Shown here one piece after another: positions 1 through 52,382 of a stretch of 52,382 bases of DNA (its first letter is position 1; each line of letters opens with the position of its first letter). The notes under the pieces are model-generated. The model was given only the letters and a program-made list of their open reading frames with translations, was not told where the DNA came from and ran no database searches. This DNA is from a virus. A program made the translations under genes and the position numbers. Location of the stretch: positions 1 through 52,382 of IMG/VR virus record IMGVR_UViG_3300034175_000204. The stretch is one strand, 5' to 3'.

Positions 1-1344
1 TTATCCTGACATTCTTGCCTCCTGTCGCAGCGCGGTAGGAGAGCTGGCTCCGGTACGTTTCCGGTGCAGGGAGCCCGGAGCCAGCTTCTCGATCTCGTCC
101 AGGATGGATTGCAGCGCGCGTTGCACGCTCGGGAACTCGCCGATCGCGTAGACCTCGGTCTGACTGCCGGCGCGGTGTCCCATGAACCCTTCCAGATCCC
201 AGCGCTCGGCACCGCGGTTTCGGCAGAGCGTCGCGATGCTGTGGCGGAGCAGGTACGCACGCCACTCGCGGCCCTTCGGCAGATCGAGCTTACCGAGCAT
301 CGTGTCCCACGCGCGGTCGACGTCCTGAACGGGGCGGCCGTGGTAGTTCACCAGCCAGCCGCGGCCGACGCGCGCCTCGGGCGCAAGCGCGAGGTAATCG
401 TCCAGCTCGGCCTGCAGCCACGTCGCGAGCAGCGGCATCACCGGCACCATCGCGCGGTGCTTCTTGTTCTGCGCGCGCCCCCGCGGGTTGAGGTCGATCA
501 GCGGGGCGCCTGGCCACCACTGCTGGCGATCGGGCGCCACGTTGATGTCCACGACGGCACCCGGGCGGGCGATCGTGCAGAGCGATCCGACCAGGAACGC
601 GTGCAGGGATCCCCGCTGCTTTCCCGGCTCCGCCGCGTAGCGGACCATGGCCGCCAACTCCTCGACCCCGACGCGCGTCCGGCGCTTTCGCTGGACCTGC
701 GCCGGCGGCAGGGGCCGGTAGATCGGGCGCTTGTCCGACCGCGGAGGATCGGCGTTCGCAGCGTGGTTCAACACGGCGATGACCTGCGCGATCGACGCCT
801 CGGTTGCGGCGGGAGATCGCGGCCGACTGACTGTCACCTCTCCCTTGCCGTTCCGCCACACGACCGGCTGCAATCGCGACCAGGCGCGCAGCGCATTGGC
901 GAACACGGTCGTGCAGGCGGCCGCGCAGCTCGTCGCGATGCCGAATCGGCCCTCGTCGCCGCGCGCCTCCTCGGCATCGAGGAAGTCGATGACGTGGTTC
1001 AGCCGCGATTCGATCGTGTCGGCCGAGGCGCGGGTGCTTCCCCACTCGAGCTTGTAGTCCGCGATCGCGTCGGTGAGCAGGTACGCCTGTGCCTGGGCGA
1101 GCGGCTGCCCGCACGCGCCGCAGAACGCGGGCGCTTCGTCAGCATCGGCAAGGTAGCGGCGATCGAGCGCTAGGATGGCGTCGCCTTCATCGGCCGTGCC
1201 CGTGCTCGCGCTTCGCTCGCGTCGCGCGTCTGGGTCGTACCAGAAGATGGTGAGGTATGGGCTCCGGCGGGTTCCGTCCGCGCGCTCGTCCCACCCGAGC
1301 CAGTATTTCCCCCGACGATAGACCGGCGGCGTGCGTCGCGACAT
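1..1344 (-). CDS. int: Tyrosine site-specific integrase (left end)
   Basis: A 447-aa tyrosine recombinase that should catalyse attP x attB integration. The catalytic core is visible: an Arg in the ARPGAV segment mid-protein, LLRHSIATL (R-H box), then MGHR about 20 residues later, followed by the TEVYA segment that supplies the Tyr nucleophile. A CxxC pair lies near residue 75 (CGACGQ), so a small zinc-binding arm domain is possible. It reads leftward and its stop codon is the first three bases of the window, so nothing beyond it is visible. It is the last gene of the leftward early operon and overlaps the upstream small ORF by 175 bp. It belongs to a different subfamily from the P4-type integrase at 44.8 kb. 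Confidence 0.9.
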   Translation of the reverse strand: MSRRTPPVYRRGKYWLGWDERADGTRRSPYLTIFWYDPDARRERSASTGTADEGDAILALDRRYLADADEAPAFCGACGQPLAQAQAYLLTDAIADYKLEWGSTRASADTIESRLNHVIDFLDAEEARGDEGRFGIATSCAAACTTVFANALRAWSRLQPVVWRNGKGEVTVSRPRSPAATEASIAQVIAVLNHAANADPPRSDKRPIYRPLPPAQVQRKRRTRVGVEELAAMVRYAAEPGKQRGSLHAFLVGSLCTIARPGAVVDINVAPDRQQWWPGAPLIDLNPRGRAQNKKHRAMVPVMPLLATWLQAELDDYLALAPEARVGRGWLVNYHGRPVQDVDRAWDTMLGKLDLPKGREWRAYLLRHSIATLCRNRGAERWDLEGFMGHRAGSQTEVYAIGEFPSVQRALQSILDEIEKLAPGSLHRKRTGASSPTALRQEARMSG

Positions 1345-1508
1345 GTCGACTGTTCCCTGATGTATTTGGCTTTTGCTTCGCCGGTGATGGTAAAGAGCCC
1401 GAGGGCGCCGAGCAGGTCTAGGTCGCCGGGCTCCAGACGCACGCCCTTGCCGATTTCGGCGGCGCGACTGAGCTTCTGATCGAGCTTGATGATGGAGGGG
1501 GCGTTCAA
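1170..1508 (-). CDS. Small unknown protein, TTG start, coupled to ATPase gene
   Basis: A 112-aa frame beginning at a TTG whose last two bases form the TGA stop of the upstream ATPase (TTGA overlap). The N-terminal half, residues 1-52 (MNAPSIIKL ... FTITGEAKAKYIREQ), looks like a genuine soluble protein with good GC3. The C-terminal half runs over the integrase start and is Ser/Thr/Arg-rich, so it may be readthrough of a frame that is only conserved at its N-terminus. No family is recognised. The overlap pattern matches the rest of the operon, which is the main support for the unusual start codon. Confidence 0.5.
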   Translation of the reverse strand: MNAPSIIKLDQKLSRAAEIGKGVRLEPGDLDLLGALGLFTITGEAKAKYIREQSTCRDARRRSIVGGNTGSGGTSARTEPAGAHTSPSSGTTQTRDASEARARARPMKATPS

Positions 1509-3046
1509 CTCGGGTCTCCCATGAGCCCAGGCGCGAGGCCCAGCTTCTTGTGGTGGTCGGAGATCAGCTCGGCCGCCTTTAGCTCGGCCACGCGGCCGCT
1601 GAAGGCACCGCCGGTCGGGACCATGTTGGCGAGTGCGGCGAGCTGCTGACGCGTGACAGGCCGCGGGTGGACGTCGGCCATGAGTTTGAGCAGCCGGCCG
1701 GCAGCGCCAAGGCGCTGGGCCCACCAAGCGACTAGCGCAGGGCCGGGCTCAGGCATTGACGGCACCGATCCGCCTGCCGCGGCGACGCCACTGTCAGTGG
1801 CGTACCAGCGGCCGTCGCGGCGCTCGATCCAGCCCGCTTCGACGAAGCGCCGACGACGGGCGTTCCACGCGCCGCCTTTGCGACTGTAGCCCGCACGTGC
1901 CGCCCATGCCGCCTCGGTCAAGCCGGCCGGGTGGATGGCCGCGAGGGTGCCGAGCGCGCCGAAATCGGAAGCGGACGCCCGAGCCGTCGCCCGGGCGTCC
2001 TCAACGGCGGACGTCGCCTCCGTGCCCTCCGCCGCTGTCCCGGAATCGGGTTCGGCACCCGAAACTGCATCGCTGGAATGCATGTTTGCATTCCCCGCCA
2101 GCGCCTCCTCGAGGCGCGCCACCCGCTCGAGCAACTGCTCCCATGCTCGAGGAGATGTGGCTTCTGCCTCGGCGATCGGATCGGCTGGCCCCTTTCCGGC
2201 GGCGAGGGCCTCCGCCAACGCGGCGAAGTCGACATCGGCGAGCGCCTGGGGCTCGGCTGCGTCGACGCCGGCGATCGGCGCGGCCGAGCTGTCGAAGGTC
2301 GTCAGCGCCGGAGAGCAGCCGCGCTCGAGCACGCTTTCGACCGGGCTGTAGACCCAGCGCTCGCCGCGCTTCAGCCCCGCAAGTGAGCCGAGGACCTGTT
2401 TGCGGGTCGCAGCATCCGCGTGGCTCTTCAGATATCGGTCGATCGGCGCCTGATCTTGCGGTGCGATCAGCCGGTGGATCACCATCGTCTGCGCCAGCGC
2501 GAGCACCGACTTGGCGATGTCGGCCGGCCGCTGGGTGATGACGGTCAGCACGAAGCCGCGGATGCGGCCGCGCTTCGCGATCCACGCGAGCGCCCGCCTC
2601 AGCTGGAACGCGTCGCTGTCTGGTACCAGCTCGGGCGCGAGCTCGTCGGCCTCATCGATGACGAGGTGCAGGTTGCCGATCGACTTGGTCCGCATTCGGG
2701 AGATGAAGGCGAGCGAAAAGGCGCGCTGCTCCTCCTCGTCCATCTCGCTGAGGTCGAGGATGGCCGAAACGCGCTGATCTATTAGCAGCTCGGCAACGCG
2801 CACGCCGTCGTCGGCGTCGATCGGCGCGTTCGCGTGCAGACCTCCGAAGATCGGGATGCGCACACCCGGGCCGTCGCCGGCGGCGTTCGACTGCATGCCC
2901 CACCACGCGCCGGTCGGATCGAGCACCACCACCTGGCGACCATCGACTAGCAGCTGCTCGACATAGCCCTTGCCGGTGACCGTCTTGCCGGCGCCAGTGG
3001 TGCCGACGATCGCCGTGTGCGTCTCGAGGAAGGCTGGGACGCTCAC
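1505..3046 (-). CDS. HerA/DUF87-type P-loop ATPase
   Basis: A 513-aa ATPase of the HerA/FtsK-like (DUF87) group that probably translocates or remodels DNA. Walker A GTTGAGKT is at residues 15-22 and Walker B LHLVIDEAD at about 126-134, with a sensor-like ITQRPADIA segment near 155. The last 150 residues carry winged-helix-like stretches. The frame is open back to 3199, but the upstream residues are Arg-rich noise. The GTG at 3046 overlaps the preceding stop (GTGA) and starts directly before the ATPase fold, so I choose it. It sits between a 72-aa unknown and the integrase, and no NurA-type nuclease partner is seen. It may serve replication, partition or recombination; the exact role is not determined. 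Confidence 0.85.
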   Translation of the reverse strand: MSVPAFLETHTAIVGTTGAGKTVTGKGYVEQLLVDGRQVVVLDPTGAWWGMQSNAAGDGPGVRIPIFGGLHANAPIDADDGVRVAELLIDQRVSAILDLSEMDEEEQRAFSLAFISRMRTKSIGNLHLVIDEADELAPELVPDSDAFQLRRALAWIAKRGRIRGFVLTVITQRPADIAKSVLALAQTMVIHRLIAPQDQAPIDRYLKSHADAATRKQVLGSLAGLKRGERWVYSPVESVLERGCSPALTTFDSSAAPIAGVDAAEPQALADVDFAALAEALAAGKGPADPIAEAEATSPRAWEQLLERVARLEEALAGNANMHSSDAVSGAEPDSGTAAEGTEATSAVEDARATARASASDFGALGTLAAIHPAGLTEAAWAARAGYSRKGGAWNARRRRFVEAGWIERRDGRWYATDSGVAAAGGSVPSMPEPGPALVAWWAQRLGAAGRLLKLMADVHPRPVTRQQLAALANMVPTGGAFSGRVAELKAAELISDHHKKLGLAPGLMGDPS

Positions 3047-3261
3047 GCCAGGGCACCCGCGGCGATCATCGCCGATACCGTGATCTCGGCGGTCATGCGC
3101 GGGCGAACGTCGCCGGGCGCGCCGATTCCCACGACGCCAAGCACCTGCGGAGAGACGTCGACCTGGGTGAAGATCACTGGATCGATTTCGGACACCCATC
3201 GGCCGAGCAGATCGACCAGCGCGCGGCGGCGAAGATCCTGATACGTCTTGGCCGCGTTCAC
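3043..3261 (-). CDS. Small conserved unknown (72 aa)
   Basis: A 72-aa protein with GTG start, ending in a GTGA overlap with the ATPase gene. The sequence has an amphipathic N-terminus (MNAAKTYQDLRRRALVDLLG) and a hydrophobic, beta-like middle and C-terminus ending in SAMIAAGALA. No domain is recognised. The tight coupling on both sides suggests it works with the ATPase, for instance as an accessory subunit, but that is inference from position. Confidence 0.65.
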   Translation of the reverse strand: MNAAKTYQDLRRRALVDLLGRWVSEIDPVIFTQVDVSPQVLGVVGIGAPGDVRPRMTAEITVSAMIAAGALA

Positions 3262-3542
3262 GCCCGCCGCCTCACGGCGAAGCCCAGGCGGCGGCGCGCT
3301 GCTCCATTCCGAAGGGTGCGGCCCCGAGGTCCAGCTTCACGATCGGACGCGGTGCCGCCGCCCCGGGGCTCGAGGCTCGGGGCTCGGGGCTCGGGGCTCG
3401 GGGCTCGGGGCTCGGGGCTCGGGGCTCGGGGCTCGGGGCTCGGCGGGGACGTCGCCGGTGGCGCGGCTGCGTCAAGCCCCAGCCGCCGGCGCTGCCACGG
3501 TGCGAGCTGGCGGCGCGCGATGCGGACGCGCAGCGCGCTCAC
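3258..3542 (-). CDS. Repeat-containing protein split by heptamer tract
   Basis: Open frame of 94 codons with GTG start in a GTGA overlap with the upstream gene. The N-terminus (MSALRVRIARRQLAPWQRR) has high GC3 (about 88% by my count). The middle is a run of (SPEPRAP)n encoded by a 7-bp repeat. After the repeat, the coding signature moves to another frame that reads RPIVKLDLGAAPFGMEQ and stops at 3272 (GC3 about 84%), whereas the annotated frame continues Arg-rich to 3258 (about 67%). Loss of one heptamer or gain of two would join the two good halves. As written the gene is probably out of frame; it may be phase-variable or the repeat count may be a sequencing error. Confidence 0.6.
   Translation of the reverse strand: MSALRVRIARRQLAPWQRRRLGLDAAAPPATSPPSPEPRAPSPEPRAPSPEPRAPSLEPRGGGTASDREAGPRGRTLRNGAARRRLGFAVRRRA
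3365..3441. repeat. Heptanucleotide tandem repeat, 11 units
   Basis: Eleven head-to-tail copies of GGGGCTC (plus strand). Unit 2 is the variant GAGGCTC and the other ten are perfect. The tract lies inside a coding region. Because 7 is not a multiple of 3, each gain or loss of one unit changes the reading frame, the classic structure of a slipped-strand switch. Confidence 0.95.
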
Positions 3543-3796
3543 AGCGCCAGCTCCGGCTCGTCGCCGAGCTCGGCGAATATGTGGCGAGGCACGCGATACG
3601 CGAGGACGTCGGTCCAGCGGATGTCGCCCGCCTCACGCGGCGGCTTCAGCTCGCAGGCGAGCGTGACAGTCTCGACCTCGACGTCGCGCTCGAGATTCGG
3701 CCACTCCCAAGCGTTCAGACGACGGAAGCCGCGCATGGCGAGGAAGCTGTCGAGCGGCCAATCGAGGCCGGCGGCGCGGATCGTGGCTGCGGTCAT
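3539..3796 (-). CDS. Small unknown protein (85 aa)
   Basis: An 85-aa acidic protein (MTAATIRAAGLDWPLDSF...) rich in aromatic and charged residues, typical of a small globular phage protein. ATG start in an ATGA overlap with the upstream 106-aa gene, and its stop overlaps the GTG of the repeat protein. No family recognised. Expected to be co-translated with its neighbours. Confidence 0.7.
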   Translation of the reverse strand: MTAATIRAAGLDWPLDSFLAMRGFRRLNAWEWPNLERDVEVETVTLACELKPPREAGDIRWTDVLAYRVPRHIFAELGDEPELAL

Positions 3797-4113
3797 GCCG
3801 CGCCCCGAGCGCTTGCGCGCTGCTGCTCGATTTCCGCGAGCGTCTTCAGATAGTCCGGCTTCAGCTCTCCGGCCTGCATTCGGATCAGGTCCGCGAAGGT
3901 GTCGAAGATCTCGGCCGGGTCAGTGTCCGGCTTCCTGATCTGCATCGCGACCATCACCGCGGCACCGAGCACGCCCGCGGCGATCTTCATCATTAGGACC
4001 GTCGTGTCGTGAGAGCCGAGGACGTGCTGGGCGAGCCTCATCTCGCGCTGGAGATCGTCCTGCAGCTTGCGCGTGATCTTGCGGCCGAGATCGGCGAGGA
4101 TCTGCTCGCTCAC
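3793..4113 (-). CDS. Small protein with central hydrophobic segment (106 aa)
   Basis: A 106-aa protein with GTG start that overlaps the ParB-like gene's stop (GTGA). Residues about 40-58 (MMKIAAGVLGAAVMVAMQI) form one hydrophobic stretch, either a membrane segment or a buried helix. They are flanked by an amphipathic N-terminal helix and an acidic C-terminal helix (DTDPAEIFDTFADLIRMQ). No family recognised. Confidence 0.7.
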   Translation of the reverse strand: MSEQILADLGRKITRKLQDDLQREMRLAQHVLGSHDTTVLMMKIAAGVLGAAVMVAMQIRKPDTDPAEIFDTFADLIRMQAGELKPDYLKTLAEIEQQRASARGAA

Positions 4114-6047
4114 TCTGCCGCCTCGATCAGTTCGAGGACGACCGATTCATCGGCCGGGCCCGGATCGCCGACGCCGCCGCCCTCCTGAGGCGGGGTGAAC
4201 GCCAGCAGAGGGTGTACCCAATCGTCCGCCGCGGCGCGGCAGCGGCGGGGGACGGCGTGGCCGGCGCCGTTCAGCGCCTGGGCGAGCAGGATGGTAAGTT
4301 CATCCGCCTTCGCCTTGCTCCACCGCGCGAGGCTGCCGGCATCGATGAGCGGTTCGGCGATCGCGAGCTGCTGCGCCTTCGGGAAGAGCGCCAGAAACTC
4401 GGCCGTCGGCGACCAGAGCGTGCGGATCGTGGCGGGGGTGCCGCGCGTCATCGCCGCGACCGCGGCGTGCGCCCGATGATCGAACCCAGGCGCGGCGGCG
4501 CTCCGCTCCAGCAGCAGTCCGGCGAGCACCGCACCGGCCAAGCGGCGATGCTGCTCGCCGGCGTTCAGGAAGTTGATGAACGCCGCGTCGTGATCCGCCT
4601 CGGTCATGAAGGTCTCGGCTGCGAGATCCTTCACCGCTGCCGTCCAGACGCAATGCGCCTGCTGCTCCTCGACCCGCTCGCGCGCGAGCTCGAACCCTGC
4701 GGTGGTGGTGCCGACCTCGTGATCGCTCGGGTTCGCCGCGCGCAAGCCCACCTGCTGGCGGGTCAGCAGCGTGCGCAGCTGCGCCCAGACCGCGTAGCTG
4801 CGGCCGACCTCACCACCGCGCTGCGCGTCCTCGACGATCAGCGCGCGCAGGGTCTCGCGGCGGACCGCGCGGATGGCGAACAGCGCCTCGGCCGACACGC
4901 CGTGCTCCTCGCGCGCGGCCGCCTTGGCAGGCTGGCCGTAGGTGTACGGGTCAGTGAGCGCTGCCGCGCCCTCCGCCCTGGGCGCACTCGCCCTGGTCTC
5001 GGCCTTGCCGGCTGGGCTGCCGTGCTTGGCCTTGCGGCTTTCCCACCAGTAGCTGACCTGCGGCTCGCCGGATTCGGTGACGTCGACCCAGGCGACAACG
5101 CCGTCGGCGATCTCCAGGCCACCGCCGACCTTCGCCCTAACGCTGGCGCGCAGCGTCTCGTCGGTGCCGCCGTAGCCGTTGCGCGGGGGCGCATCGACGA
5201 AGCGCAGGTCGGGGCGGGTCGAAAGCCGCGTCTGCACCTTGACCTGCTCGAGCCGCTCCTGGGCGAGCTTGGCGAGCAGGCCCTCGTCGACGACGCGGCC
5301 ACGCTGCTCCGCCTCATCGGCGAACAGGTCCAACTCGAAGCGTCCGCCAGCGGCGCGGTAGGCATCATCGCCGACCAGGCGGAGCCGGCGAAGGCCCGCG
5401 CGATCGCCAATCTTCATCGCCGCGCGGATCTTCTCAGGCGTGCGCAGGTAGGGATCGAGGTTGCGCAGCTGCTCGAACGTGGCAAGCTGCAGCTGCTGGT
5501 CTGCCGTTGCGGCATAGGCCCGCGCGGCGTCGATCGACAACTCGCCCTGGCTCAGCGTCTCGAAGATCGGCGGCGCGAGCTGACCGACGCGCATCTGGCG
5601 CCGCACGCGGTCGAGCGGCTGGCCGAGTGCGATGGCGATCGCCTCCGCGCTCTCACCCTTGGCAGCGAGACTGGCGACCGCTGCGCACACCTCATAATCC
5701 TGAAGATCGCGGCGCTGGATGTTCTCGCCAAGCGACAGCTCGATGATCTCGATATCGCTGTAGCCGCGATAGACCTCGACGCGGACCGGCCAGTCGGCCG
5801 GCAGGTCGCCGCGCGCCACCAGGTTCTTGATCGAGCGCGCGCGACGGCCGCCGGCGAAGGCGCCGAATTTCTTCGAGCCAAGCATCGGGTGGACGTTCAG
5901 CGGCTGGATCAGGCCGCGGCCGAGGATCGACGCCTCCATCGCGCTGAGCTCGACGATGTCCTTGCGGTGTCGGCGCACGTTGAACCGACTGACCTCGATC
6001 TGGTCGATGGTCATGGTTTCGGAGGTTCTGGTCTGGGTGCTAGGCAT
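4110..6047 (-). CDS. ParB/RepB/Spo0J-like protein (645 aa)
   Basis: Large protein with an N-terminal ParB/Srx-fold domain: VSRFNVRRHRKDI near residue 20, the GGRRARSIKNLV segment near 70, and the ParB box GENIQRRDLQDYE near 107-119. A HTH-like DNA-binding region follows (AIAIALGQPLDRVRRQMRV). The C-terminal 400 residues are unlike classical ParB. No parA gene accompanies it, so simple plasmid-style partition is not supported. Such ParB-domain proteins occur in phages as CTP-binding or nuclease-like DNA-binding factors. ATG start. It overlaps the zinc-finger gene by 8 bp and the following gene by 4 bp. Role in replication or DNA organisation is inferred. Confidence 0.85.
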   Translation of the reverse strand: MPSTQTRTSETMTIDQIEVSRFNVRRHRKDIVELSAMEASILGRGLIQPLNVHPMLGSKKFGAFAGGRRARSIKNLVARGDLPADWPVRVEVYRGYSDIEIIELSLGENIQRRDLQDYEVCAAVASLAAKGESAEAIAIALGQPLDRVRRQMRVGQLAPPIFETLSQGELSIDAARAYAATADQQLQLATFEQLRNLDPYLRTPEKIRAAMKIGDRAGLRRLRLVGDDAYRAAGGRFELDLFADEAEQRGRVVDEGLLAKLAQERLEQVKVQTRLSTRPDLRFVDAPPRNGYGGTDETLRASVRAKVGGGLEIADGVVAWVDVTESGEPQVSYWWESRKAKHGSPAGKAETRASAPRAEGAAALTDPYTYGQPAKAAAREEHGVSAEALFAIRAVRRETLRALIVEDAQRGGEVGRSYAVWAQLRTLLTRQQVGLRAANPSDHEVGTTTAGFELARERVEEQQAHCVWTAAVKDLAAETFMTEADHDAAFINFLNAGEQHRRLAGAVLAGLLLERSAAAPGFDHRAHAAVAAMTRGTPATIRTLWSPTAEFLALFPKAQQLAIAEPLIDAGSLARWSKAKADELTILLAQALNGAGHAVPRRCRAAADDWVHPLLAFTPPQEGGGVGDPGPADESVVLELIEAAE

Positions 6048-6429
6048 GGTTGGGCTCCGGCGTTTGGCCGCGAGCGCGTGTCTCGACTGGGCGGCTGTGA
6101 AGGGCGCTCACATCGGCGGCGGTAACCGCCGGTGCGTCGGATCGGGGAGCGGGGGCGCCATCCGGCCGCCCCCGCGAACTGGCGGAAGCGGTCAGCGCGA
6201 TCGCGTCCTCGATGTCGGTCTGGCGCGGATCAACGCCGGCGCGGCCGTAGCGGATCGACATGGCGATGTCGCACCAGGTCGGATGACCGGTCCGGTCGTG
6301 GTGCTGGGCCGCGAGCGCCTGCGCGTTGGCGGACGTCCAGCGCGCGTCGGCGCCGTGGCATACGAAGCACCCCGCCCGCAGATCGCGGACGTTCGAGGTT
6401 CGTCGCTGGAGAACGAGGGGCAGCTTCAT
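6040..6429 (-). CDS. Putative zinc-binding small protein (129 aa)
   Basis: The frame is open further upstream, but the ATG at 6429 overlaps the preceding stop (ATGA) and the protein-like sequence begins there (MKLPLVLQRRTSNVRDL). A CFVC pair near residue 22 followed by HHDRTGHPTWC near 45-55 provides Cys/His ligands for a zinc site. The C-terminus is Ser/Ala/Pro-rich. Probably a small nucleic-acid or protein-binding factor; the family is not recognised. Confidence 0.65.
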   Translation of the reverse strand: MKLPLVLQRRTSNVRDLRAGCFVCHGADARWTSANAQALAAQHHDRTGHPTWCDIAMSIRYGRAGVDPRQTDIEDAIALTASASSRGRPDGAPAPRSDAPAVTAADVSALHSRPVETRARGQTPEPNHA

Positions 6430-6872
6430 GCCGGCCGTCCCAGCCATGCGAAATAGCGCACGAGCGATTCCGCTGTCGCGGGTGCGAGACGGATCAGCAC
6501 GCGGCGGTGATCGCTCCGGTCGTCCTCGCGGACGAGGACGCCGGCGTCGACCATTACCGCAATCCAGCGCAGCGCGGTCGTCGGCGGCACCGCGGCCGCG
6601 ACGCACAGGCTGCCGACCGACACGTCGGCGCCTCGGCCGGTGCGGTCGTGCAGGTCGAGCAGCATGTCCCAGCCCGGCTCGCCGAACAGGTCGGCGGAGA
6701 AGAAGCGGTCGCGGCCGCGGCGCGCGCGGAGGATCGATGCAGGATTGGGGGCGATGGGTGGCAGCTGGACGACCTGCTGCTCGATCACCCGAACCGCCGA
6801 GAGGCGCGTCTCCAGGACACGATCGAGCGCGTGAACGAAGCGACGCTCCATGTTTTCACAGCACACGCTCAT
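6426..6872 (-). CDS. Winged-helix DNA-binding protein, MarR-like (148 aa)
   Basis: ATG start in an ATGA overlap with the GcrA-like gene. The central part reads RFFSADLFGEPGWDMLLDL, then DVSVGSLCVAAAVPPTTALRW as a helix-turn-helix (VSVGSLCVAAAVPPTTALRWI) and a basic wing (REDDRSDHRRVLIRL). That is the layout of MarR-type winged helices. Two adjacent Cys near the N-terminus (SVCCEN) are of unknown use. Probably a transcription regulator of the early operon or of host genes. Confidence 0.75.
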   Translation of the reverse strand: MSVCCENMERRFVHALDRVLETRLSAVRVIEQQVVQLPPIAPNPASILRARRGRDRFFSADLFGEPGWDMLLDLHDRTGRGADVSVGSLCVAAAVPPTTALRWIAVMVDAGVLVREDDRSDHRRVLIRLAPATAESLVRYFAWLGRPA

Positions 6873-7216
6873 GCCGCCTGCCGCCCGAGTTCGCTGCGGA
6901 TCTCGGTCCAGAGATCGCGGGCGCGGGGCAGCGCGAGCCGGGCGGCGTAAGCGGCGACGGTGAGCGTCGGTGCGCCGTCGGCCATCGCTTCGGCCAGCGC
7001 GGCCTTGTGCTGGCGGCGCAGCTGCGCGTTGCTGACGATCGGCCCTTCGCCGGCGACCGGCAGGCGCGGGTCGCCCCGCTGGCGCTGGCGGTGGACGACG
7101 CCGGCGACCTGGCTGCGGCTCAGCCCGAGAGCTTCGCCGGTCTGACCGAACGTGCGGCCTTGCGCGACCTGCTCGACGATCGCGTCGATGATTGCCGGGG
7201 CGAGTGGCTGGGGCAT
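6869..7216 (-). CDS. GcrA-like helix-turn-helix protein (115 aa)
   Basis: The N-terminal 45 residues contain TFGQTGEALGLSRSQVAGVV followed by HRQRQRG. This matches the GcrA pattern of an HTH whose recognition helix ends in a (V)xGxVHR motif. GcrA is an alphaproteobacterial cell-cycle sigma-70 cofactor that recognises methylated GANTC promoters. The C-terminal part here is different, so only the DNA-binding module is shared. Start ATG overlaps the GapR-like gene's TGA by one base. The adjacency to a GapR-like gene points to phage control of host chromosome or cell-cycle programmes; that link is inference. Confidence 0.7.
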   Translation of the reverse strand: MPQPLAPAIIDAIVEQVAQGRTFGQTGEALGLSRSQVAGVVHRQRQRGDPRLPVAGEGPIVSNAQLRRQHKAALAEAMADGAPTLTVAAYAARLALPRARDLWTEIRSELGRQAA

Positions 7217-7491
7217 CAGATCATGCCCAGCGCTTGCATGTACGTCTCGAGAATCGCCTCTTCTTCCTGGAACTCCTCCTTCTTTTTCTTGCGGATCGTC
7301 AGGATGCGGCGGATCGCCGTCGGGTCGTATCCGCGGCCCTTTGCCTCGGCCATCACGTCCTTGATATCGTCGGCGATGCCCTTCTTCTCTTCCTCGAGCC
7401 GCTCGGCGCGCTCAATGAGCAGGCGCAGTTCGTCGGCCGCGACCCTGCCGCCACCCATCCCCTCCGCGCGATCTTCAGCCACTGGCGCCAC
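7216..7491 (-). CDS. GapR-like protein, DUF2312
   Basis: A 91-aa member of the DUF2312/GapR family. Family hallmarks are plain: a coiled-coil helix with [20 protein letters not shown], then [20 protein letters not shown], then [15 protein letters not shown] at the C-terminus. GapR binds overtwisted DNA ahead of polymerases and stimulates type II topoisomerases in Caulobacter. A phage copy could manage torsion during its own replication or transcription. The start may be 7491 (17-bp overlap with upstream gene) or the Met at 7458. Conserved sequence begins after both. Confidence 0.9.
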
Positions 7492-7801
7492 CGCGGAACA
7501 GGACGCCGACGAACTCCGCGACCGAACGATCGCTGATGTTCGCCATCGCCACGGCCATTGCGGTTTCGGGGTCGACGCGTTTGCGCTGCATGAGCCGGGC
7601 GGTGAGCTGCAGGGCGACGAAGCTGCCGATGTGTGCCAACGCCGACAGCGCGTCGTTCTCGCGCTCCGCTGCTACGCCCGGCAACGCGTCGATCCGGGCG
7701 AAGGCATCGTCCAACATCGGCTTGAGCTGGTCGACGACAGCCTGTCCGATCTCGGCGGCTTCGCCGAGCATCGGCGAGACAATTGGGCGCGCGTCGACCA
7801 T
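7475..7801 (-). CDS. Unknown helical protein (108 aa)
   Basis: A 108-aa mostly helical protein ([20 protein letters not shown]...). ATG start one base into the preceding stop. No domain recognised. High GC3 and tight spacing make it a credible gene. It lies between a short membrane-associated protein and the GapR-like gene. Confidence 0.65.
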
Positions 7802-8061
7802 TACAGCCCCACGACCGACAGCAGCGCCGCGGCGGCGCCGGCGGGATCGATGATGAACGCGATTGCGGTGCCGACCAGCGCGCCGGCGCAGGCCAGCTTG
7901 CCCATCGCCGTGCCCTCGAGCGTGCCAGGGCTGACCGGCGCTGACTGCCGGCAGGGGCGGCAGCGACAGTCATTCGGGTGAAGCTCCAGCCGATAGGCGT
8001 CGAGGTCGTAGACGCGGCCGCCATATGCGCCGGTGTGGAAGCGTTGCTTCGGTCGGGTCAT
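7801..8061 (-). CDS. Small protein with CxCxxC cluster and hydrophobic C-terminus (86 aa)
   Basis: The frame extends upstream, but the ATG at 8061 overlaps the stop of the 57-aa gene (ATGA) and starts the plausible protein (MTRPKQRFHTGAYGGRVYDL). A CRCRPC cluster near residue 37 may bind metal. The C-terminal 30 residues (LACAGALVGTAIAFIIDPAG...) form one or two hydrophobic helices, so a membrane location is likely. Family not recognised. Confidence 0.6.
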   Translation of the reverse strand: MTRPKQRFHTGAYGGRVYDLDAYRLELHPNDCRCRPCRQSAPVSPGTLEGTAMGKLACAGALVGTAIAFIIDPAGAAAALLSVVGL

Positions 8062-8231
8062 CGTGAGGTCTCCCGTGTGATGGAGCGCAGGCGCTCGAAG
8101 CTCCGGACGAGGAGCAGGACGGCCGCGGCGAGTGCGACGGCGGCGGTGCGGGGGCGGTCGAACAGCGCCAGGGTGGTCGCGGCGCCGGAAAGCGCCGTCG
8201 CGACCGCGTTGAGGAGGTAGATCGGCCTCAT
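8058..8231 (-). CDS. Tiny membrane protein (57 aa)
   Basis: A 57-codon frame, shorter than usual ORF cut-offs, but it has ATG start in an ATGA overlap with the upstream gene and an ATGA overlap at its end. It reads MRPIYLLNAVATALSGAATT then ...FDRPRTAAVALAAAVLLLVR and a basic tail. Two hydrophobic helices are separated by a short charged loop, the shape of a small two-pass membrane protein. Function unknown. Confidence 0.6.
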   Translation of the reverse strand: MRPIYLLNAVATALSGAATTLALFDRPRTAAVALAAAVLLLVRSFERLRSITRETSR

Positions 8232-8590
8232 GCCGCCGCGGCGTCCGGAACACAGGCGCTGCAGAGATCGGGCTCAGCCCAGGAGCAGCCGCTCGGGCAT
8301 GCTCGATCGTCGGTGCACCCACAGGTCCGGCAGATCTGCGGCACATCGGCCGGCCGATGGGCGTGCGCCTCGACAAGCTGGCCGAGGACGTCGAGGTCGA
8401 TCGAGATCGCGACGGCGAACACCAGCGCCATCGCCAGCGACACGGGCAGGATATCGGCCTCTATGGTCCTGATCAGCTCTGCGCGGGCGATGTGCTTGTC
8501 GGCTGGAACGCTGCCGATCATCAGCGCGAGGTCGTCGATCGAGAGGTCATCGGCCTGGCGGCGGAGGCGCAGATAGGTCCCGGGCGTCAC
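8228..8590 (-). CDS. Unknown protein with C-terminal Cys-rich zinc module (120 aa)
   Basis: The N-terminus (MTPGTYLRLRRQADDLSIDD) resembles a XRE-type helix start. The middle is hydrophobic. The C-terminus carries CRTCGCTDDRACPSGC followed by CSAC, a cysteine-rich module I recognise from phage proteins of related bacteria where it is usually written CRxCGCTDDxACxGGCxW. Probably zinc-binding. Start ATG/GTG and stop overlap both neighbours by 4 bp. Confidence 0.7.
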   Translation of the reverse strand: MTPGTYLRLRRQADDLSIDDLALMIGSVPADKHIARAELIRTIEADILPVSLAMALVFAVAISIDLDVLGQLVEAHAHRPADVPQICRTCGCTDDRACPSGCSWAEPDLCSACVPDAAAA

Positions 8591-8832
8591 AGCGCGATTC
8601 CGCGGGGTTCGGCCGCACCGGCCGGCGCCGGCGCATCGACGCGGTGTTGCAGCGCGGCGGCCAGCAGCTGCTCGGCCCCGCGGATCATGGCGCGCGCGCG
8701 GCCGATCTGCACGGCGGCGCTGATCGAGGGCGCCGCCTCCTGTACCGCCTTCAGCGGCTGGTCCGCGTCGCGCAGCTGGGCGCGGGCGGCGTTGAGATCG
8801 TCACGGTTGGACATCGGCGGGTTTCCGGGCAC
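8587..8832 (-). CDS. Small helical unknown (81 aa)
   Basis: Short helical protein (MSNRDDLNAARAQLRDADQP...), probably starting at 8814 or 8832. No RBS clearly decides. Its stop overlaps the next gene by 4 bp. It resembles the many helical accessory peptides of phage early operons; no function assigned. Confidence 0.55.
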   Translation of the reverse strand: MPGNPPMSNRDDLNAARAQLRDADQPLKAVQEAAPSISAAVQIGRARAMIRGAEQLLAAALQHRVDAPAPAGAAEPRGIAL

Positions 8833-8916
8833 GCAAGGAGCCGTCTCCGCCGAACGAGGATCGGCAAAGCGGGCAGGGTGGTGAGGGTGTCGGGTCGGTG
8901 GCGTCCCGCCTGGGCG

Positions 8917-9384
8917 TCAGGGCGGGGGCTTGGGCGGCGGACCCTCCGCGAGCAGCGGCAGCGCTGCTTTCATCTCGAGGATCGCGTCTTCGACCTCGTG
9001 GCGCGCGGTGGCGCGATCGGCGGCGGTGGCGCCGGGCAGGATGGCGCGGACAAGCGCGCGTTCGGCTTCGGCGGCTTCCTTGATGACCGAGCAGGTCTGT
9101 TCGGCGAGCGCGAGCTGGTCACCGAAGGCGGCGGCCTGGGCATGGTCGACCAGCAGCGTGAAGGTCTCCAGCATCGGCCGGGCACCGCCGCCGCCGGCGA
9201 GGTAGGCGAGGTCGAGCGCCACCGCCGCGGTGACGGTGCACTGTCGGCCGGTGTCGGGATCGCTCCAGTCGCGAACGGTGCGTTCGGCCTGACCGGTTGC
9301 GGCGGCCATCGCGGGCCAGCCGATCTGGCCGGCGATCCGCGACAGCGCGTTGTCGAAGGTGACGGGGGCGCGGACCTTGGTCAT
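8917..9384 (-). CDS. CII-like phage regulatory protein candidate (155 aa)
   Basis: The N-terminal 60 residues have the outline of a CII-type HTH: NALSRIAGQIGWPAMAAATG then RTVRDWSDPDTGRQCTVTAA, followed by a long helical domain with a Pro-rich tail. Phage CII-like proteins of this size act as establishment or early regulators. It is the first gene of the run of small early genes, separated from the cro end by an oppositely oriented gene. Assignment is by pattern only. Confidence 0.6.
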   Translation of the reverse strand: MTKVRAPVTFDNALSRIAGQIGWPAMAAATGQAERTVRDWSDPDTGRQCTVTAAVALDLAYLAGGGGARPMLETFTLLVDHAQAAAFGDQLALAEQTCSVIKEAAEAERALVRAILPGATAADRATARHEVEDAILEMKAALPLLAEGPPPKPPP

Positions 9385-9592
9385 CGCGCGGCGCTCCCCG
9401 CAAAACGCGGCGCCGACCGCAAACGACGATCGGCGCCAGGCGCGTTACCATCGAGGGAGTGGCAGACGATTGGGGACACGCACGACGTCCGGGGTTCGTG
9501 GTCGGGCGACGTGCGGGCTCCGGCCGGTCTGCCAGCGGCCGAAGGGGAATGGGATGGGCGGGGCCGGGTGTGGGAGCCTTTGGGGGAGCGGC

Positions 9593-9620
9593 TTGTGGCC
9601 GCTCCCCGTCCGGCTACAGT
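9593..9620 (+). promoter_or_regulatory. Candidate promoter for the 102-aa gene
   Basis: TTGTGG (9593-9598), 16-bp spacer, TACAGT (9615-9620), with the ATG 30 bases further on and a GAGAGG Shine-Dalgarno before it. A fair match to a sigma-70 promoter. The rest of 9385-9592 shows nothing else I can name. Confidence 0.45.
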
Positions 9621-9650
9621 CGGCGTGCAACCAACGACTGGAGAGGATGA

Positions 9651-9959
9651 ATGGAAGACAGGGATTGGGCGCGCATTGCCGGCGCGCTCACTGCGCAGAC
9701 GCTGTTGGTCGAGCATCTTTACCGACTTTACGCCCTGCAGAACCCCGCGCCGGACGGGTGGAAGGGGCTGGGCGCCGTACAGATGGCGCTCCTCGATGAG
9801 CAGGCGCCGCTCTACGATGAGGACATGCCGCCGGAGGCCCGGTTCGCGATCAGCCAGCATGCGCTTGCTCATCTGGAGCAATTCTGGGCTCGGATGGGCC
9901 GTGCTCCCGCTCTTCCTCCGCAGCAGGACCTCGGACAGATTCCAAGAACCAGTTCATAG
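9651..9959 (+). CDS. Unknown protein transcribed against the early operon (102 aa)
   Basis: A 102-aa protein (MEDRDWARIAGALTAQTLLV...) with a good Shine-Dalgarno (GAGAGG) and a plausible promoter upstream. It is helical, with no recognised domain. It runs rightward inside the leftward early operon and its 3' end overlaps a small leftward gene tail to tail by about 110 bp, so its expression is probably lysogeny-linked or antagonistic to early transcription. Confidence 0.65.
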   Translation: MEDRDWARIAGALTAQTLLVEHLYRLYALQNPAPDGWKGLGAVQMALLDEQAPLYDEDMPPEARFAISQHALAHLEQFWARMGRAPALPPQQDLGQIPRTSS

Positions 9960-10041
9960 TCGCGGTCGAGTGGGCAACGCGCTCTTCGACGATGATCTCG
10001 CGGATGCGAGCCTCTTGCTCGACGGTGAACCCTGCGCTCAT
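9850..10041 (-). CDS. Small protein coupled to cro-like gene (63 aa)
   Basis: ATG at 10041 overlaps the cro-like stop (ATGA). The protein begins MSAGFTVEQEARIREIIVEE, an amphipathic helix, and ends in a charged, disordered tail. The reading overlaps the 3' third of the opposite-strand gene at 9651-9959, so one of the two may be less used in its overlapping part. No family recognised. Confidence 0.45.
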   Translation of the reverse strand: MSAGFTVEQEARIREIIVEERVAHSTATMNWFLESVRGPAAEEEREHGPSEPRIAPDEQAHAG

Positions 10042-10295
10042 CGCACCGGGTCCATCGCGGGCTCGGCGGGCCGGTCGAGGTCGCGGGGGTACAGGTCGGG
10101 GCGGAGGTCGTGGCGCGAGATGCCAGTCGCTGCTTCGGCTTTGAGGACGTGCTCTGCAGGAAGTGGCTTGCAGTCCCGAAGCCACTTGAAGACGGCTTGC
10201 TGCGTCACGCCAATCAATCGGCCGAAAGCGGATTGCGAGCCGACAGCCGCAACCGCCTCTCTCAGCACCTGATTCGGGGAACGAGCCGTCTCCAT
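10038..10295 (-). CDS. Cro/YdaS-like repressor
   Basis: An 85-aa DNA-binding protein starting METARSPNQVLREAVAAVG. The HTH is QSAFGRLIGVTQQAVFKWL with a following ...LPAEHVLKAEAATGI, the Cro/YdaS pattern. It is divergent from the CI-like gene and heads the leftward early operon, so it should act as Cro. The frame is open to 10331, but the ATG at 10295 fits the promoter better: a start site near 10297 would leave almost no leader. Confidence 0.85.
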   Translation of the reverse strand: METARSPNQVLREAVAAVGSQSAFGRLIGVTQQAVFKWLRDCKPLPAEHVLKAEAATGISRHDLRPDLYPRDLDRPAEPAMDPVR

Positions 10296-10303
10296 ACAAC
10301 CAA

Positions 10304-10331
10304 CGTACAACCGCTGTTGTGGACTGGTCAA
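10304..10331 (-). promoter_or_regulatory. Leftward early promoter (cro)
   Basis: On the minus strand, -35 TTGACC (10331-10326), 16-bp spacer, -10 TGTACG (10309-10304). Transcription would begin a few bases before the cro ATG at 10295. The inverted repeat at 10307-10320 sits between the -35 and -10, so repressor binding there would block this promoter directly. Confidence 0.55.
10307..10320. promoter_or_regulatory. Repressor operator, site 1
   Basis: Inverted repeat ACAAC-N4-GTTGT. It occurs in the divergent cI-cro intergenic region over the leftward promoter, the position expected for a CI/Cro operator. Confidence 0.6.
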
Positions 10332-10354
10332 GTCGGAAATGGTGGTCGCAATCT

Positions 10355-10365
10355 ACAACCGTTGT
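10355..10365. promoter_or_regulatory. Repressor operator, site 2
   Basis: The same half-sites as site 1, ACAAC and GTTGT, but separated by one base instead of four. It lies 15 bp before the CI-like start codon, where binding could autoregulate cI. The different spacing may mean a different protein or a weaker site. Confidence 0.5.
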
Positions 10366-10379
10366 TTTAGCTAGTCGTT

Positions 10380-10868
10380 GTGCTCGACGCCGAACGCCTC
10401 CGCGCCCGCATGGCCGAACTGCGCATCTCGCAGTCGGAGTTGGCTCGTCGCATCGGTGTCAGTCAGCAAACGATCGCGCGCCTGGTTTCTGGCAACACCT
10501 ACGGGTCAAAACATCTACACCGAATTGCCCGAGAACTCCTGACTACCCCTGCCTACCTCGTCGGAGAAACTGACGATCCAGACGAGAACGCGCCGCTGCC
10601 TCCGCGGGCTTACCCTACGCTCCACCACGTCATGATGCCGGTCGCGCTGCCGAGCGAAAATGCGCTTTCTCGAATGTTCGAGGGGATGCTGGAGACGGTT
10701 GATCGGGAGGTTCCTCAGGCCGAACTCGCGCGTGAGCTCGCTCAGCTGCTGCCCACCGCGCTGCTGCAGCTTCGAGGGCGACTGTACGAGGTGCCCCTTG
10801 TAAAGGAGCCGTTCGAAGCAGCAGTTGCTGAAGCTCTGCCCACCGCCGATCGCGGATCGCGGCGATGA
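10380..10868 (+). CDS. CI-like phage repressor, no peptidase domain
   Basis: A 162-aa XRE-family protein. The HTH is at residues about 15-35 (RISQSELARRIGVSQQTIAR), followed by a linker with ETDDPDENAP and a helical C-terminal domain likely used for dimerisation. There is no S24 (LexA-type) peptidase domain, so induction cannot be by simple RecA-stimulated self-cleavage. GTG start with almost no leader. It faces the Cro-like gene across the operator region. Probably the lysogeny repressor. Confidence 0.8.
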   Translation: MLDAERLRARMAELRISQSELARRIGVSQQTIARLVSGNTYGSKHLHRIARELLTTPAYLVGETDDPDENAPLPPRAYPTLHHVMMPVALPSENALSRMFEGMLETVDREVPQAELARELAQLLPTALLQLRGRLYEVPLVKEPFEAAVAEALPTADRGSRR

Positions 10869-11003
10869 CGGCGCACTTCACTTCACACGCTGCGCAACCC
10901 TGGCCGCAGCCAGGCGTCGCGCGAAACACCAGTTCGCTCACGCCGACTCGGGCCTCCCGTTCTCTATGTGTTCTTATCAGGGTCTTGGCGGAGTAGCGAG
11001 TCG

Positions 11004-11543
11004 ATGAGGATTTGGGGCTACGTATTGGTGATCGTCGGGGCGGCGATTGCAGCCTGGGCGACGACGATCGAAACCTCCGTGCATAGGGAGGCGGCTTTTC
11101 AGTTCGGGTCGTATCAGCCGTCGTCAGACACTCTCAACATAGGGCTCCTACAGAACCAGACGCTCGCCTTCCACGCAGGCCTAGCAATGTTTGTCGCCGG
11201 GGCTGTGCTCGCGGGGGCCGGGCAGATTAATGACACGCTCCGACACACGCGAAGTCATCGCAGCACCGCAGGCGACGATCAGGGCGGTGTCAAATTCGAG
11301 GGTGACCCGGAGCTGCTTGCCGCGCGGGAGGTGGGTGCAGCGGCAAGAGCGGAAGGCGTCTCACTAAAGGCGGTGGCTGTCGCGCTTGCTGTCGGCCTGC
11401 TCTTCGTGTTCGCCGTGGTACAGTACGCGCCGCGGGGCGCCATCGACAACGCGAATGCCGATGCTCTTGCGGACAACCTTGAGATGCAGGCTGACAACTT
11501 AGAGGCAGCCGCCGAAGCAGCGGAGGAGGCCGCACGCCGATGA
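11004..11543 (+). CDS. Three-pass membrane protein (179 aa)
   Basis: Start taken at the ATG at 11004 because the hydrophobic signal-like segment follows at once (MRIWGYVLVIVGAAIAAWA). Further hydrophobic segments lie near residues 60-80 (AGLAMFVAGAVLAGAG) and 125-145 (VAVALAVGLLFVFAVV). The C-terminal tail is acidic and helical (NADALADNLEMQADNLEAAA). Being next to the repressor, it could be a superinfection-exclusion protein, but the sequence alone does not show that. Confidence 0.65.
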   Translation: MRIWGYVLVIVGAAIAAWATTIETSVHREAAFQFGSYQPSSDTLNIGLLQNQTLAFHAGLAMFVAGAVLAGAGQINDTLRHTRSHRSTAGDDQGGVKFEGDPELLAAREVGAAARAEGVSLKAVAVALAVGLLFVFAVVQYAPRGAIDNANADALADNLEMQADNLEAAAEAAEEAARR

Positions 11544-11722
11544 TCTCCGACCGCGAGCTCTGGGCGTGCGCGGCCACGATCGAACGCCAGCACGGCGATC
11601 GTGCGCCGCTGATCGTTGCGGAGCGGATTGGCGCGCTGGCGCTGGCGGGCGATGCGGAAGGAGTGAGCGCCTGGCGCGCGATCGCGGTCAGGCTCGACCA
11701 GCTGCGCAGGCCAACGAGATGA
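11540..11722 (+). CDS. DUF6961-like small protein (60 aa)
   Basis: MISDRELWACAATIERQHGD is the signature of small sphingomonad proteins I know as DUF6961: ISDRELWACA, an R/H-rich middle, then ...W..I...L. The function of the family is unknown. Starts in an ATGA overlap with the membrane protein and ends overlapping the next start. Confidence 0.65.
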   Translation: MISDRELWACAATIERQHGDRAPLIVAERIGALALAGDAEGVSAWRAIAVRLDQLRRPTR

Positions 11723-11901
11723 TGAGGGACGACGACACCGTCCGCGCGGCGGCGGCCGCGATCGTCGCTACGCTCGACGCGCAGCTGGGCGACCTCGACG
11801 CGCAGGCGATCGTGCTGACCCGCGACGAGGCGCTGCTGGCGCTCGGCCTGGTCGGCAGCCTGCCGGGGTTGATCGCGCGCGATCAAGCGCGTGGCGGATG
11901 A
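11719..11901 (+). CDS. Small unknown protein (60 aa)
   Basis: Starts at an ATGATG where the upstream TGA overlaps. The protein is short and helical (DDDTVRAAAAAIVATLDAQL) and ends with LTRDEALLALGLVGSLPGL. A degraded copy of its C-terminal coding sequence is found at 12,860-12,925. No domain recognised. Confidence 0.55.
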   Translation: MMRDDDTVRAAAAAIVATLDAQLGDLDAQAIVLTRDEALLALGLVGSLPGLIARDQARGG

Positions 11902-11957
11902 GCAATCCGCGCGACGCCGCGGCAGCCGATCGTGCCAACCGTAGGGGGACGATCTGA
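11898..11957 (+). CDS. 19-codon coupling ORF before HEPN gene
   Basis: ATG at 11898 overlaps the previous stop (ATGA). The frame reads MSNPRDAAAADRANRRGTI and stops at TGA 11955-11957, whose first two bases are the last two of CTG 11954-11956. This gives a CTGA overlap equivalent to the ATGA and GTGA overlaps elsewhere in the phage. It probably delivers ribosomes to the CTG start of the next gene; whether the peptide matters is unknown. Confidence 0.45.
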   Translation: MSNPRDAAAADRANRRGTI

Positions 11958-12379
11958 ACCCCAGTTCGGTTGCGGAATGGCTCCTTGTAGCCGATCGCCA
12001 CAGGATATCCGCGCTTCAGCTGCTGGCTGCGGGAAGCACCGACAGAGCTTGGTTCGACGCCGGCGTGGCAGTGGAGTGCACGCTAAAGGCTGCGATCATG
12101 AAGGTCGAGCGACTGAACCGCTGGCCCGACCGGGACCAGCGGAAGGAACTATATACGCATAACCTGGCGTGGCTGCTGCGACACCTGAACGTGGACGTGC
12201 TGCAGCTGGGATCAGACGCGATTTGCGCGCCGCTCAACGTGGTATTACTCTGGCGACGCGCGGAAGGATACAACCCGGCCGCGATGCCGGCGAGAGTCGC
12301 GCGCGACATGTGCGACGCTGCTCTTGGTGAGGACGGAGTTAACCGATGGATCGAGAATCGCTTCCAGCTGGTTCGATAG
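11954..12379 (+). CDS. HEPN-domain protein with probable CTG start (141 aa)
   Basis: The first canonical start in this frame is a GTG at 12065, but the HEPN-type first helix lies upstream (SSVAEWLLVADRHRISALQL) and leads to AWFDAGVAVECTLKAAIMKV, the usual HEPN second-helix pattern. The CTG at 11954 has a GGGGG purine run 4-9 bases before it and overlaps the stop of a 19-codon ORF. The sequence RKELYTHNLAWLL gives an R-x5-H spacing (R63, H69) like the HEPN RNase motif, although the same His belongs to the general HEPN HxL motif. HEPN proteins often act as RNases or as antitoxin-coupled toxins in defence. No MNT partner is seen. Confidence 0.65.
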   Translation: MNPSSVAEWLLVADRHRISALQLLAAGSTDRAWFDAGVAVECTLKAAIMKVERLNRWPDRDQRKELYTHNLAWLLRHLNVDVLQLGSDAICAPLNVVLLWRRAEGYNPAAMPARVARDMCDAALGEDGVNRWIENRFQLVR

Positions 12380-12837
12380 AGGCCGGCGAGGCCTTCGACA
12401 AAGCGCTGATCGCGCTTGGGCTGCGCGCGGACGGCCTCCTTTGGGCCTGGGATCATACGATCGGACATTTCGTGCTGGTGCTCGTCACGGAGCATTTCGA
12501 TCACGCCGGCCCGCTTGCAATCCAGCGGACGCTCTTCGCGGCTTATGACGCGTCGGCTACGCCAAAGGAGATCTCGCCGTTCGTCGTGCGTCTTCACAGC
12601 CCCAAGCAAACGGTGGTGGGCGCCATGATGATGGGACAATTGCTGACGGAGGATGAGGTGCCAATTCCTGATGCTGAATTCAGGGCGAACACCGCAGACC
12701 TCACTTACAACAGCGCCTGGGTCTATCGCTGGCCCGGTTACAACGGCGCGAAGTCCGGGTGGACACGGCGGGAACCGACGGCGCGCAACCGTGAGTGGCG
12801 CAGGTTCGCGAGCAACGTCGATCGACTAGCGGCCTGA
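12346..12837 (+). CDS. Unknown partner of HEPN protein (163 aa)
   Basis: A 163-aa protein beginning MDRESLPAGSIEAGEAFDKA and overlapping the HEPN gene by 34 bp. It contains a beta-rich middle (GHFVLVLVTEHFDHAGPLAI) and a C-terminal segment with VYRWPGYNGAKSGW and basic residues. No family recognised. Tight overlap suggests the pair is made together; a toxin-antitoxin or exclusion role is inference. Confidence 0.65.
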   Translation: MDRESLPAGSIEAGEAFDKALIALGLRADGLLWAWDHTIGHFVLVLVTEHFDHAGPLAIQRTLFAAYDASATPKEISPFVVRLHSPKQTVVGAMMMGQLLTEDEVPIPDAEFRANTADLTYNSAWVYRWPGYNGAKSGWTRREPTARNREWRRFASNVDRLAA

Positions 12838-12859
12838 CGCCGGTGTCTGCAGCGACGAC

Positions 12860-12925
12860 CGTGCTTACCGGCAACGAAGCGCTGCTGGCGCTCAGCCTGG
12901 TAGGCATCCTGCCGGGTTGATCGAA
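12860..12925 (+). pseudogene. Degraded copy of the end of the 60-aa gene
   Basis: About 60 bases here align with 11,811-11,878 at roughly 53 of 60 positions by eye, with a single-base deletion near the end that breaks the frame. It looks like a remnant of a duplication or of a former neighbour's related gene. The rest of 12,838-13,048 shows no gene. Confidence 0.6.
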
Positions 12926-13048
12926 GCCGGCGGGATGGACCGCGGCGGGACAATGCCGGTGATCCAAGAGGCTTGACTCCTCGCTGTCTGCCGGGCTTTC
13001 TGAGTGCCTTCGGCCGGGGGACGGGCGAAGCAATTGGGGGTCGATATC

Positions 13049-13696
13049 ATGAAGAGAATTCTCACCGCCACGGCGGCCGTCGTGCTGTGTGCATCCGCAG
13101 CGCAGGCTCAGGTTGCGCCGGTTCCACCTGTCGCACCCGCGGCATCCGCGGCATCGCCGGCCGCGGTCCTGCGGACTGGCACCAAGGTGCCGCTGAAGCT
13201 GTCGGAAGAGCTGACGACCAAGGGCAAGAAGCTGCGGGTCGGCCAGCGATTTCAGCTCGAGGTCGCCGAAGCGGTCTTCGTCGACGGGCAGATGGTCATC
13301 CCGGTCGGATCGCCTGCGGTCGGCGAAATCACCGAGGTTCGCAATAAGGGCATGTGGGGCAAGTCGGGTCACCTGACCGCTCAGGTGCTGTACGCCACCG
13401 TCAACGGCCGCCAGATCAGGCTGAACGCGACGTTCGACGACAAGGGGGTTACCGGCACCGCCGGGGTGATCGGCGCGATCGCGCTGGTGCCGATCGCCGG
13501 GTTCTTCATGACGGGCACGTCGGCGGTTGTGCCATTGGGGGCGCCGGTGACCGCCTTTGTCGGCGAGGACGTGACGTTGAGCTTTGCGGCGCCGGCGCCG
13601 ATGGTGGTGACGCCGACGCCGGTCGAGGTCCCGGTGGCGGCGCCGATCGCCGCGCCCGTGCAGGCGAAGATGACGACGGCTGTCGCGACCAAGTGA
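13049..13696 (+). CDS. Exported beta-rich protein (215 aa)
   Basis: ATG at 13049 follows a GGGGG Shine-Dalgarno and opens a signal peptide (MKRILTATAAVVLCASAAQA, cleavage after AQA). The mature part has a Pro/Ala-rich linker, then GTKVPLKLSEELTTKGKKLR and beta-strand-rich segments including VPVGSPAVGEITEV-like repeats, and a hydrophobic segment near 155-175. Similar exported proteins occur in sphingomonad chromosomes. Probably periplasmic or outer-membrane associated; possible lysogenic-conversion cargo. Confidence 0.7.
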   Translation: MKRILTATAAVVLCASAAQAQVAPVPPVAPAASAASPAAVLRTGTKVPLKLSEELTTKGKKLRVGQRFQLEVAEAVFVDGQMVIPVGSPAVGEITEVRNKGMWGKSGHLTAQVLYATVNGRQIRLNATFDDKGVTGTAGVIGAIALVPIAGFFMTGTSAVVPLGAPVTAFVGEDVTLSFAAPAPMVVTPTPVEVPVAAPIAAPVQAKMTTAVATK

Positions 13697-13854
13697 GCGA
13701 GCCGGCGCAGCGGCGAGGCGGCAGCCGTTCGCCGCTGCGCCCCGATCGCCAGGTGACGTTCCGGCTTGGCTGGGTGCATGTCGAGGCGGCCGCGCTGGGG
13801 CTGGCGATGCTCGCGTCGGCGATCGTCGCGGTCATGGGCTGGCTCGATGTGTAA
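13693..13854 (+). CDS. Tiny single-pass membrane protein (53 aa)
   Basis: GTG start overlaps the upstream stop (GTGA). A basic N-terminus is followed by one hydrophobic helix (AALGLAMLASAIVAVMGW) at the C-terminus, and the stop overlaps the SRAP start by 8 bp. Below the usual ORF length limit. Function unknown. Confidence 0.5.
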   Translation: MSEPAQRRGGSRSPLRPDRQVTFRLGWVHVEAAALGLAMLASAIVAVMGWLDV

Positions 13855-14464
13855 CCGCGCGCGCAACCGGGCCGAGCCGGAGACGCTGTTCGCGACCTTC
13901 GGCGGCGGGTGGCTGAGCGACAAGCCGATGGACAACCGGTTCAACCCGGTCGAGCTGGTGCCGCGCGGCCGGGCCTATGTCGTTCGGCGCGAGAGCGGGG
14001 CGATCGGCGTCGACGTCATGAGCTGGGATTTGCTCGGCGGCAGCGCGGCCTATCCCATCACCAACGTGCGCGACCTGAAGCGATGGCGGCCGCGGCTGGA
14101 GAAGCCGGAGGGCCGGTGCATCATTCCGCTCACCGAGTTCTGCGAGTGGACGCCGGATAAGCACGACATCGGCGGCGGCAAGCCGATCAAGGGCGAGATG
14201 TGGTTCGACGTCGTCGACCAGGACGTGTTCGCTGTTGCGGGCGTGTGGCAGCAGCTGGGCGACAAGCGCTGGTTCGCGATGCTGACGTGCGACGCGAACC
14301 CGCTGGTCGAGCCGATCCATCCGAAAGCGATGATCACGATCCTGGCGCCGGAGGATCACGAGCGTTGGCTGACCGGGAGCTACGACGACGTCCTGGCGCT
14401 GCAGCGGCCGTATCCGGCCGAGGCGATGACGGTGCGGGGGCCGGTGTTTCCGACGCGAGAATAA
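13847..14464 (+). CDS. SRAP peptidase (SOS response-associated, YedK/HMCES family)
   Basis: A 205-aa SRAP protein. Start set at ATG 13847 so that the catalytic Cys is residue 2 (MCNRAR), as the family requires after Met removal. The active-site Glu is in EFCEW (usually FYEW) and the conserved His in PIHPKAM (usually IHxRMP). SRAP proteins crosslink to abasic sites in single-stranded DNA and protect them from cleavage. In a prophage this could protect replicating phage DNA. The last motif is diverged, so activity should be tested. Confidence 0.9.
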   Translation: MCNRARNRAEPETLFATFGGGWLSDKPMDNRFNPVELVPRGRAYVVRRESGAIGVDVMSWDLLGGSAAYPITNVRDLKRWRPRLEKPEGRCIIPLTEFCEWTPDKHDIGGGKPIKGEMWFDVVDQDVFAVAGVWQQLGDKRWFAMLTCDANPLVEPIHPKAMITILAPEDHERWLTGSYDDVLALQRPYPAEAMTVRGPVFPTRE

Positions 14465-14489
14465 TCGACCCGCACGTTCGAAATAGCGC

Positions 14490-14518
14490 TTGCAAGGACC
14501 GGAAAGCGGTCTTATACA
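14490..14518 (+). promoter_or_regulatory. Strong promoter with built-in operator
   Basis: TTGCAA (14490-14495), 17-bp spacer, TATACA (14513-14518). The spacer contains a perfect inverted repeat GACCG-GAAAG-CGGTC at 14497-14511. A dimeric repressor bound there would shut the promoter. It drives the three-gene operon 14568-15513, whose last gene is an HTH protein. Confidence 0.7.
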
Positions 14519-14525
14519 GTTCTCA

Positions 14526-14546
14526 CGGCGGGCGACGGGCCCGCCG
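14526..14546 (+). terminator. GC-rich leader hairpin
   Basis: CGGCGGGC-GACGG-GCCCGCCG, an 8-bp perfect stem just downstream of the promoter, with no T-run. It could end readthrough from the SRAP gene or act as an RNA leader element or second operator. Confidence 0.45.
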
Positions 14547-14567
14547 ACCTCCAGATGGAGACGGACG

Positions 14568-14807
14568 ATGACGCAGACCGACACCACCACCATCGACTTT
14601 AACGCCATCGACTATGCAGCGACGGCAGCGGCGATCGCGCGGTATCTGACCGGCTTGGATGCTTGGGGCCAGGAGGGGCAGACGGGATCGCTGATGCGCG
14701 GCATCTGCGCCGACGTGCTGGCTGCCAAATATGTCCTGGATGCCGACGTGATCGGCAACAGCTTCGTGGGCTGGACACGGCACCGCGGTCTCTTGGTGGC
14801 GGCGTGA
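14568..14807 (+). CDS. Small unknown, candidate anti-CRISPR (79 aa)
   Basis: A 79-aa mildly acidic protein starting MTQTDTTTIDFNAIDYAATA, the first gene after the strong promoter. No family recognised. Position before a small ORF and an Aca2/YdiL-like regulator is the arrangement used to find anti-CRISPR genes; the activity is untested and the idea rests on context. Confidence 0.6.
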   Translation: MTQTDTTTIDFNAIDYAATAAAIARYLTGLDAWGQEGQTGSLMRGICADVLAAKYVLDADVIGNSFVGWTRHRGLLVAA

Positions 14808-15127
14808 TCCGCCGGAAAAGACCATATCGCCGGCTCGCTCTGAAGATTGCGCCGGATGCCATCGGCTGGACGCTGATGAACGCCACGCCCCCACCCCATG
14901 CGCTGACCCGCGCGGCGATCGATGGCGATCCCATTGAGGCACTGCTGGAGAAAGCGGCGCAGGGCCGGGCGGCAGGGGCGCGGAGCATCTTTCTGTACCG
15001 TTATTCGCGCGAGACGTTCGGGATGCGTCGCAACGGGATGACCTTCCACGAGCACGAGGCCCTGATCCCGCGCGCTGTAATCGCGCTTCATGATGCAGGT
15101 TACACGGTCGATTTCGAGGACGTATGA
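14804..15127 (+). CDS. Small unknown, candidate anti-CRISPR (107 aa)
   Basis: GTG start in a GTGA overlap with the upstream gene. An alternative ATG lies about 25 codons in (MNATPPPHALT). The body has helical and basic segments (SIFLYRYSRETFGMRRNGMT) and an acidic C-terminus (VDFEDV). No domain recognised. Second gene of the three-gene operon. Confidence 0.6.
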   Translation: MIRRKRPYRRLALKIAPDAIGWTLMNATPPPHALTRAAIDGDPIEALLEKAAQGRAAGARSIFLYRYSRETFGMRRNGMTFHEHEALIPRAVIALHDAGYTVDFEDV

Positions 15128-15513
15128 TGACGCCAGCCGAACTCGACACGCGCCGCCGCATGCTCGGCTTGTCTGTGGACGAGACTGCGGCGCTTTGCGG
15201 GGTGCAGGATCGCCAGATCCGGCGGTGGCAGTCGGGAGCGCAGCCGATCGCGCGCGACGTGCCGGCGAGGCTGGAGGCGCTGGAGGAAGCGATGGAGCAC
15301 GCCGTCGAAGAGATCGTCGCACTTGCGACCGACAAGGTGCTGGATGGGCCTGTCACCCTGTGGCGATACCGCACGGCGGCGGACCAGGCGCAGAGTCCGA
15401 ACGCGCGCGGCATCCCGCTTGGCGCCCACGCGATGCTTACCGCCTGGGCGGCGGATGCGCTGGCAGCCGAAGGGATCGACGTGACCATCGAATGGGCAAG
15501 CGTCGATGCCTGA
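15124..15513 (+). CDS. Aca2/YdiL-like HTH regulator (DUF1870-like)
   Basis: A 129-aa protein, ATG in an ATGA overlap. The N-terminal HTH reads RRRMLGLSVDETAALCGVQD then RQIRRWQSGAQPIARDV. A helical linker follows, and a C-terminal YdiL-like domain with TLWRYRTAADQ and IPLGAHAMLTAWAADAL. This two-part layout matches Aca2 of phage ZF40, which represses its acr-aca operon by binding an inverted repeat in the promoter. Such a repeat is present at 14497-14511. DUF1870 proteins also occur outside acr loci. Confidence 0.7.
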   Translation: MMTPAELDTRRRMLGLSVDETAALCGVQDRQIRRWQSGAQPIARDVPARLEALEEAMEHAVEEIVALATDKVLDGPVTLWRYRTAADQAQSPNARGIPLGAHAMLTAWAADALAAEGIDVTIEWASVDA

Positions 15514-15548
15514 TCATCGTCTAGCGTCCCGCGTGATGATACGGAACC

Positions 15549-15588
15549 TGTCGCGTGACACTTGACGAATAGGCGTTGCCGTGCGACA
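15549..15588 (+). promoter_or_regulatory. higBA promoter region
   Basis: TTGACG at 15562-15567 is a good -35; a weak GACACA lies 17 bp on. Half-sites TGTCGC (15549-15554) and GCGACA (15583-15588) form an inverted repeat flanking it, a possible HigA operator. Confidence 0.4.
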
Positions 15589-15596
15589 CAAGGTGC

Positions 15597-15884
15597 ATGG
15601 AAATCGCGAGCATCACCCACAAGGCGCTCCGCCGATTCGCCGAGACAGGCTCGACCAAGGGCCTGCCTTCGGAGTTCGTCGGGCGTCTGACCGGCATGCT
15701 TGCGTTCCTTGCGGACGCGGGATCCATCGAGACGCTCAAGCTGCCGCCCAATTACGGGGCGCACGAGCTGAAGGGCGACCGGGCGGGCACATGGTCGCTG
15801 ATCGTCTCACGCAACTGGCGCATGACATTCGGCCTCGACGAGGTCGGAGCGATCGTCGATCTGGACTTGGAGGATTATCACTGA
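15597..15884 (+). CDS. higB: HigB-type toxin (RelE superfamily)
   Basis: A 95-aa RelE/HigB mRNA interferase candidate. ATG at 15597 follows AAGG. The fold-typical pieces are ...KALRRFAETGSTKGLP, then KLPPNYGAHELKGDRAGTWS and LIVSRNWRMTFGL. The last supplies the Arg/Trp residues of HigB and RelE-type toxins (SVSRNWRxxF). It precedes its antitoxin, the toxin-first order characteristic of higBA. Probably a plasmid/prophage stabilisation module. Confidence 0.9.
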   Translation: MEIASITHKALRRFAETGSTKGLPSEFVGRLTGMLAFLADAGSIETLKLPPNYGAHELKGDRAGTWSLIVSRNWRMTFGLDEVGAIVDLDLEDYH

Positions 15885-16186
15885 TGGGCATCACGCTTCA
15901 CTGGTCGATCGCGGTTCATCCCGGCGACTGGCTTAAGGCCGAGATCGTAGAGCCGCACGGCCTTAGCGTCACCGACGCGGCGGGGCTGCTCCATGTATCG
16001 CGCCAGGCGCTCAGCACGCTGCTGAACGGCCGCGCAGACTTGTCGCCCGCAATGGCGATCCGGTTCGAAAAGGTGTTCGGCATCGATGCCGACACGCTTT
16101 TGCGAATGCAGACCCGATGGGACATCAAGCAGGCGCGCGAGCACCAGGACGAGATCATCGTCGAGCGCTCGCTGGTTGCGGCGTGA
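15884..16186 (+). CDS. higA: HigA-type antitoxin
   Basis: A 100-aa HigA with PGDWLKAEIVEPHGLSVTDA then AGLLHVSRQALSTLLNGRAD, the HigA/VapI HTH, and a C-terminal ...MQTRWDIKQAREH segment typical of HigA. It overlaps higB by one base (TGATG). It should neutralise HigB and repress the operon. Confidence 0.9.
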   Translation: MGITLHWSIAVHPGDWLKAEIVEPHGLSVTDAAGLLHVSRQALSTLLNGRADLSPAMAIRFEKVFGIDADTLLRMQTRWDIKQAREHQDEIIVERSLVAA

Positions 16187-16373
16187 TCGCACACGCCGAC
16201 GTAAGGTAAGCGGGTATCGGCGGGGTACCGGTGCCCGGACGCGCTGCCCGACCCACGCATTTCCGCGGCTCCACTCGACCGTGGCGGAGGGGTTATCCGC
16301 CGCGGTTGCATGGCCGCTTTCCTACAGTTCTCAATTCACGCTATGTTCCGATGCGGGGGTGTAGCGAAGACTG

Positions 16374-16751
16374 ATGGGAGCGCCTTTTCGTCCAGTAGCA
16401 CCAGCCGCACCGCTTCGCCGCGACGAGGTGCTCGCGTTCCTCGTCGAGCGGATCGCGCGAACCGGCATCTGCCCGACCATCGCGGACGTCGCCGCGGGAA
16501 TGGAGCTCAGCAACGCGCGTGTGCGCGAGCTCGTCGGGCAGCTGGTCGAGCGCGGCATCATCGAGAAGACGCCAGGAGCGCAGCGCAACCTGCGCGTGCG
16601 CGACGTCGCGCATTCGCGATCGATCGTCATGCAGACGATGCTGCGGCTTGGCTGGCCGATCGCTGAGCCGATGGGCGCGCTGCAGCAGCCCTGCCCGAAA
16701 GAGCAGCTACCGATCATGCCGCCGTTCGAGCATCTGCCCGACTTCGACTAG
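16374..16751 (+). CDS. LexA-type winged-helix protein (125 aa)
   Basis: The N-terminal 75 residues read DEVLAFLVERIARTGICPTI then ADVAAGMELSNARVRELVGQ and LVERGIIEKTPGAQRNLRV, close to the LexA DNA-binding domain (three helices plus wing). There is no peptidase domain; the C-terminal 50 residues are Pro-rich and unassigned. Weak promoter TTCCTA-17-TATGTT at 16,319-16,347. Upstream 16,187-16,318 shows no gene. Possibly a late-gene or SOS-linked regulator. Confidence 0.7.
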   Translation: MGAPFRPVAPAAPLRRDEVLAFLVERIARTGICPTIADVAAGMELSNARVRELVGQLVERGIIEKTPGAQRNLRVRDVAHSRSIVMQTMLRLGWPIAEPMGALQQPCPKEQLPIMPPFEHLPDFD

Positions 16752-16765
16752 GACAGGACACTTCC

Positions 16766-17500
16766 ATGCCGTTGCTCAACCTCCCTCCCGACACCGCAGC
16801 CTTCTGCTCCCGCGTCCTGAAGGTCGCGCAGTCCGCGCAGAGGGATCACGTCGATCGCGAGCGCCAGCGATTCGAGCATCTCGTCCTAGGCCGACCGCGG
16901 CCAAAACCAGAACCGGCGGCCGCCCCGAAGCGCAAACGGGGATCGCGGCGAGTGGCGGTCCGGGGCGCCGCCGGCGAGCCGGCGGTGCTCGCGCCGGGCG
17001 TCGAGGAGCGGGTCGCACTGCGCGAGCGCTGGTCGCACAAGCGCGAGGGAACCCCGGAGACCCACGATCATGCCGAAAATGCGCGTGCTCGCCCCGGGTC
17101 GATCGCGCGGCTCTATGCGAGCGCGGCGATCGACGACGACCAGCTCGCCGCTGCGCATGAGATCGTCGAGGCATACCGTGCGATCACGGCCTGCGTAGCG
17201 ATCCGTACCGCCAGCCTGGAGGCCCGGGTCGACGGTGGCGCGCACGGCCGGGCGGAGACGCAGGCACTGGCCGCGATCCGCGCGGATTTCGCCTATGACT
17301 GGTGGCGAAGCGCCATCGGGAGTTCAGTCGAGGCACTCCTGGGAGTGATCGTCCACGACGTCGGGCTGACGATCGTCGCCAGGCGGCACGGGATGAGCAT
17401 GCCGCGGGCGCGGCGGATGCTGACCGAGGCGCTGGACCTCTGGTGGGTTGGCCGAGGGCGGACTCGGCGCGCAGCGATCGCCGCGCTCGGCGAGGGCTAG
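16766..17500 (+). CDS. Unknown basic protein with C-terminal HTH (244 aa)
   Basis: The N-terminus is helical, then a basic Pro/Arg linker (residues about 45-65), then a helical core with two Trp-rich parts (FAYDWWRSAIGSS, LDLWWVGRG). The C-terminus has DVGLTIVARRHGMSMPRARRMLTEA, an HTH-like helix pair. Position between early and late genes fits a late-gene activator or antiterminator, but no Q-type family is recognised. Confidence 0.65.
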   Translation: MPLLNLPPDTAAFCSRVLKVAQSAQRDHVDRERQRFEHLVLGRPRPKPEPAAAPKRKRGSRRVAVRGAAGEPAVLAPGVEERVALRERWSHKREGTPETHDHAENARARPGSIARLYASAAIDDDQLAAAHEIVEAYRAITACVAIRTASLEARVDGGAHGRAETQALAAIRADFAYDWWRSAIGSSVEALLGVIVHDVGLTIVARRHGMSMPRARRMLTEALDLWWVGRGRTRRAAIAALGEG

Positions 17501-17588
17501 ACCCCGCACATTCGGGCACCGTTCGAAAGAGCATGGCGCAATATCGACACGCAAGCGGCAAAAACGACCTCGCCACAGCCGCGTTCGC

Positions 17589-17622
17589 CAGGCCCGCCCC
17601 GATCCGATCGGCGGCGGGCCTG
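17589..17622 (+). terminator. GC-rich hairpin before late genes
   Basis: CAGGCCCGCC and GGCGGGCCTG form a 10-bp stem around a 14-base loop, followed by CCGCGTTT. It may terminate the regulator transcript or be the target of a late antiterminator. Surrounding 17,501-17,636 has no credible gene. Confidence 0.55.
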
Positions 17623-17636
17623 CCGCGTTTCGGAGC

Positions 17637-17867
17637 ATGCCGATGCCGCAGCCGCAGTCCTTGTTGCTCGACGAACTGGAGCGCGTGAGCGCCGAGCTCG
17701 ACGTGCTCACTCGGGACATGCGCAGCGGCTGGCCGTCGCAGACCCGGCACGACGGCCACATCGACCAGGTGGAGCAGCTCGCGGCGCGCATGCGCCAGGC
17801 GGCTCGTGGTCCTGGTCGACCCGTCAACCCGCCGCTCGCCCGTGTCGGCAGCGGCTGTCTCTGGTGA
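17637..17867 (+). CDS. Small helical unknown (76 aa)
   Basis: Frame begins MPMPQPQSLLLDELERVSAE (ATG 17637 or 17643) and is helical with heptad-like leucines, then a Pro/Arg tail. Such small proteins precede Gam in related prophages. Function unknown. Confidence 0.5.
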   Translation: MPMPQPQSLLLDELERVSAELDVLTRDMRSGWPSQTRHDGHIDQVEQLAARMRQAARGPGRPVNPPLARVGSGCLW

Positions 17868-17871
17868 ACCG

Positions 17872-18057
17872 ATGATCAACGTCGCCCACGCCCGCGCCGC
17901 CATCGAAGCGGCGCCCGGCGATATCGTCGGCCTGAGCAAGGGCCAGTTGGCCCAGCTGTTCGCCGAGCTGGAGATCGGCCAGCGAGCCCGGCAAGCGCTC
18001 ACCAACCTCAAGACCATGACTGCGGTCGCTGCCAGCTCTGCAGGGGCGCCGCAGTGA
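17872..18057 (+). CDS. Small unknown (61 aa)
   Basis: MINVAHARAAIEAAPGDIVG... LSKGQLAQLFAELEIGQRAR; a short helical protein whose stop overlaps the Gam-like start. Typical of phage early-late border operons; no function assigned. Confidence 0.65.
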   Translation: MINVAHARAAIEAAPGDIVGLSKGQLAQLFAELEIGQRARQALTNLKTMTAVAASSAGAPQ

Positions 18058-18572
18058 CCAAGCTCCGCGTCAACGCACCGGTCGAACAGGCCACGCCCTT
18101 CCTGGAGCGATTCGGCGCGCTGATCGCCCAGATCGCGCTGGTGCAGGCTGCTCGCGACGAGCGCATCGCCAACGCCAACGCCGATGCAGACCGCGCACTG
18201 CAGCCTCTGCTCGACGAGGCGGCCACGATCAAGCTGCAGCTGGAGCCCTGGTGGTTGCGGATGGGCAGCACGCTGCTGACCGGCAAGCGCAAGTCGGTCG
18301 AACTCGGCGGGTGCATGATCGGCAGCAAGACGGCCAAGAGCAGGCTGGCGTTCGCTGGCGGTGATGACCTCGCGGCGCTCGCTGCGCTCAAGGACAGCCG
18401 GTGGTCGAAGGCGTACATTCGGGTGACCGAGGCGGTCGACAAGGTCGCAACAGCTGCTGGCCTGACGGGCAAGCATGCGGCGGGGCTCAAGGAGCTCGGG
18501 TTCTCGATGTCCCCGGCAGCCGAGATGTTCATTCTCGAGCCCGTGAAGCAGAGCGGGACGCTGGCAGGCTGA
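18054..18572 (+). CDS. Mu Gam-like host-nuclease inhibitor
   Basis: A 172-aa member of the Phage_Mu_Gam family: a long first helix (ERFGALIAQIALVQAARDER) with DADRALQPLLDEA, then beta strands with GKRKSVELGGCMIGSKTAKS, and a C-terminal helix. Mu Gam is a Ku-like end-binding protein that shields linear phage DNA from exonucleases. GTG start in a GTGA overlap. Here it accompanies a cos/terminase phage with no visible transposase. Confidence 0.8.
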   Translation: MTKLRVNAPVEQATPFLERFGALIAQIALVQAARDERIANANADADRALQPLLDEAATIKLQLEPWWLRMGSTLLTGKRKSVELGGCMIGSKTAKSRLAFAGGDDLAALAALKDSRWSKAYIRVTEAVDKVATAAGLTGKHAAGLKELGFSMSPAAEMFILEPVKQSGTLAG

Positions 18573-18796
18573 TGCAACTCCGGCATGTCCACATGGCCGC
18601 GCGGGCGGTCACCGAGCGCAACACGCTCATCGAGCAACGCGACAAGGCGACGCTCGGTGTGACGATCAACAGCAAGTACCAGGACGAGCTCATGCTCGAG
18701 CTGGTCCGGCCGGTGGTCGCGGCCGAGCTGACCCGCCGCATAGGTGAGATCGAGGCGGACCTCCGCCAATGGGGCGTCGAGGTGCCCGTCGCCTGA
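18572..18796 (+). CDS. Small unknown following Gam (74 aa)
   Basis: ATG one base into the Gam stop. Reads MQLRHVHMAARAVTERNTLI ... VVAAELTRRIGEIEADLRQW, helical and charged. No family recognised. Co-translated with Gam. Confidence 0.65.
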   Translation: MQLRHVHMAARAVTERNTLIEQRDKATLGVTINSKYQDELMLELVRPVVAAELTRRIGEIEADLRQWGVEVPVA

Positions 18797-18925
18797 CCGG
18801 CGGACCCACGCACCCCCCCCACCCTTGGGTCCTTCCGGGCCGCCCTGCGCTGCGGGGCTCAGAGGCGCACTTCCGCGCTAGCTCCAGGCAATTTCGTCAC
18901 TTCATCATCATGGGGGGCGGAACAC
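18797..18925 (+). other. Candidate cos/packaging region
   Basis: A 129-bp non-coding stretch immediately before a Nu1-type small terminase, the place where lambda-like phages carry cos. It holds a C-tract of about nine followed by an ACCC-TT-GGGT inverted repeat at about 18,821-18,832 and a GC-rich CTGCGCTGCGGGG segment. No defined nick site can be read. Confidence 0.35.
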
Positions 18926-19546
18926 ATGGATTTGGCGGGATACAGACCGACGCTGAGTGAAGTGGCGGCGCTCTTCGGCAAGTCGTCGCGCTGGATATCC
19001 GACCTGCGTGCCAAGGGTGAACTGCCCGGAGATGGTGGTTCGCTCGGCGAGTTCGTCGCGGCCTGGACGAGCCTGTCGGCGGGGTCCAGCGGCGGCAAGT
19101 CGATCGATCAGCACAAGGCGCGGCTCGCCGCGGCGAAGGCCGACCAGGCGGAGATGAAGAACGCGCAGACGCGCAGCGAACTGTTGCCGCGCACGCTGGT
19201 GACGCTTGCGGTCCAGAGCGCCTTCGCCCGGGTTCGCTCCAAGCTGCTCGCGATGCCGAGCCGGTGCGCCCCGCAGATCGTGTCGATGAAGTCGGCGGTC
19301 GCGATCGAGGCGAAGCTGACGGAGCTCGTCCATGAAGCGCTTGCCGAACTCGCGGCCACGACGGTCGGGGTTGAAGAAGCGGGCGCTGATCGCGGTAATC
19401 GCGATGCACCTGGTGGCGAGCCAGGAGCTGGCGGCGACGGCGACGGACTGGTGGCCGGTGATGACACCGCCGCCGCGGCTGACCGTGAGCCAGTGGGCGG
19501 ACGGGAACAGGATCCTAAGCCCGGAAGGCGCCGCCGAACCGGGTAA
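18926..19546 (+). CDS. terS: Terminase small subunit (Nu1-like)
   Basis: A 206-aa protein. The N-terminal winged HTH (TLSEVAALFGKSSRWISDLR) is Nu1-like, and a helical section KARLAAAKADQAEMKNAQTR follows, as in Phage_Nu1 proteins. The last 55 residues are Gly/Asp/Ala-rich and overlap the large subunit gene by 215 bp. It should recognise the cos/packaging site and recruit the large subunit. Confidence 0.85.
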   Translation: MDLAGYRPTLSEVAALFGKSSRWISDLRAKGELPGDGGSLGEFVAAWTSLSAGSSGGKSIDQHKARLAAAKADQAEMKNAQTRSELLPRTLVTLAVQSAFARVRSKLLAMPSRCAPQIVSMKSAVAIEAKLTELVHEALAELAATTVGVEEAGADRGNRDAPGGEPGAGGDGDGLVAGDDTAAAADREPVGGREQDPKPGRRRRTG

Positions 19547-21377
19547 GTGGGATACCTCCCGCGCTGAGTATCAGCGCGGGATCATGGACGCGGTCGCCGA
19601 GCCGCTGAATGACGAAGTTGTCGTGATGAAGTCCGCCCAGGTCGGGTGGACCGAGATCATCGGCAACATTGTCGGCTATTTCGTCGACCAGGACCCGGCA
19701 TCGATCCTGGTCGTCCAGCCGACGCTCGACATGGCGGAGGCTTGGTCGAAGGACCGGCTGGCCCCGATGGTGCGCGACACCGCGTGTCTTACGAAGAAGA
19801 TCTCGGACGCCAAGTCGCGCGACAGCGGCAACACCGTCCTGCACAAGAAGTTCGCCGGCGGGCAGCTGACGATCGCCGGGGCGAACAGCCCGGCTAGCCT
19901 CGCGTCGCGGCCGATCCGTGTCGTGCTTGCGGACGAAGTCGGGCGCTACCCGGCGTCGGCTGGGACCGAGGGCGACCCGCTCACGCTGGCGTACAAGCGG
20001 ACGAACAATTTCTGGAACCGCCGCAAGCTGGCGGGGTCGACGCCGGGGATCGCGGGCGTCTGCCGGATCGAGGCGAAATACCTCGAGAGCGACCAGCGCC
20101 GCTTCTTCGTGCCATGCCACGCCTGCGGCGCGGTCCAGGTGCTCCGCTGGGACCGGGTTCGCTGGGAGAAGACGAAGGCCGGCGCACACCGGCCAGAGAC
20201 GGCGCGGTATCATTGCGAGCATTGCGAGGAGCCCTGGGACGACGCCGATCGCGGCGGCGCAGTTCGTCTAGGCGAGTGGCGTGCCACCGCACCGTTCAAG
20301 GGGATCGCGGGCTTCCACGTCTGGGAGGCCTATTCGCCCTGGGTAAAGCTCGGCGACACGGTGAAGGCATTCCTCGAAGCGAGGAAGTCGCCGGAGACGC
20401 ACAAGGTCTGGGTCAATACCGCGCTCGGCGAGACCTGGGTCGAAAAGGGCGAGGCGCCCGACTGGCAGCGGCTGTACGACCGGCGGGAGACGAGCATGGC
20501 GCTCGGGACACCACCGGACTGGGCGGCGCTGCTGGTCGCCTCGTGCGACGTGCAGCGCGGCGGCGGCGGGCGCATCGAGTGCGACATCTGGGCGTTCGGG
20601 GCCGGCCGCAAGCGGGCGCTGGTCGAGCATATCGAGATCGACGGTGCAATCGCCGAGGCGGTCACCTGGGCGCAGCTGGACACGGTGGTCGCGCGCGACT
20701 GGATCACGGCCGACGGCCGATCGCTGAAGCTGACCCGGGTCGGGGTCGATTCGGGCGATGGCGAGAACACCATGCACGTCTATGCCTGGTGCCGTCGCCA
20801 CACGGGCCTGGCGATGGCGCTGAAGGGGCGGGACACGCTGTCGGCGGCGCAGGCGATCGCCGGGCCGACCTGGGTCGACGTGACGCTCGCGGGGCGCAAG
20901 CTCCGCAAGGGCGTGCGGCTCTGGACGGTCGGCACGTCGATGCTGAAGACCGAGATCTACGGCGACCTGCAGCTGGAGCGCCCGGTCGACGGGGAGAGCT
21001 TTCCAGACGGTTACATCTTCCTGCCGGACGGCACGTCAGACGAGTGGGTCAAGCAGCTGGTCGCGGAGCAGCTGATCCTGGTGCGGAACAAGCGGACCGG
21101 GCGCACCCGACGCGAGTGGCAGCAGACGCGGCCGCGCAACGAAGCGCTCGACAATGCGGTGTACGCGCGGGCGATCGCGATCAGCCTGGGCGTCGACCGG
21201 TGGACCGAGGCGAAATGGGCGCAATTGCTCGGGGCGCGGCGGGTGGCGGCCGCGAGGCCGGTGCGGGTCCAACCGGAACCAGCCGAAGTGGTGGCGGCCG
21301 AAGCGGCGACCGCGGCCTCGGCCGCAAAGATCAATCGACTGACGGGCCGCGCACGCGGCTCGTTCCTGAGGAGGTAG
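19332..21377 (+). CDS. terL: Terminase large subunit (GpA family)
   Basis: A 681-aa packaging ATPase and nuclease of the lambda GpA family. It shows SQWADGNRILSPEGAAEPGK (start of the conserved domain, about residue 52), the modified Walker A KSAQVGWT near 100-107, Walker B VVLADEVGRYP near 200, and a nuclease region with CDVQRGG (near 402) and VGVDSGDGENT (near 472). ATG at 19332 has GGAG seven bases upstream. The overlap with terS is long, so a later start (19404 or 19461) is possible. Confidence 0.95.
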   Translation: MKRLPNSRPRRSGLKKRALIAVIAMHLVASQELAATATDWWPVMTPPPRLTVSQWADGNRILSPEGAAEPGKWDTSRAEYQRGIMDAVAEPLNDEVVVMKSAQVGWTEIIGNIVGYFVDQDPASILVVQPTLDMAEAWSKDRLAPMVRDTACLTKKISDAKSRDSGNTVLHKKFAGGQLTIAGANSPASLASRPIRVVLADEVGRYPASAGTEGDPLTLAYKRTNNFWNRRKLAGSTPGIAGVCRIEAKYLESDQRRFFVPCHACGAVQVLRWDRVRWEKTKAGAHRPETARYHCEHCEEPWDDADRGGAVRLGEWRATAPFKGIAGFHVWEAYSPWVKLGDTVKAFLEARKSPETHKVWVNTALGETWVEKGEAPDWQRLYDRRETSMALGTPPDWAALLVASCDVQRGGGGRIECDIWAFGAGRKRALVEHIEIDGAIAEAVTWAQLDTVVARDWITADGRSLKLTRVGVDSGDGENTMHVYAWCRRHTGLAMALKGRDTLSAAQAIAGPTWVDVTLAGRKLRKGVRLWTVGTSMLKTEIYGDLQLERPVDGESFPDGYIFLPDGTSDEWVKQLVAEQLILVRNKRTGRTRREWQQTRPRNEALDNAVYARAIAISLGVDRWTEAKWAQLLGARRVAAARPVRVQPEPAEVVAAEAATAASAAKINRLTGRARGSFLRR

Positions 21378-21378
21378 C

Positions 21379-21597
21379 ATGGCGACCTACACCGCTGCCG
21401 ACCTCGCCAAGATCCGCGCGTGCATCGCCTCTGGCGTCATGCGCACCCGCTTCGCCGACGGCCGGGAAGTGGCATACCAGAGCCTGGACCAGTTGCTCGC
21501 GGCCGAGAAGGTGATCGCGGCGCAGGTCGAGGTCGCCGCGACAGCGACCAGCGGCATCGTCCGGCGCAAGTTCGGCGCGTTCCGGAGCGGGTGCTGA
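21379..21597 (+). CDS. gpW-like head-tail joining protein
   Basis: A 72-aa protein (MATYTAADLAKIRACIASGV...) with the RxxxDGREVAYQSLDQLL pattern of lambda gpW-family proteins, which plug the portal and receive the tail. GGAGG Shine-Dalgarno four bases before the ATG. The basic C-terminus (RRKFGAFRSG) is also typical. It ends in a one-base overlap with the portal gene. Confidence 0.85.
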   Translation: MATYTAADLAKIRACIASGVMRTRFADGREVAYQSLDQLLAAEKVIAAQVEVAATATSGIVRRKFGAFRSGC

Positions 21598-23069
21598 TGG
21601 CCAAGCGACCGCTGCTCGACCGCGCGATCGGCGCGCTCGCTCCAGGCTGGGCGCTCGAGCGCGAGCGCGCTCGCTTCAAGCTGACCCGGGTGGAGAAGGC
21701 GCGCGCCGAATATGACGGGGCGACGAAGGGGCGGCGCGCCGAGGGCTGGCGGCGACGCGGGACCGACGCCAACAGCGAGATCGGCCGCGCCCAGAAGACG
21801 CTGCGGGATACCGCGCGCGATATGGTGCGGAACAACGGCTACGCCTCGCGCGCCGTTGCGGTGCTGGCGGCGAACACGATCGGCACCGGCATCACCTTTC
21901 AGGTGAAGCGTAACGGCAAGGTCGACGAGCGGCTGCAGGCGATTGCCAAGGCGCACCTCGAGTCGACCGCCATCGATGCGGACGGCCGCAGCGACCTCTA
22001 CGGGCTGCAGCTGATCGCCTTCCGCGCGGTGGTCGAGAGCGGGGCGGCGATCGTGCGGTATCGCCAGCGCCGGACGTCGGACGGGCTGACGCTGCCGTTC
22101 CAGCTCCAGGTTCTGGAGCCGGATTACCTGGACGATCGAAAGCACGGCAAGACGTCGGGCGGATCGTATATCTACGGGGTCGAGTTCGACGGGATCGGGC
22201 GCCGGAACGCCTATTGGCTCTTCACCGACCACCCGGGTAGCTCGATCGCCACGACAATCGGATCGAAGCCGACGCCGGCGCGCGACGTCATCCACGTGTT
22301 TCGCGGCGACCGGCCTGGTCAGCAGCACGGCGTCACCTGGTTCGCGCCAGTCATCCTGCGCGCGCGGGACTTCGCGGACTTCGAGGATGCGGAACTCATC
22401 CGGCAGAAGCTCGCTGCCTGCCACGTAGGCGTCGTCCACGGCGAGACCGACGCGGAGGTCGGCAGCGAGCCGTTCGATGTCATGGAGCCGGGCGCGATCT
22501 GGCACGCGCCGGACGGGCGCGACGTCACCTTCAACTCGCCGCCGCAGAACAACAGCTACGGCGAGTTCACCAAGGTTTCGCTGCGGGCGATGTCGGTTGG
22601 CATGAACGTGGCGGCGCACTCGCTGACCGGCGATCTCTCCGACCTCAACTTCTCCTCCGGCCGGCTCGGCTGGCAAGACGACCAGCGCCAGATCAACAGC
22701 TGGCAGTGGCAGATGTTCATGCCGCAGTTTTGCGGCGGCGTCGGCGGCTGGCTGATCCGCAATTTCGAGCTGACGGGCGAGAATGTCGACGGCGTCACCG
22801 TGGACTGGACGCCGCCACGCCGCGAGATGCTCAACCCGCCCGAGGACGTCAAGGCGAACCGCGACGCGATCCGCTCCGGCCAGAAGAGCTGGAGCCAGGT
22901 CATTCGCGAGGGCGGCGACGATCCGGACCAGGTGGCGGCCGAACTGGCGGGCGATCTCGAACGCTTCGACGAGCTCGGGCTCATCCTCGACTGCGACCCG
23001 CGCCGGGTGACCTCGGTCGGCAATCCGACCGATCCGACCGGCGGCGACGCCTCCAACAAGGACGCCTGA
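21597..23069 (+). CDS. Portal protein (lambda gpB family)
   Basis: A 490-aa portal of the lambda B type. The start is the ATG in TGATG; an in-frame upstream extension is open but not protein-like. Family segments include ARDMVRNNGYASRAVAVLAA, FRAVVESGAAIVRYRQRR, the LEPDYLD motif, and the C-terminal clip/wing region (...SDLNFSSGRLGWQDDQRQIN). It forms the dodecameric channel through which DNA is packaged. Confidence 0.95.
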   Translation: MAKRPLLDRAIGALAPGWALERERARFKLTRVEKARAEYDGATKGRRAEGWRRRGTDANSEIGRAQKTLRDTARDMVRNNGYASRAVAVLAANTIGTGITFQVKRNGKVDERLQAIAKAHLESTAIDADGRSDLYGLQLIAFRAVVESGAAIVRYRQRRTSDGLTLPFQLQVLEPDYLDDRKHGKTSGGSYIYGVEFDGIGRRNAYWLFTDHPGSSIATTIGSKPTPARDVIHVFRGDRPGQQHGVTWFAPVILRARDFADFEDAELIRQKLAACHVGVVHGETDAEVGSEPFDVMEPGAIWHAPDGRDVTFNSPPQNNSYGEFTKVSLRAMSVGMNVAAHSLTGDLSDLNFSSGRLGWQDDQRQINSWQWQMFMPQFCGGVGGWLIRNFELTGENVDGVTVDWTPPRREMLNPPEDVKANRDAIRSGQKSWSQVIREGGDDPDQVAAELAGDLERFDELGLILDCDPRRVTSVGNPTDPTGGDASNKDA

Positions 23070-25133
23070 ATGGCTGAACTCCTGATCTACGGGATCGTCG
23101 GCGACAGCTGGGACGGTCTCGACGCGGCGACGCTCGTGCCCGCGATCGCGGCGGTCGACGGCGACCTCGACGTACGCATCAACTCGCCGGGCGGTTACGT
23201 CATGGACGGGCTGGCGATCGTCAACGCGCTCGCACGGCACAAGGCGAAGGGTCATAAGGTCACCTGCCACGTCGACGGGCTTGCCGCGTCGATGGCGTCC
23301 GTGCTCGCCGTCGTCGGCACCGACGTCGTCATGGCCGACAACGCGCTGATGATGATCCACAACCCGTGGACCTGCGCGTGCGGCGACGCCGCCGAGCTGC
23401 GCCAGGAGGCCGACAAGCTCGACCTGCTGCGCGACCAGATCGTCAAGCTCTACACCGCGCGAACAGGTCTGACGGCCGAACAGCTGCAGCCGATGCTCGA
23501 GGCCGAGACCTGGCTGACGTCGGAGCAAGCGCTCGCGCAGAAGTTCGTAACCGCGATCGCGCAGGCGCTGCCGGCGGTCGCCGCCTCGTTCGTGAAGCCC
23601 TTCGGGTTCCGCAAGGCCCCCGAGACCCCGTTGATCTCGCCGGTGGCGATGTCGCGGACCCCCAGGACGGCCGACGCCGCTCCGCCCACTCGCCAGGAGA
23701 ATTCCATGTCCCAGGAAACCCCGGGCGGCGGCAATCCGACGCCGCCGACCACGCCGACCTCGCCGACCAACGCGCCCGACGCCCAGGCAATCGCCACCCA
23801 GGCCGTCGCAGCGGAGCGCACGCGCGCTGCCAGCATCCGGACGGCCGTGAACAAGGCGGGTCTGCGCACCGATTTCGCCGAGGAGATGGTCAATGCCGGC
23901 ACCTCGATCGAGGATGCGCGCGCCAAGATCATCGACAAGCTGGCGGACGCGAATGACGCGACCACTCCGCGCAACCAGGCGCCGATCGCGGTCGGCACCG
24001 AGGCGCGCGAGAAGATGCTCGTCGGCGCGCGCAACGCGCTTCTCGCCCGCGCCGGGCTGACTGGCCTGGTCGCGGCGGCGGCGTCGAAGAAGAAGGAGAC
24101 GATCGACCTGGATCCCGGCGAGTTCCGCGGCATCCGCAACGTCGAGCTCGCACGCATGTCGCTGGAGATGGCGGGGATCTCGTGCCGGAGCTATGACCGC
24201 GACAAGATCGTCGGGGATGCACTGACCGCGCGCAACGCGATCACGCAGACGACCAGCGACTTCCCGCTGCTGCTCGAGAACGTGATGCACAAGGTGCTGC
24301 AGGCCGCCTATGCGCTGGCGCCCGACACCTGGTCGCGCGTCTGCGGCATCGGCTCGGTGAACGATTTCCGCCCGCACAACCGCTATCTGCGGGGCACGTT
24401 CGGCGCGCTCGACCGGGTCAACGAGGCCGGCGAGTTCAAGAACAAGCCGATTCCGGACGCCGCCAAGGAGCTGATCTCGGCGCTGACGAAGGGCAACATC
24501 ATCGCGCTTTCGCGCCAGGCGATCGTGAACGACGACATGGACGCCTTCTCGGGGCTGACCGTCGACCTCGGCCGCGCGGCGAAGCTGTCGATCGAGATCG
24601 ACTTCTACGCGCTGCTGGCGCTCAACGCGGGGCTGGGCCCGGTGATGAACGACGGCAAGACGTTCTTCCATGCGGATCATGGCAATATCGCGGTCGCCGG
24701 GGCACCTTCGGTCGCGGCGTTCGACGCACTTCGCGTTCTGATGGCACGTCAGAAGGACGTGAGCGGCAACGAGTTCCTCGACATCCGGCCGGCCGTCGGC
24801 CTGTTCCCCGTCGAGTTGGGCGGCGCCGCGCGCACGATCAACGACGCGCAGTATGACCCCGACACGGTCAACAAGCTGCAGCGGCCGAACATGGTGCGCG
24901 GCATGTTCTCCGACATCGTCGACACGCCGCGGCTTTCCGGGGCGCCCTGGTACGGCTTTGCCGACCCGGACGTCGCGCCAGCGGTCGAGGTCGTGTTCCT
25001 CAACGGGGAGCAGGAGCCGTTCCTGGACACGCAGGAGGGCTGGCGCGTCGACGGGACCGAGATGAAGGTCCGCCATGATTACGGCGTCGGCGCGGTCAAC
25101 TCGCGCTCCGCCGCGCGCAACGCGGGCGGGTAA
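23070..25133 (+). CDS. ClpP-like prohead protease / major capsid fusion
   Basis: A 687-aa fusion. Residues 1-190 are a ClpP-fold protease: INSPGG at 37-42, catalytic Ser 74 in GLAASMAS, His 97 in MMIHNP. A Pro/Thr/Ala linker follows (about 190-245), then a delta/scaffold-like helical segment (RAASIRTAVNKAGLRTDF) and the capsid fold (LLLENVMHKVLQAAYALAPD ... FHADHGNIAVAGAP). The protease should cleave scaffold during maturation. An internal start at Met 213 (base 23706) with AGGAGA could make capsid protein without protease. Confidence 0.95.
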   Translation: MAELLIYGIVGDSWDGLDAATLVPAIAAVDGDLDVRINSPGGYVMDGLAIVNALARHKAKGHKVTCHVDGLAASMASVLAVVGTDVVMADNALMMIHNPWTCACGDAAELRQEADKLDLLRDQIVKLYTARTGLTAEQLQPMLEAETWLTSEQALAQKFVTAIAQALPAVAASFVKPFGFRKAPETPLISPVAMSRTPRTADAAPPTRQENSMSQETPGGGNPTPPTTPTSPTNAPDAQAIATQAVAAERTRAASIRTAVNKAGLRTDFAEEMVNAGTSIEDARAKIIDKLADANDATTPRNQAPIAVGTEAREKMLVGARNALLARAGLTGLVAAAASKKKETIDLDPGEFRGIRNVELARMSLEMAGISCRSYDRDKIVGDALTARNAITQTTSDFPLLLENVMHKVLQAAYALAPDTWSRVCGIGSVNDFRPHNRYLRGTFGALDRVNEAGEFKNKPIPDAAKELISALTKGNIIALSRQAIVNDDMDAFSGLTVDLGRAAKLSIEIDFYALLALNAGLGPVMNDGKTFFHADHGNIAVAGAPSVAAFDALRVLMARQKDVSGNEFLDIRPAVGLFPVELGGAARTINDAQYDPDTVNKLQRPNMVRGMFSDIVDTPRLSGAPWYGFADPDVAPAVEVVFLNGEQEPFLDTQEGWRVDGTEMKVRHDYGVGAVNSRSAARNAGG
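23695..23708 (+). promoter_or_regulatory. Internal RBS and start inside the fusion gene
   Basis: AGGAGA (23695-23700), five-base spacer, ATG (23706-23708), in frame with the fusion. A 475-aa product beginning MSQETPGGG would contain scaffold and capsid domains only, allowing a high capsid-to-protease ratio. Confidence 0.65.
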
Positions 25134-25160
25134 CCTCCACCATCACCATCATCCTGACGA

Positions 25161-25184
25161 ACGGGCGGCCGATGTGCCGCCCGT
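25161..25184 (+). terminator. Hairpin after the capsid gene
   Basis: ACGGGCGGC-CGATGT-GCCGCCCGT, a 9-bp perfect stem followed by CGTCGTTTC. It lies between the capsid and decoration genes, where partial termination or mRNA 3'-end protection would raise capsid mRNA. Confidence 0.55.
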
Positions 25185-25205
25185 CGTCGTTTCGGGAGCA
25201 CGACC

Positions 25206-25544
25206 ATGAACAATTTCATCCATCCGGGCGAGGTCAACACCTACACCGCGCCCTATGCCGTCGCCTCCGGTGGCGGGTTTCAGGTGGGCAGCGACTTCGC
25301 GGTCGCCGCCGGCGCCGCGGCTCAGGGAGCGGCGGTCGAGGGTCGCGTCGTGGGCGTCTTCGACCTGCCCAAGAGCACGGCGGGGGGCTCGGGCGGAGCA
25401 CAGGGGCTGAAGGTCTATTGGGACAATGCGGCCAAGCTGGTGACCAAGACGGCGGCGGCCAACCTGCTGATCGGCACGCTGCGGCGTGACGCCGCCGATG
25501 CCGACCTGACGTTCCGGGTTCGGGTGACCGGGCAGGTTTCCTGA
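25206..25544 (+). CDS. DUF2190 capsid decoration-like protein
   Basis: A 112-aa DUF2190 protein: MNNFIHPGEVNTYTAPYAVA then a small beta barrel with GSDFAVAAGAAAQG, VVGVFDLPKSTAGGSGGAQG and VYWDNAAKLVTKTA. DUF2190 proteins behave as capsid cement. GGAG Shine-Dalgarno seven bases before the ATG. Confidence 0.9.
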   Translation: MNNFIHPGEVNTYTAPYAVASGGGFQVGSDFAVAAGAAAQGAAVEGRVVGVFDLPKSTAGGSGGAQGLKVYWDNAAKLVTKTAAANLLIGTLRRDAADADLTFRVRVTGQVS

Positions 25545-25575
25545 TCCACCAACCGGTCGCGGCGGGAGGAAGAGC

Positions 25576-25890
25576 ATGAGCGATCCTTTCGCCGCGGCGA
25601 TGGACGCGATGTTCCAGGCGCCTGGTTCGGAGAACGCGACGTACATCCCGTCCTCCGGCCCGGCGGTGCCGATCCGCGTGATCCGCAGCCGTCCGGATGG
25701 CCTCGCGCGGTTCGGTGACGCGCTGATCCTGCCGGCCGCAGATGCGTTCGAGATCCGGCGCTCGGACGTCGCGGCGCCCGCGGTCGGTGACGTCGTGGCG
25801 ATCGCCGCGGGTGGCTTCGCAATCTCGATCGAGCCGATCGGCGACGTCGAAGGGCTCACCTGGACGTGCGGTGCGGAGCCGGTGACGTGA
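25576..25890 (+). CDS. Head-tail joining protein (gpFII-like)
   Basis: A 104-aa protein starting MSDPFAAAMDAMFQAPGSEN with a beta-rich body (ATYIPSSGPAVPIRVIRSRP ... GDVVAIAAGGFAISIEPIG). Size, composition and location between decoration and HK97-gp10-like genes match lambda gpFII/Phage_attach proteins that bridge head and tail. GGAGG lies nine bases upstream. Confidence 0.75.
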   Translation: MSDPFAAAMDAMFQAPGSENATYIPSSGPAVPIRVIRSRPDGLARFGDALILPAADAFEIRRSDVAAPAVGDVVAIAAGGFAISIEPIGDVEGLTWTCGAEPVT

Positions 25891-26315
25891 CGACGAAGTT
25901 CGGGGCGTCGGGCTTCAAGGAGATGCAGGCGGCGCTCGCGCGGCTCGCAGCGGGGGTTCCTGAGGAGAAGCTGCGCGCAGCGCTCCGCGAGGGCGGCGAG
26001 TTGATCGCCGAGGAAGCGCGGCGACTCGTGCCGATCGACACCGGCCAGCTGCACGACAGCATCGCCGTCGTCGACGAGCGCGATATGCGCATCTACGGCA
26101 AGATCAATGGCGGCGACGTGTCGCTCTACGTCGGCCCGGTCGGATCGGCCGAGGACGGCGACGTCTTCTATGCGCGGTTCGTCGAGTTCGGCTCGCTCCG
26201 CAGCGAGGCGCAGCCGTTCATGCGTCCTGCGATCGCGGCGAAGCAGGCGGATGCGGAAAAGCTGGTCGCGGCGCGGCTGGCCGCGGACGTCGCGGACCTC
26301 GCGCGTGACGCTTAG
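25887..26315 (+). CDS. HK97 gp10-like head-closure/tail protein
   Basis: A 142-aa protein starting at GTG 25887 (GTGA overlap). It has the HK97-gp10 features: EEARRLVPIDTGQLHDSIAV, then a beta-hairpin ending in FYARFVEFGSLRSEAQPFMR, the family's FVExGT..xPFxRPA box in slightly altered form. It acts in head-tail assembly. Confidence 0.9.
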   Translation: MTTKFGASGFKEMQAALARLAAGVPEEKLRAALREGGELIAEEARRLVPIDTGQLHDSIAVVDERDMRIYGKINGGDVSLYVGPVGSAEDGDVFYARFVEFGSLRSEAQPFMRPAIAAKQADAEKLVAARLAADVADLARDA

Positions 26316-26715
26316 CGCCGCGCTGAAGGCGCGACTTCTAGCAGGGGCCACGATTGCGGCCATCACGCAGGGTCGCGTTGGTCGGGGCAAGCAGCTGCAG
26401 GCCGTGCCCGCGATCACGCTGCAGATAATTGCCGATCCGCGGCCGCAGCACTTCAAAGGGTTCCAGCGGGTGCGCCCGACGTCGGTGCAGATCGATGTCT
26501 GGGCGGCGGACGAGGCCACCGCGGAGGTCCTTCGCGAACATGTCATCGCCGTGCTCGTACCGGCGGACGCATCGACCGACGTCCGTTTTCAGCGGGCAAT
26601 GATCACGAACATTCGCAGCGGTGCCGAGAGCCAGCAGGCCGCGCCCGGCCAGCGCATCCGCGCCGAGCTCCACCGCGAGTCGATCGACTTCATCTTCACG
26701 CACAACGGCACCTGA
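26305..26715 (+). CDS. DUF3168 tail completion protein
   Basis: A 136-aa protein with GTG start overlapping the previous gene by 11 bp. The DUF3168 pattern is seen: AVPAITLQIIADPRPQHFKG then RPTSVQIDVWAADEATAEVL and a C-terminal HRESIDFIFTHNGT. It caps the tail tube and connects it to the head. Confidence 0.85.
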   Translation: MTLSAALKARLLAGATIAAITQGRVGRGKQLQAVPAITLQIIADPRPQHFKGFQRVRPTSVQIDVWAADEATAEVLREHVIAVLVPADASTDVRFQRAMITNIRSGAESQQAAPGQRIRAELHRESIDFIFTHNGT

Positions 26716-26725
26716 GGAGGCGCAC

Positions 26726-27193
26726 ATGGACGCAAACGGCAACAGCGAAGCACTGATTGGCCACGGCACCGGGTTCTTCCTGACCGTGGGCGGCACCAAG
26801 ATCGAAATCGATGAGGTGACCAAGGTTCCGTTCGCCGAGGAGATGGCGGACGATGTCGACGTCACGCACTTCAAATCTCCAAACAGGCGAAAGGAAACCC
26901 GGAACGGCCTCATTGAGCCTGGCTCGGACTCGCTGGAGCTGAACTACATCCCGGGGAGCCCTACGGACGTTGCAATCCGGACGGCGCACAACACCGGCGA
27001 GGTCTGCCCCTTTGAGACGTACCTCCCCGCACCGGATGACAAGTGGTGGAAGGTGAGCGGCTTCCTCATCGTGAAGTCGCGCGGGCGCAGCGTGGAGATC
27101 GGGGGCCGGATGCAGCAGAACGTCACCGTCCGCTTTACTGGTGATAGCGGCGAAGCCATCGCGACCGCGCAGCCTGTTTTGGGCGCCGATTGA
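26726..27193 (+). CDS. Tail tube protein
   Basis: A 155-aa protein with a strong GAGGAGG Shine-Dalgarno. Tail-tube features: GTGFFLTVGGTKIEIDEVTK then ADDVDVTHFKSPNRRKETRN and GLIEPGSDSLELNYIPGSP. The MADDVDVTHF..R motif is shared with lambda gpV-like and GTA tail tube proteins. Polymerises into the tail tube. Confidence 0.9.
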   Translation: MDANGNSEALIGHGTGFFLTVGGTKIEIDEVTKVPFAEEMADDVDVTHFKSPNRRKETRNGLIEPGSDSLELNYIPGSPTDVAIRTAHNTGEVCPFETYLPAPDDKWWKVSGFLIVKSRGRSVEIGGRMQQNVTVRFTGDSGEAIATAQPVLGAD

Positions 27194-27687
27194 TGATCGG
27201 CGAGCAGGTCTTCGACGCGGCCGGCCAGCGCTGGACGCTTTTCCTCGGCAACGCCGCCCAGTGTGCCGTCGAAGCGCATTACGACAAGGGGTTCTTCGCC
27301 GTCGTCAGCGACGCGATGCCCCACGTCGACGCGCAGACCGCAATGGCGGTTGCCCAGGCGATGTCCGCCGGCACGGATCTGCCGGCCGACGTCGCGGATC
27401 GGGCGGCGACGGCGATGCGCGGCATGCGGCTGTCGGTGCTCCGTGACCTGGCATATTACGGGCTGCAGCGCCGCCATCCGGGGACGCAATTGGGTGTCGT
27501 CAGCGACATCATCGATGAGCTGGGCCATGAGCGGTTCGGGGAGATCATCGGTGCCGCGATCGCGGCGGCACAGGGCAAGCGCGACGACGGGGAGGGGGGC
27601 GGCGATGCCGCCCCGGGAAAGTCCGCGACCCGCGCGAGCGGACGGACTGGGAAGCGCTCGTCCAGCAATGGGCGACGTTCGACCTAG
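27193..27687 (+). CDS. Tail assembly chaperone G-like
   Basis: A 164-aa protein. A TTG at 27190 is also possible, but ATG 27193 overlaps the tail-tube stop (TGATG). Helical chaperone domain (FFAVVSDAMPHVDAQTAMAV ... YYGLQRRHPGTQLGV) followed by a Gly/Asp-rich linker that contains the frameshift site. It is the equivalent of lambda gpG, which coats the tape measure during tail assembly. Confidence 0.85.
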   Translation: MIGEQVFDAAGQRWTLFLGNAAQCAVEAHYDKGFFAVVSDAMPHVDAQTAMAVAQAMSAGTDLPADVADRAATAMRGMRLSVLRDLAYYGLQRRHPGTQLGVVSDIIDELGHERFGEIIGAAIAAAQGKRDDGEGGGDAAPGKSATRASGRTGKRSSSNGRRST

Positions 27688-27971
27688 ACCCTGCCGCCTT
27701 CTGGCAGGAATGCCCCGCGACCTTCGGTGCCGCGTTGCGCGGCCGGATCGCGGCGCGGCACGACGGCTATGAGCTCGCGCTGTACGGCGCCTGGCAGAGT
27801 GAGCGCTTTGCGCGTGTCGACAAGCTCAAGCCGCTGTCGAGCTATCTGAAAGAGACGCGGAAGAAGCCGGTGGGCCGGGTCGGCGATCGGCAGACGCCCC
27901 AAGAAATGCTCGCGGCGCTTCAGAACATCGCGGGCACTGGCGTGGCGCTCAAGATCGAAAGGATCCGCTAG
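27193..27971 (+). CDS. Tail assembly chaperone GT-like, by -1 frameshift
   Basis: Read through GGGAAAG at 27615-27621 by a -1 shift, the product is about 259 aa: the G domain, then VRDPRERTDWEALVQQWATF and the T domain (FWQECPATFGAALRGRIAAR ... GTGVALKIERIR). The T part has no credible start of its own. This is the lambda G/GT arrangement; GT is expected in small amounts and recruits the tail tube protein. Confidence 0.85.
27615..27621 (+). promoter_or_regulatory. -1 ribosomal frameshift site
   Basis: GGGAAAG read as G-GGA-AAG in the zero frame, identical to the lambda G/GT slippery heptamer and in the phase needed to enter the T frame. Confidence 0.85.
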
Positions 27972-30900
27972 ATGCAAGCATTGCTGGCATCGCTCGTCTT
28001 TTCGATGAGCGTGAAGGACGAGGCGTTCAAGGCCGGCATGGCGCAGGCGCGCGTCGAGGCGAAGAAGACCGACCAGGACTTCGAGCGGTCGGGTAAAGGA
28101 ATGGCGGCGTCGATCCAGCACGCCGCACGTGTCGTCGACCAGGCGGCGGTGGGGATCGTGGACAGTCTGGCAAACGTCGGCCGCCAGGTCCGCAACGCGG
28201 GCCTGGCGCTCACTGTCGGGCTGACGGTGCCGCTCGGACTAATCGGCAAGGGTGCGAAGGACACCGCGTCGGACTTTCAATCGGCGATGGGCAAGGTCAA
28301 CGCGGCGATGGTGAATGCCAGCCCAGCGCAGATAGAGAAGCTGCGCGCCGCGGCGCTGGAGCTGGGCCCGGCGTTCGGCAAGAGTGCTATCGACGCAGCC
28401 GGCGCGATCGAATCGCTCGCCAAGAACGGCATGAGCGCCGCCGACATTCTGAGCGGCGGGCTGACCAGCGCTCTGAAGCTGGCCATCGTAGGTGAGACGG
28501 ATCTCGGTTCTGCGGCGGACGCTACGACGGATATCATCGCGCAGTTTGGCAAATCGGCTAGTGATCTGCCTCGGATCGTCGATCGCGTCACCGGCGCGCT
28601 TGGCGAGTCCAAGCTGTCGATGGACGATTATCGGCTGGCATTAGGGCAGGCTGGAGGAACGACCGGCAATCTCGGTTACAGCTTCGAGGATCTGAACGTG
28701 GCGCTCGCCGCCACGGCGTCCAGCTTCGAAGGTGGATCGCAGGCCGCCACTTCCTTCCGATCCTTTCTGACCTCCCTGGCGGGGAAGTCGGAGGCATCTG
28801 TCCGGACGATGAACCAGCTGGGACTGTCTTTCTACAAAGCCAATGGCAGTGCACGCGGACTGACCGACATTGCGGAGCAACTGCGTACCAAACTTGGTCA
28901 GCTCAATGACGAAAGCCTTCAGGATGCCGTCAACAACATGTTCGGCACCGACGGCGGGCAGACTGCGCTGGCCTTGATGAGCGAAGGTGCCGAAGGCATC
29001 GAGAAGATGCGCGCCGCGATCGACAAGGTCACCGCGGACGAGAAGATGAAGATCCTGCTCGACGGCGAGGCGCACGCGACGCAGCGGCTGGCGAGCGCGT
29101 GGGAGCGCCTGGGGATCGCGATCGGCGACGCCGGCCTGATCCAAGTGATGACGGCAATCAAGCAAGCCACCGCGTCGGTCATCGAGACGATCGCCAAAGC
29201 GCCACCGGCGTTGTTCTATATGGTGGTGGCCCTTGGCGCCGTAGCGGGTTCGATCGGGCCGGTGATCCTCGGTCTGGCCGCGATCGTCGGAGCGGCGGCA
29301 CCGTTTCTGGTCGGCATGACCAGACTGGGTGTCGCCGCCCGGGTGCTGATTGGCGCGCTTGGCACGCTGGTCAATCCGATCGGCATGGTTGGGCGGATGC
29401 TGGCGCAGATGGCGATCGCGGCGGGCGGCGCGATGATCATCGGACGCCTCGGCACGGCGATGCTCGGACTTGCTGGACCGATCGGGCTGGCGATCACCGC
29501 ACTGACCATCCTCGTTCCTTGGATCACCCGCGCCGGGCAAGCATCCGACGCTGCCCGGGAAGCGGTCGAGCAGGGTCGTGACGCCGAAATGAAGGCGGTC
29601 GACGCGAAGAACCAACTGGCGACCGCGACAGGCAAGCTGCGGGTGCAACTGCTCGCCAAGGCGAAGGCCGATCAGGTTGCCGCACACGCAGCGATGAGGG
29701 CGGCTCAGGCCGACATGCAGGCGGCTCGCGCCACGTACGAGCGGGCGAAGGCCAATTCCGCTACCAAACCGCGCCTGGCGGCGGCGACGGTGGTGTCGAC
29801 GGCACTGATCGCGGGCGGGCTCGACCCGGCAAACGCCATCGGAAACTCGGAGCAGCTCAGAAATCGCCAAGTCGCCGACGCGACGGCCGATTTCCAGACG
29901 CGCATCGATGCGCTCGATGGCCGCATTAAGACGCTCGCTGCATGGAATGCCGCCGTGTCTGCTCCCGCGCCGGCAGCCAAGATCGACATGAACTTCGCCG
30001 ACCCGGCGAAAACCAAGCCGTCCAAAGGCCGCGACAGATCGCAGGACGAGTCGAACTACCTCGACGAACTGGGCCGCAGCCGCGTGGCGCAGTTGCAAGC
30101 GCAGGCCGAGGAGACCCAGGGCATTCAGGCGCGGTATCGCGCCGAAATGACAGAGCTCGACGAAGAGCGGGCATCGTATCAACGCGGCCTTGCCGCCGAC
30201 GAGGGCCTGACCGCAGCCAGGCGCGCGACGCTGCTTGCCGAAAAGGACAAGGAACTCGTCATCCGCCGCGGCATCGCGGAGGATACGCGGTTCGATGCCG
30301 ACGCGCAGCGCGACTACGACCTCGCGCGCGCCACCAACGATGCGCAGCAGGACATCCTTCGCGCGACGCTCGACCTCGCGGACAACCTCAGCGACCGACG
30401 CGTCGGCGAACTGCGGCTGATCGCGCTCCAGCGCCGGCAGGAAGAGGCCGACCTTGAGCTGATCCTGGCGACCAAGGCAACCAGCTCGGCCGAGTGGCAA
30501 AATGCCGCTGACCGCAAGCGCGATCTTGACGGCGTCTATGCCGCCAAGCGCGTCGACGCCGTTCGCAGGACCGAGACGCCGGTGGAGAGCTACATGCGCA
30601 CGCTCAACCGTTCCGCGACCGCGATCTCGGAGGATGTCCAGAGCATCGGCGTCTCGGCGCTCCAAGACATGAACAGCCAGCTGACCGATGCGGTCATGAA
30701 CGCAAAGTCGTTGGGCGACGCCTTTGCGAACATGGGCAAGCGGATCATCGCGTCGCTGATCGACATCGCGATTCAGCAGGCGGTGATCAAGCCGCTGGCC
30801 AACGCCTTGTTCGGCGCGGCCGACGCGGACGGCAATCGCAGCGGGGGATCGCTGACCTCGCTCGCGGCGTCGATCGGCAGGGCATTCGGCGGGGGCAAAG

Positions 30901-31184
30901 CTCTCGGCGGCCCGGTGAGCGCCAGCGAATGGTACGTCGTCGGCGAGCGCGGGCCCGAGGTGTTCGCGCCGGGGGTGAGCGGGACGATCATTCCGAACGG
31001 CGGGCGCGGGGCCGGGCCAGCGAGCGGCGGCATCGCGACCATCGTGCCTTCCCCGTATTTCGATGTCGTCGTCGACCGCCGGGTTGTGCGCGGTGCCGGG
31101 CCGATCGCCGAGGCCTCGACCGGTCGCGGGATCGGCAGCGTTCAACGGGCCAATGCGCTGCGCGGACGCCAGGCGCTGGCATGA
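27972..31184 (+). CDS. Tail tape measure protein
   Basis: A 1070-aa protein directly after the GT gene. Conserved TP901-like core at about 90-350 (DTASDFQSAMGKVNAAMVNA ... AATASSFEGGSQAATSFRSF), a hydrophobic stretch with several membrane-like helices near 400-510 (MVVALGAVAGSIGPVILGLA), coiled-coil regions, and a C-terminal segment with LGGPVSASEWYVVGERGPEV. Its length sets tail length: about 1.5 Å per residue in the family predicts a tail near 160 nm. Confidence 0.95.
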   Translation: MQALLASLVFSMSVKDEAFKAGMAQARVEAKKTDQDFERSGKGMAASIQHAARVVDQAAVGIVDSLANVGRQVRNAGLALTVGLTVPLGLIGKGAKDTASDFQSAMGKVNAAMVNASPAQIEKLRAAALELGPAFGKSAIDAAGAIESLAKNGMSAADILSGGLTSALKLAIVGETDLGSAADATTDIIAQFGKSASDLPRIVDRVTGALGESKLSMDDYRLALGQAGGTTGNLGYSFEDLNVALAATASSFEGGSQAATSFRSFLTSLAGKSEASVRTMNQLGLSFYKANGSARGLTDIAEQLRTKLGQLNDESLQDAVNNMFGTDGGQTALALMSEGAEGIEKMRAAIDKVTADEKMKILLDGEAHATQRLASAWERLGIAIGDAGLIQVMTAIKQATASVIETIAKAPPALFYMVVALGAVAGSIGPVILGLAAIVGAAAPFLVGMTRLGVAARVLIGALGTLVNPIGMVGRMLAQMAIAAGGAMIIGRLGTAMLGLAGPIGLAITALTILVPWITRAGQASDAAREAVEQGRDAEMKAVDAKNQLATATGKLRVQLLAKAKADQVAAHAAMRAAQADMQAARATYERAKANSATKPRLAAATVVSTALIAGGLDPANAIGNSEQLRNRQVADATADFQTRIDALDGRIKTLAAWNAAVSAPAPAAKIDMNFADPAKTKPSKGRDRSQDESNYLDELGRSRVAQLQAQAEETQGIQARYRAEMTELDEERASYQRGLAADEGLTAARRATLLAEKDKELVIRRGIAEDTRFDADAQRDYDLARATNDAQQDILRATLDLADNLSDRRVGELRLIALQRRQEEADLELILATKATSSAEWQNAADRKRDLDGVYAAKRVDAVRRTETPVESYMRTLNRSATAISEDVQSIGVSALQDMNSQLTDAVMNAKSLGDAFANMGKRIIASLIDIAIQQAVIKPLANALFGAADADGNRSGGSLTSLAASIGRAFGGGKALGGPVSASEWYVVGERGPEVFAPGVSGTIIPNGGRGAGPASGGIATIVPSPYFDVVVDRRVVRGAGPIAEASTGRGIGSVQRANALRGRQALA

Positions 31185-31777
31185 TCGAATTGCCGCCCCT
31201 TCCCGCGCCGAACGGCGCGACGCCCGCGTTGATCGATTACGGTGGCACGCTCCGCTCGCCGCTCGGCGGGCCTGCACTCCGGGTCAACCGCCCAGGCAGC
31301 CGCTACCGCCTCGCGTTCACGTTTCCGCCCTGCGCGAGTGCAAACGAGGGGCGGGTGTTCGTGTCCCGACTGATCCGCGCCAAAAGGGTCGGGCTGCGGA
31401 TGCCGTATCCGCTGCTGAGCGCGCATCAGCCGGTGGCAGGCGACCCGGTGGTCGATGGCGCGGGGCAGTCGGGTCTCACACTGGCGGTTCGCGGGCTGCA
31501 ACCTGGCACGACGGTTCGCGAAGGCTTTTGGCTGTCGATCGAGAACACGACCGGACAGCACTATCTCCACAACGTCGCCGCGAGCGTCATGGCTGGGTCG
31601 GATGGCAAGGCCACGCTGACGATCGAGCCGATGTTGCGGCGCCCGTTCGCCGACGGATGCCGCATACACCTCGCGCGCCCGATGATCGAGGGGTTCGTCG
31701 AGGGCGATGAGTGGCAATGGTCGCTCTACCTCGATCACAACATCGGCATCGAAGTCGCGATCGAGGAGGCCGGATGA
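31181..31777 (+). CDS. Distal/minor tail protein (198 aa)
   Basis: ATG overlaps the tape-measure stop. Beta-rich protein with LPPLPAPNGATPALIDYGG near the N-terminus and WQWSLYLDHNIGIEVAIEE at the C-terminus. Position directly after the tape measure is that of a distal tail or tail-tip protein. Exact family not recognised. Confidence 0.7.
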   Translation: MIELPPLPAPNGATPALIDYGGTLRSPLGGPALRVNRPGSRYRLAFTFPPCASANEGRVFVSRLIRAKRVGLRMPYPLLSAHQPVAGDPVVDGAGQSGLTLAVRGLQPGTTVREGFWLSIENTTGQHYLHNVAASVMAGSDGKATLTIEPMLRRPFADGCRIHLARPMIEGFVEGDEWQWSLYLDHNIGIEVAIEEAG

Positions 31778-32346
31778 TGAACCGCGTCATGCTCACCGGT
31801 CTTGTCGAGATCGTGCTTCCAAGCCGCACGATCCGCCTTTGCGACGGCGGCTTCGTCATCTGGGGAGAGAACACTTTCTCGTCCTCGGACGACGAATTCG
31901 GGACGCTCGGCGGGTTCGAGGCGCTGAGCGAGGGCGTCGGCGACGAAGCACCCGCCGGCACCCTGACGATGCTTCCGGCGTCCACGGCAGCGGCCGCGGT
32001 GCTGTCGCAGCCGGGCTATCAGGGATCGCCCGTCCGCCTCTGGATCGCCGAGGTCGATGAAGAGACTGGTCACGTCGTGGAGACGCCCGATCAGCAAGGC
32101 GACTGGCAACTGGACCGCACGACACTCAGGATCGGTCGCGGCACGCGGGCGCTGGAGATGGGCTGCGTCACCCGCGCGCAGCGGCTGCTCGCGCGCAACG
32201 AGGGCAACGTGCTGTCGAGTGCCTTCCACAGCCGCATCTTCCCGGGCGAGCGCGGGCATGACAATGCGGTCGGGCTGCAGGCGAACTTCGCGTGGGGCGT
32301 CGCCTCGCCCCCGCGCGGCGTCGTCGCGAGCGGCACCGTTGGCTGA
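31774..32346 (+). CDS. Minor tail protein (190 aa)
   Basis: ATGATG start overlapping the previous stop. Beta-rich with FVIWGENTFSSSDDEFGTLG, a domain containing RLWIAEVDEETGHVVETPDQ, and a C-terminal section GHDNAVGLQANFAWGV. Resembles the baseplate/tail-tip proteins that follow the distal tail protein in GTA-like clusters. Function by position. Confidence 0.7.
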   Translation: MMNRVMLTGLVEIVLPSRTIRLCDGGFVIWGENTFSSSDDEFGTLGGFEALSEGVGDEAPAGTLTMLPASTAAAAVLSQPGYQGSPVRLWIAEVDEETGHVVETPDQQGDWQLDRTTLRIGRGTRALEMGCVTRAQRLLARNEGNVLSSAFHSRIFPGERGHDNAVGLQANFAWGVASPPRGVVASGTVG

Positions 32347-32752
32347 CCTGGCCGCGCGGGTCGCCGCGACCGAGCGAGTGGTTGCACGGTTCCGCAACAA
32401 GCCGTTCGACTGGCGCGCAGCTGCGACGTGCGTCCATCTCGCGCGCGCGCAGATGCGGGCCTTGGGACATCGTCCGCCCACGATCCCGCCGTTCCGTTCG
32501 GCGCCGGGTGCGCTGCGGGCTCTGCGGGCGGCGGGCTTTGCGGACGTGGCGGCGATGCTCGACAGCCTGCTCCCGCGCATCGCGCCCGCGGCGATGTGGC
32601 CCGGCGACCTGGCGGTGATCGAAGGTGAGCCGCCATTCGACGCGATCGTCATCGGCGCAGGCGGCAAGGTTCTGGGCTGGCACGGCTCGATGCTCGACCG
32701 CGGGCTGGTGCCGATCGTCGACGCGCCGATCAAGGCGGCGTGGCGGCTGTGA
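32339..32752 (+). CDS. DUF6950-like tail protein (137 aa), TTG start
   Basis: Frame begins at TTG 32339, eight bases before the previous stop. It reads ATERVVARFRNKPFDWRAAA then TCVHLARAQMRALGHRP, and near the C-terminus PAAMWPGDLAVIEGEPP then KVLGWHGSML. The Cys (TCVHLA) and His (GWHG) could form an NlpC/P60-like cysteine peptidase pair, as I associate with DUF6950 tail proteins. It may trim peptidoglycan or be structural. Confidence 0.65.
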   Translation: MADLAARVAATERVVARFRNKPFDWRAAATCVHLARAQMRALGHRPPTIPPFRSAPGALRALRAAGFADVAAMLDSLLPRIAPAAMWPGDLAVIEGEPPFDAIVIGAGGKVLGWHGSMLDRGLVPIVDAPIKAAWRL

Positions 32753-34635
32753 GCGGCGTCCTGAAAACGATCGGCAAGGTCGCAGGCATCGTCGCCACGG
32801 TGGCGGCTTTCATTCCCGGCGGGCAGCCGATCGCCGCGGCAGCGGCTGCCGTGGCGGCGGTCGCCAACGTCGGCGCGGCGATCACGGCCAAGCCACCACC
32901 GGCTCGCGGTTCGGTCAACGGCATCACGATCGGGACGGATCAGCCGAGCCCGTACATGATCGGCCGCACCTACTTCGGCGGCGCGCGCCAGCAGCAGGTG
33001 GGCTACGGTCCGACGACGAACGACGTGCCGAACCCCTATGCGCTCGCGGTCGATGTCTACTCGGCCGCGGGCCCGATCGACGGGTACGAGGGGTTCTACG
33101 GAGACTTCGCGAGCCTGCCGATGAGCGGTGGAGCGGCGACGGGCTATGCCAGCGGCTTCCTGTGGACCGCGTCGCAGTTGGGGCTCGTTCCCGAGGCCGC
33201 AGCCCTGTCCCCGCACTTCGCAGGCGCTCCGGGCTGGGGCGCGGACTACAAGCTCTCCGGCAAGGCGGCGGTCGCATGGTCGTTCAGGTTCGACCGCAAG
33301 GGCAAGGTGTTCGCCAGCGGCTTGCCGCAGACCGGCGTCGTCGCGCGCGGGGTGAAGGTCTACGATCCCCGCCTGGACGACACCTATCCCGGCGGCCTGG
33401 GGCCGCAGCGGATCACCAGCGAGGCGACCTGGACCTGGTCGGAGAACCCGGGCCTGCATGGCCTGGCCTACGCCTACGGCCGCTATCACATGGGCATGAA
33501 GGTCTTCGGCGTCGGTATCCCGGTCGATGGCTTGCGCGTCGCCGATTTCGTCCACCTGGCGAACGTCTGCGACGCCAACGGCTGGAAGGTCGGCGGCGTC
33601 CTTTTCGAGCCGGGCAACAAGTGGAATAACCTGAAGGATATCCTCGCCGCGGCTGCGGCCGAGCCGTGCTTCGTCGGTGGCAGGTTGGGGGTGCGGGTCA
33701 GTGCGCCGCGGATCGCGCTCGACACGATCACCATCGACGATCTGGCCGATGGCGAGGTCGCGGTCGGTGCGATGCAGGGCTGGGAGGATCGGCTCAACAC
33801 CCTGATCCCGAAATATCGGTCCGAGCCGCACAAATGGGAATACGTGCAATCGACCGTCCCGGTGACGATCGCGAGCTACGTCGTCGAAGATGGCGAGGTG
33901 AAGCAGGAGGAGCGGCAGATAAACCTGGTCCAGGACAAGGATCAGGCTTCGCAACTCTGCGCCTACGAACTGCTCGACGGCCGCGAACTCGGCGACATCG
34001 ACCTTCCGTGCAAGCCGCGGCTGCGGCGCTATGGGCCGGGCGATCTGCTGATCGTCGACTTGCCCGAAGCCGGGCTTGAGGCGCAACCGTGCATCGTGAT
34101 GAAGCGCAGCGTCGATCCCGCGACGATGGCGGTGCGGCTGATCCTGCGTAGCGAGACGATGGACAAACACGCGTTCGCGCTAAGCCGAACGGGCATCGCG
34201 CCGGCCACCCCATCGCTGCTGTCGACCCAGGACCGCGACGTCGTGACCGCCGGCGCGACAGCCGGCGTCCGCGGCGCGTACACGATCCTCGGCGGACAGA
34301 CCGTCGATTATCCCGTGACGAGTACCGCCGACAGTTTCAGCATCGTCGCGTTCGACGCCGTCGTCGACGACGGCACGGCGTTGAGCTTCCCGGCCGGATC
34401 CGTGTCCGGGCTGACGAGCTCGACGGTCTACGTGCTGTTCTACTCGCGCGGGACCGCGAGCTACCTTGCCGAAACCTACCCGGCCAGCGTGGCGACGGCA
34501 TCGTCGGACAATGTTCGTATCGAGATACGGTCGACGTCCGACGGCGCCGGTTCGTACCCCGAGAGCGACCCGCCCCCGCCCGGCTACGGCGGCGGCGGCG
34601 GCGGTGGCCGCTATGAGCGCGTCAACCTGGTCTGA
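32749..34635 (+). CDS. Tail tip / host-specificity protein (gpJ-like hub)
   Basis: A 628-aa protein with GTG start in a GTGA overlap. N-terminal hydrophobic helix region (VAGIVATVAAFIPGGQPIAA), then beta-rich hub domains (QPSPYMIGRTYFGGARQQQV; YGRYHMGMKVFGVGIPVDG; FFxPGNKW-type repeat GVLFEPGNKWNNL), and a C-terminal region rich in beta strands ending GYGGGGGGGRYERVNLV. Size and position fit the tail-tip hub that determines contact with the cell surface. Confidence 0.8.
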   Translation: MSGVLKTIGKVAGIVATVAAFIPGGQPIAAAAAAVAAVANVGAAITAKPPPARGSVNGITIGTDQPSPYMIGRTYFGGARQQQVGYGPTTNDVPNPYALAVDVYSAAGPIDGYEGFYGDFASLPMSGGAATGYASGFLWTASQLGLVPEAAALSPHFAGAPGWGADYKLSGKAAVAWSFRFDRKGKVFASGLPQTGVVARGVKVYDPRLDDTYPGGLGPQRITSEATWTWSENPGLHGLAYAYGRYHMGMKVFGVGIPVDGLRVADFVHLANVCDANGWKVGGVLFEPGNKWNNLKDILAAAAAEPCFVGGRLGVRVSAPRIALDTITIDDLADGEVAVGAMQGWEDRLNTLIPKYRSEPHKWEYVQSTVPVTIASYVVEDGEVKQEERQINLVQDKDQASQLCAYELLDGRELGDIDLPCKPRLRRYGPGDLLIVDLPEAGLEAQPCIVMKRSVDPATMAVRLILRSETMDKHAFALSRTGIAPATPSLLSTQDRDVVTAGATAGVRGAYTILGGQTVDYPVTSTADSFSIVAFDAVVDDGTALSFPAGSVSGLTSSTVYVLFYSRGTASYLAETYPASVATASSDNVRIEIRSTSDGAGSYPESDPPPPGYGGGGGGGRYERVNLV

Positions 34636-34661
34636 GCAGACCACTGACTTGAGGATCATCA

Positions 34662-37382
34662 ATGGCCGATACTGCCGCTCGCCTCGCGCTTACCGCGCGG
34701 CGCAATGAAGTCTGCCGCTTCACGATTACCGTGACCGGGATCAACCTGACCGGCGTCGTCATGGCGATGCAGGTCAGGCTCGGCCGCGACGTGCCCGGAG
34801 TGCCGCTGATCCAGCTTGCGACGGTGTCGACGCTGGCGGCGGAAGGCCTGAAGCTGGACAGCGTGACGACGACCGGCGGCATCCCGACCAGCGTCATCAA
34901 GGGCAGGATCAATCAGGCGACGATGGCGGATGCCACCAAGGTGCCGTACGCCGGCGAGGTCGGCGACGACACGGTGCTCGCTTATGCGATGGTGTGGACG
35001 CTGGACGGGGACACGCGGACGCGGCTGCATGGCGATTTCATCGTGCAGGCGTCGGCCTATAATTCCGACGACGCGCCGACGAACCGGCCGCTCGGCTATG
35101 GGGCGCCGCGGGTCCTGACCGGATCGAGCGGCGGCGCGCTGACCTTCGGCGACCAGATCGTCAAGGTGTCGATCGGCGGCGTCGAGGAACTCGCTCCCGT
35201 GATTGCCGAGTCAGCGGCGGCGGCGGCGGCAGCGACCGCGGCGGCTGAGACGCTTTCGGATGCGGCAGTGGCAGTGCTGAGGTTCGACAAAGCGCGGCTC
35301 TACGGCGGCGGCTCCGCACCTGCCTGGCTGCGGCTGCTCTGGCTCGCGCAGGATGACGGCTGGGCCCACCTCTACGACCCGACGAACCCGGAGACACGGA
35401 TCACCGCGACCGACGCGGACGGGGTCACGGCCATTTCGTCGGTCGGTGATGGCATGGGGACCTGGATGGCGGCGGTGCAGGCGAACGGAGCCGCGCAGCC
35501 GCAATTGTGGGAAGGCTATTTCGGAGGGCTGTCGGCGCTCGGGTTCACGGCGATTGATAACGACGAGGACGTGCCCCACTTCCTGAAAACCGCCAGCAAC
35601 ACCGGCGTCAACTATCCGTTTTTCGTCATGATCGTCGGCCAGTATGCGGGGACGCAGACCAGCGCAATCGCGGCCAATGGACAAGGCGCGTTTCGCTATC
35701 TGTTCGACGGGCGCAGCCCGACCGGCACGCTTAACTCGGCGTTTCTAACCGCTGGCAACAATGTACCCGCGGTGATGAACGCGCGGGGCGGGCAGGACTT
35801 CAGCGCTCGCGCGGACCTTCCCGCCTTGGGGACGCCAATCGACCACGACGCGCATGTCTGGGGTATCCTATACGGCGGCGCGGCCTCCAAAATCTATCAG
35901 GACGGAGTTGTGGTTTATGAGGGCGACCTCGGCAATTACGCACTGACCGGGTTCACCTTGGGCGCACCCGCCAATGCCGCGACGCGAGAAAAGCAATGGC
36001 ATGGCGCGATCGGAGCCGCTGCGCTCTACGTCGGCACTCCGCCGGACGCCAAGATCGCGCGCATGACGGCGCTGCTACGCTCGATGATCCGCAAGACGAA
36101 CTTCGGCGTCCAGTTATGGATGGGCGGCGGCGAAACGGACGCTTACACCCTGCGCGCCAGCGTCGGGGTGAATGTGACCGATGGCACATATCGGCTGGCG
36201 GCATCGCGCTATCCCGACATGCGCGATCCGATCATCGGCGAGCCGGGGGTGCTGGCTGCTGGTGCCGACGCATTCCTGTCTAGCGGTTACGCGCAAATGA
36301 CCGTGACCGGCCTGCGGCCCGGCACGCAATATTACACCGCGGTTCATGCCGAGGGACAACTCCAGCCCTGGCCCCGCGGCAAAGCACGAACGCCAGCGCT
36401 ACCGGGCACCTCGTTCTCCTGCGCTTTCGGAAGCTGCGAAGAAACCGCTTCCAACCATGCCGTGTTCGACGCCATCGGCACGATGGCGGACACCCGGCCG
36501 CTGCAATTCTTCATGCATCTGGGTGACCACGGCTACCGCGACTACAGCTCGCCGTCTGAAACGTCCTACCTTTTCAATCTGGCGGCGCAGCACCACCATT
36601 TGCGGCAGGCCCGGCTGATCCGCAACATGCGGATGCACTACATCCCCGACGATCACGACAGCGACAAGCAAGGCTCGCTTACCACCAACGCTGACCCGAA
36701 CCGGCCCCACAGGCTTGCACTGCTCAGCGCGCTCAAGAAACGTGTGCCGCTCGGGCTTGCCGACGCCAGCGCCTTCTCCGGCTTCTATTCGTCATGGCAG
36801 GAGGGCCGCGTGCTTTTCGTCGCGACCGACTGCCGCACGATCCGCACCGCGGAAGCCACGATCGACAACTCGTCCAAGTCGATGCTCGGTGCGGTGCAAA
36901 AGGCGTGGCTCAAGGCCCGGTTCGGCTATGCCAAGGCGCAAAAGCTGGCGGTCGTCTGGTTCAACGGGTGCGCGCTGCACTCTCCCCAAAACGATAGCTG
37001 GAACGTATACCAGACCGAGCGCCGCGAGATCGTCGATTACATCAAGGCGCTCGGCATGGTCGGACGGGTCGCCTACGTCGCTGGCGACCTTCACAACAGC
37101 GGCATCGACAGCGGCGTAAACGGTGACTTCGCGACCGGCGGCGGGTGCCCTATTCCGCAGTTCATCGCCTCGCCGCTCGACAAGGCCACCAACGCGCTTG
37201 GTCCGACTGTTTTCAGCGAGGGCGCGGTGGGCGGGGTCAACGGCCAATTCGGCGTCATGGATGTGGCCGATGATGGCGGCAGCACGCTCGGCATCCAGTG
37301 GACTGCCTATCGCACGACCAGCGCGAGCGATCCGACTCTGATCCAGACCCTGTCCTACGCTTTCACGATGACGCTGCCATGA
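34662..37382 (+). CDS. Tail fibre with PhoD-like phosphatase domain (906 aa)
   Basis: N-terminal domain (about 1-170) looks like a baseplate-attachment domain. A helical Ala-rich linker follows, then a LamG/concanavalin-like region at about 230-460 (KTASNTGVNYPFFVMIVGQY ... HGAIGAAALYVG). A PhoD-type module follows: FN3-like VTGLRPGTQYYTAVHAEGQ near 545-560, then SCAFGSCEE (585), HLGDHGYRD (618), IPDDHDSDK (660), NGCALHS (768), GDLHNSG (808). These are the metal-binding motifs of PhoD phosphodiesterases. It may cleave phosphodiester-linked surface polymers during adsorption. Confidence 0.8.
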   Translation: MADTAARLALTARRNEVCRFTITVTGINLTGVVMAMQVRLGRDVPGVPLIQLATVSTLAAEGLKLDSVTTTGGIPTSVIKGRINQATMADATKVPYAGEVGDDTVLAYAMVWTLDGDTRTRLHGDFIVQASAYNSDDAPTNRPLGYGAPRVLTGSSGGALTFGDQIVKVSIGGVEELAPVIAESAAAAAAATAAAETLSDAAVAVLRFDKARLYGGGSAPAWLRLLWLAQDDGWAHLYDPTNPETRITATDADGVTAISSVGDGMGTWMAAVQANGAAQPQLWEGYFGGLSALGFTAIDNDEDVPHFLKTASNTGVNYPFFVMIVGQYAGTQTSAIAANGQGAFRYLFDGRSPTGTLNSAFLTAGNNVPAVMNARGGQDFSARADLPALGTPIDHDAHVWGILYGGAASKIYQDGVVVYEGDLGNYALTGFTLGAPANAATREKQWHGAIGAAALYVGTPPDAKIARMTALLRSMIRKTNFGVQLWMGGGETDAYTLRASVGVNVTDGTYRLAASRYPDMRDPIIGEPGVLAAGADAFLSSGYAQMTVTGLRPGTQYYTAVHAEGQLQPWPRGKARTPALPGTSFSCAFGSCEETASNHAVFDAIGTMADTRPLQFFMHLGDHGYRDYSSPSETSYLFNLAAQHHHLRQARLIRNMRMHYIPDDHDSDKQGSLTTNADPNRPHRLALLSALKKRVPLGLADASAFSGFYSSWQEGRVLFVATDCRTIRTAEATIDNSSKSMLGAVQKAWLKARFGYAKAQKLAVVWFNGCALHSPQNDSWNVYQTERREIVDYIKALGMVGRVAYVAGDLHNSGIDSGVNGDFATGGGCPIPQFIASPLDKATNALGPTVFSEGAVGGVNGQFGVMDVADDGGSTLGIQWTAYRTTSASDPTLIQTLSYAFTMTLP

Positions 37383-37413
37383 TCCGCGGCACCCGCGGTC
37401 ACTGGGGGCGCGG

Positions 37414-37539
37414 TCAAACGAGCAGGTACAGCGCCAACCAGCCGGCGCTCGTGACCAGCAGAGCCCAGGCGATTCCACCGCCAGCCGGCATCGGCGAGTG
37501 GTTCTCGTCTTCAGGCGTCGCGTGAATGATCGTCTGCAT
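37414..37539 (-). CDS. Tiny membrane protein on the opposite strand (41 aa)
   Basis: MQTIIHATPEDENHSPMPAG then a hydrophobic helix (IAWALLVTSAGWLALYLLV) ending the protein. A perfect AGGAGG (37,547-37,552, minus strand) sits seven bases before the ATG. It lies in the 282-bp gap between two late genes but points leftward, so it is expressed independently of the late transcript, perhaps in the lysogen. The rest of the gap shows nothing else. Confidence 0.65.
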   Translation of the reverse strand: MQTIIHATPEDENHSPMPAGGGIAWALLVTSAGWLALYLLV

Positions 37540-37664
37540 GATGCATCCTCCTGCGGATGACGTTCCGTATCGCCGGCGAGTTGCGGCGCTGTGGCACCGG
37601 GAAGGCAGTTTCATGACCAACGGCAGCTGGTCGTGATCGAACTCGCAGGAATGAAGGGTCAACG

Positions 37665-37940
37665 ATGAGCAACCCACCGACTCCTCGATCCGCGCCTCCG
37701 CTCGCGGTGCTGTTCGGTAGTCTGGGGACGATCGGCATGATCCTGGGCCTGTTCCTGACGATCGGCGGGTGGCGCACCGCGGTCGACCTGAAGATCGAGG
37801 ATCACGAGAAGCGACTGGTCGCGGCGGAGGCGAACCAGCGGACGTATATTCCGGTCCTGGTCGGAATGCAGAAGGACGTGTCCTACCTGGCCGAGCGCGC
37901 GCGACGCGACGATGACCGGCGCGATCGGATGCAACCATGA
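37665..37940 (+). CDS. Small membrane protein with coiled coil (91 aa)
   Basis: One or two hydrophobic segments (PLAVLFGSLGTIGMILGLFL) followed by a charged coiled coil (LKIEDHEKRLVAAEANQRTY ... ERARRDDDRRDRM). At the start of the lysis cassette, this is the layout of holin-associated or lysis-regulator proteins; precise family not recognised. Confidence 0.65.
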   Translation: MSNPPTPRSAPPLAVLFGSLGTIGMILGLFLTIGGWRTAVDLKIEDHEKRLVAAEANQRTYIPVLVGMQKDVSYLAERARRDDDRRDRMQP

Positions 37941-38125
37941 CCGAGCTGATCGGGGGCGCGCTGGTGCTGGTCGGCGGCGGGCTGCTGTCAGGCGCCTCGC
38001 TCACGCTCCTGCGGCGCTCCCCGCCGTGCTCGCCGCTCGGCGAACCGTATGCCGCGCTGCCGCTGCCGACAGACCTGCCGCCCGAGCTGGCGGCGCTGAT
38101 GGAGACGCTGGAACGCGTCCACTGA
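37937..38125 (+). CDS. Small membrane-anchored protein (62 aa)
   Basis: ATGA overlap with the upstream gene. N-terminal hydrophobic helix (LIGGALVLVGGGLLSGASLT) and a Pro/Leu-rich tail (LPLPTDLPPELAALMETLER). Likely a membrane-tethered part of the lysis module; function unknown. Confidence 0.6.
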   Translation: MTELIGGALVLVGGGLLSGASLTLLRRSPPCSPLGEPYAALPLPTDLPPELAALMETLERVH

Positions 38126-38166
38126 GTTTCGCCCCGCTCCGGGGCTCACGACCGAGAGGTACACCC

Positions 38167-38415
38167 ATGAAACTGATCTCCGACTGGCGCCAGGCCTGGC
38201 GCTTGTGGTCGGTGCGCGCCACCGCGATCGGGGCGGTTGTGACCGCGACCGCGGCCGCATCGCCCGACGCGCTGCTGACCGCCTGGAATGCGCTGCCCGA
38301 CGAACTGCGCACGCTCGTTCCCGAGGACGTCGACCGTTGGGTGGCGCCGCTGCTGTTCGCGGTCTCGCTCGCGGTGCGCATCCTGCGGCAGAGGAGCGCG
38401 CGCGATGGCAAATGA
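38167..38415 (+). CDS. DUF7940-like holin (82 aa)
   Basis: Starts MKLISDWRQAWRLWSVRATA, the characteristic opening of DUF7940-type holins, followed by two hydrophobic segments (AIGAVVTATAAASPDALLTA; APLLFAVSLAVRIL) and a basic end. It would form the membrane lesion that triggers lysis. It overlaps the lysozyme start by 11 bp. Confidence 0.8.
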   Translation: MKLISDWRQAWRLWSVRATAIGAVVTATAAASPDALLTAWNALPDELRTLVPEDVDRWVAPLLFAVSLAVRILRQRSARDGK

Positions 38416-38911
38416 GGCGCAGCGCCGGCCGGGCGCAAAGACGCTGGCGGCGGTGATCGGGCTCGCCTGTGCCACGATCGTCACGCCGTTCGTCTCGGGC
38501 TGGGAGAGTGGGGGAAAGAAGCACCTGCGCGCCTATCAGGACATCGTTGGCGTCTGGACGATCTGCGACGGGATCACGAAGGGCGTGCGTCGCGGCCAGA
38601 CCGAGACCACTGCCGGCTGCCTGGCGCGGCAGGAGCAGGAGCTGATCGCCCACGCGGCGCCGGTGCTGGCGTGCACGCCCGGCCTCCGAGGCCGGCCGCA
38701 CCAGCTCGCGGCGGCGGTATCGCTGGCGTACAATATCGGGGCGCGCGGCTATTGCCGGTCGACGATCGCGCGGCGGTTCAACGCGGGCGAGTGGCGCCGC
38801 GGCTGCGACGCCTTCCTCGCCTGGAACAAGGCGGGTGGCCGCGTGATCCGTGGCCTGGCCAACCGGCGCGCGGCCGAGCGCGCGCTGTGCCGCAAGGGTC
38901 TTTCCGCATGA
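38405..38911 (+). CDS. GH24 lysozyme (SAR-type endolysin)
   Basis: A 168-aa T4/lambda-R21-like lysozyme. Catalytic Glu 34 in SGWESGGKKH, Asp 46 in AYQDIVGV, Thr 52 in VWTICDG. The N-terminal hydrophobic helix TLAAVIGLACATIVTPFV (about 13-30) is a probable signal-anchor-release segment. A typical ...SLAYNIGARGYCRSTIARRF segment and C-terminal WNKAGGRVIRGLANRR follow. Cleaves the glycan strands of peptidoglycan. Confidence 0.9.
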   Translation: MANEAQRRPGAKTLAAVIGLACATIVTPFVSGWESGGKKHLRAYQDIVGVWTICDGITKGVRRGQTETTAGCLARQEQELIAHAAPVLACTPGLRGRPHQLAAAVSLAYNIGARGYCRSTIARRFNAGEWRRGCDAFLAWNKAGGRVIRGLANRRAAERALCRKGLSA

Positions 38912-39303
38912 CGCGGGTCCGCATCCTGGCGGTGCTGGCGGTTGTCGCCGCGCTCGCGACCATCGTCTTCATCATCCACCGCGCCGGCGTTCGCGATGGT
39001 GTCGCCAAGGTCACCGCCACGGTCCAGCGACAGCACGCCAAGGATCTGGCGGAGGTGCGCGCGGACCAGACCCGCGCCGCGGTCGTCGGCACCGCGATCG
39101 CGGCCGGGGTCGGCCGTGCCGACGCCGAAGTCGACGACCAGGTCCAATCCACGCTCGAGGAGATGCGCGATGCGCTTGCTGCCGTCCATGCCGCGCCTGA
39201 TAGCGCCGATCTGCCTGCTGCTCCTGTCGAGCGGCTGCGCGACCAGCTCAACGCGAGCATCGCTCGCGCGAACCGAGCGGCCGATCCTCCCGCCGCTCGA
39301 TAG
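38908..39303 (+). CDS. Rz: Inner-membrane spanin (Rz-like)
   Basis: A 131-aa protein with one N-terminal membrane helix (ILAVLAVVAALATIVFIIHR) and a long periplasmic coiled coil (RQHAKDLAEVRADQTRAAVV ...). ATGA overlap with the lysozyme gene. This is the i-spanin topology; it should pair with the lipoprotein nested in its 3' half. Confidence 0.85.
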   Translation: MTRVRILAVLAVVAALATIVFIIHRAGVRDGVAKVTATVQRQHAKDLAEVRADQTRAAVVGTAIAAGVGRADAEVDDQVQSTLEEMRDALAAVHAAPDSADLPAAPVERLRDQLNASIARANRAADPPAAR

Positions 39304-39526
39304 CGCGCTCACCCAGGCCGAACGCCTGGCGCCGCTGGCGGCCGAGCCGAGCGGCGAACTGGTGTCGATCGACAAGGGCGTCCTCGGCGAGCTGGTCGCG
39401 CGCCTGGCCGAGGCGATCGGCGCGGTCGAGCGCGCGAACGGCCGCGCCACAGCGGTGCTCCTGGAGCGGCGCTGCACCGCCGCCATCCTGTCGACCGGCG
39501 CCGCGCCGGCCGGCTGCCCCCGCTGA
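39170..39526 (+). CDS. Rz1: Outer-membrane spanin lipoprotein (Rz1-like)
   Basis: ATG 39170 (GGAG Shine-Dalgarno) begins in another frame within the last 134 bp of Rz. Signal peptide MPRLIAPICLLLLSSGC with lipobox LSSGC. The mature 90 residues start with a Thr/Pro-rich stretch (ARTERPILPPLDSA) and a helical end. Nested Rz/Rz1 as in lambda. Confidence 0.85.
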   Translation: MRLLPSMPRLIAPICLLLLSSGCATSSTRASLARTERPILPPLDSALTQAERLAPLAAEPSGELVSIDKGVLGELVARLAEAIGAVERANGRATAVLLERRCTAAILSTGAAPAGCPR

Positions 39527-39536
39527 AGGACACACC

Positions 39537-42422
39537 ATGAAGACCATCCTGCTTTGGGATCCCCGGTTTCCCGACCGTAAGCCCGCGCGGCTGACGCTCG
39601 CGGACGCGCTCGCATCCGCTGCGGTCCGCGCCGGCGTCGCCGCTGCGGCCGACCCTGCCGACCAGGGCGCGTTGGCGACCGGGGGCGCGCTTGATCCCGG
39701 GCTGCTGACCGAGGTCGTAGTGGAGCATGGCTATCGCCAGCAACTCGCGCGAGTGGTGCTGCCGTACGCGGTGGTGCTGATCGGGGCGGGGTTGGGAGTC
39801 TTGGCGAGTGTCGGGTCGCCGGTCGCGGGTGTTGCGACGCCGCCGATCGCGAGCGGCAATGCCGCAATGCTGGCGGCGTTGGCGAGCAAGAGTGGCCCAG
39901 TCAACGTCGGCGTGTTGGGCAGTTCCAAGATGCGTCAGCACGCGATCGTTCCTGCCAAAGCAGCGCGCTCGATGCCGTCCGGACCGCTCACGATCGCGCA
40001 GACACGCACTCGGCGCTGGCGGCTCAACTTCTGGTTCGATACCATCAACCCGACTTTCGATAGCGGCAACAACGGCATGTCGGGCCACATCTTTGCTGGC
40101 GACGGACAGACGTTCGGCAACATGTATCAGCGCATTCCGATGATACTGGCCTCGCGCGCAGACGTCATCGTCGTGCAGAGGACTGCCAACAGCGTCCAAA
40201 TCGACAATACGGATATTTACGGCAACCTGCTCGGCACCCCGTTTTCCGGCGAAGGCTATAATGCGCTGGAGCGGCTGGTCCTCAACGCCATCATCACCGG
40301 CATGGGCGGGCGCTTTGCCGGCAAGCCCGTGATCGTCGAAGAACTGATCCCACGCCGCACGGATGCCGGCTCGTTGCCCCCACAGTTCGCGGCCGGAGCG
40401 CCTGCACGCGCGCAAATCCCCGCGTGCAACAGCCTCGGCAACGAATGGTGCGCCGCAAACGGCATCCCGGTCATCCACAACTATGACGTGGTGGTTCCGG
40501 CGAGTGACCCGAACGGCAACCCAGAGCTCATGTACCTGCGCGCGGATCGTATCCACCGCAGCCTGGCCGGAGCGTTCGCGGAGAGTTTCACGTGGCAGAA
40601 CGTGATCGACCCGCTGTGCCCGGTCATTGGCGACCCCGATCCTCTCGCGGCGGGCAACCTCGTCATCAACCCACGCATGTCCGGCGCTGGGCCGATTGCC
40701 ACCGGTTACACGCGCACGCGGCATGGATCGACCGGGACGGGAACGCCGAGCATCGTCACGGTCGACGGCAAGCCGTGGCAGCAGATTTCCACCGATCTCA
40801 CCACCGTTGCGGACGGGGTGCAAGAGGCGGATACTTTCGTCGTGCCGCTAAATGCTACGGCCGGTTCGGGTTGGGCGCGCGCGCGCTTTCGGGTGCACGT
40901 TGAGGCGAGCGCCAGCTGGTACGGCACGCCGACCATGATCGCCAGCGCTGGCCCCGAGCCGGCGACCACGATTGCAGGGATGGACGGAGGCGGCTCCGGC
41001 GTCACCGACCCGACCAGCCTTAGCATCGAGCCGGGCATTCCTGTCGCCAATGGCGGGCTGTACGAGACACCGCCGTTCCGCGTCAGTCTCACCGCGGGCA
41101 GTCTGTCCATCCGCGGGCCGTCGTTTCGGCGCGGGGTCGGTATGGCGACGTGGCGGTTTACCGACGTCGAGTTCGTGCCCGTCGCCGATCCGCGATCGCT
41201 GATGTACGACGCCAGCTTGCCGCTCGGCACGACGATTAGCGGCGGCGCGAGTGCAGCCTACAGCTTCGTCGGCGATGGCGTGACCGCGCGCTCGCTGACC
41301 TTCCTGGCATCCAAGCCGGGCACCTGGTCAATCGGCGGAGCAGATGCGGCGCTTTGGACGATCGATCAATGGGGTCTCGCCAAGCGCGCCGGACCGCTGA
41401 ATTTCGGTGCGCCCGACGATACCGACGCAGACGGCGTGGACAGCTTTACGGTGACGCTGACACCGTTCGATATCCGCGATGCGGCGGTCAGCCAGGCCGT
41501 TACCGTCACCGCAACCTTCGCCTACACCGGCTTTTCCGATCGGATGAACCAAGCGGCGGGCGACATCACGACCAATCCGGGCTGGACCGCCATGCCCGGC
41601 TATGTCGCTGGCGCCATCGCGTACACCGGCGCGAACAACTTCGCGATCGGCTACAGCAACGTCTCGGGGGGCGGCGTGTTCGCGCCGCAGCAAGGCGATA
41701 CGGTCGAGCAACGGGTGACCGCCGAACAGCGGTTTTCGGTCACCAATAACGGCACGGTCGCCGTTCTGGCGCTCGACGCGGCCAATTGGCTCGGTCTCAC
41801 CAACGTGTTGACGACCGGAATCCAGTTCCGCACCAGCCAGGCGGGCACGCTTATGGTCCTGGGGACGTTCACGCCGGACCTTCCGCCCGCGCAGGGTGAC
41901 GTGCTGTCGTTTCAGGTGCGCGAGCAGGGGGCGGGCGTCTACAAGCTGGAGGTGTACCAGAACGGCGTGCGCCTCGTCCTTGGCAGCGGCACCGACGACG
42001 TGACCAATTTCGTCACCGGGGCGGGGTTCCTGGCGACTGCGCGGCGCTCGGGGCTGATTACGCGCACGGGCGGGCTGTCCATCTGGCTTCGCAACTGGAA
42101 CAACATTACCGCGTCGGCACGCACGACGCTGCGCTCGGTCAAACCGCTGGTGTGGAAGACGCCGAACGCCACGACGATCGCAGTCGCGGCCGGAGGCGGC
42201 GCAGGCGCGGCGGACATCGACCGGCGCACGGCTGGCAGCACGATCAGTTTGGGAACGGTCACCAAGCCCGCCGGCAACGCCGCCGAGTTCCTGGCGGATG
42301 GCGACACGATCCGCTGGTCCGGGTCGCTCGTCGCGGGAACATACACGGTCAATGTCATCGAGACGCTCGATGGTGCGGTGAAGTCCCCGCGCACGACCGC
42401 GCTGACGATCACGGTGGCATGA
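39537..42422 (+). CDS. Second tail fibre/receptor-binding protein with SGNH-like domain (961 aa)
   Basis: Starts MKTILLWDPRFPDRKPARLT after an AAGGA. After a hydrophobic/linker region (about 75-110), a domain at about 120-345 has VGVLGSSKM (near 125-133), DVIVVQRTAN and YLRADRIHRS (near 336-340). These resemble SGNH hydrolase blocks I, III and V (Ser, then Asp-x-x-His), although the GDS motif is altered. Several beta-rich repeats follow to residue 961. Position after spanins suggests a fibre or appendage with possible esterase/deacetylase action on host polysaccharide. Confidence 0.65.
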   Translation: MKTILLWDPRFPDRKPARLTLADALASAAVRAGVAAAADPADQGALATGGALDPGLLTEVVVEHGYRQQLARVVLPYAVVLIGAGLGVLASVGSPVAGVATPPIASGNAAMLAALASKSGPVNVGVLGSSKMRQHAIVPAKAARSMPSGPLTIAQTRTRRWRLNFWFDTINPTFDSGNNGMSGHIFAGDGQTFGNMYQRIPMILASRADVIVVQRTANSVQIDNTDIYGNLLGTPFSGEGYNALERLVLNAIITGMGGRFAGKPVIVEELIPRRTDAGSLPPQFAAGAPARAQIPACNSLGNEWCAANGIPVIHNYDVVVPASDPNGNPELMYLRADRIHRSLAGAFAESFTWQNVIDPLCPVIGDPDPLAAGNLVINPRMSGAGPIATGYTRTRHGSTGTGTPSIVTVDGKPWQQISTDLTTVADGVQEADTFVVPLNATAGSGWARARFRVHVEASASWYGTPTMIASAGPEPATTIAGMDGGGSGVTDPTSLSIEPGIPVANGGLYETPPFRVSLTAGSLSIRGPSFRRGVGMATWRFTDVEFVPVADPRSLMYDASLPLGTTISGGASAAYSFVGDGVTARSLTFLASKPGTWSIGGADAALWTIDQWGLAKRAGPLNFGAPDDTDADGVDSFTVTLTPFDIRDAAVSQAVTVTATFAYTGFSDRMNQAAGDITTNPGWTAMPGYVAGAIAYTGANNFAIGYSNVSGGGVFAPQQGDTVEQRVTAEQRFSVTNNGTVAVLALDAANWLGLTNVLTTGIQFRTSQAGTLMVLGTFTPDLPPAQGDVLSFQVREQGAGVYKLEVYQNGVRLVLGSGTDDVTNFVTGAGFLATARRSGLITRTGGLSIWLRNWNNITASARTTLRSVKPLVWKTPNATTIAVAAGGGAGAADIDRRTAGSTISLGTVTKPAGNAAEFLADGDTIRWSGSLVAGTYTVNVIETLDGAVKSPRTTALTITVA

Positions 42423-43408
42423 TGCGCGCGCTCATCCTCCCGCTCCTCCTCCTCCTCCTCGGCCTCCTCACCGCGCCGGCACTTGCGCAGACGGTGACCA
42501 CCACGGCGCCGCTGCCGGACGGCGACCGCGATGGTCGCGTGCGGGTCGTCGCCCAGGCAGCGGCGCTGGGGGTCCCGCGGGGTACGATACTGACGCTCTG
42601 TCCGGCCACGACCTGGACCTATCGCTACGGCTCGGGCGAATGCACCGTCGCGCTCGATGTGCCCGGCAAGATCGGTCCGGTACCGCTGGCCAGCTCCGGG
42701 CGGGTCGTCACGCGGGCGTGGCAGGTTGTCGAGACTTGGCCGAAGACGGACTATACGGGCCAGGTCAACGCGGGCCTGGTCGCCACCGAGATCGGCCGGG
42801 TTGGCATCCGGCTGAAGGGCAGGGTCGACGGGGTGACGATCCGCGACTTCCGGCTGGAGCATTCCGCCGTGGAGAACGTCTCGCCGCACCTGCCCGTCGC
42901 GATCGCGGTCGAGAACGGCCGCGACATACTGATCCAGGATGGGCGCGCGAGCGGCTTCCAAATGACATACGTCGCCGGCAAGTACCGGAACGGCGACGTC
43001 TACTCGACCGAGCGGCTTGTCGACCGCATCACCTTCCGCCGCGTCGCGGCGCGCAATGCCAGCGACGGGTGCTTCGACCTGAAGTCGACGAATACGATCC
43101 TCGACCAGACGACCGGCGGCAAATGCGGGATCATCTATCGGCTGTGGGGCAGCGGCTTCGCCACGACGATCGTCAGCGAGGATCCGCGCAAGTACCACGT
43201 CGCCTTCTATACGGGTGCCGACTGGCACATCGGCCACCTGACCGCGCGCGCGGCGACGACGGCGCCGATCCTGTTCTTCGAAGGTCTGACCACGGGCGCA
43301 CGGGTGGTCATCGATGGGTGCACGATCGCGGTGCCGCGCGGCACTAGGCTGTTCCTCGGCAAGCCTCCGAAGACGCTCATCCTGGGCCCGGGATGCGCGG
43401 TGCCGTAG
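42419..43408 (+). CDS. Exported right-handed beta-helix protein (329 aa)
   Basis: Starts ATGATG overlapping the fibre stop. Signal peptide MMRALILPLLLLLLGLLTAP ALAQ. The mature part has repeated V/I-x-I turns (VRIxxxRASGF, GVTIRDFRLEHSAVENV, VENGRDILIQDGRASGF, VDRITFRRVAARNASDGCFD) of a pectate-lyase-like beta helix. A secreted product encoded at the end of a late operon is unusual; it may modify the cell surface or polysaccharide. Confidence 0.7.
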   Translation: MMRALILPLLLLLLGLLTAPALAQTVTTTAPLPDGDRDGRVRVVAQAAALGVPRGTILTLCPATTWTYRYGSGECTVALDVPGKIGPVPLASSGRVVTRAWQVVETWPKTDYTGQVNAGLVATEIGRVGIRLKGRVDGVTIRDFRLEHSAVENVSPHLPVAIAVENGRDILIQDGRASGFQMTYVAGKYRNGDVYSTERLVDRITFRRVAARNASDGCFDLKSTNTILDQTTGGKCGIIYRLWGSGFATTIVSEDPRKYHVAFYTGADWHIGHLTARAATTAPILFFEGLTTGARVVIDGCTIAVPRGTRLFLGKPPKTLILGPGCAVP

Positions 43409-43454
43409 CCGCAGCGTCTCGACGCTCGTGGCCGCACGTGGCATATCTTTCACC

Positions 43455-43484
43455 GCCGACCCGAGCGTAGCCGCAAGGGTCGGC
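43455..43484 (+). terminator. Hairpin after the beta-helix gene
   Basis: GCCGACCC and GGGTCGGC, 8-bp perfect stem with 14-base loop, no T-run. A likely end of the late transcript or mRNA 3' structure. Confidence 0.5.
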
Positions 43485-43575
43485 CCGCGCGCGCGGTTTG
43501 CTCCCGGGTTCCGGTTCGCCGGGTGGCCCGCGGAATAGAAGACCCTCCGGGGAAATACGCGGGGCGTAGATCCCT

Positions 43576-43634
43576 GGGAGCCTGCGCGGCTAACCACCCG
43601 GTCCGTCGGGCTGGTCGGCCGCGCAGGCACTCCC
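43576..43634. ncRNA. Long imperfect hairpin, candidate structured RNA
   Basis: Outer GGGAG/CTCCC, then CCTGCGCGGC/GCCGCGCAGG (10 bp, with a short internal loop), then ACCACCCG/CGGGCTGGT around a GTCCGT loop. A 59-base hairpin with some 23 paired bases. No T-run follows and no known riboswitch is recognised. Could be an RNA element, a strong terminator, or a DNA recombination/binding site. Confidence 0.4.
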
Positions 43635-43764
43635 CCCTGATATTCGCGGTGATCGCCGCGCCACTCATCCCGCGGCCGATCGGCCGGGGCCCCGCCGATC
43701 GCGTCGATCGGCGGCCACTCAGCGCGCGTAGCCGACGTGCTCCTCACCCGAGAGCTGAGACTGA

Positions 43765-44560
43765 ATGCCTTCGTCCACCACCGCCCGACCCCCCTGCGCC
43801 GTATCTTGGGGGCAAGCGCAACCTGGCCAAACGCCTGTGCGCCATCATCGATACGATCCCCCACCGGACCTATGTTGAGCCGTTTGTCGGCATGGGCGGC
43901 GTGTTCCTGCGCCGGCCCGCGCCGGCGCCTGTCGAGGTCATCAACGATCTCGCCGGCGACGTCGCCAACCTGTTCCGGGTCGTGCGGCGGCATTACGAGC
44001 CGTTCGTCGACGAGCTGCGCTGGCTGATCGCGAGCCGGGCCGAGTTCGAACGGCAGCGCGACCTGGAGCCGCGGCTGCTGACCGACATCGAGCGCGCGGT
44101 CCGCTTCCTCTACCTCCAGCGCCTGGCGTTCGGCGGCAAGATCGTCGGCCGCACTTTCGGAGTACGACGCGACCAGGACTCGCGCTTCAACCTCGCGCGC
44201 CTGCGCGCCGAACTGAAGGCGCTGCGCGATCGCCTGGCGTCGGTCACGATCGAGCAGCTGGACTATGCGGACGTGATCCGTCGCTATGACGGCGCGGGCA
44301 CGCTGTTCTATCTGGACCCGCCCTACGACGAGACCACGGGCTATGGCACGGGGTTCGGCCGCGACGACTATGTCGCGATGGCCGAGCAGCTCGCCCGCAT
44401 CGCTGGTCAGTTCGTCCTGTCGATCAACGCGACCGACTTCATCCGCGAGACCTTCGCGGCCTTCTCGATCGAGGAAGTCGAGACGACCTGGACGGTTTCG
44501 ACGGGGGCAACCGGCCGGGGCACGCGCGTGACCGAGCTGATCATCAGCAACCCGCGCTGA
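43765..44560 (+). pseudogene. Dam-type N6-adenine methylase, frameshifted at C6 tract
   Basis: The methylase reads PAPYLGGKRNLAKRL (motif PxxGGK), YVEPFVGMGGVF (FxG, SAM site), and LFYLDPPYDE (DPPY, catalytic) through to 44560. Its only sensible start, ATG 43765 (MPSSTTARP), is in another frame. The shift happens at a run of six C at 43,789-43,794. With five C the sequence would read MPSSTTARPPAPYLGGKR. So the gene is either inactive, phase-variable, or miscalled by one base. It is D12-class and would methylate adenine in a short palindrome such as GATC. Confidence 0.75.
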
Positions 44561-44567
44561 TGCCTTT

Positions 44568-44598
44568 GCAGAGAGCGGGTATCGCACCCGTTCTCTGC
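44568..44598 (+). terminator. Strong hairpin after Dam gene
   Basis: GCAGAGAGCGGGT-ATCGC-ACCCGTTCTCTGC, a 13-bp stem with one G-T pair, eight bases after the methylase stop. Not followed by a T-run. Confidence 0.7.
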
Positions 44599-44762
44599 GG
44601 GTATCGGGGGCCCTCACAGGCGCAGAATTGCGCCACCACGGCGGATCGGACCTCCGCCGCGCTCCACATTAAATCATGTGTTCCGCGCCGATCGCCACGG
44701 CCGGCGCGGCCTGGCTCGGGTCGATCGACGCGGGGCGCCTCCTCTCACAAACCGAGGTTAAC

Positions 44763-45986
44763 ATGCTCACCAACGCCGACCTCAAGAGAGTGCGGACGCG
44801 TGATCGCGCCTACAAGCTGGCCGACGCCGGCGGCCTCCATCTCTACGTCGCACCGACAGGGCTGAGGTCCTGGCGGTGGCGCTTCCGCCTCGGCGGAAAG
44901 GAGCAGCTGCTGACGATCGGCGGCTTTCCGGACGTCTCCCTCGACGCAGCCCGGGCCCAGCGTGATCGCGCGCGTGAGCAGCTCGGCCGCGGCGAGGATC
45001 CGCGCGCGGCTGCGAGCTCCGACGATTCGCGAGTTCGTGCTTTCGAGTATGTCGCCCGGGGCTGGCTAGCGCACATGCGCCCGCGCTGGACCGAGGTGCA
45101 TGCGGCCGACGTGCTCGCCAGCCTCGAGCGCGACGTCTTCCCCGCGATCGGCGCCATGCCGATGGGCGCCATCACCACGCCGGTGGTGCTGAACGCCCTG
45201 CGCTCAGTCGAGCAGCGCGGCCGCCTCGAGACGGCCCGACGCGTGCGTCAGCGGATCTCGGCCGTGTTCGCCTTGGCGATCGCCCAGGGTCTGGTCGAGC
45301 ATGATCCAGCGGCGATCGTCGGCAAGGCGCTGATGCCGCCGGCACCACCGCAGCATCATGCCGCGCTCCTCGACGTCGATGACGCGCGCGAGCTGCTCGC
45401 GGCGGCCGAGCTGGTCGACGCGGCGCCTGTGATCAAGCGGGCGTCACGCTTCCTGGCCCTCACGGCCGTGCGCCTCGCGGCGGTCCGCGGCGCGTGCTGG
45501 TCCGAGATCGAGGACCTCGACGGCCTAGCGCCGCTGTGGCGCGTGCCTGCCGCGCGCATGAAGCTGAAGGCGGCGAAGAAGCTCGATTCGAGCAACGACC
45601 ACCTGGTACCGCTGTCGCGCCAGGCGGCCGAGCTGCTGCGCGAGATCCGCGACGAACACGTTGCCGGCGCCGGCAACCTGTTCTTCCCGGGTCGCCTCGC
45701 CGGCCGGCCGATCGGTGAGGCGGCGATCGGCGACCTCTACGATCGCGCGGGCTTCGCCGGCCGTCACGTGCCGCACGGCTGGCGCGCGACCTTCTCGACG
45801 ATCCTCAACGAGCGCTTCCCGGACCAGCGAGGCCAGATCGACCGCGCGCTAGCCCACGCCAGCGGCGCCCGGGACAAGGTGGAGGAGGGCATCAACGCGA
45901 AGGTGGAGGGCGCGTACAACCGCAGCCAGCAGCTGGCACCGCGGCGCGAGCTCTTCCAGGCCTGGGCAGACGCGCTGGTCGGGTGA
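44763..45986 (+). CDS. int: P4-type tyrosine integrase (right end)
   Basis: A 407-aa integrase starting MLTNADLKRVRTRDRAYKLA with GAGG six bases upstream. The N-terminal DUF4102 domain (LADAGGLHLYVAPTGLRSWR) defines the P4/CP4-57 subfamily. The catalytic core has LTAVRLAAVRGACWSE (first Arg), PHGWRATFST (H-x-x-R) and LAHAS...VEGAYNR (final His and Tyr). These integrases usually target tRNA 3' ends, consistent with the tRNA-Thr fragment 1.75 kb downstream. A TTAAAT-type AT-rich patch at 44,669 may belong to its promoter. Confidence 0.95.
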   Translation: MLTNADLKRVRTRDRAYKLADAGGLHLYVAPTGLRSWRWRFRLGGKEQLLTIGGFPDVSLDAARAQRDRAREQLGRGEDPRAAASSDDSRVRAFEYVARGWLAHMRPRWTEVHAADVLASLERDVFPAIGAMPMGAITTPVVLNALRSVEQRGRLETARRVRQRISAVFALAIAQGLVEHDPAAIVGKALMPPAPPQHHAALLDVDDARELLAAAELVDAAPVIKRASRFLALTAVRLAAVRGACWSEIEDLDGLAPLWRVPAARMKLKAAKKLDSSNDHLVPLSRQAAELLREIRDEHVAGAGNLFFPGRLAGRPIGEAAIGDLYDRAGFAGRHVPHGWRATFSTILNERFPDQRGQIDRALAHASGARDKVEEGINAKVEGAYNRSQQLAPRRELFQAWADALVG

Positions 45987-46051
45987 GGGTGGGGCAGGGC
46001 ACCCGACCAACCTGGGGTCCGCCCCAGGTTGCCGAGGGGCTCGCCCCACCC
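45987..46051 (+). terminator. Nested hairpins after P4 integrase
   Basis: Outer GGGTGGGGC (45987-45995) and GCCCCACCC (46043-46051) enclose a perfect AACCTGGGG-TCCG-CCCCAGGTT hairpin (46009-46030). Starts directly after the integrase stop; a strong transcription stop or structured 3' end. Confidence 0.6.
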
Positions 46052-46140
46052 CCGGAGGGTCAAAAGTCGGGGCAGTCGCCCCCCGGACACCGCATGGTGC
46101 CGCCGTGCGCACTGCGAGGAGATCCAGACCAAAAAGTTCG

Positions 46141-46401
46141 TCACCGCGGCACAGGCTCCGCAGGGAGAGGGTTGGCGGAAAAGCCGGCCCTCCAGCGCTT
46201 GCGACCTTCGGCCAGCCACGCAGCGGCCATCGCCCTCGCGTGATCGTGGGCAGCCTCGTTATTTTGCGACATGAGCACGCAGTACCGAATTTGCGTGATC
46301 GCGGAGGGTCTCAGCCTGCGGCTTGCGGGAGAGTATCCAGCGTCGAAGAAGGGAGCTGCGCGCTCCAAGGCATCGAGGATCGTATCGGTCTCGCCGCGCA
46401 T
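46141..46401 (-). CDS. Small unknown protein (86 aa)
   Basis: Frame is open to 46455, but ATG 46401 has CTGGAG seven bases before it. Protein begins MRGETDTILDALERAAPFFD and contains PSAITQIRYCVLMSQNNEAA, helical. No family recognised. Divergent from nothing nearby; leftward like the rep-like gene. Confidence 0.45.
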   Translation of the reverse strand: MRGETDTILDALERAAPFFDAGYSPASRRLRPSAITQIRYCVLMSQNNEAAHDHARAMAAAWLAEGRKRWRAGFSANPLPAEPVPR

Positions 46402-46486
46402 CGAAAACTCCAGAAGGTAGAGCGCCGCATGCGCGACGCCGGGGGAGGGGGGCACGCTTCGCGCCGGGTCCCCCTCGACAGCCCGG

Positions 46487-46601
46487 GGCGGCGCAAGCCG
46501 CCACGTTCCGACAGCCTGGTCTTGGCTGTCGGGTGCGTGTGTCGGTCCGTTGCCGCCGTGGGGGACTACAAACTAGCGCCGACCTCGCGTTCAGCGAGGT
46601 C
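46487..46601. repeat. Cluster of three perfect hairpins
   Basis: GGCGGC-GCAA-GCCGCC (46487-46502), CCGACAGCC-7-GGCTGTCGG (46508-46532) and GACCTCGC-5-GCGAGGTC (46581-46601) in a 190-bp non-coding gap downstream of the rep-like gene. Could be terminators, an origin region or small RNA. Confidence 0.6.
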
Positions 46602-46644
46602 GTTCCTCATCATTCTAAAGACCTGTCGTTGGATAGCGGTCGTT

Positions 46645-47487
46645 TCACGGACTCACGCTTGTGAGCGTGGCGCCAACCCTGGCGAGGACGGCACGGAGCT
46701 CCGGATCGTGGACCTCGGCGGCCGTCGGCTCGCCCGGCCTGACTGTCGCTGGGATCGCACCCAGGCGGCGGAGCCGCACCGTCAGAAGCTGCTTGAAGCG
46801 CGACCAGGTGCGCTGCGCCATCTTGGTTTGTAGTGGAAACAGGTAGGCGTTGGACGTCTGCTCGCGCTGCGGGGCGAACTCGCCCTTGGCGTCCGTCCGG
46901 ATGCTTCGCCTCACCCAATCGACGAGGCCGTTCGCCTTCAGCCGCGCGATCCCCTCCTTGGCCGCCGTGAGGCTGACCCCGGCGGTGGCGGCGATCGTCT
47001 CGTAAGTCGGGAACAGTTGGCCCGTCGCGAAGTCCAGAAAGTGGACCAGCCCGCGCAGCACGACGATGTCGATTCGCCGGAGCGCGCGGCGCGCTCTAAC
47101 GATCAGCGCGTCGATCGCCTGCAGCTCCAGCCTCAGCGCCGCGCGTGCGCCTGGCGGCGAGTCGGCGGCCGCTTCGTGGCGCTCCAACTCGCCCGCGATC
47201 AGCGGCCGCTTGCCTTCAGCCGCGCGCACTTCGGCAGGCGGGAGCTCGCGCCACTGCTGATGGCGGAGTTCGTCGGCGGCCTGGACGAGCGCGTCGCGGA
47301 ACGCGAGACCCTGACCGGCCGAGCCGTCGCCGATCGGCTTCCAAGGTTTGGCCTTGGGATCGTCAACGTCGTAGCTTTCGCGGCGCACGTGGGGGTCTGG
47401 GCCGCGTTGGCGGCCCGTCAAGTGGGCTGTGAACTGCCGGGTCAGCAGCCGCGCCTGGCGCGCGATCGGTCTGGAGGTATGCGACAT
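46645..47487 (-). CDS. Replication-initiator-like winged-helix protein (280 aa)
   Basis: The C-terminal half holds TGQLFPTYETIAATAGVSLT then AAKEGIARLKANGLVDWVRR, the winged-helix pattern of RepA/replication-initiator and helix-turn-helix proteins of integrative elements. The N-terminal half has helical, basic segments (RALRRIDIVVLRGLVHFLDF). GGGAG precedes the ATG at 47487. Located between an integrase and attR, it could start replication of an excised small element or regulate it. Assignment is tentative. Confidence 0.6.
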   Translation of the reverse strand: MSHTSRPIARQARLLTRQFTAHLTGRQRGPDPHVRRESYDVDDPKAKPWKPIGDGSAGQGLAFRDALVQAADELRHQQWRELPPAEVRAAEGKRPLIAGELERHEAAADSPPGARAALRLELQAIDALIVRARRALRRIDIVVLRGLVHFLDFATGQLFPTYETIAATAGVSLTAAKEGIARLKANGLVDWVRRSIRTDAKGEFAPQREQTSNAYLFPLQTKMAQRTWSRFKQLLTVRLRRLGAIPATVRPGEPTAAEVHDPELRAVLARVGATLTSVSP

Positions 47488-47530
47488 CGTGTCGGCTCCC
47501 GATGGGAAGTCGATGGGCGCACGAAAGCGC

Positions 47531-47593
47531 CGGCTGAACTGGCGTGTTCAGCCGCGCGCTTTGCGTGGTGGCGATGCGCTCCTCGCGGAGCGC
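47531..47593. repeat. Two hairpins upstream of the rep-like gene
   Basis: CGGCTGAAC-6-GTTCAGCCG (47531-47554) and GCGCTCC-TCGC-GGAGCGC (47576-47593), both perfect, within 110 bp of the rep-like start codon. Possible operators or origin structures. Confidence 0.6.
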
Positions 47594-47660
47594 CGATGTC
47601 GGTGAATGGCCGTTCGACGGCAGTCCGGTGCGGCTCCGGTGTTAGCCGAAGATCGCGATG

Positions 47661-47725
47661 GAAAACTGCGGCTTTCGCCCCCGGCCTAGCTGGCTAAAAC
47701 GTCACGAAAACCGCGGAAAACCGCG
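47661..47725. repeat. Direct repeats GAAAACYGCG beside attR
   Basis: GAAAACTGCG at 47661-47670, GAAAACCGCG at 47706-47715 and 47716-47725, the last two in tandem. They are 13-77 bp from the tRNA fragment, the place for integrase arm-type sites, or they could be replication iterons. Confidence 0.55.
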
Positions 47726-47737
47726 CTGTCCGTTTCG

Positions 47738-47782
47738 TTCGTAATGCGGGGGTCACAGGTTCGAGTCCTGTAAGCGGCACCA
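47738..47782 (+). other. attR: 3' half of a tRNA-Thr(CGT)
   Basis: From the anticodon loop TTCGTAA (anticodon CGT at 47740-47742) through the 3' anticodon stem TGCGG, T-arm ACAGG-TTCGAGT-CCTGT, acceptor strand AAGCGGC, discriminator A and encoded CCA. The 5' half is missing (upstream bases do not pair). This is what a prophage inserted into a tRNA 3' end leaves at its distal junction. The intact tRNA should lie left of the window. Confidence 0.8.
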
Positions 47783-48124
47783 CACTCGTGACATTGCACC
47801 CGATAAAGACTGATAGAGAACAAAAGCGGGCACCTCAGCGAGGTGCCGAGCACGATGGCAGCCGAAACTGCGGCTTGCCTTGTCGAAGGATGTTGCTGAA
47901 AAAGTGTTCTTGCCACGTAGTGGCGGGGCAGCATGATCACCGGCTTTAGCACCGCCGCCTCCGCCAAGAGCCTCGCGTGAAGGATGGCGACAGGAAGCTG
48001 CGCAACGCCCCCGGGAGTTCTGCGGTGAGGGGGAGTACATGACCAAGCTGGCCGGGATCGCTCAACCTGCAGGCCCAGGACGCCTGGCCCGTCCTGCCGC
48101 GGGCCGAAACATCGCGGGCGCCTG
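47783..48124. other. Intergenic 342-bp stretch, chromosome side
   Basis: No credible gene. A GGCACCTC-AGC-GAGGTGCC hairpin at 47829-47847 lies 47 bp after the tRNA end and may terminate the tRNA transcript. Confidence 0.55.
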
Positions 48125-49666
48125 TCAGCCGGGCAAGGGTCCGAAATGACGTCCCATGCGCTCCATCCACCCCGCGGACTCCGCCACCGTTGCGGACGGC
48201 GCGGGCGCCTGGACGAAGAGGTCGCGCGCCTCCGGATAGAGGCGCACCAGCAGTTCGGCACCGCAATCGGTCAGTAACGCCTCGATGCGGGACACCACGC
48301 GATCGGACGCGTCTTCCTTTCCGCTGTCCCAGATCGCGCGCAGCTGCCCGCGCCGTCTGCCCGCCACCTCCGCCACCGCGGCCTGCCAGAATGCCGGATG
48401 TTCGCCCTGGGCGAAGTCCCCGCGCCCGCGCCCGAAGTGCGCGACCGCCAGATAGCGCAACAGCGCCGACTGGATGAGCTGCGCGAAGAACTCCTCCGAC
48501 CACCGCACCGCCGCGCCCTCCTCGCCGCGGGCCATGTTGTAGCCACGCGCGAGTCCGCCGGCACCGATCGCCCCCAGCAGCCCGCCGACGATCATGCCGC
48601 CGCCGAGCGTCAGGCCGCCCGCGGCTAGGTCGGCCGCCAGCCCGCCGACTGCCCCCGACATCAGGCCGCCGAGCATCGCCGAATAGCCCTCCTTGGCCGG
48701 TGCCGAGCTGGCGTAGTCGTCGCGCAGACGCTGCAGCACCTCGCGCACCGCATTGCCGGTCAGACCGTGCACGTCGATCAGCTGCTCGGTCGACGACCGC
48801 GTTCCGGCTTCCAGGCGGTTGGCGAGGCTCGCCATGGCGCGCCGCGCCTCCGCCGGCGCCTCCTGGCGCAGGCCGCCCAGCGCGTCGCCGACCTTGTCGC
48901 GCCAGTTGCGGTCGGAAACCGGCTCGCGGTCGGCAACCGCGGCGGCGAGCGGCGTGGCGAGAATGTGCATCGCCGCGTGGAAGCGCGCGAGGTTCCTCTC
49001 GCGCCACGCCAGCGTCAGCCGATCGAGCGTGGCCTGCTTCTCCGGCGGCAGCAGCGGGCCGACGGTGTCGAGGAGCGTCGCCTCCTGCACCCAGCAGCGT
49101 GCGAAGGCGTCGAGCGGCAGGGCGCCGGCGACCACGCCGCTCGACGCGAGATGGGTCCGCCAGCGCTCGACCTCTTCGTTCGCGTCGGCGCGCGGTGGCC
49201 CCATCTGGTTGAGCAGCAGGATCACCGGCTTCCCGATCCAGGCAAGAAGCTCCATCTCCAGCGGTACGTACGCCGCGCCGGCGGGGTCCTCCGCTGCGTT
49301 GACCAGGTATAGGACGACATCGGCGTGGTCGCGTGCGTTGCGCACCGCCTGCTGACTCGACCAGAGCGGTCGCTCGCGGAACCGGTCCCACACCTGGGTG
49401 AGCAGCCAGCCGATGGGATTGCCCGAGATCCTGAGCCGCTTCAGCAGCCGCCCGGTATCGCCGAACCCCGGCGTGTCCCACAGCATCAGCGTATCGGCAC
49501 CGGACTGCACCAGGACGTAGCCGGTCGCCTGATCGGTGACGTGCGCGGCGTCGCGCACCTCGCCGACATCCTGCCCGAGCAGCGTGCGAACCAGCGTCGT
49601 CTTGCCGGCGTTGGTGTGCGACACCAGGCTGAGGTTGACCGTGGCGGTGTAGGGGTTGTCGCTCAT
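48125..49666 (-). CDS. DUF3482 GTPase
   Basis: A 513-aa GTPase, start ATG 49666 (ATGA overlap with the DUF2868 gene). P-loop SHTNAGKTTL near residue 16-25, G3 DTPGFGDTG near 64, G4-like NQMG near 145. The C-terminal half has a Gly/Ala-rich hydrophobic hairpin (GLMSGAVGGLAADLAAGGLT; GGLLGAIGAGGLA), probably membrane-inserting, and a helical end. Encoded with the DUF2868 membrane protein, as in many proteobacteria. Function of the pair is unknown; it belongs to the chromosome, not the prophage. Confidence 0.9.
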   Translation of the reverse strand: MSDNPYTATVNLSLVSHTNAGKTTLVRTLLGQDVGEVRDAAHVTDQATGYVLVQSGADTLMLWDTPGFGDTGRLLKRLRISGNPIGWLLTQVWDRFRERPLWSSQQAVRNARDHADVVLYLVNAAEDPAGAAYVPLEMELLAWIGKPVILLLNQMGPPRADANEEVERWRTHLASSGVVAGALPLDAFARCWVQEATLLDTVGPLLPPEKQATLDRLTLAWRERNLARFHAAMHILATPLAAAVADREPVSDRNWRDKVGDALGGLRQEAPAEARRAMASLANRLEAGTRSSTEQLIDVHGLTGNAVREVLQRLRDDYASSAPAKEGYSAMLGGLMSGAVGGLAADLAAGGLTLGGGMIVGGLLGAIGAGGLARGYNMARGEEGAAVRWSEEFFAQLIQSALLRYLAVAHFGRGRGDFAQGEHPAFWQAAVAEVAGRRRGQLRAIWDSGKEDASDRVVSRIEALLTDCGAELLVRLYPEARDLFVQAPAPSATVAESAGWMERMGRHFGPLPG

Positions 49667-51177
49667 GCGCCGGCTCCCGCGAGCACCGGGCCACGCAGCA
49701 GCGCCGCCTCCAGTCGGCGCGACTGCTCGGGCGACTCCCCGGCGCCGAGGTGAACCGCGATCGGCCTGACGGCCATCGGCGCCATCATCCTCTCCCAGGC
49801 CGTGCGGCGCGTCTCGATGCGGCCGTCGGCCCCAGCCTGCCCACCGAGACGCGCGCGATATGCGGTCTCGTCCAGCAACGCGGCGAGCGCCGTGCCGCTT
49901 CGTTGCGCGTCCATGAGACGCCTGATGCCGGCCAGGAGTTCGCCGTGGTTCTCCGCCTCGGGCGTGGCGGCCAGGTTGAACAGCGCCACGAGATAGTCGT
50001 CGTCCTCCCGCAGTCGCAGCCCGGCCAGCCATTCCTCTTCGCCGGCATACGCGATCGCGGGCTCCGTCTCGATCACGGTGTCGTCCCCGAAGGTGCCTCT
50101 CAGCAGGCGCTCGAGCACTCGCCGGTGCGCATCGGGGAAGGCGAATCCGTAGGGGACTATCCTCACCCTGGTCCCGCCACCCCGGCCGTCACGCAAGACG
50201 CGCCGCACGTAGAAGTCCTCCCGACCCGGCACCTTGAAGAAGCGGCGCAGCCGTGCGGCCGACAGCGCGCTCCACGCGGCGAGCGCGAGCCGCGGAAGGA
50301 CGACGAACAGCATGGCGGTGGTCGCATAGAGGTGGATCCAGGGTCCGGCGTTCTCGCCATTGGCGGGCATGCCCCAGCGGAGCGCAGCCAGCAGCTCCAC
50401 GCCGGGCAGCGCGATCCCGGTCAGCATGCTCGCCGGCGCCAGCACCCAGCCCAGCAGGCGCTGCAGCGTTGCGGCACCGATGAACGTGCTTTCCCAGCCA
50501 GCGCGGTATTCGACGCCGAGCGCACGCAGGTACATGCCCGCGACGACGCCGATCGCCAGCGCCGCGGCCGAGAGGTGGAGCAGGCGCGCTGCGCGCGCGT
50601 AGGTCAGCGCGCCGGCATGGCTCGCCCAATCGCGCGCGAACCGGGCGATGGCGCGACCGACCGGATGGTGCGGGTCCTGATCACGGCGCGCTATGCCGCT
50701 CGCCCAGCTAACAGCCCGCGCGGTCCACGGCGCCTTGTCATGCGGATCGCGGCGACGGAACGGTGCGCCTGCGGCATGCGCCGCGATCAGCAGGTAGACG
50801 GCGAGGTTCCAGAGGAGGATGCCGAACAGCGGGAAGGCGATGATATTCAACCGCTGCCCGCCAGCGAGCTCGTTGGTGGCGACGCCAAGCGCGACCGCGG
50901 CGAGGGGAAGTGCCCAGTCGAGCCAGCCCGGCCAACGCGTTGCCCGCGCCGCACGTCCGATCGCCGGATGCCGCGCCGTGAGGCGCGACAGGGCGAACGC
51001 CGCGCGGCTTGAGAGGAAGCGCTGATCCGCCCGCCGCCCGCTCGCGTTGCCCGGTTCCGCCGACAACGCCGATGCCGTGGCCGCCTGACGGTCGTCCCGC
51101 GTCAGCAGTGCCTGGGCGGCGTCCTCCGTCTCGACGGCCCGGATCAGCAGCAGGGTTCGGGCGTCGTCCTCGTTCAT
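49663..51177 (-). CDS. DUF2868 membrane protein
   Basis: A 504-aa protein with several membrane helices (LDWALPLAAVALGVATNELA; IIAFPLFGILLWNLAVYLLI; further pairs near 205-225 and 245-300) and a cytosolic C-terminal part (VRIVPYGFAFPDAHRRVLER ...). The N-terminal ARTLLLIRAVETED and membrane pattern match DUF2868, which is regularly paired with the DUF3482 GTPase. First gene of the two-gene operon. Confidence 0.9.
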   Translation of the reverse strand: MNEDDARTLLLIRAVETEDAAQALLTRDDRQAATASALSAEPGNASGRRADQRFLSSRAAFALSRLTARHPAIGRAARATRWPGWLDWALPLAAVALGVATNELAGGQRLNIIAFPLFGILLWNLAVYLLIAAHAAGAPFRRRDPHDKAPWTARAVSWASGIARRDQDPHHPVGRAIARFARDWASHAGALTYARAARLLHLSAAALAIGVVAGMYLRALGVEYRAGWESTFIGAATLQRLLGWVLAPASMLTGIALPGVELLAALRWGMPANGENAGPWIHLYATTAMLFVVLPRLALAAWSALSAARLRRFFKVPGREDFYVRRVLRDGRGGGTRVRIVPYGFAFPDAHRRVLERLLRGTFGDDTVIETEPAIAYAGEEEWLAGLRLREDDDYLVALFNLAATPEAENHGELLAGIRRLMDAQRSGTALAALLDETAYRARLGGQAGADGRIETRRTAWERMMAPMAVRPIAVHLGAGESPEQSRRLEAALLRGPVLAGAGA

Positions 51178-51343
51178 GTCGCAGCGGTTACCATGTATGC
51201 GTCGATTGGCGCGAAGTTCAGTTCTCCCGTCGGGTTACCGTATGGAGGCGTAGAGCGCCCGACGTGGATGGGTAACGTATGACCACAGGCCGAGTGCCTG
51301 CACTGGTCGTCGAGGTCGACACGGACAAGCTCCAGGACCGCGT

Positions 51344-51517
51344 TCAGGAAGGCGCGCGGCGGTGGGCTGCAGCCTGCACACGATTGTCGAGTATGGAGCG
51401 CTCTCCAGCGGGTTGCCGGGCAGCACGATCCGGATCCGGGACTTGGCAGCATGAGCAGGGTCGGGGCGCCGGCTGTTTGGTTCGCGCGGCCTCGGCGCGC
51501 CGTTCCTTGCGGTTCAT
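51344..51517 (-). CDS. Small basic protein (57 aa)
   Basis: Begins MNRKERRAEAARTKQPAPRP, an opening I have seen on many small alphaproteobacterial proteins, with a CSCCQ cluster in the middle. No promoter or RBS is decisive. Weak call. Confidence 0.35.
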   Translation of the reverse strand: MNRKERRAEAARTKQPAPRPCSCCQVPDPDRAARQPAGERSILDNRVQAAAHRRAPS

Positions 51518-51584
51518 GCGATCGCCCGCCGCTGCCGCGTTGCGCCCCCGGGGCGCGGCAACGCGCGCGGTCCTGCCCACGGGT

Positions 51585-51824
51585 TCACTTGCCAATCTCG
51601 CGCCAGCTCTTCTCGCTGACCTCGACACCGAACTTCTTCGCGGCCGCCACGATCCGCTTCCATGCGTCATCGCGCTCTTCGTCCGACACGTTCTTCACCT
51701 GGTTGAACCGGGAGATCGCGTTGCGGACATGGCTAGCATTCTCGATCGGTTCCTTCCGTTGCTTCGGGAATGCGAACGACCCTTTGCCGAGTTCATCGCG
51801 GTCCTCCGTGCTGAGCTTCGTCAT
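51585..51824 (-). CDS. DUF6582-like small protein (79 aa)
   Basis: ATG 51824 follows GGAGG. Reads MTKLSTEDRDELGKGSFAFP then KQRKEPIENASHVRNAISRF and DEERDDAWKRIVAAAKKFGV. The SxFAxPxxRxxPI.DxxHVRNA pattern marks a widespread small family, which I know as DUF6582, of unknown function. Host gene. Confidence 0.75.
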   Translation of the reverse strand: MTKLSTEDRDELGKGSFAFPKQRKEPIENASHVRNAISRFNQVKNVSDEERDDAWKRIVAAAKKFGVEVSEKSWREIGK

Positions 51825-52382
51825 CGTCGCCTCCATCTGCCTGCCGTCCAACGTTTCCAGAGGTCGGATGGTTCAGGGTAGCCACGAGGCGATCAAGCGA
51901 CGGCGCTTGGCTCGGCAGGATGTGCCGACATGCGTCGTCCGGAGCGACCACCGCGCCTCGTCGATCTCGGGTATCGGCGCCAGCTCCACCGCGGGCTCTA
52001 CGGCCTCGCGCAGGATACGCGCTTCGGCGGCGGCGAACGGCAAAAGGGGGGTGTCGCCGAGGCCCTTAGCGTCCCATACCCCACTAGGGTCGAGGCGACG
52101 ATCGCCGAAGTGGCGGAAATGGCCGAATGCGCGCGATCGGCGTGCTCGGCTACGCTGGCCGAAGTCGGCCGGACGTTGGTCATCACGGCCGCGGGGATCG
52201 CCTCCGCTCCTGGGGATGGCCTGTCTCCGACCGCGCTATCGACGACGACACGTTCGTCATGCATGTCGAAGCCAGCCATGCGCACCGTTTGGAAAGCTGG
52301 TTCGCGGACGCTGCGATTGAACTTCGTATCGAGGATAGTGCCCGGTGTTGCCCCGATTCATCCTGACGATCCGCTGTCCTGA
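51825..52382. other. Terminal 558 bp, no supported gene
   Basis: Frames are open on both strands but none has a convincing start with a ribosome binding site and a protein-like sequence. The tail of a plus frame ending at 52,366 (DDDTFVMHVEASHAHRLE) looks a little protein-like and may be the end of a decayed gene. Confidence 0.4.

Follow-up and report, generated by a model that had tools for sequence, protein, structure and literature searches.

Aca2 reportedly binds both DNA and RNA (Birkholz et al. 2024, Nature 631:670), and a dual autorepression resting on the two activities is said to have been described for it. The most useful reference for the locus presented here is the acrIF8-aca2 operon of the Pectobacterium phage ZF40 (NC_019522), in which the promoter (TTGCTT-[GTTCGCGATTGCGAACA]-TATAAT) holds the operator within a 17-bp spacer and is followed by a stem-loop (CGGTTCGAG-ATGG-CTCGAATCG), by a short hairpin lying over the Shine-Dalgarno sequence (TCCT-AACG-AGGA) and then by the ATG. 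Residues R30 and V17 of ZF40 Aca2 are essential or important (PMC8434428, PMC9410881). The contexts of Aca2-like genes are varied (PMC8434428), plasmids included, and a known acr was found upstream of 35 out of 1223 of them, about 3% (PMC9410906). In several Aca families, DNA binding alone suffices for repression (PMC9410906).

The DNA analysed, hereafter the window, is an IMG/VR virus record of 52,382 bases that encodes terminase, portal and tail genes together with an integrase, and the phage is temperate. In the stretch that runs from the gene of a Cro/C1-type HTH regulator (10380) to the packaging genes, its plus strand carries three consecutive genes that very probably form an Aca2-type autoregulated operon. 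The reading of the whole that we favour, with moderate confidence, is that of an early accessory operon of the acr-aca2 type under dual autorepression, in which gene A would be the cargo and gene B would act on the regulator, gene C. Gene A (14568-14807, 79 aa), gene B (14804-15127, 107 aa, with a GTG start) and gene C (15124-15513, 129 aa, or 128 if the second ATG at 15127 is used) are joined by the 4-nt overlaps GTGA (14804-14807) and ATGA (15124-15127), just as the initial annotation had described them. With the phage structural genes as reference, the codon-usage log-odds per codon were +0.36, +0.19 and +0.27 for A, B and C in their own frames, the other frames being negative or at most near zero. 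A 413-aa antisense ORF over the operon was rejected, its codon usage being non-coding like that of all long antisense ORFs.

The product of gene C belongs to the Aca2/YdiL family. It matched Pfam PF08965 (Aca2_YdiL, DUF1870) over residues 2-105 with 31.6 bits, the curated cut-off being 23.8, and in the PDB it matched Aca2 (7ezy, E=1.2e-4) and YdiL (1s4k, E=0.019). Its alignment to 7ezy (query residues 2-121) and to 10 relatives delimits an N-terminal HTH and a C-terminal dimerisation domain, that is, the two-domain fold that YdiL of Salmonella/E. coli and SO3848 (2ox6) also present. The initial annotation had read this 129-aa HTH protein in the same way, correctly as judged by the Pfam and PDB matches, and its proposal of an Aca2-like autoregulator gains support from these matches, from the order of the domains, from the operator position and from the leader layout shared with ZF40. 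Of the five DNA-contact residues of ZF40 Aca2, C retains V17 and R30 (the latter as R29); Q33, Y34 and R39 are replaced by R, R and A, at positions that vary also in actinobacterial relatives and in those of the type found at locus L059 (see below). Since these three residues are replaced and the operator half-sites lie one base closer together, the specificity of C probably differs from that of ZF40 Aca2.

The promoter TTGCAA-[GGACCGGAAAGCGGTCT]-TATACA (14490-14518, plus strand) is composed of a -35 hexamer at 14490-14495, a 17-bp spacer and a -10 hexamer at 14513-14518. Its hexamers and spacing stand as annotated, but the description as near-consensus does not, 8 of the 12 positions matching the E. 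coli sigma-70 consensus, which makes a fair promoter. TTGCAA-N17-TATACA was absent from the stock scan listing; its assignment draws on the hexamers and on a place and spacing like those of ZF40. The spacer contains the annotated inverted repeat GACCG-GAAAG-CGGTC at exactly 14497-14511 (no strand assigned), inside the core promoter as in acr-aca2 operons, and this position and a joint chance test mark it as the predicted DNA operator. Its half-site GACCG fits the pattern G-N-Y-C-G, as do GTTCG in ZF40 (GTTCG-N6-CGAAC) and GGTCG in Pasteurella phage CFP3, Serratia pSF001 and Photobacterium toruni, the half-sites being separated by 5 bases in the window instead of 6. The GC-rich leader hairpin was likewise present where it had been reported, at 14526-14546 (plus strand), beginning 42 nt 5' of the start codon of A. 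This 8-bp stem-loop, SL1 (CGGCGGGC-GACGG-GCCCGCCG), had folding z-scores of -2.3 and -3.1 in two computations and is, from its shape, position and relatives, the predicted RNA operator for C. In addition to what had been annotated, a 4-bp hairpin (CTCC-AGAT-GGAG, 14549-14560, plus strand) lies over the Shine-Dalgarno sequence and has its counterpart in the TCCT-AACG-AGGA of ZF40, so that the first gene is preceded, as in acr-aca2 operons, by a leader stem-loop beside the ribosome-binding site.

The window and ZF40 therefore share the order promoter/operator, stem-loop, Shine-Dalgarno hairpin, small gene(s) and aca2, and the distances for the window and ZF40, respectively, are -78 and -79 for the promoter, -64 and -65.5 for the centre of the inverted repeat, -32 and -31.5 for that of SL1 and -13.5 in both for the Shine-Dalgarno hairpin, all positions agreeing within two bases. 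The two loci show no similarity in DNA or in cargo, the SL1 loop has 5 nt in the window and 4 in ZF40, and, unlike in ZF40, two genes precede aca2, the second being probably a relative of the Aca2 C-terminal domain. An inverted repeat and a stem-loop both at the right distances arose in 1 of 4000 dinucleotide shuffles of the region. When the promoter-spacer condition was added, 2 of the 9342 ATGs of the window and of 26 related viral or genome loci qualified, namely that of gene A and a spurious one (ATG 6384 of locus L004), which was rejected as a chance pass produced by an intergenic hairpin in a capsid region. As the hairpins were sought by eye and by scan, these figures represent a test of layout and not of covariation, the stem-loops being compared by position and shape; alignment of the leaders at the sequence level was not meaningful, and an Rfam search returned no relevant match.

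Further upstream regions were compared for aca2 genes retrieved by protein homology only. The operator and SL1 are common to CFP3, Serratia pSF001 and P. toruni, with a matching SL1 distance; SL1 is interrupted in Pm86 and Pmp12 and shorter in P. damselae, and an SL1-type element is found also in L059 (twice) and, imperfect, in the viral locus L065. The solo aca2 genes of E. coli (ydiL), Y. ruckeri and Prescottella have no such operator/stem-loop leader. The leader layout, whole or in part, is thus recurrent in mobile aca2 operons and absent at the solo cases checked. L065 (2728-2998) carries a ZF40-like operator (ATGTTCGC-AATC-GCGAACAT), its imperfect leader stem-loop has the loop ATTGG, and its 64-aa cargo gene is another acr candidate. 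In two more loci (L062, 2630-3004, and L063, 2636-3004), genes of about 110-124 aa that look related by eye lie directly upstream of aca2, as a recurring partner. Nine viral loci of the subfamily of C were recovered by a degenerate scan for which C and one relative served as seeds. The nearest relative of C, with 66% identity, is found in L066 (IMGVR_UViG_3300020045_016851), where A and B are absent, the upstream genes are different, a 64-aa gene precedes aca2 and no stem-loop comparable to SL1 was found in the surroundings. Aca2-family matches in alphaproteobacterial genomes (L031-L033) were distant or solo and were set aside as uninformative.

By analogy with Aca2, C would be expected to control the operon at both the DNA and the RNA level, which we consider fairly likely. 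The RNA step gains support from the sequence of L059 (contig C166 of the Pseudomonadota genome G543, 1700-3074), which encodes a C homologue of 36-39% identity. Like the window, L059 has two small genes followed by aca2, and a stem-loop with a 5-nt loop ending in GG. Its promoter (TTGACA-[TGTTCACCAATGATGAA]-CATAAT) holds the operator in the spacer and is followed by the stem-loop (GAGGTTGCG-ATAGG-CGCGACCTC), a Shine-Dalgarno sequence and a 112-aa gene. A 117-aa gene comes next, preceded by 23 nt that repeat the stem-loop and its Shine-Dalgarno context exactly, while aca2 has a plain Shine-Dalgarno sequence with no stem-loop before it. Unlike in the window, each cargo gene has its own stem-loop, the cargo is unrelated and no B-like gene was recognised. 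Two such stem-loop matches were obtained in none of 200 shuffles, and no promoter was seen at the intergenic copy. Because this copy is intergenic, with one stem-loop per cargo gene and none before aca2, a translational operator fits, and a DNA operator would hardly account for it. Within the subfamily that includes the C of the window, the repeats thus support control at the RNA. They also weigh, together with the equal distance of SL1 in ZF40, CFP3, Serratia and P. toruni, against C acting at the DNA only and SL1 being an ordinary stabilising 5' hairpin, a possibility that we regard as unlikely even though hairpins are common in such a GC-rich region and other Aca families manage with DNA binding.

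As to the genes placed under this control, the initial annotation considered both small ones to be orphans, which holds for A and probably not for B. No sequence match to B was obtained in Pfam, PHROGs, NCBIfam or the PDB, tblastn in phages and plasmids and peptide-pattern scans of viral and genome contigs recovered no homologue, and plain pairwise tests of B against the Aca2 C-terminal domain were not significant. However, hhalign comparison of B with a C-terminal-domain profile made from 12 members of the subfamily of C gave a score of 21.5 (p 0.0017), which was equalled or exceeded by 2 of 2000 shuffles and by 1 of 586 unselected ORFs, itself an Aca2-like protein, with one spurious ORF nearly tying (21.34). 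No other window protein compared with this profile scored as high as B. An earlier, smaller profile had given p 0.098 in the same register, and by eye the segment IFLYRY...HEALIPRAVIALHDAGYTV of B parallels VTLWRY...HAMLTAWAADALAAEGIDV of C. An AlphaFold model of B was built without alignment (mean pLDDT 61.5, with blocks of about 65-82 over residues 41-107). Among 1000 chains compared by VIA-align, its best match was 2ox6 (SO3848, Aca2 family), with a Z of 6.8, a value common among unrelated folds, and an rmsd of 2.1 over 67 residues. The C-terminal half of B superposed on SO3848 residues 63-137, and the next unrelated row had a Z of 5.2; Foldseek against the PDB and BFVD found no significant match. 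On the profile and the model, B is probably an HTH-less protein of the Aca2 C-terminal-domain type, with the likeness in residues 41-107.

Seen from this angle, a relative of the C-terminal domain of the repressor that lacks the HTH is a better reading of B than an anti-CRISPR. A plain acr-aca2 operon, with A and B both anti-CRISPRs and the likeness of B due to chance, would suit the operon form, the Aca2 regulator and the lack of database matches to B. It would also suit the comparable mobile aca2 operons, which carry small cargo proteins with no match in Pfam, NCBIfam or PHROGs. Yet it is improbable when B outscores 1998 of 2000 shuffles and the other window proteins in the profile test and has a member of the Aca2 family as its top structural match. 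If B is indeed such a relative, the opposite charges of the two proteins (pI 9.9 for the basic B, with an arginine-rich N-terminus, and pI 4.6 for C) make a B-C complex plausible. That B modulates C, rather than being directed at the host, can be predicted only tentatively. Equally speculative is its origin as an aca2 copy that lost the HTH and kept the dimerisation domain, so that mixed B-C dimers would bind DNA or RNA poorly and provide a built-in tuner.

Gene A encodes an acidic protein (pI 4.6) for which no homologue was found in the family searches, Pfam included, by tblastn in phages or by a peptide-pattern scan of viral contigs, and its single-sequence model was unreliable (pLDDT 58). 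Neither A nor B showed homology to any of the families searched, whether of anti-CRISPRs or of other proteins. Its position and small size make A the likeliest cargo and a reasonable candidate for counter-defence of some kind, anti-CRISPR included, the odds being slightly against an anti-CRISPR proper. Of the two small proteins, one or both of which the initial annotation had proposed as anti-CRISPRs, A alone is a clean candidate.

The terminase has relatives in Rhodobacter and Roseobacter phages and in one alphaproteobacterial MAG, which point to an alphaproteobacterial host; searches with the integrase and DUF2868 did not place the host group. Aca2-family matches were absent from all 17 records of terminase relatives that were searched, and tblastn found none of A, B and C in phages sharing the terminase. 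The closest phage found across the operon region, L003, has homologues of 10380, 16374 and 16766 with different genes between them. Given that the terminase-sharing phages have neither the Aca2 family nor A, B or C by these searches, the operon is, on such comparisons, an exchangeable accessory cassette in a variable phage region. An SRAP (SOS response-associated peptidase) domain gene of the phage accessory region lies directly upstream (13847-14464), and a higB-higA toxin-antitoxin pair (15600-16186; PF05015 and HTH_3) directly downstream. The left end of the window (1-6047, minus strand) encodes a HerA/TraD-like ATPase, a ParB-like protein and a protein of 447 aa with no Pfam match that looks recombinase-like by eye. 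Beyond the integrase (44676-45986), the DUF3482 GTPase and DUF2868 genes of positions 46000-52382 have the look of host chromosome, which suggests a prophage with its flank.

The diverse contexts and plasmids in which Aca2-like genes are found, the small share of them lying beside a known acr and the adjacent higBA pair would agree with a cargo that serves as a phage regulator, in superinfection exclusion or in lysogenic conversion instead of in counter-defence. We hold such a cargo to be rather unlikely, considering that the leader layout is that of acrIF8-aca2 and that the part of the phage around the operon is accessory and variable. In the mechanism we propose for a dually autorepressed operon with counter-defence cargo, one promoter would drive A, B and C. 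As C accumulates, its dimer would bind GACCG-N5-CGGTC between the -35 and -10 hexamers and exclude RNA polymerase. C would also bind SL1 at the mRNA 5' end, where, together with the adjacent Shine-Dalgarno hairpin, it would block ribosome entry at A, and the block may pass to B and C by coupling through the 4-nt overlaps. The counter-defence cargo A would thus be made in a burst and then shut off, while B, as a short HTH-less dimerisation-domain relative, may act on C, for example by forming mixed dimers through which repression is weakened or timed.

In this scenario, Aca2-style control of DNA and RNA would extend to a phage that is very rich in GC and whose operator has diverged. The leader layout, with its operator in the promoter spacer, stem-loop and Shine-Dalgarno hairpin, may offer a route to counter-defence cargo where protein homology fails, and gene A, with no relatives known, is a fresh candidate inhibitor. 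We know of no Aca operon with an HTH-less tuner component. Should the tuner reading of B be true, the operon would hold both a brake and a brake-release, with the release made before the brake. With B as a probable HTH-less paralogue, and with the stem-loops that L059 has before each cargo gene, the logic by which acr operons are controlled becomes open to testing.
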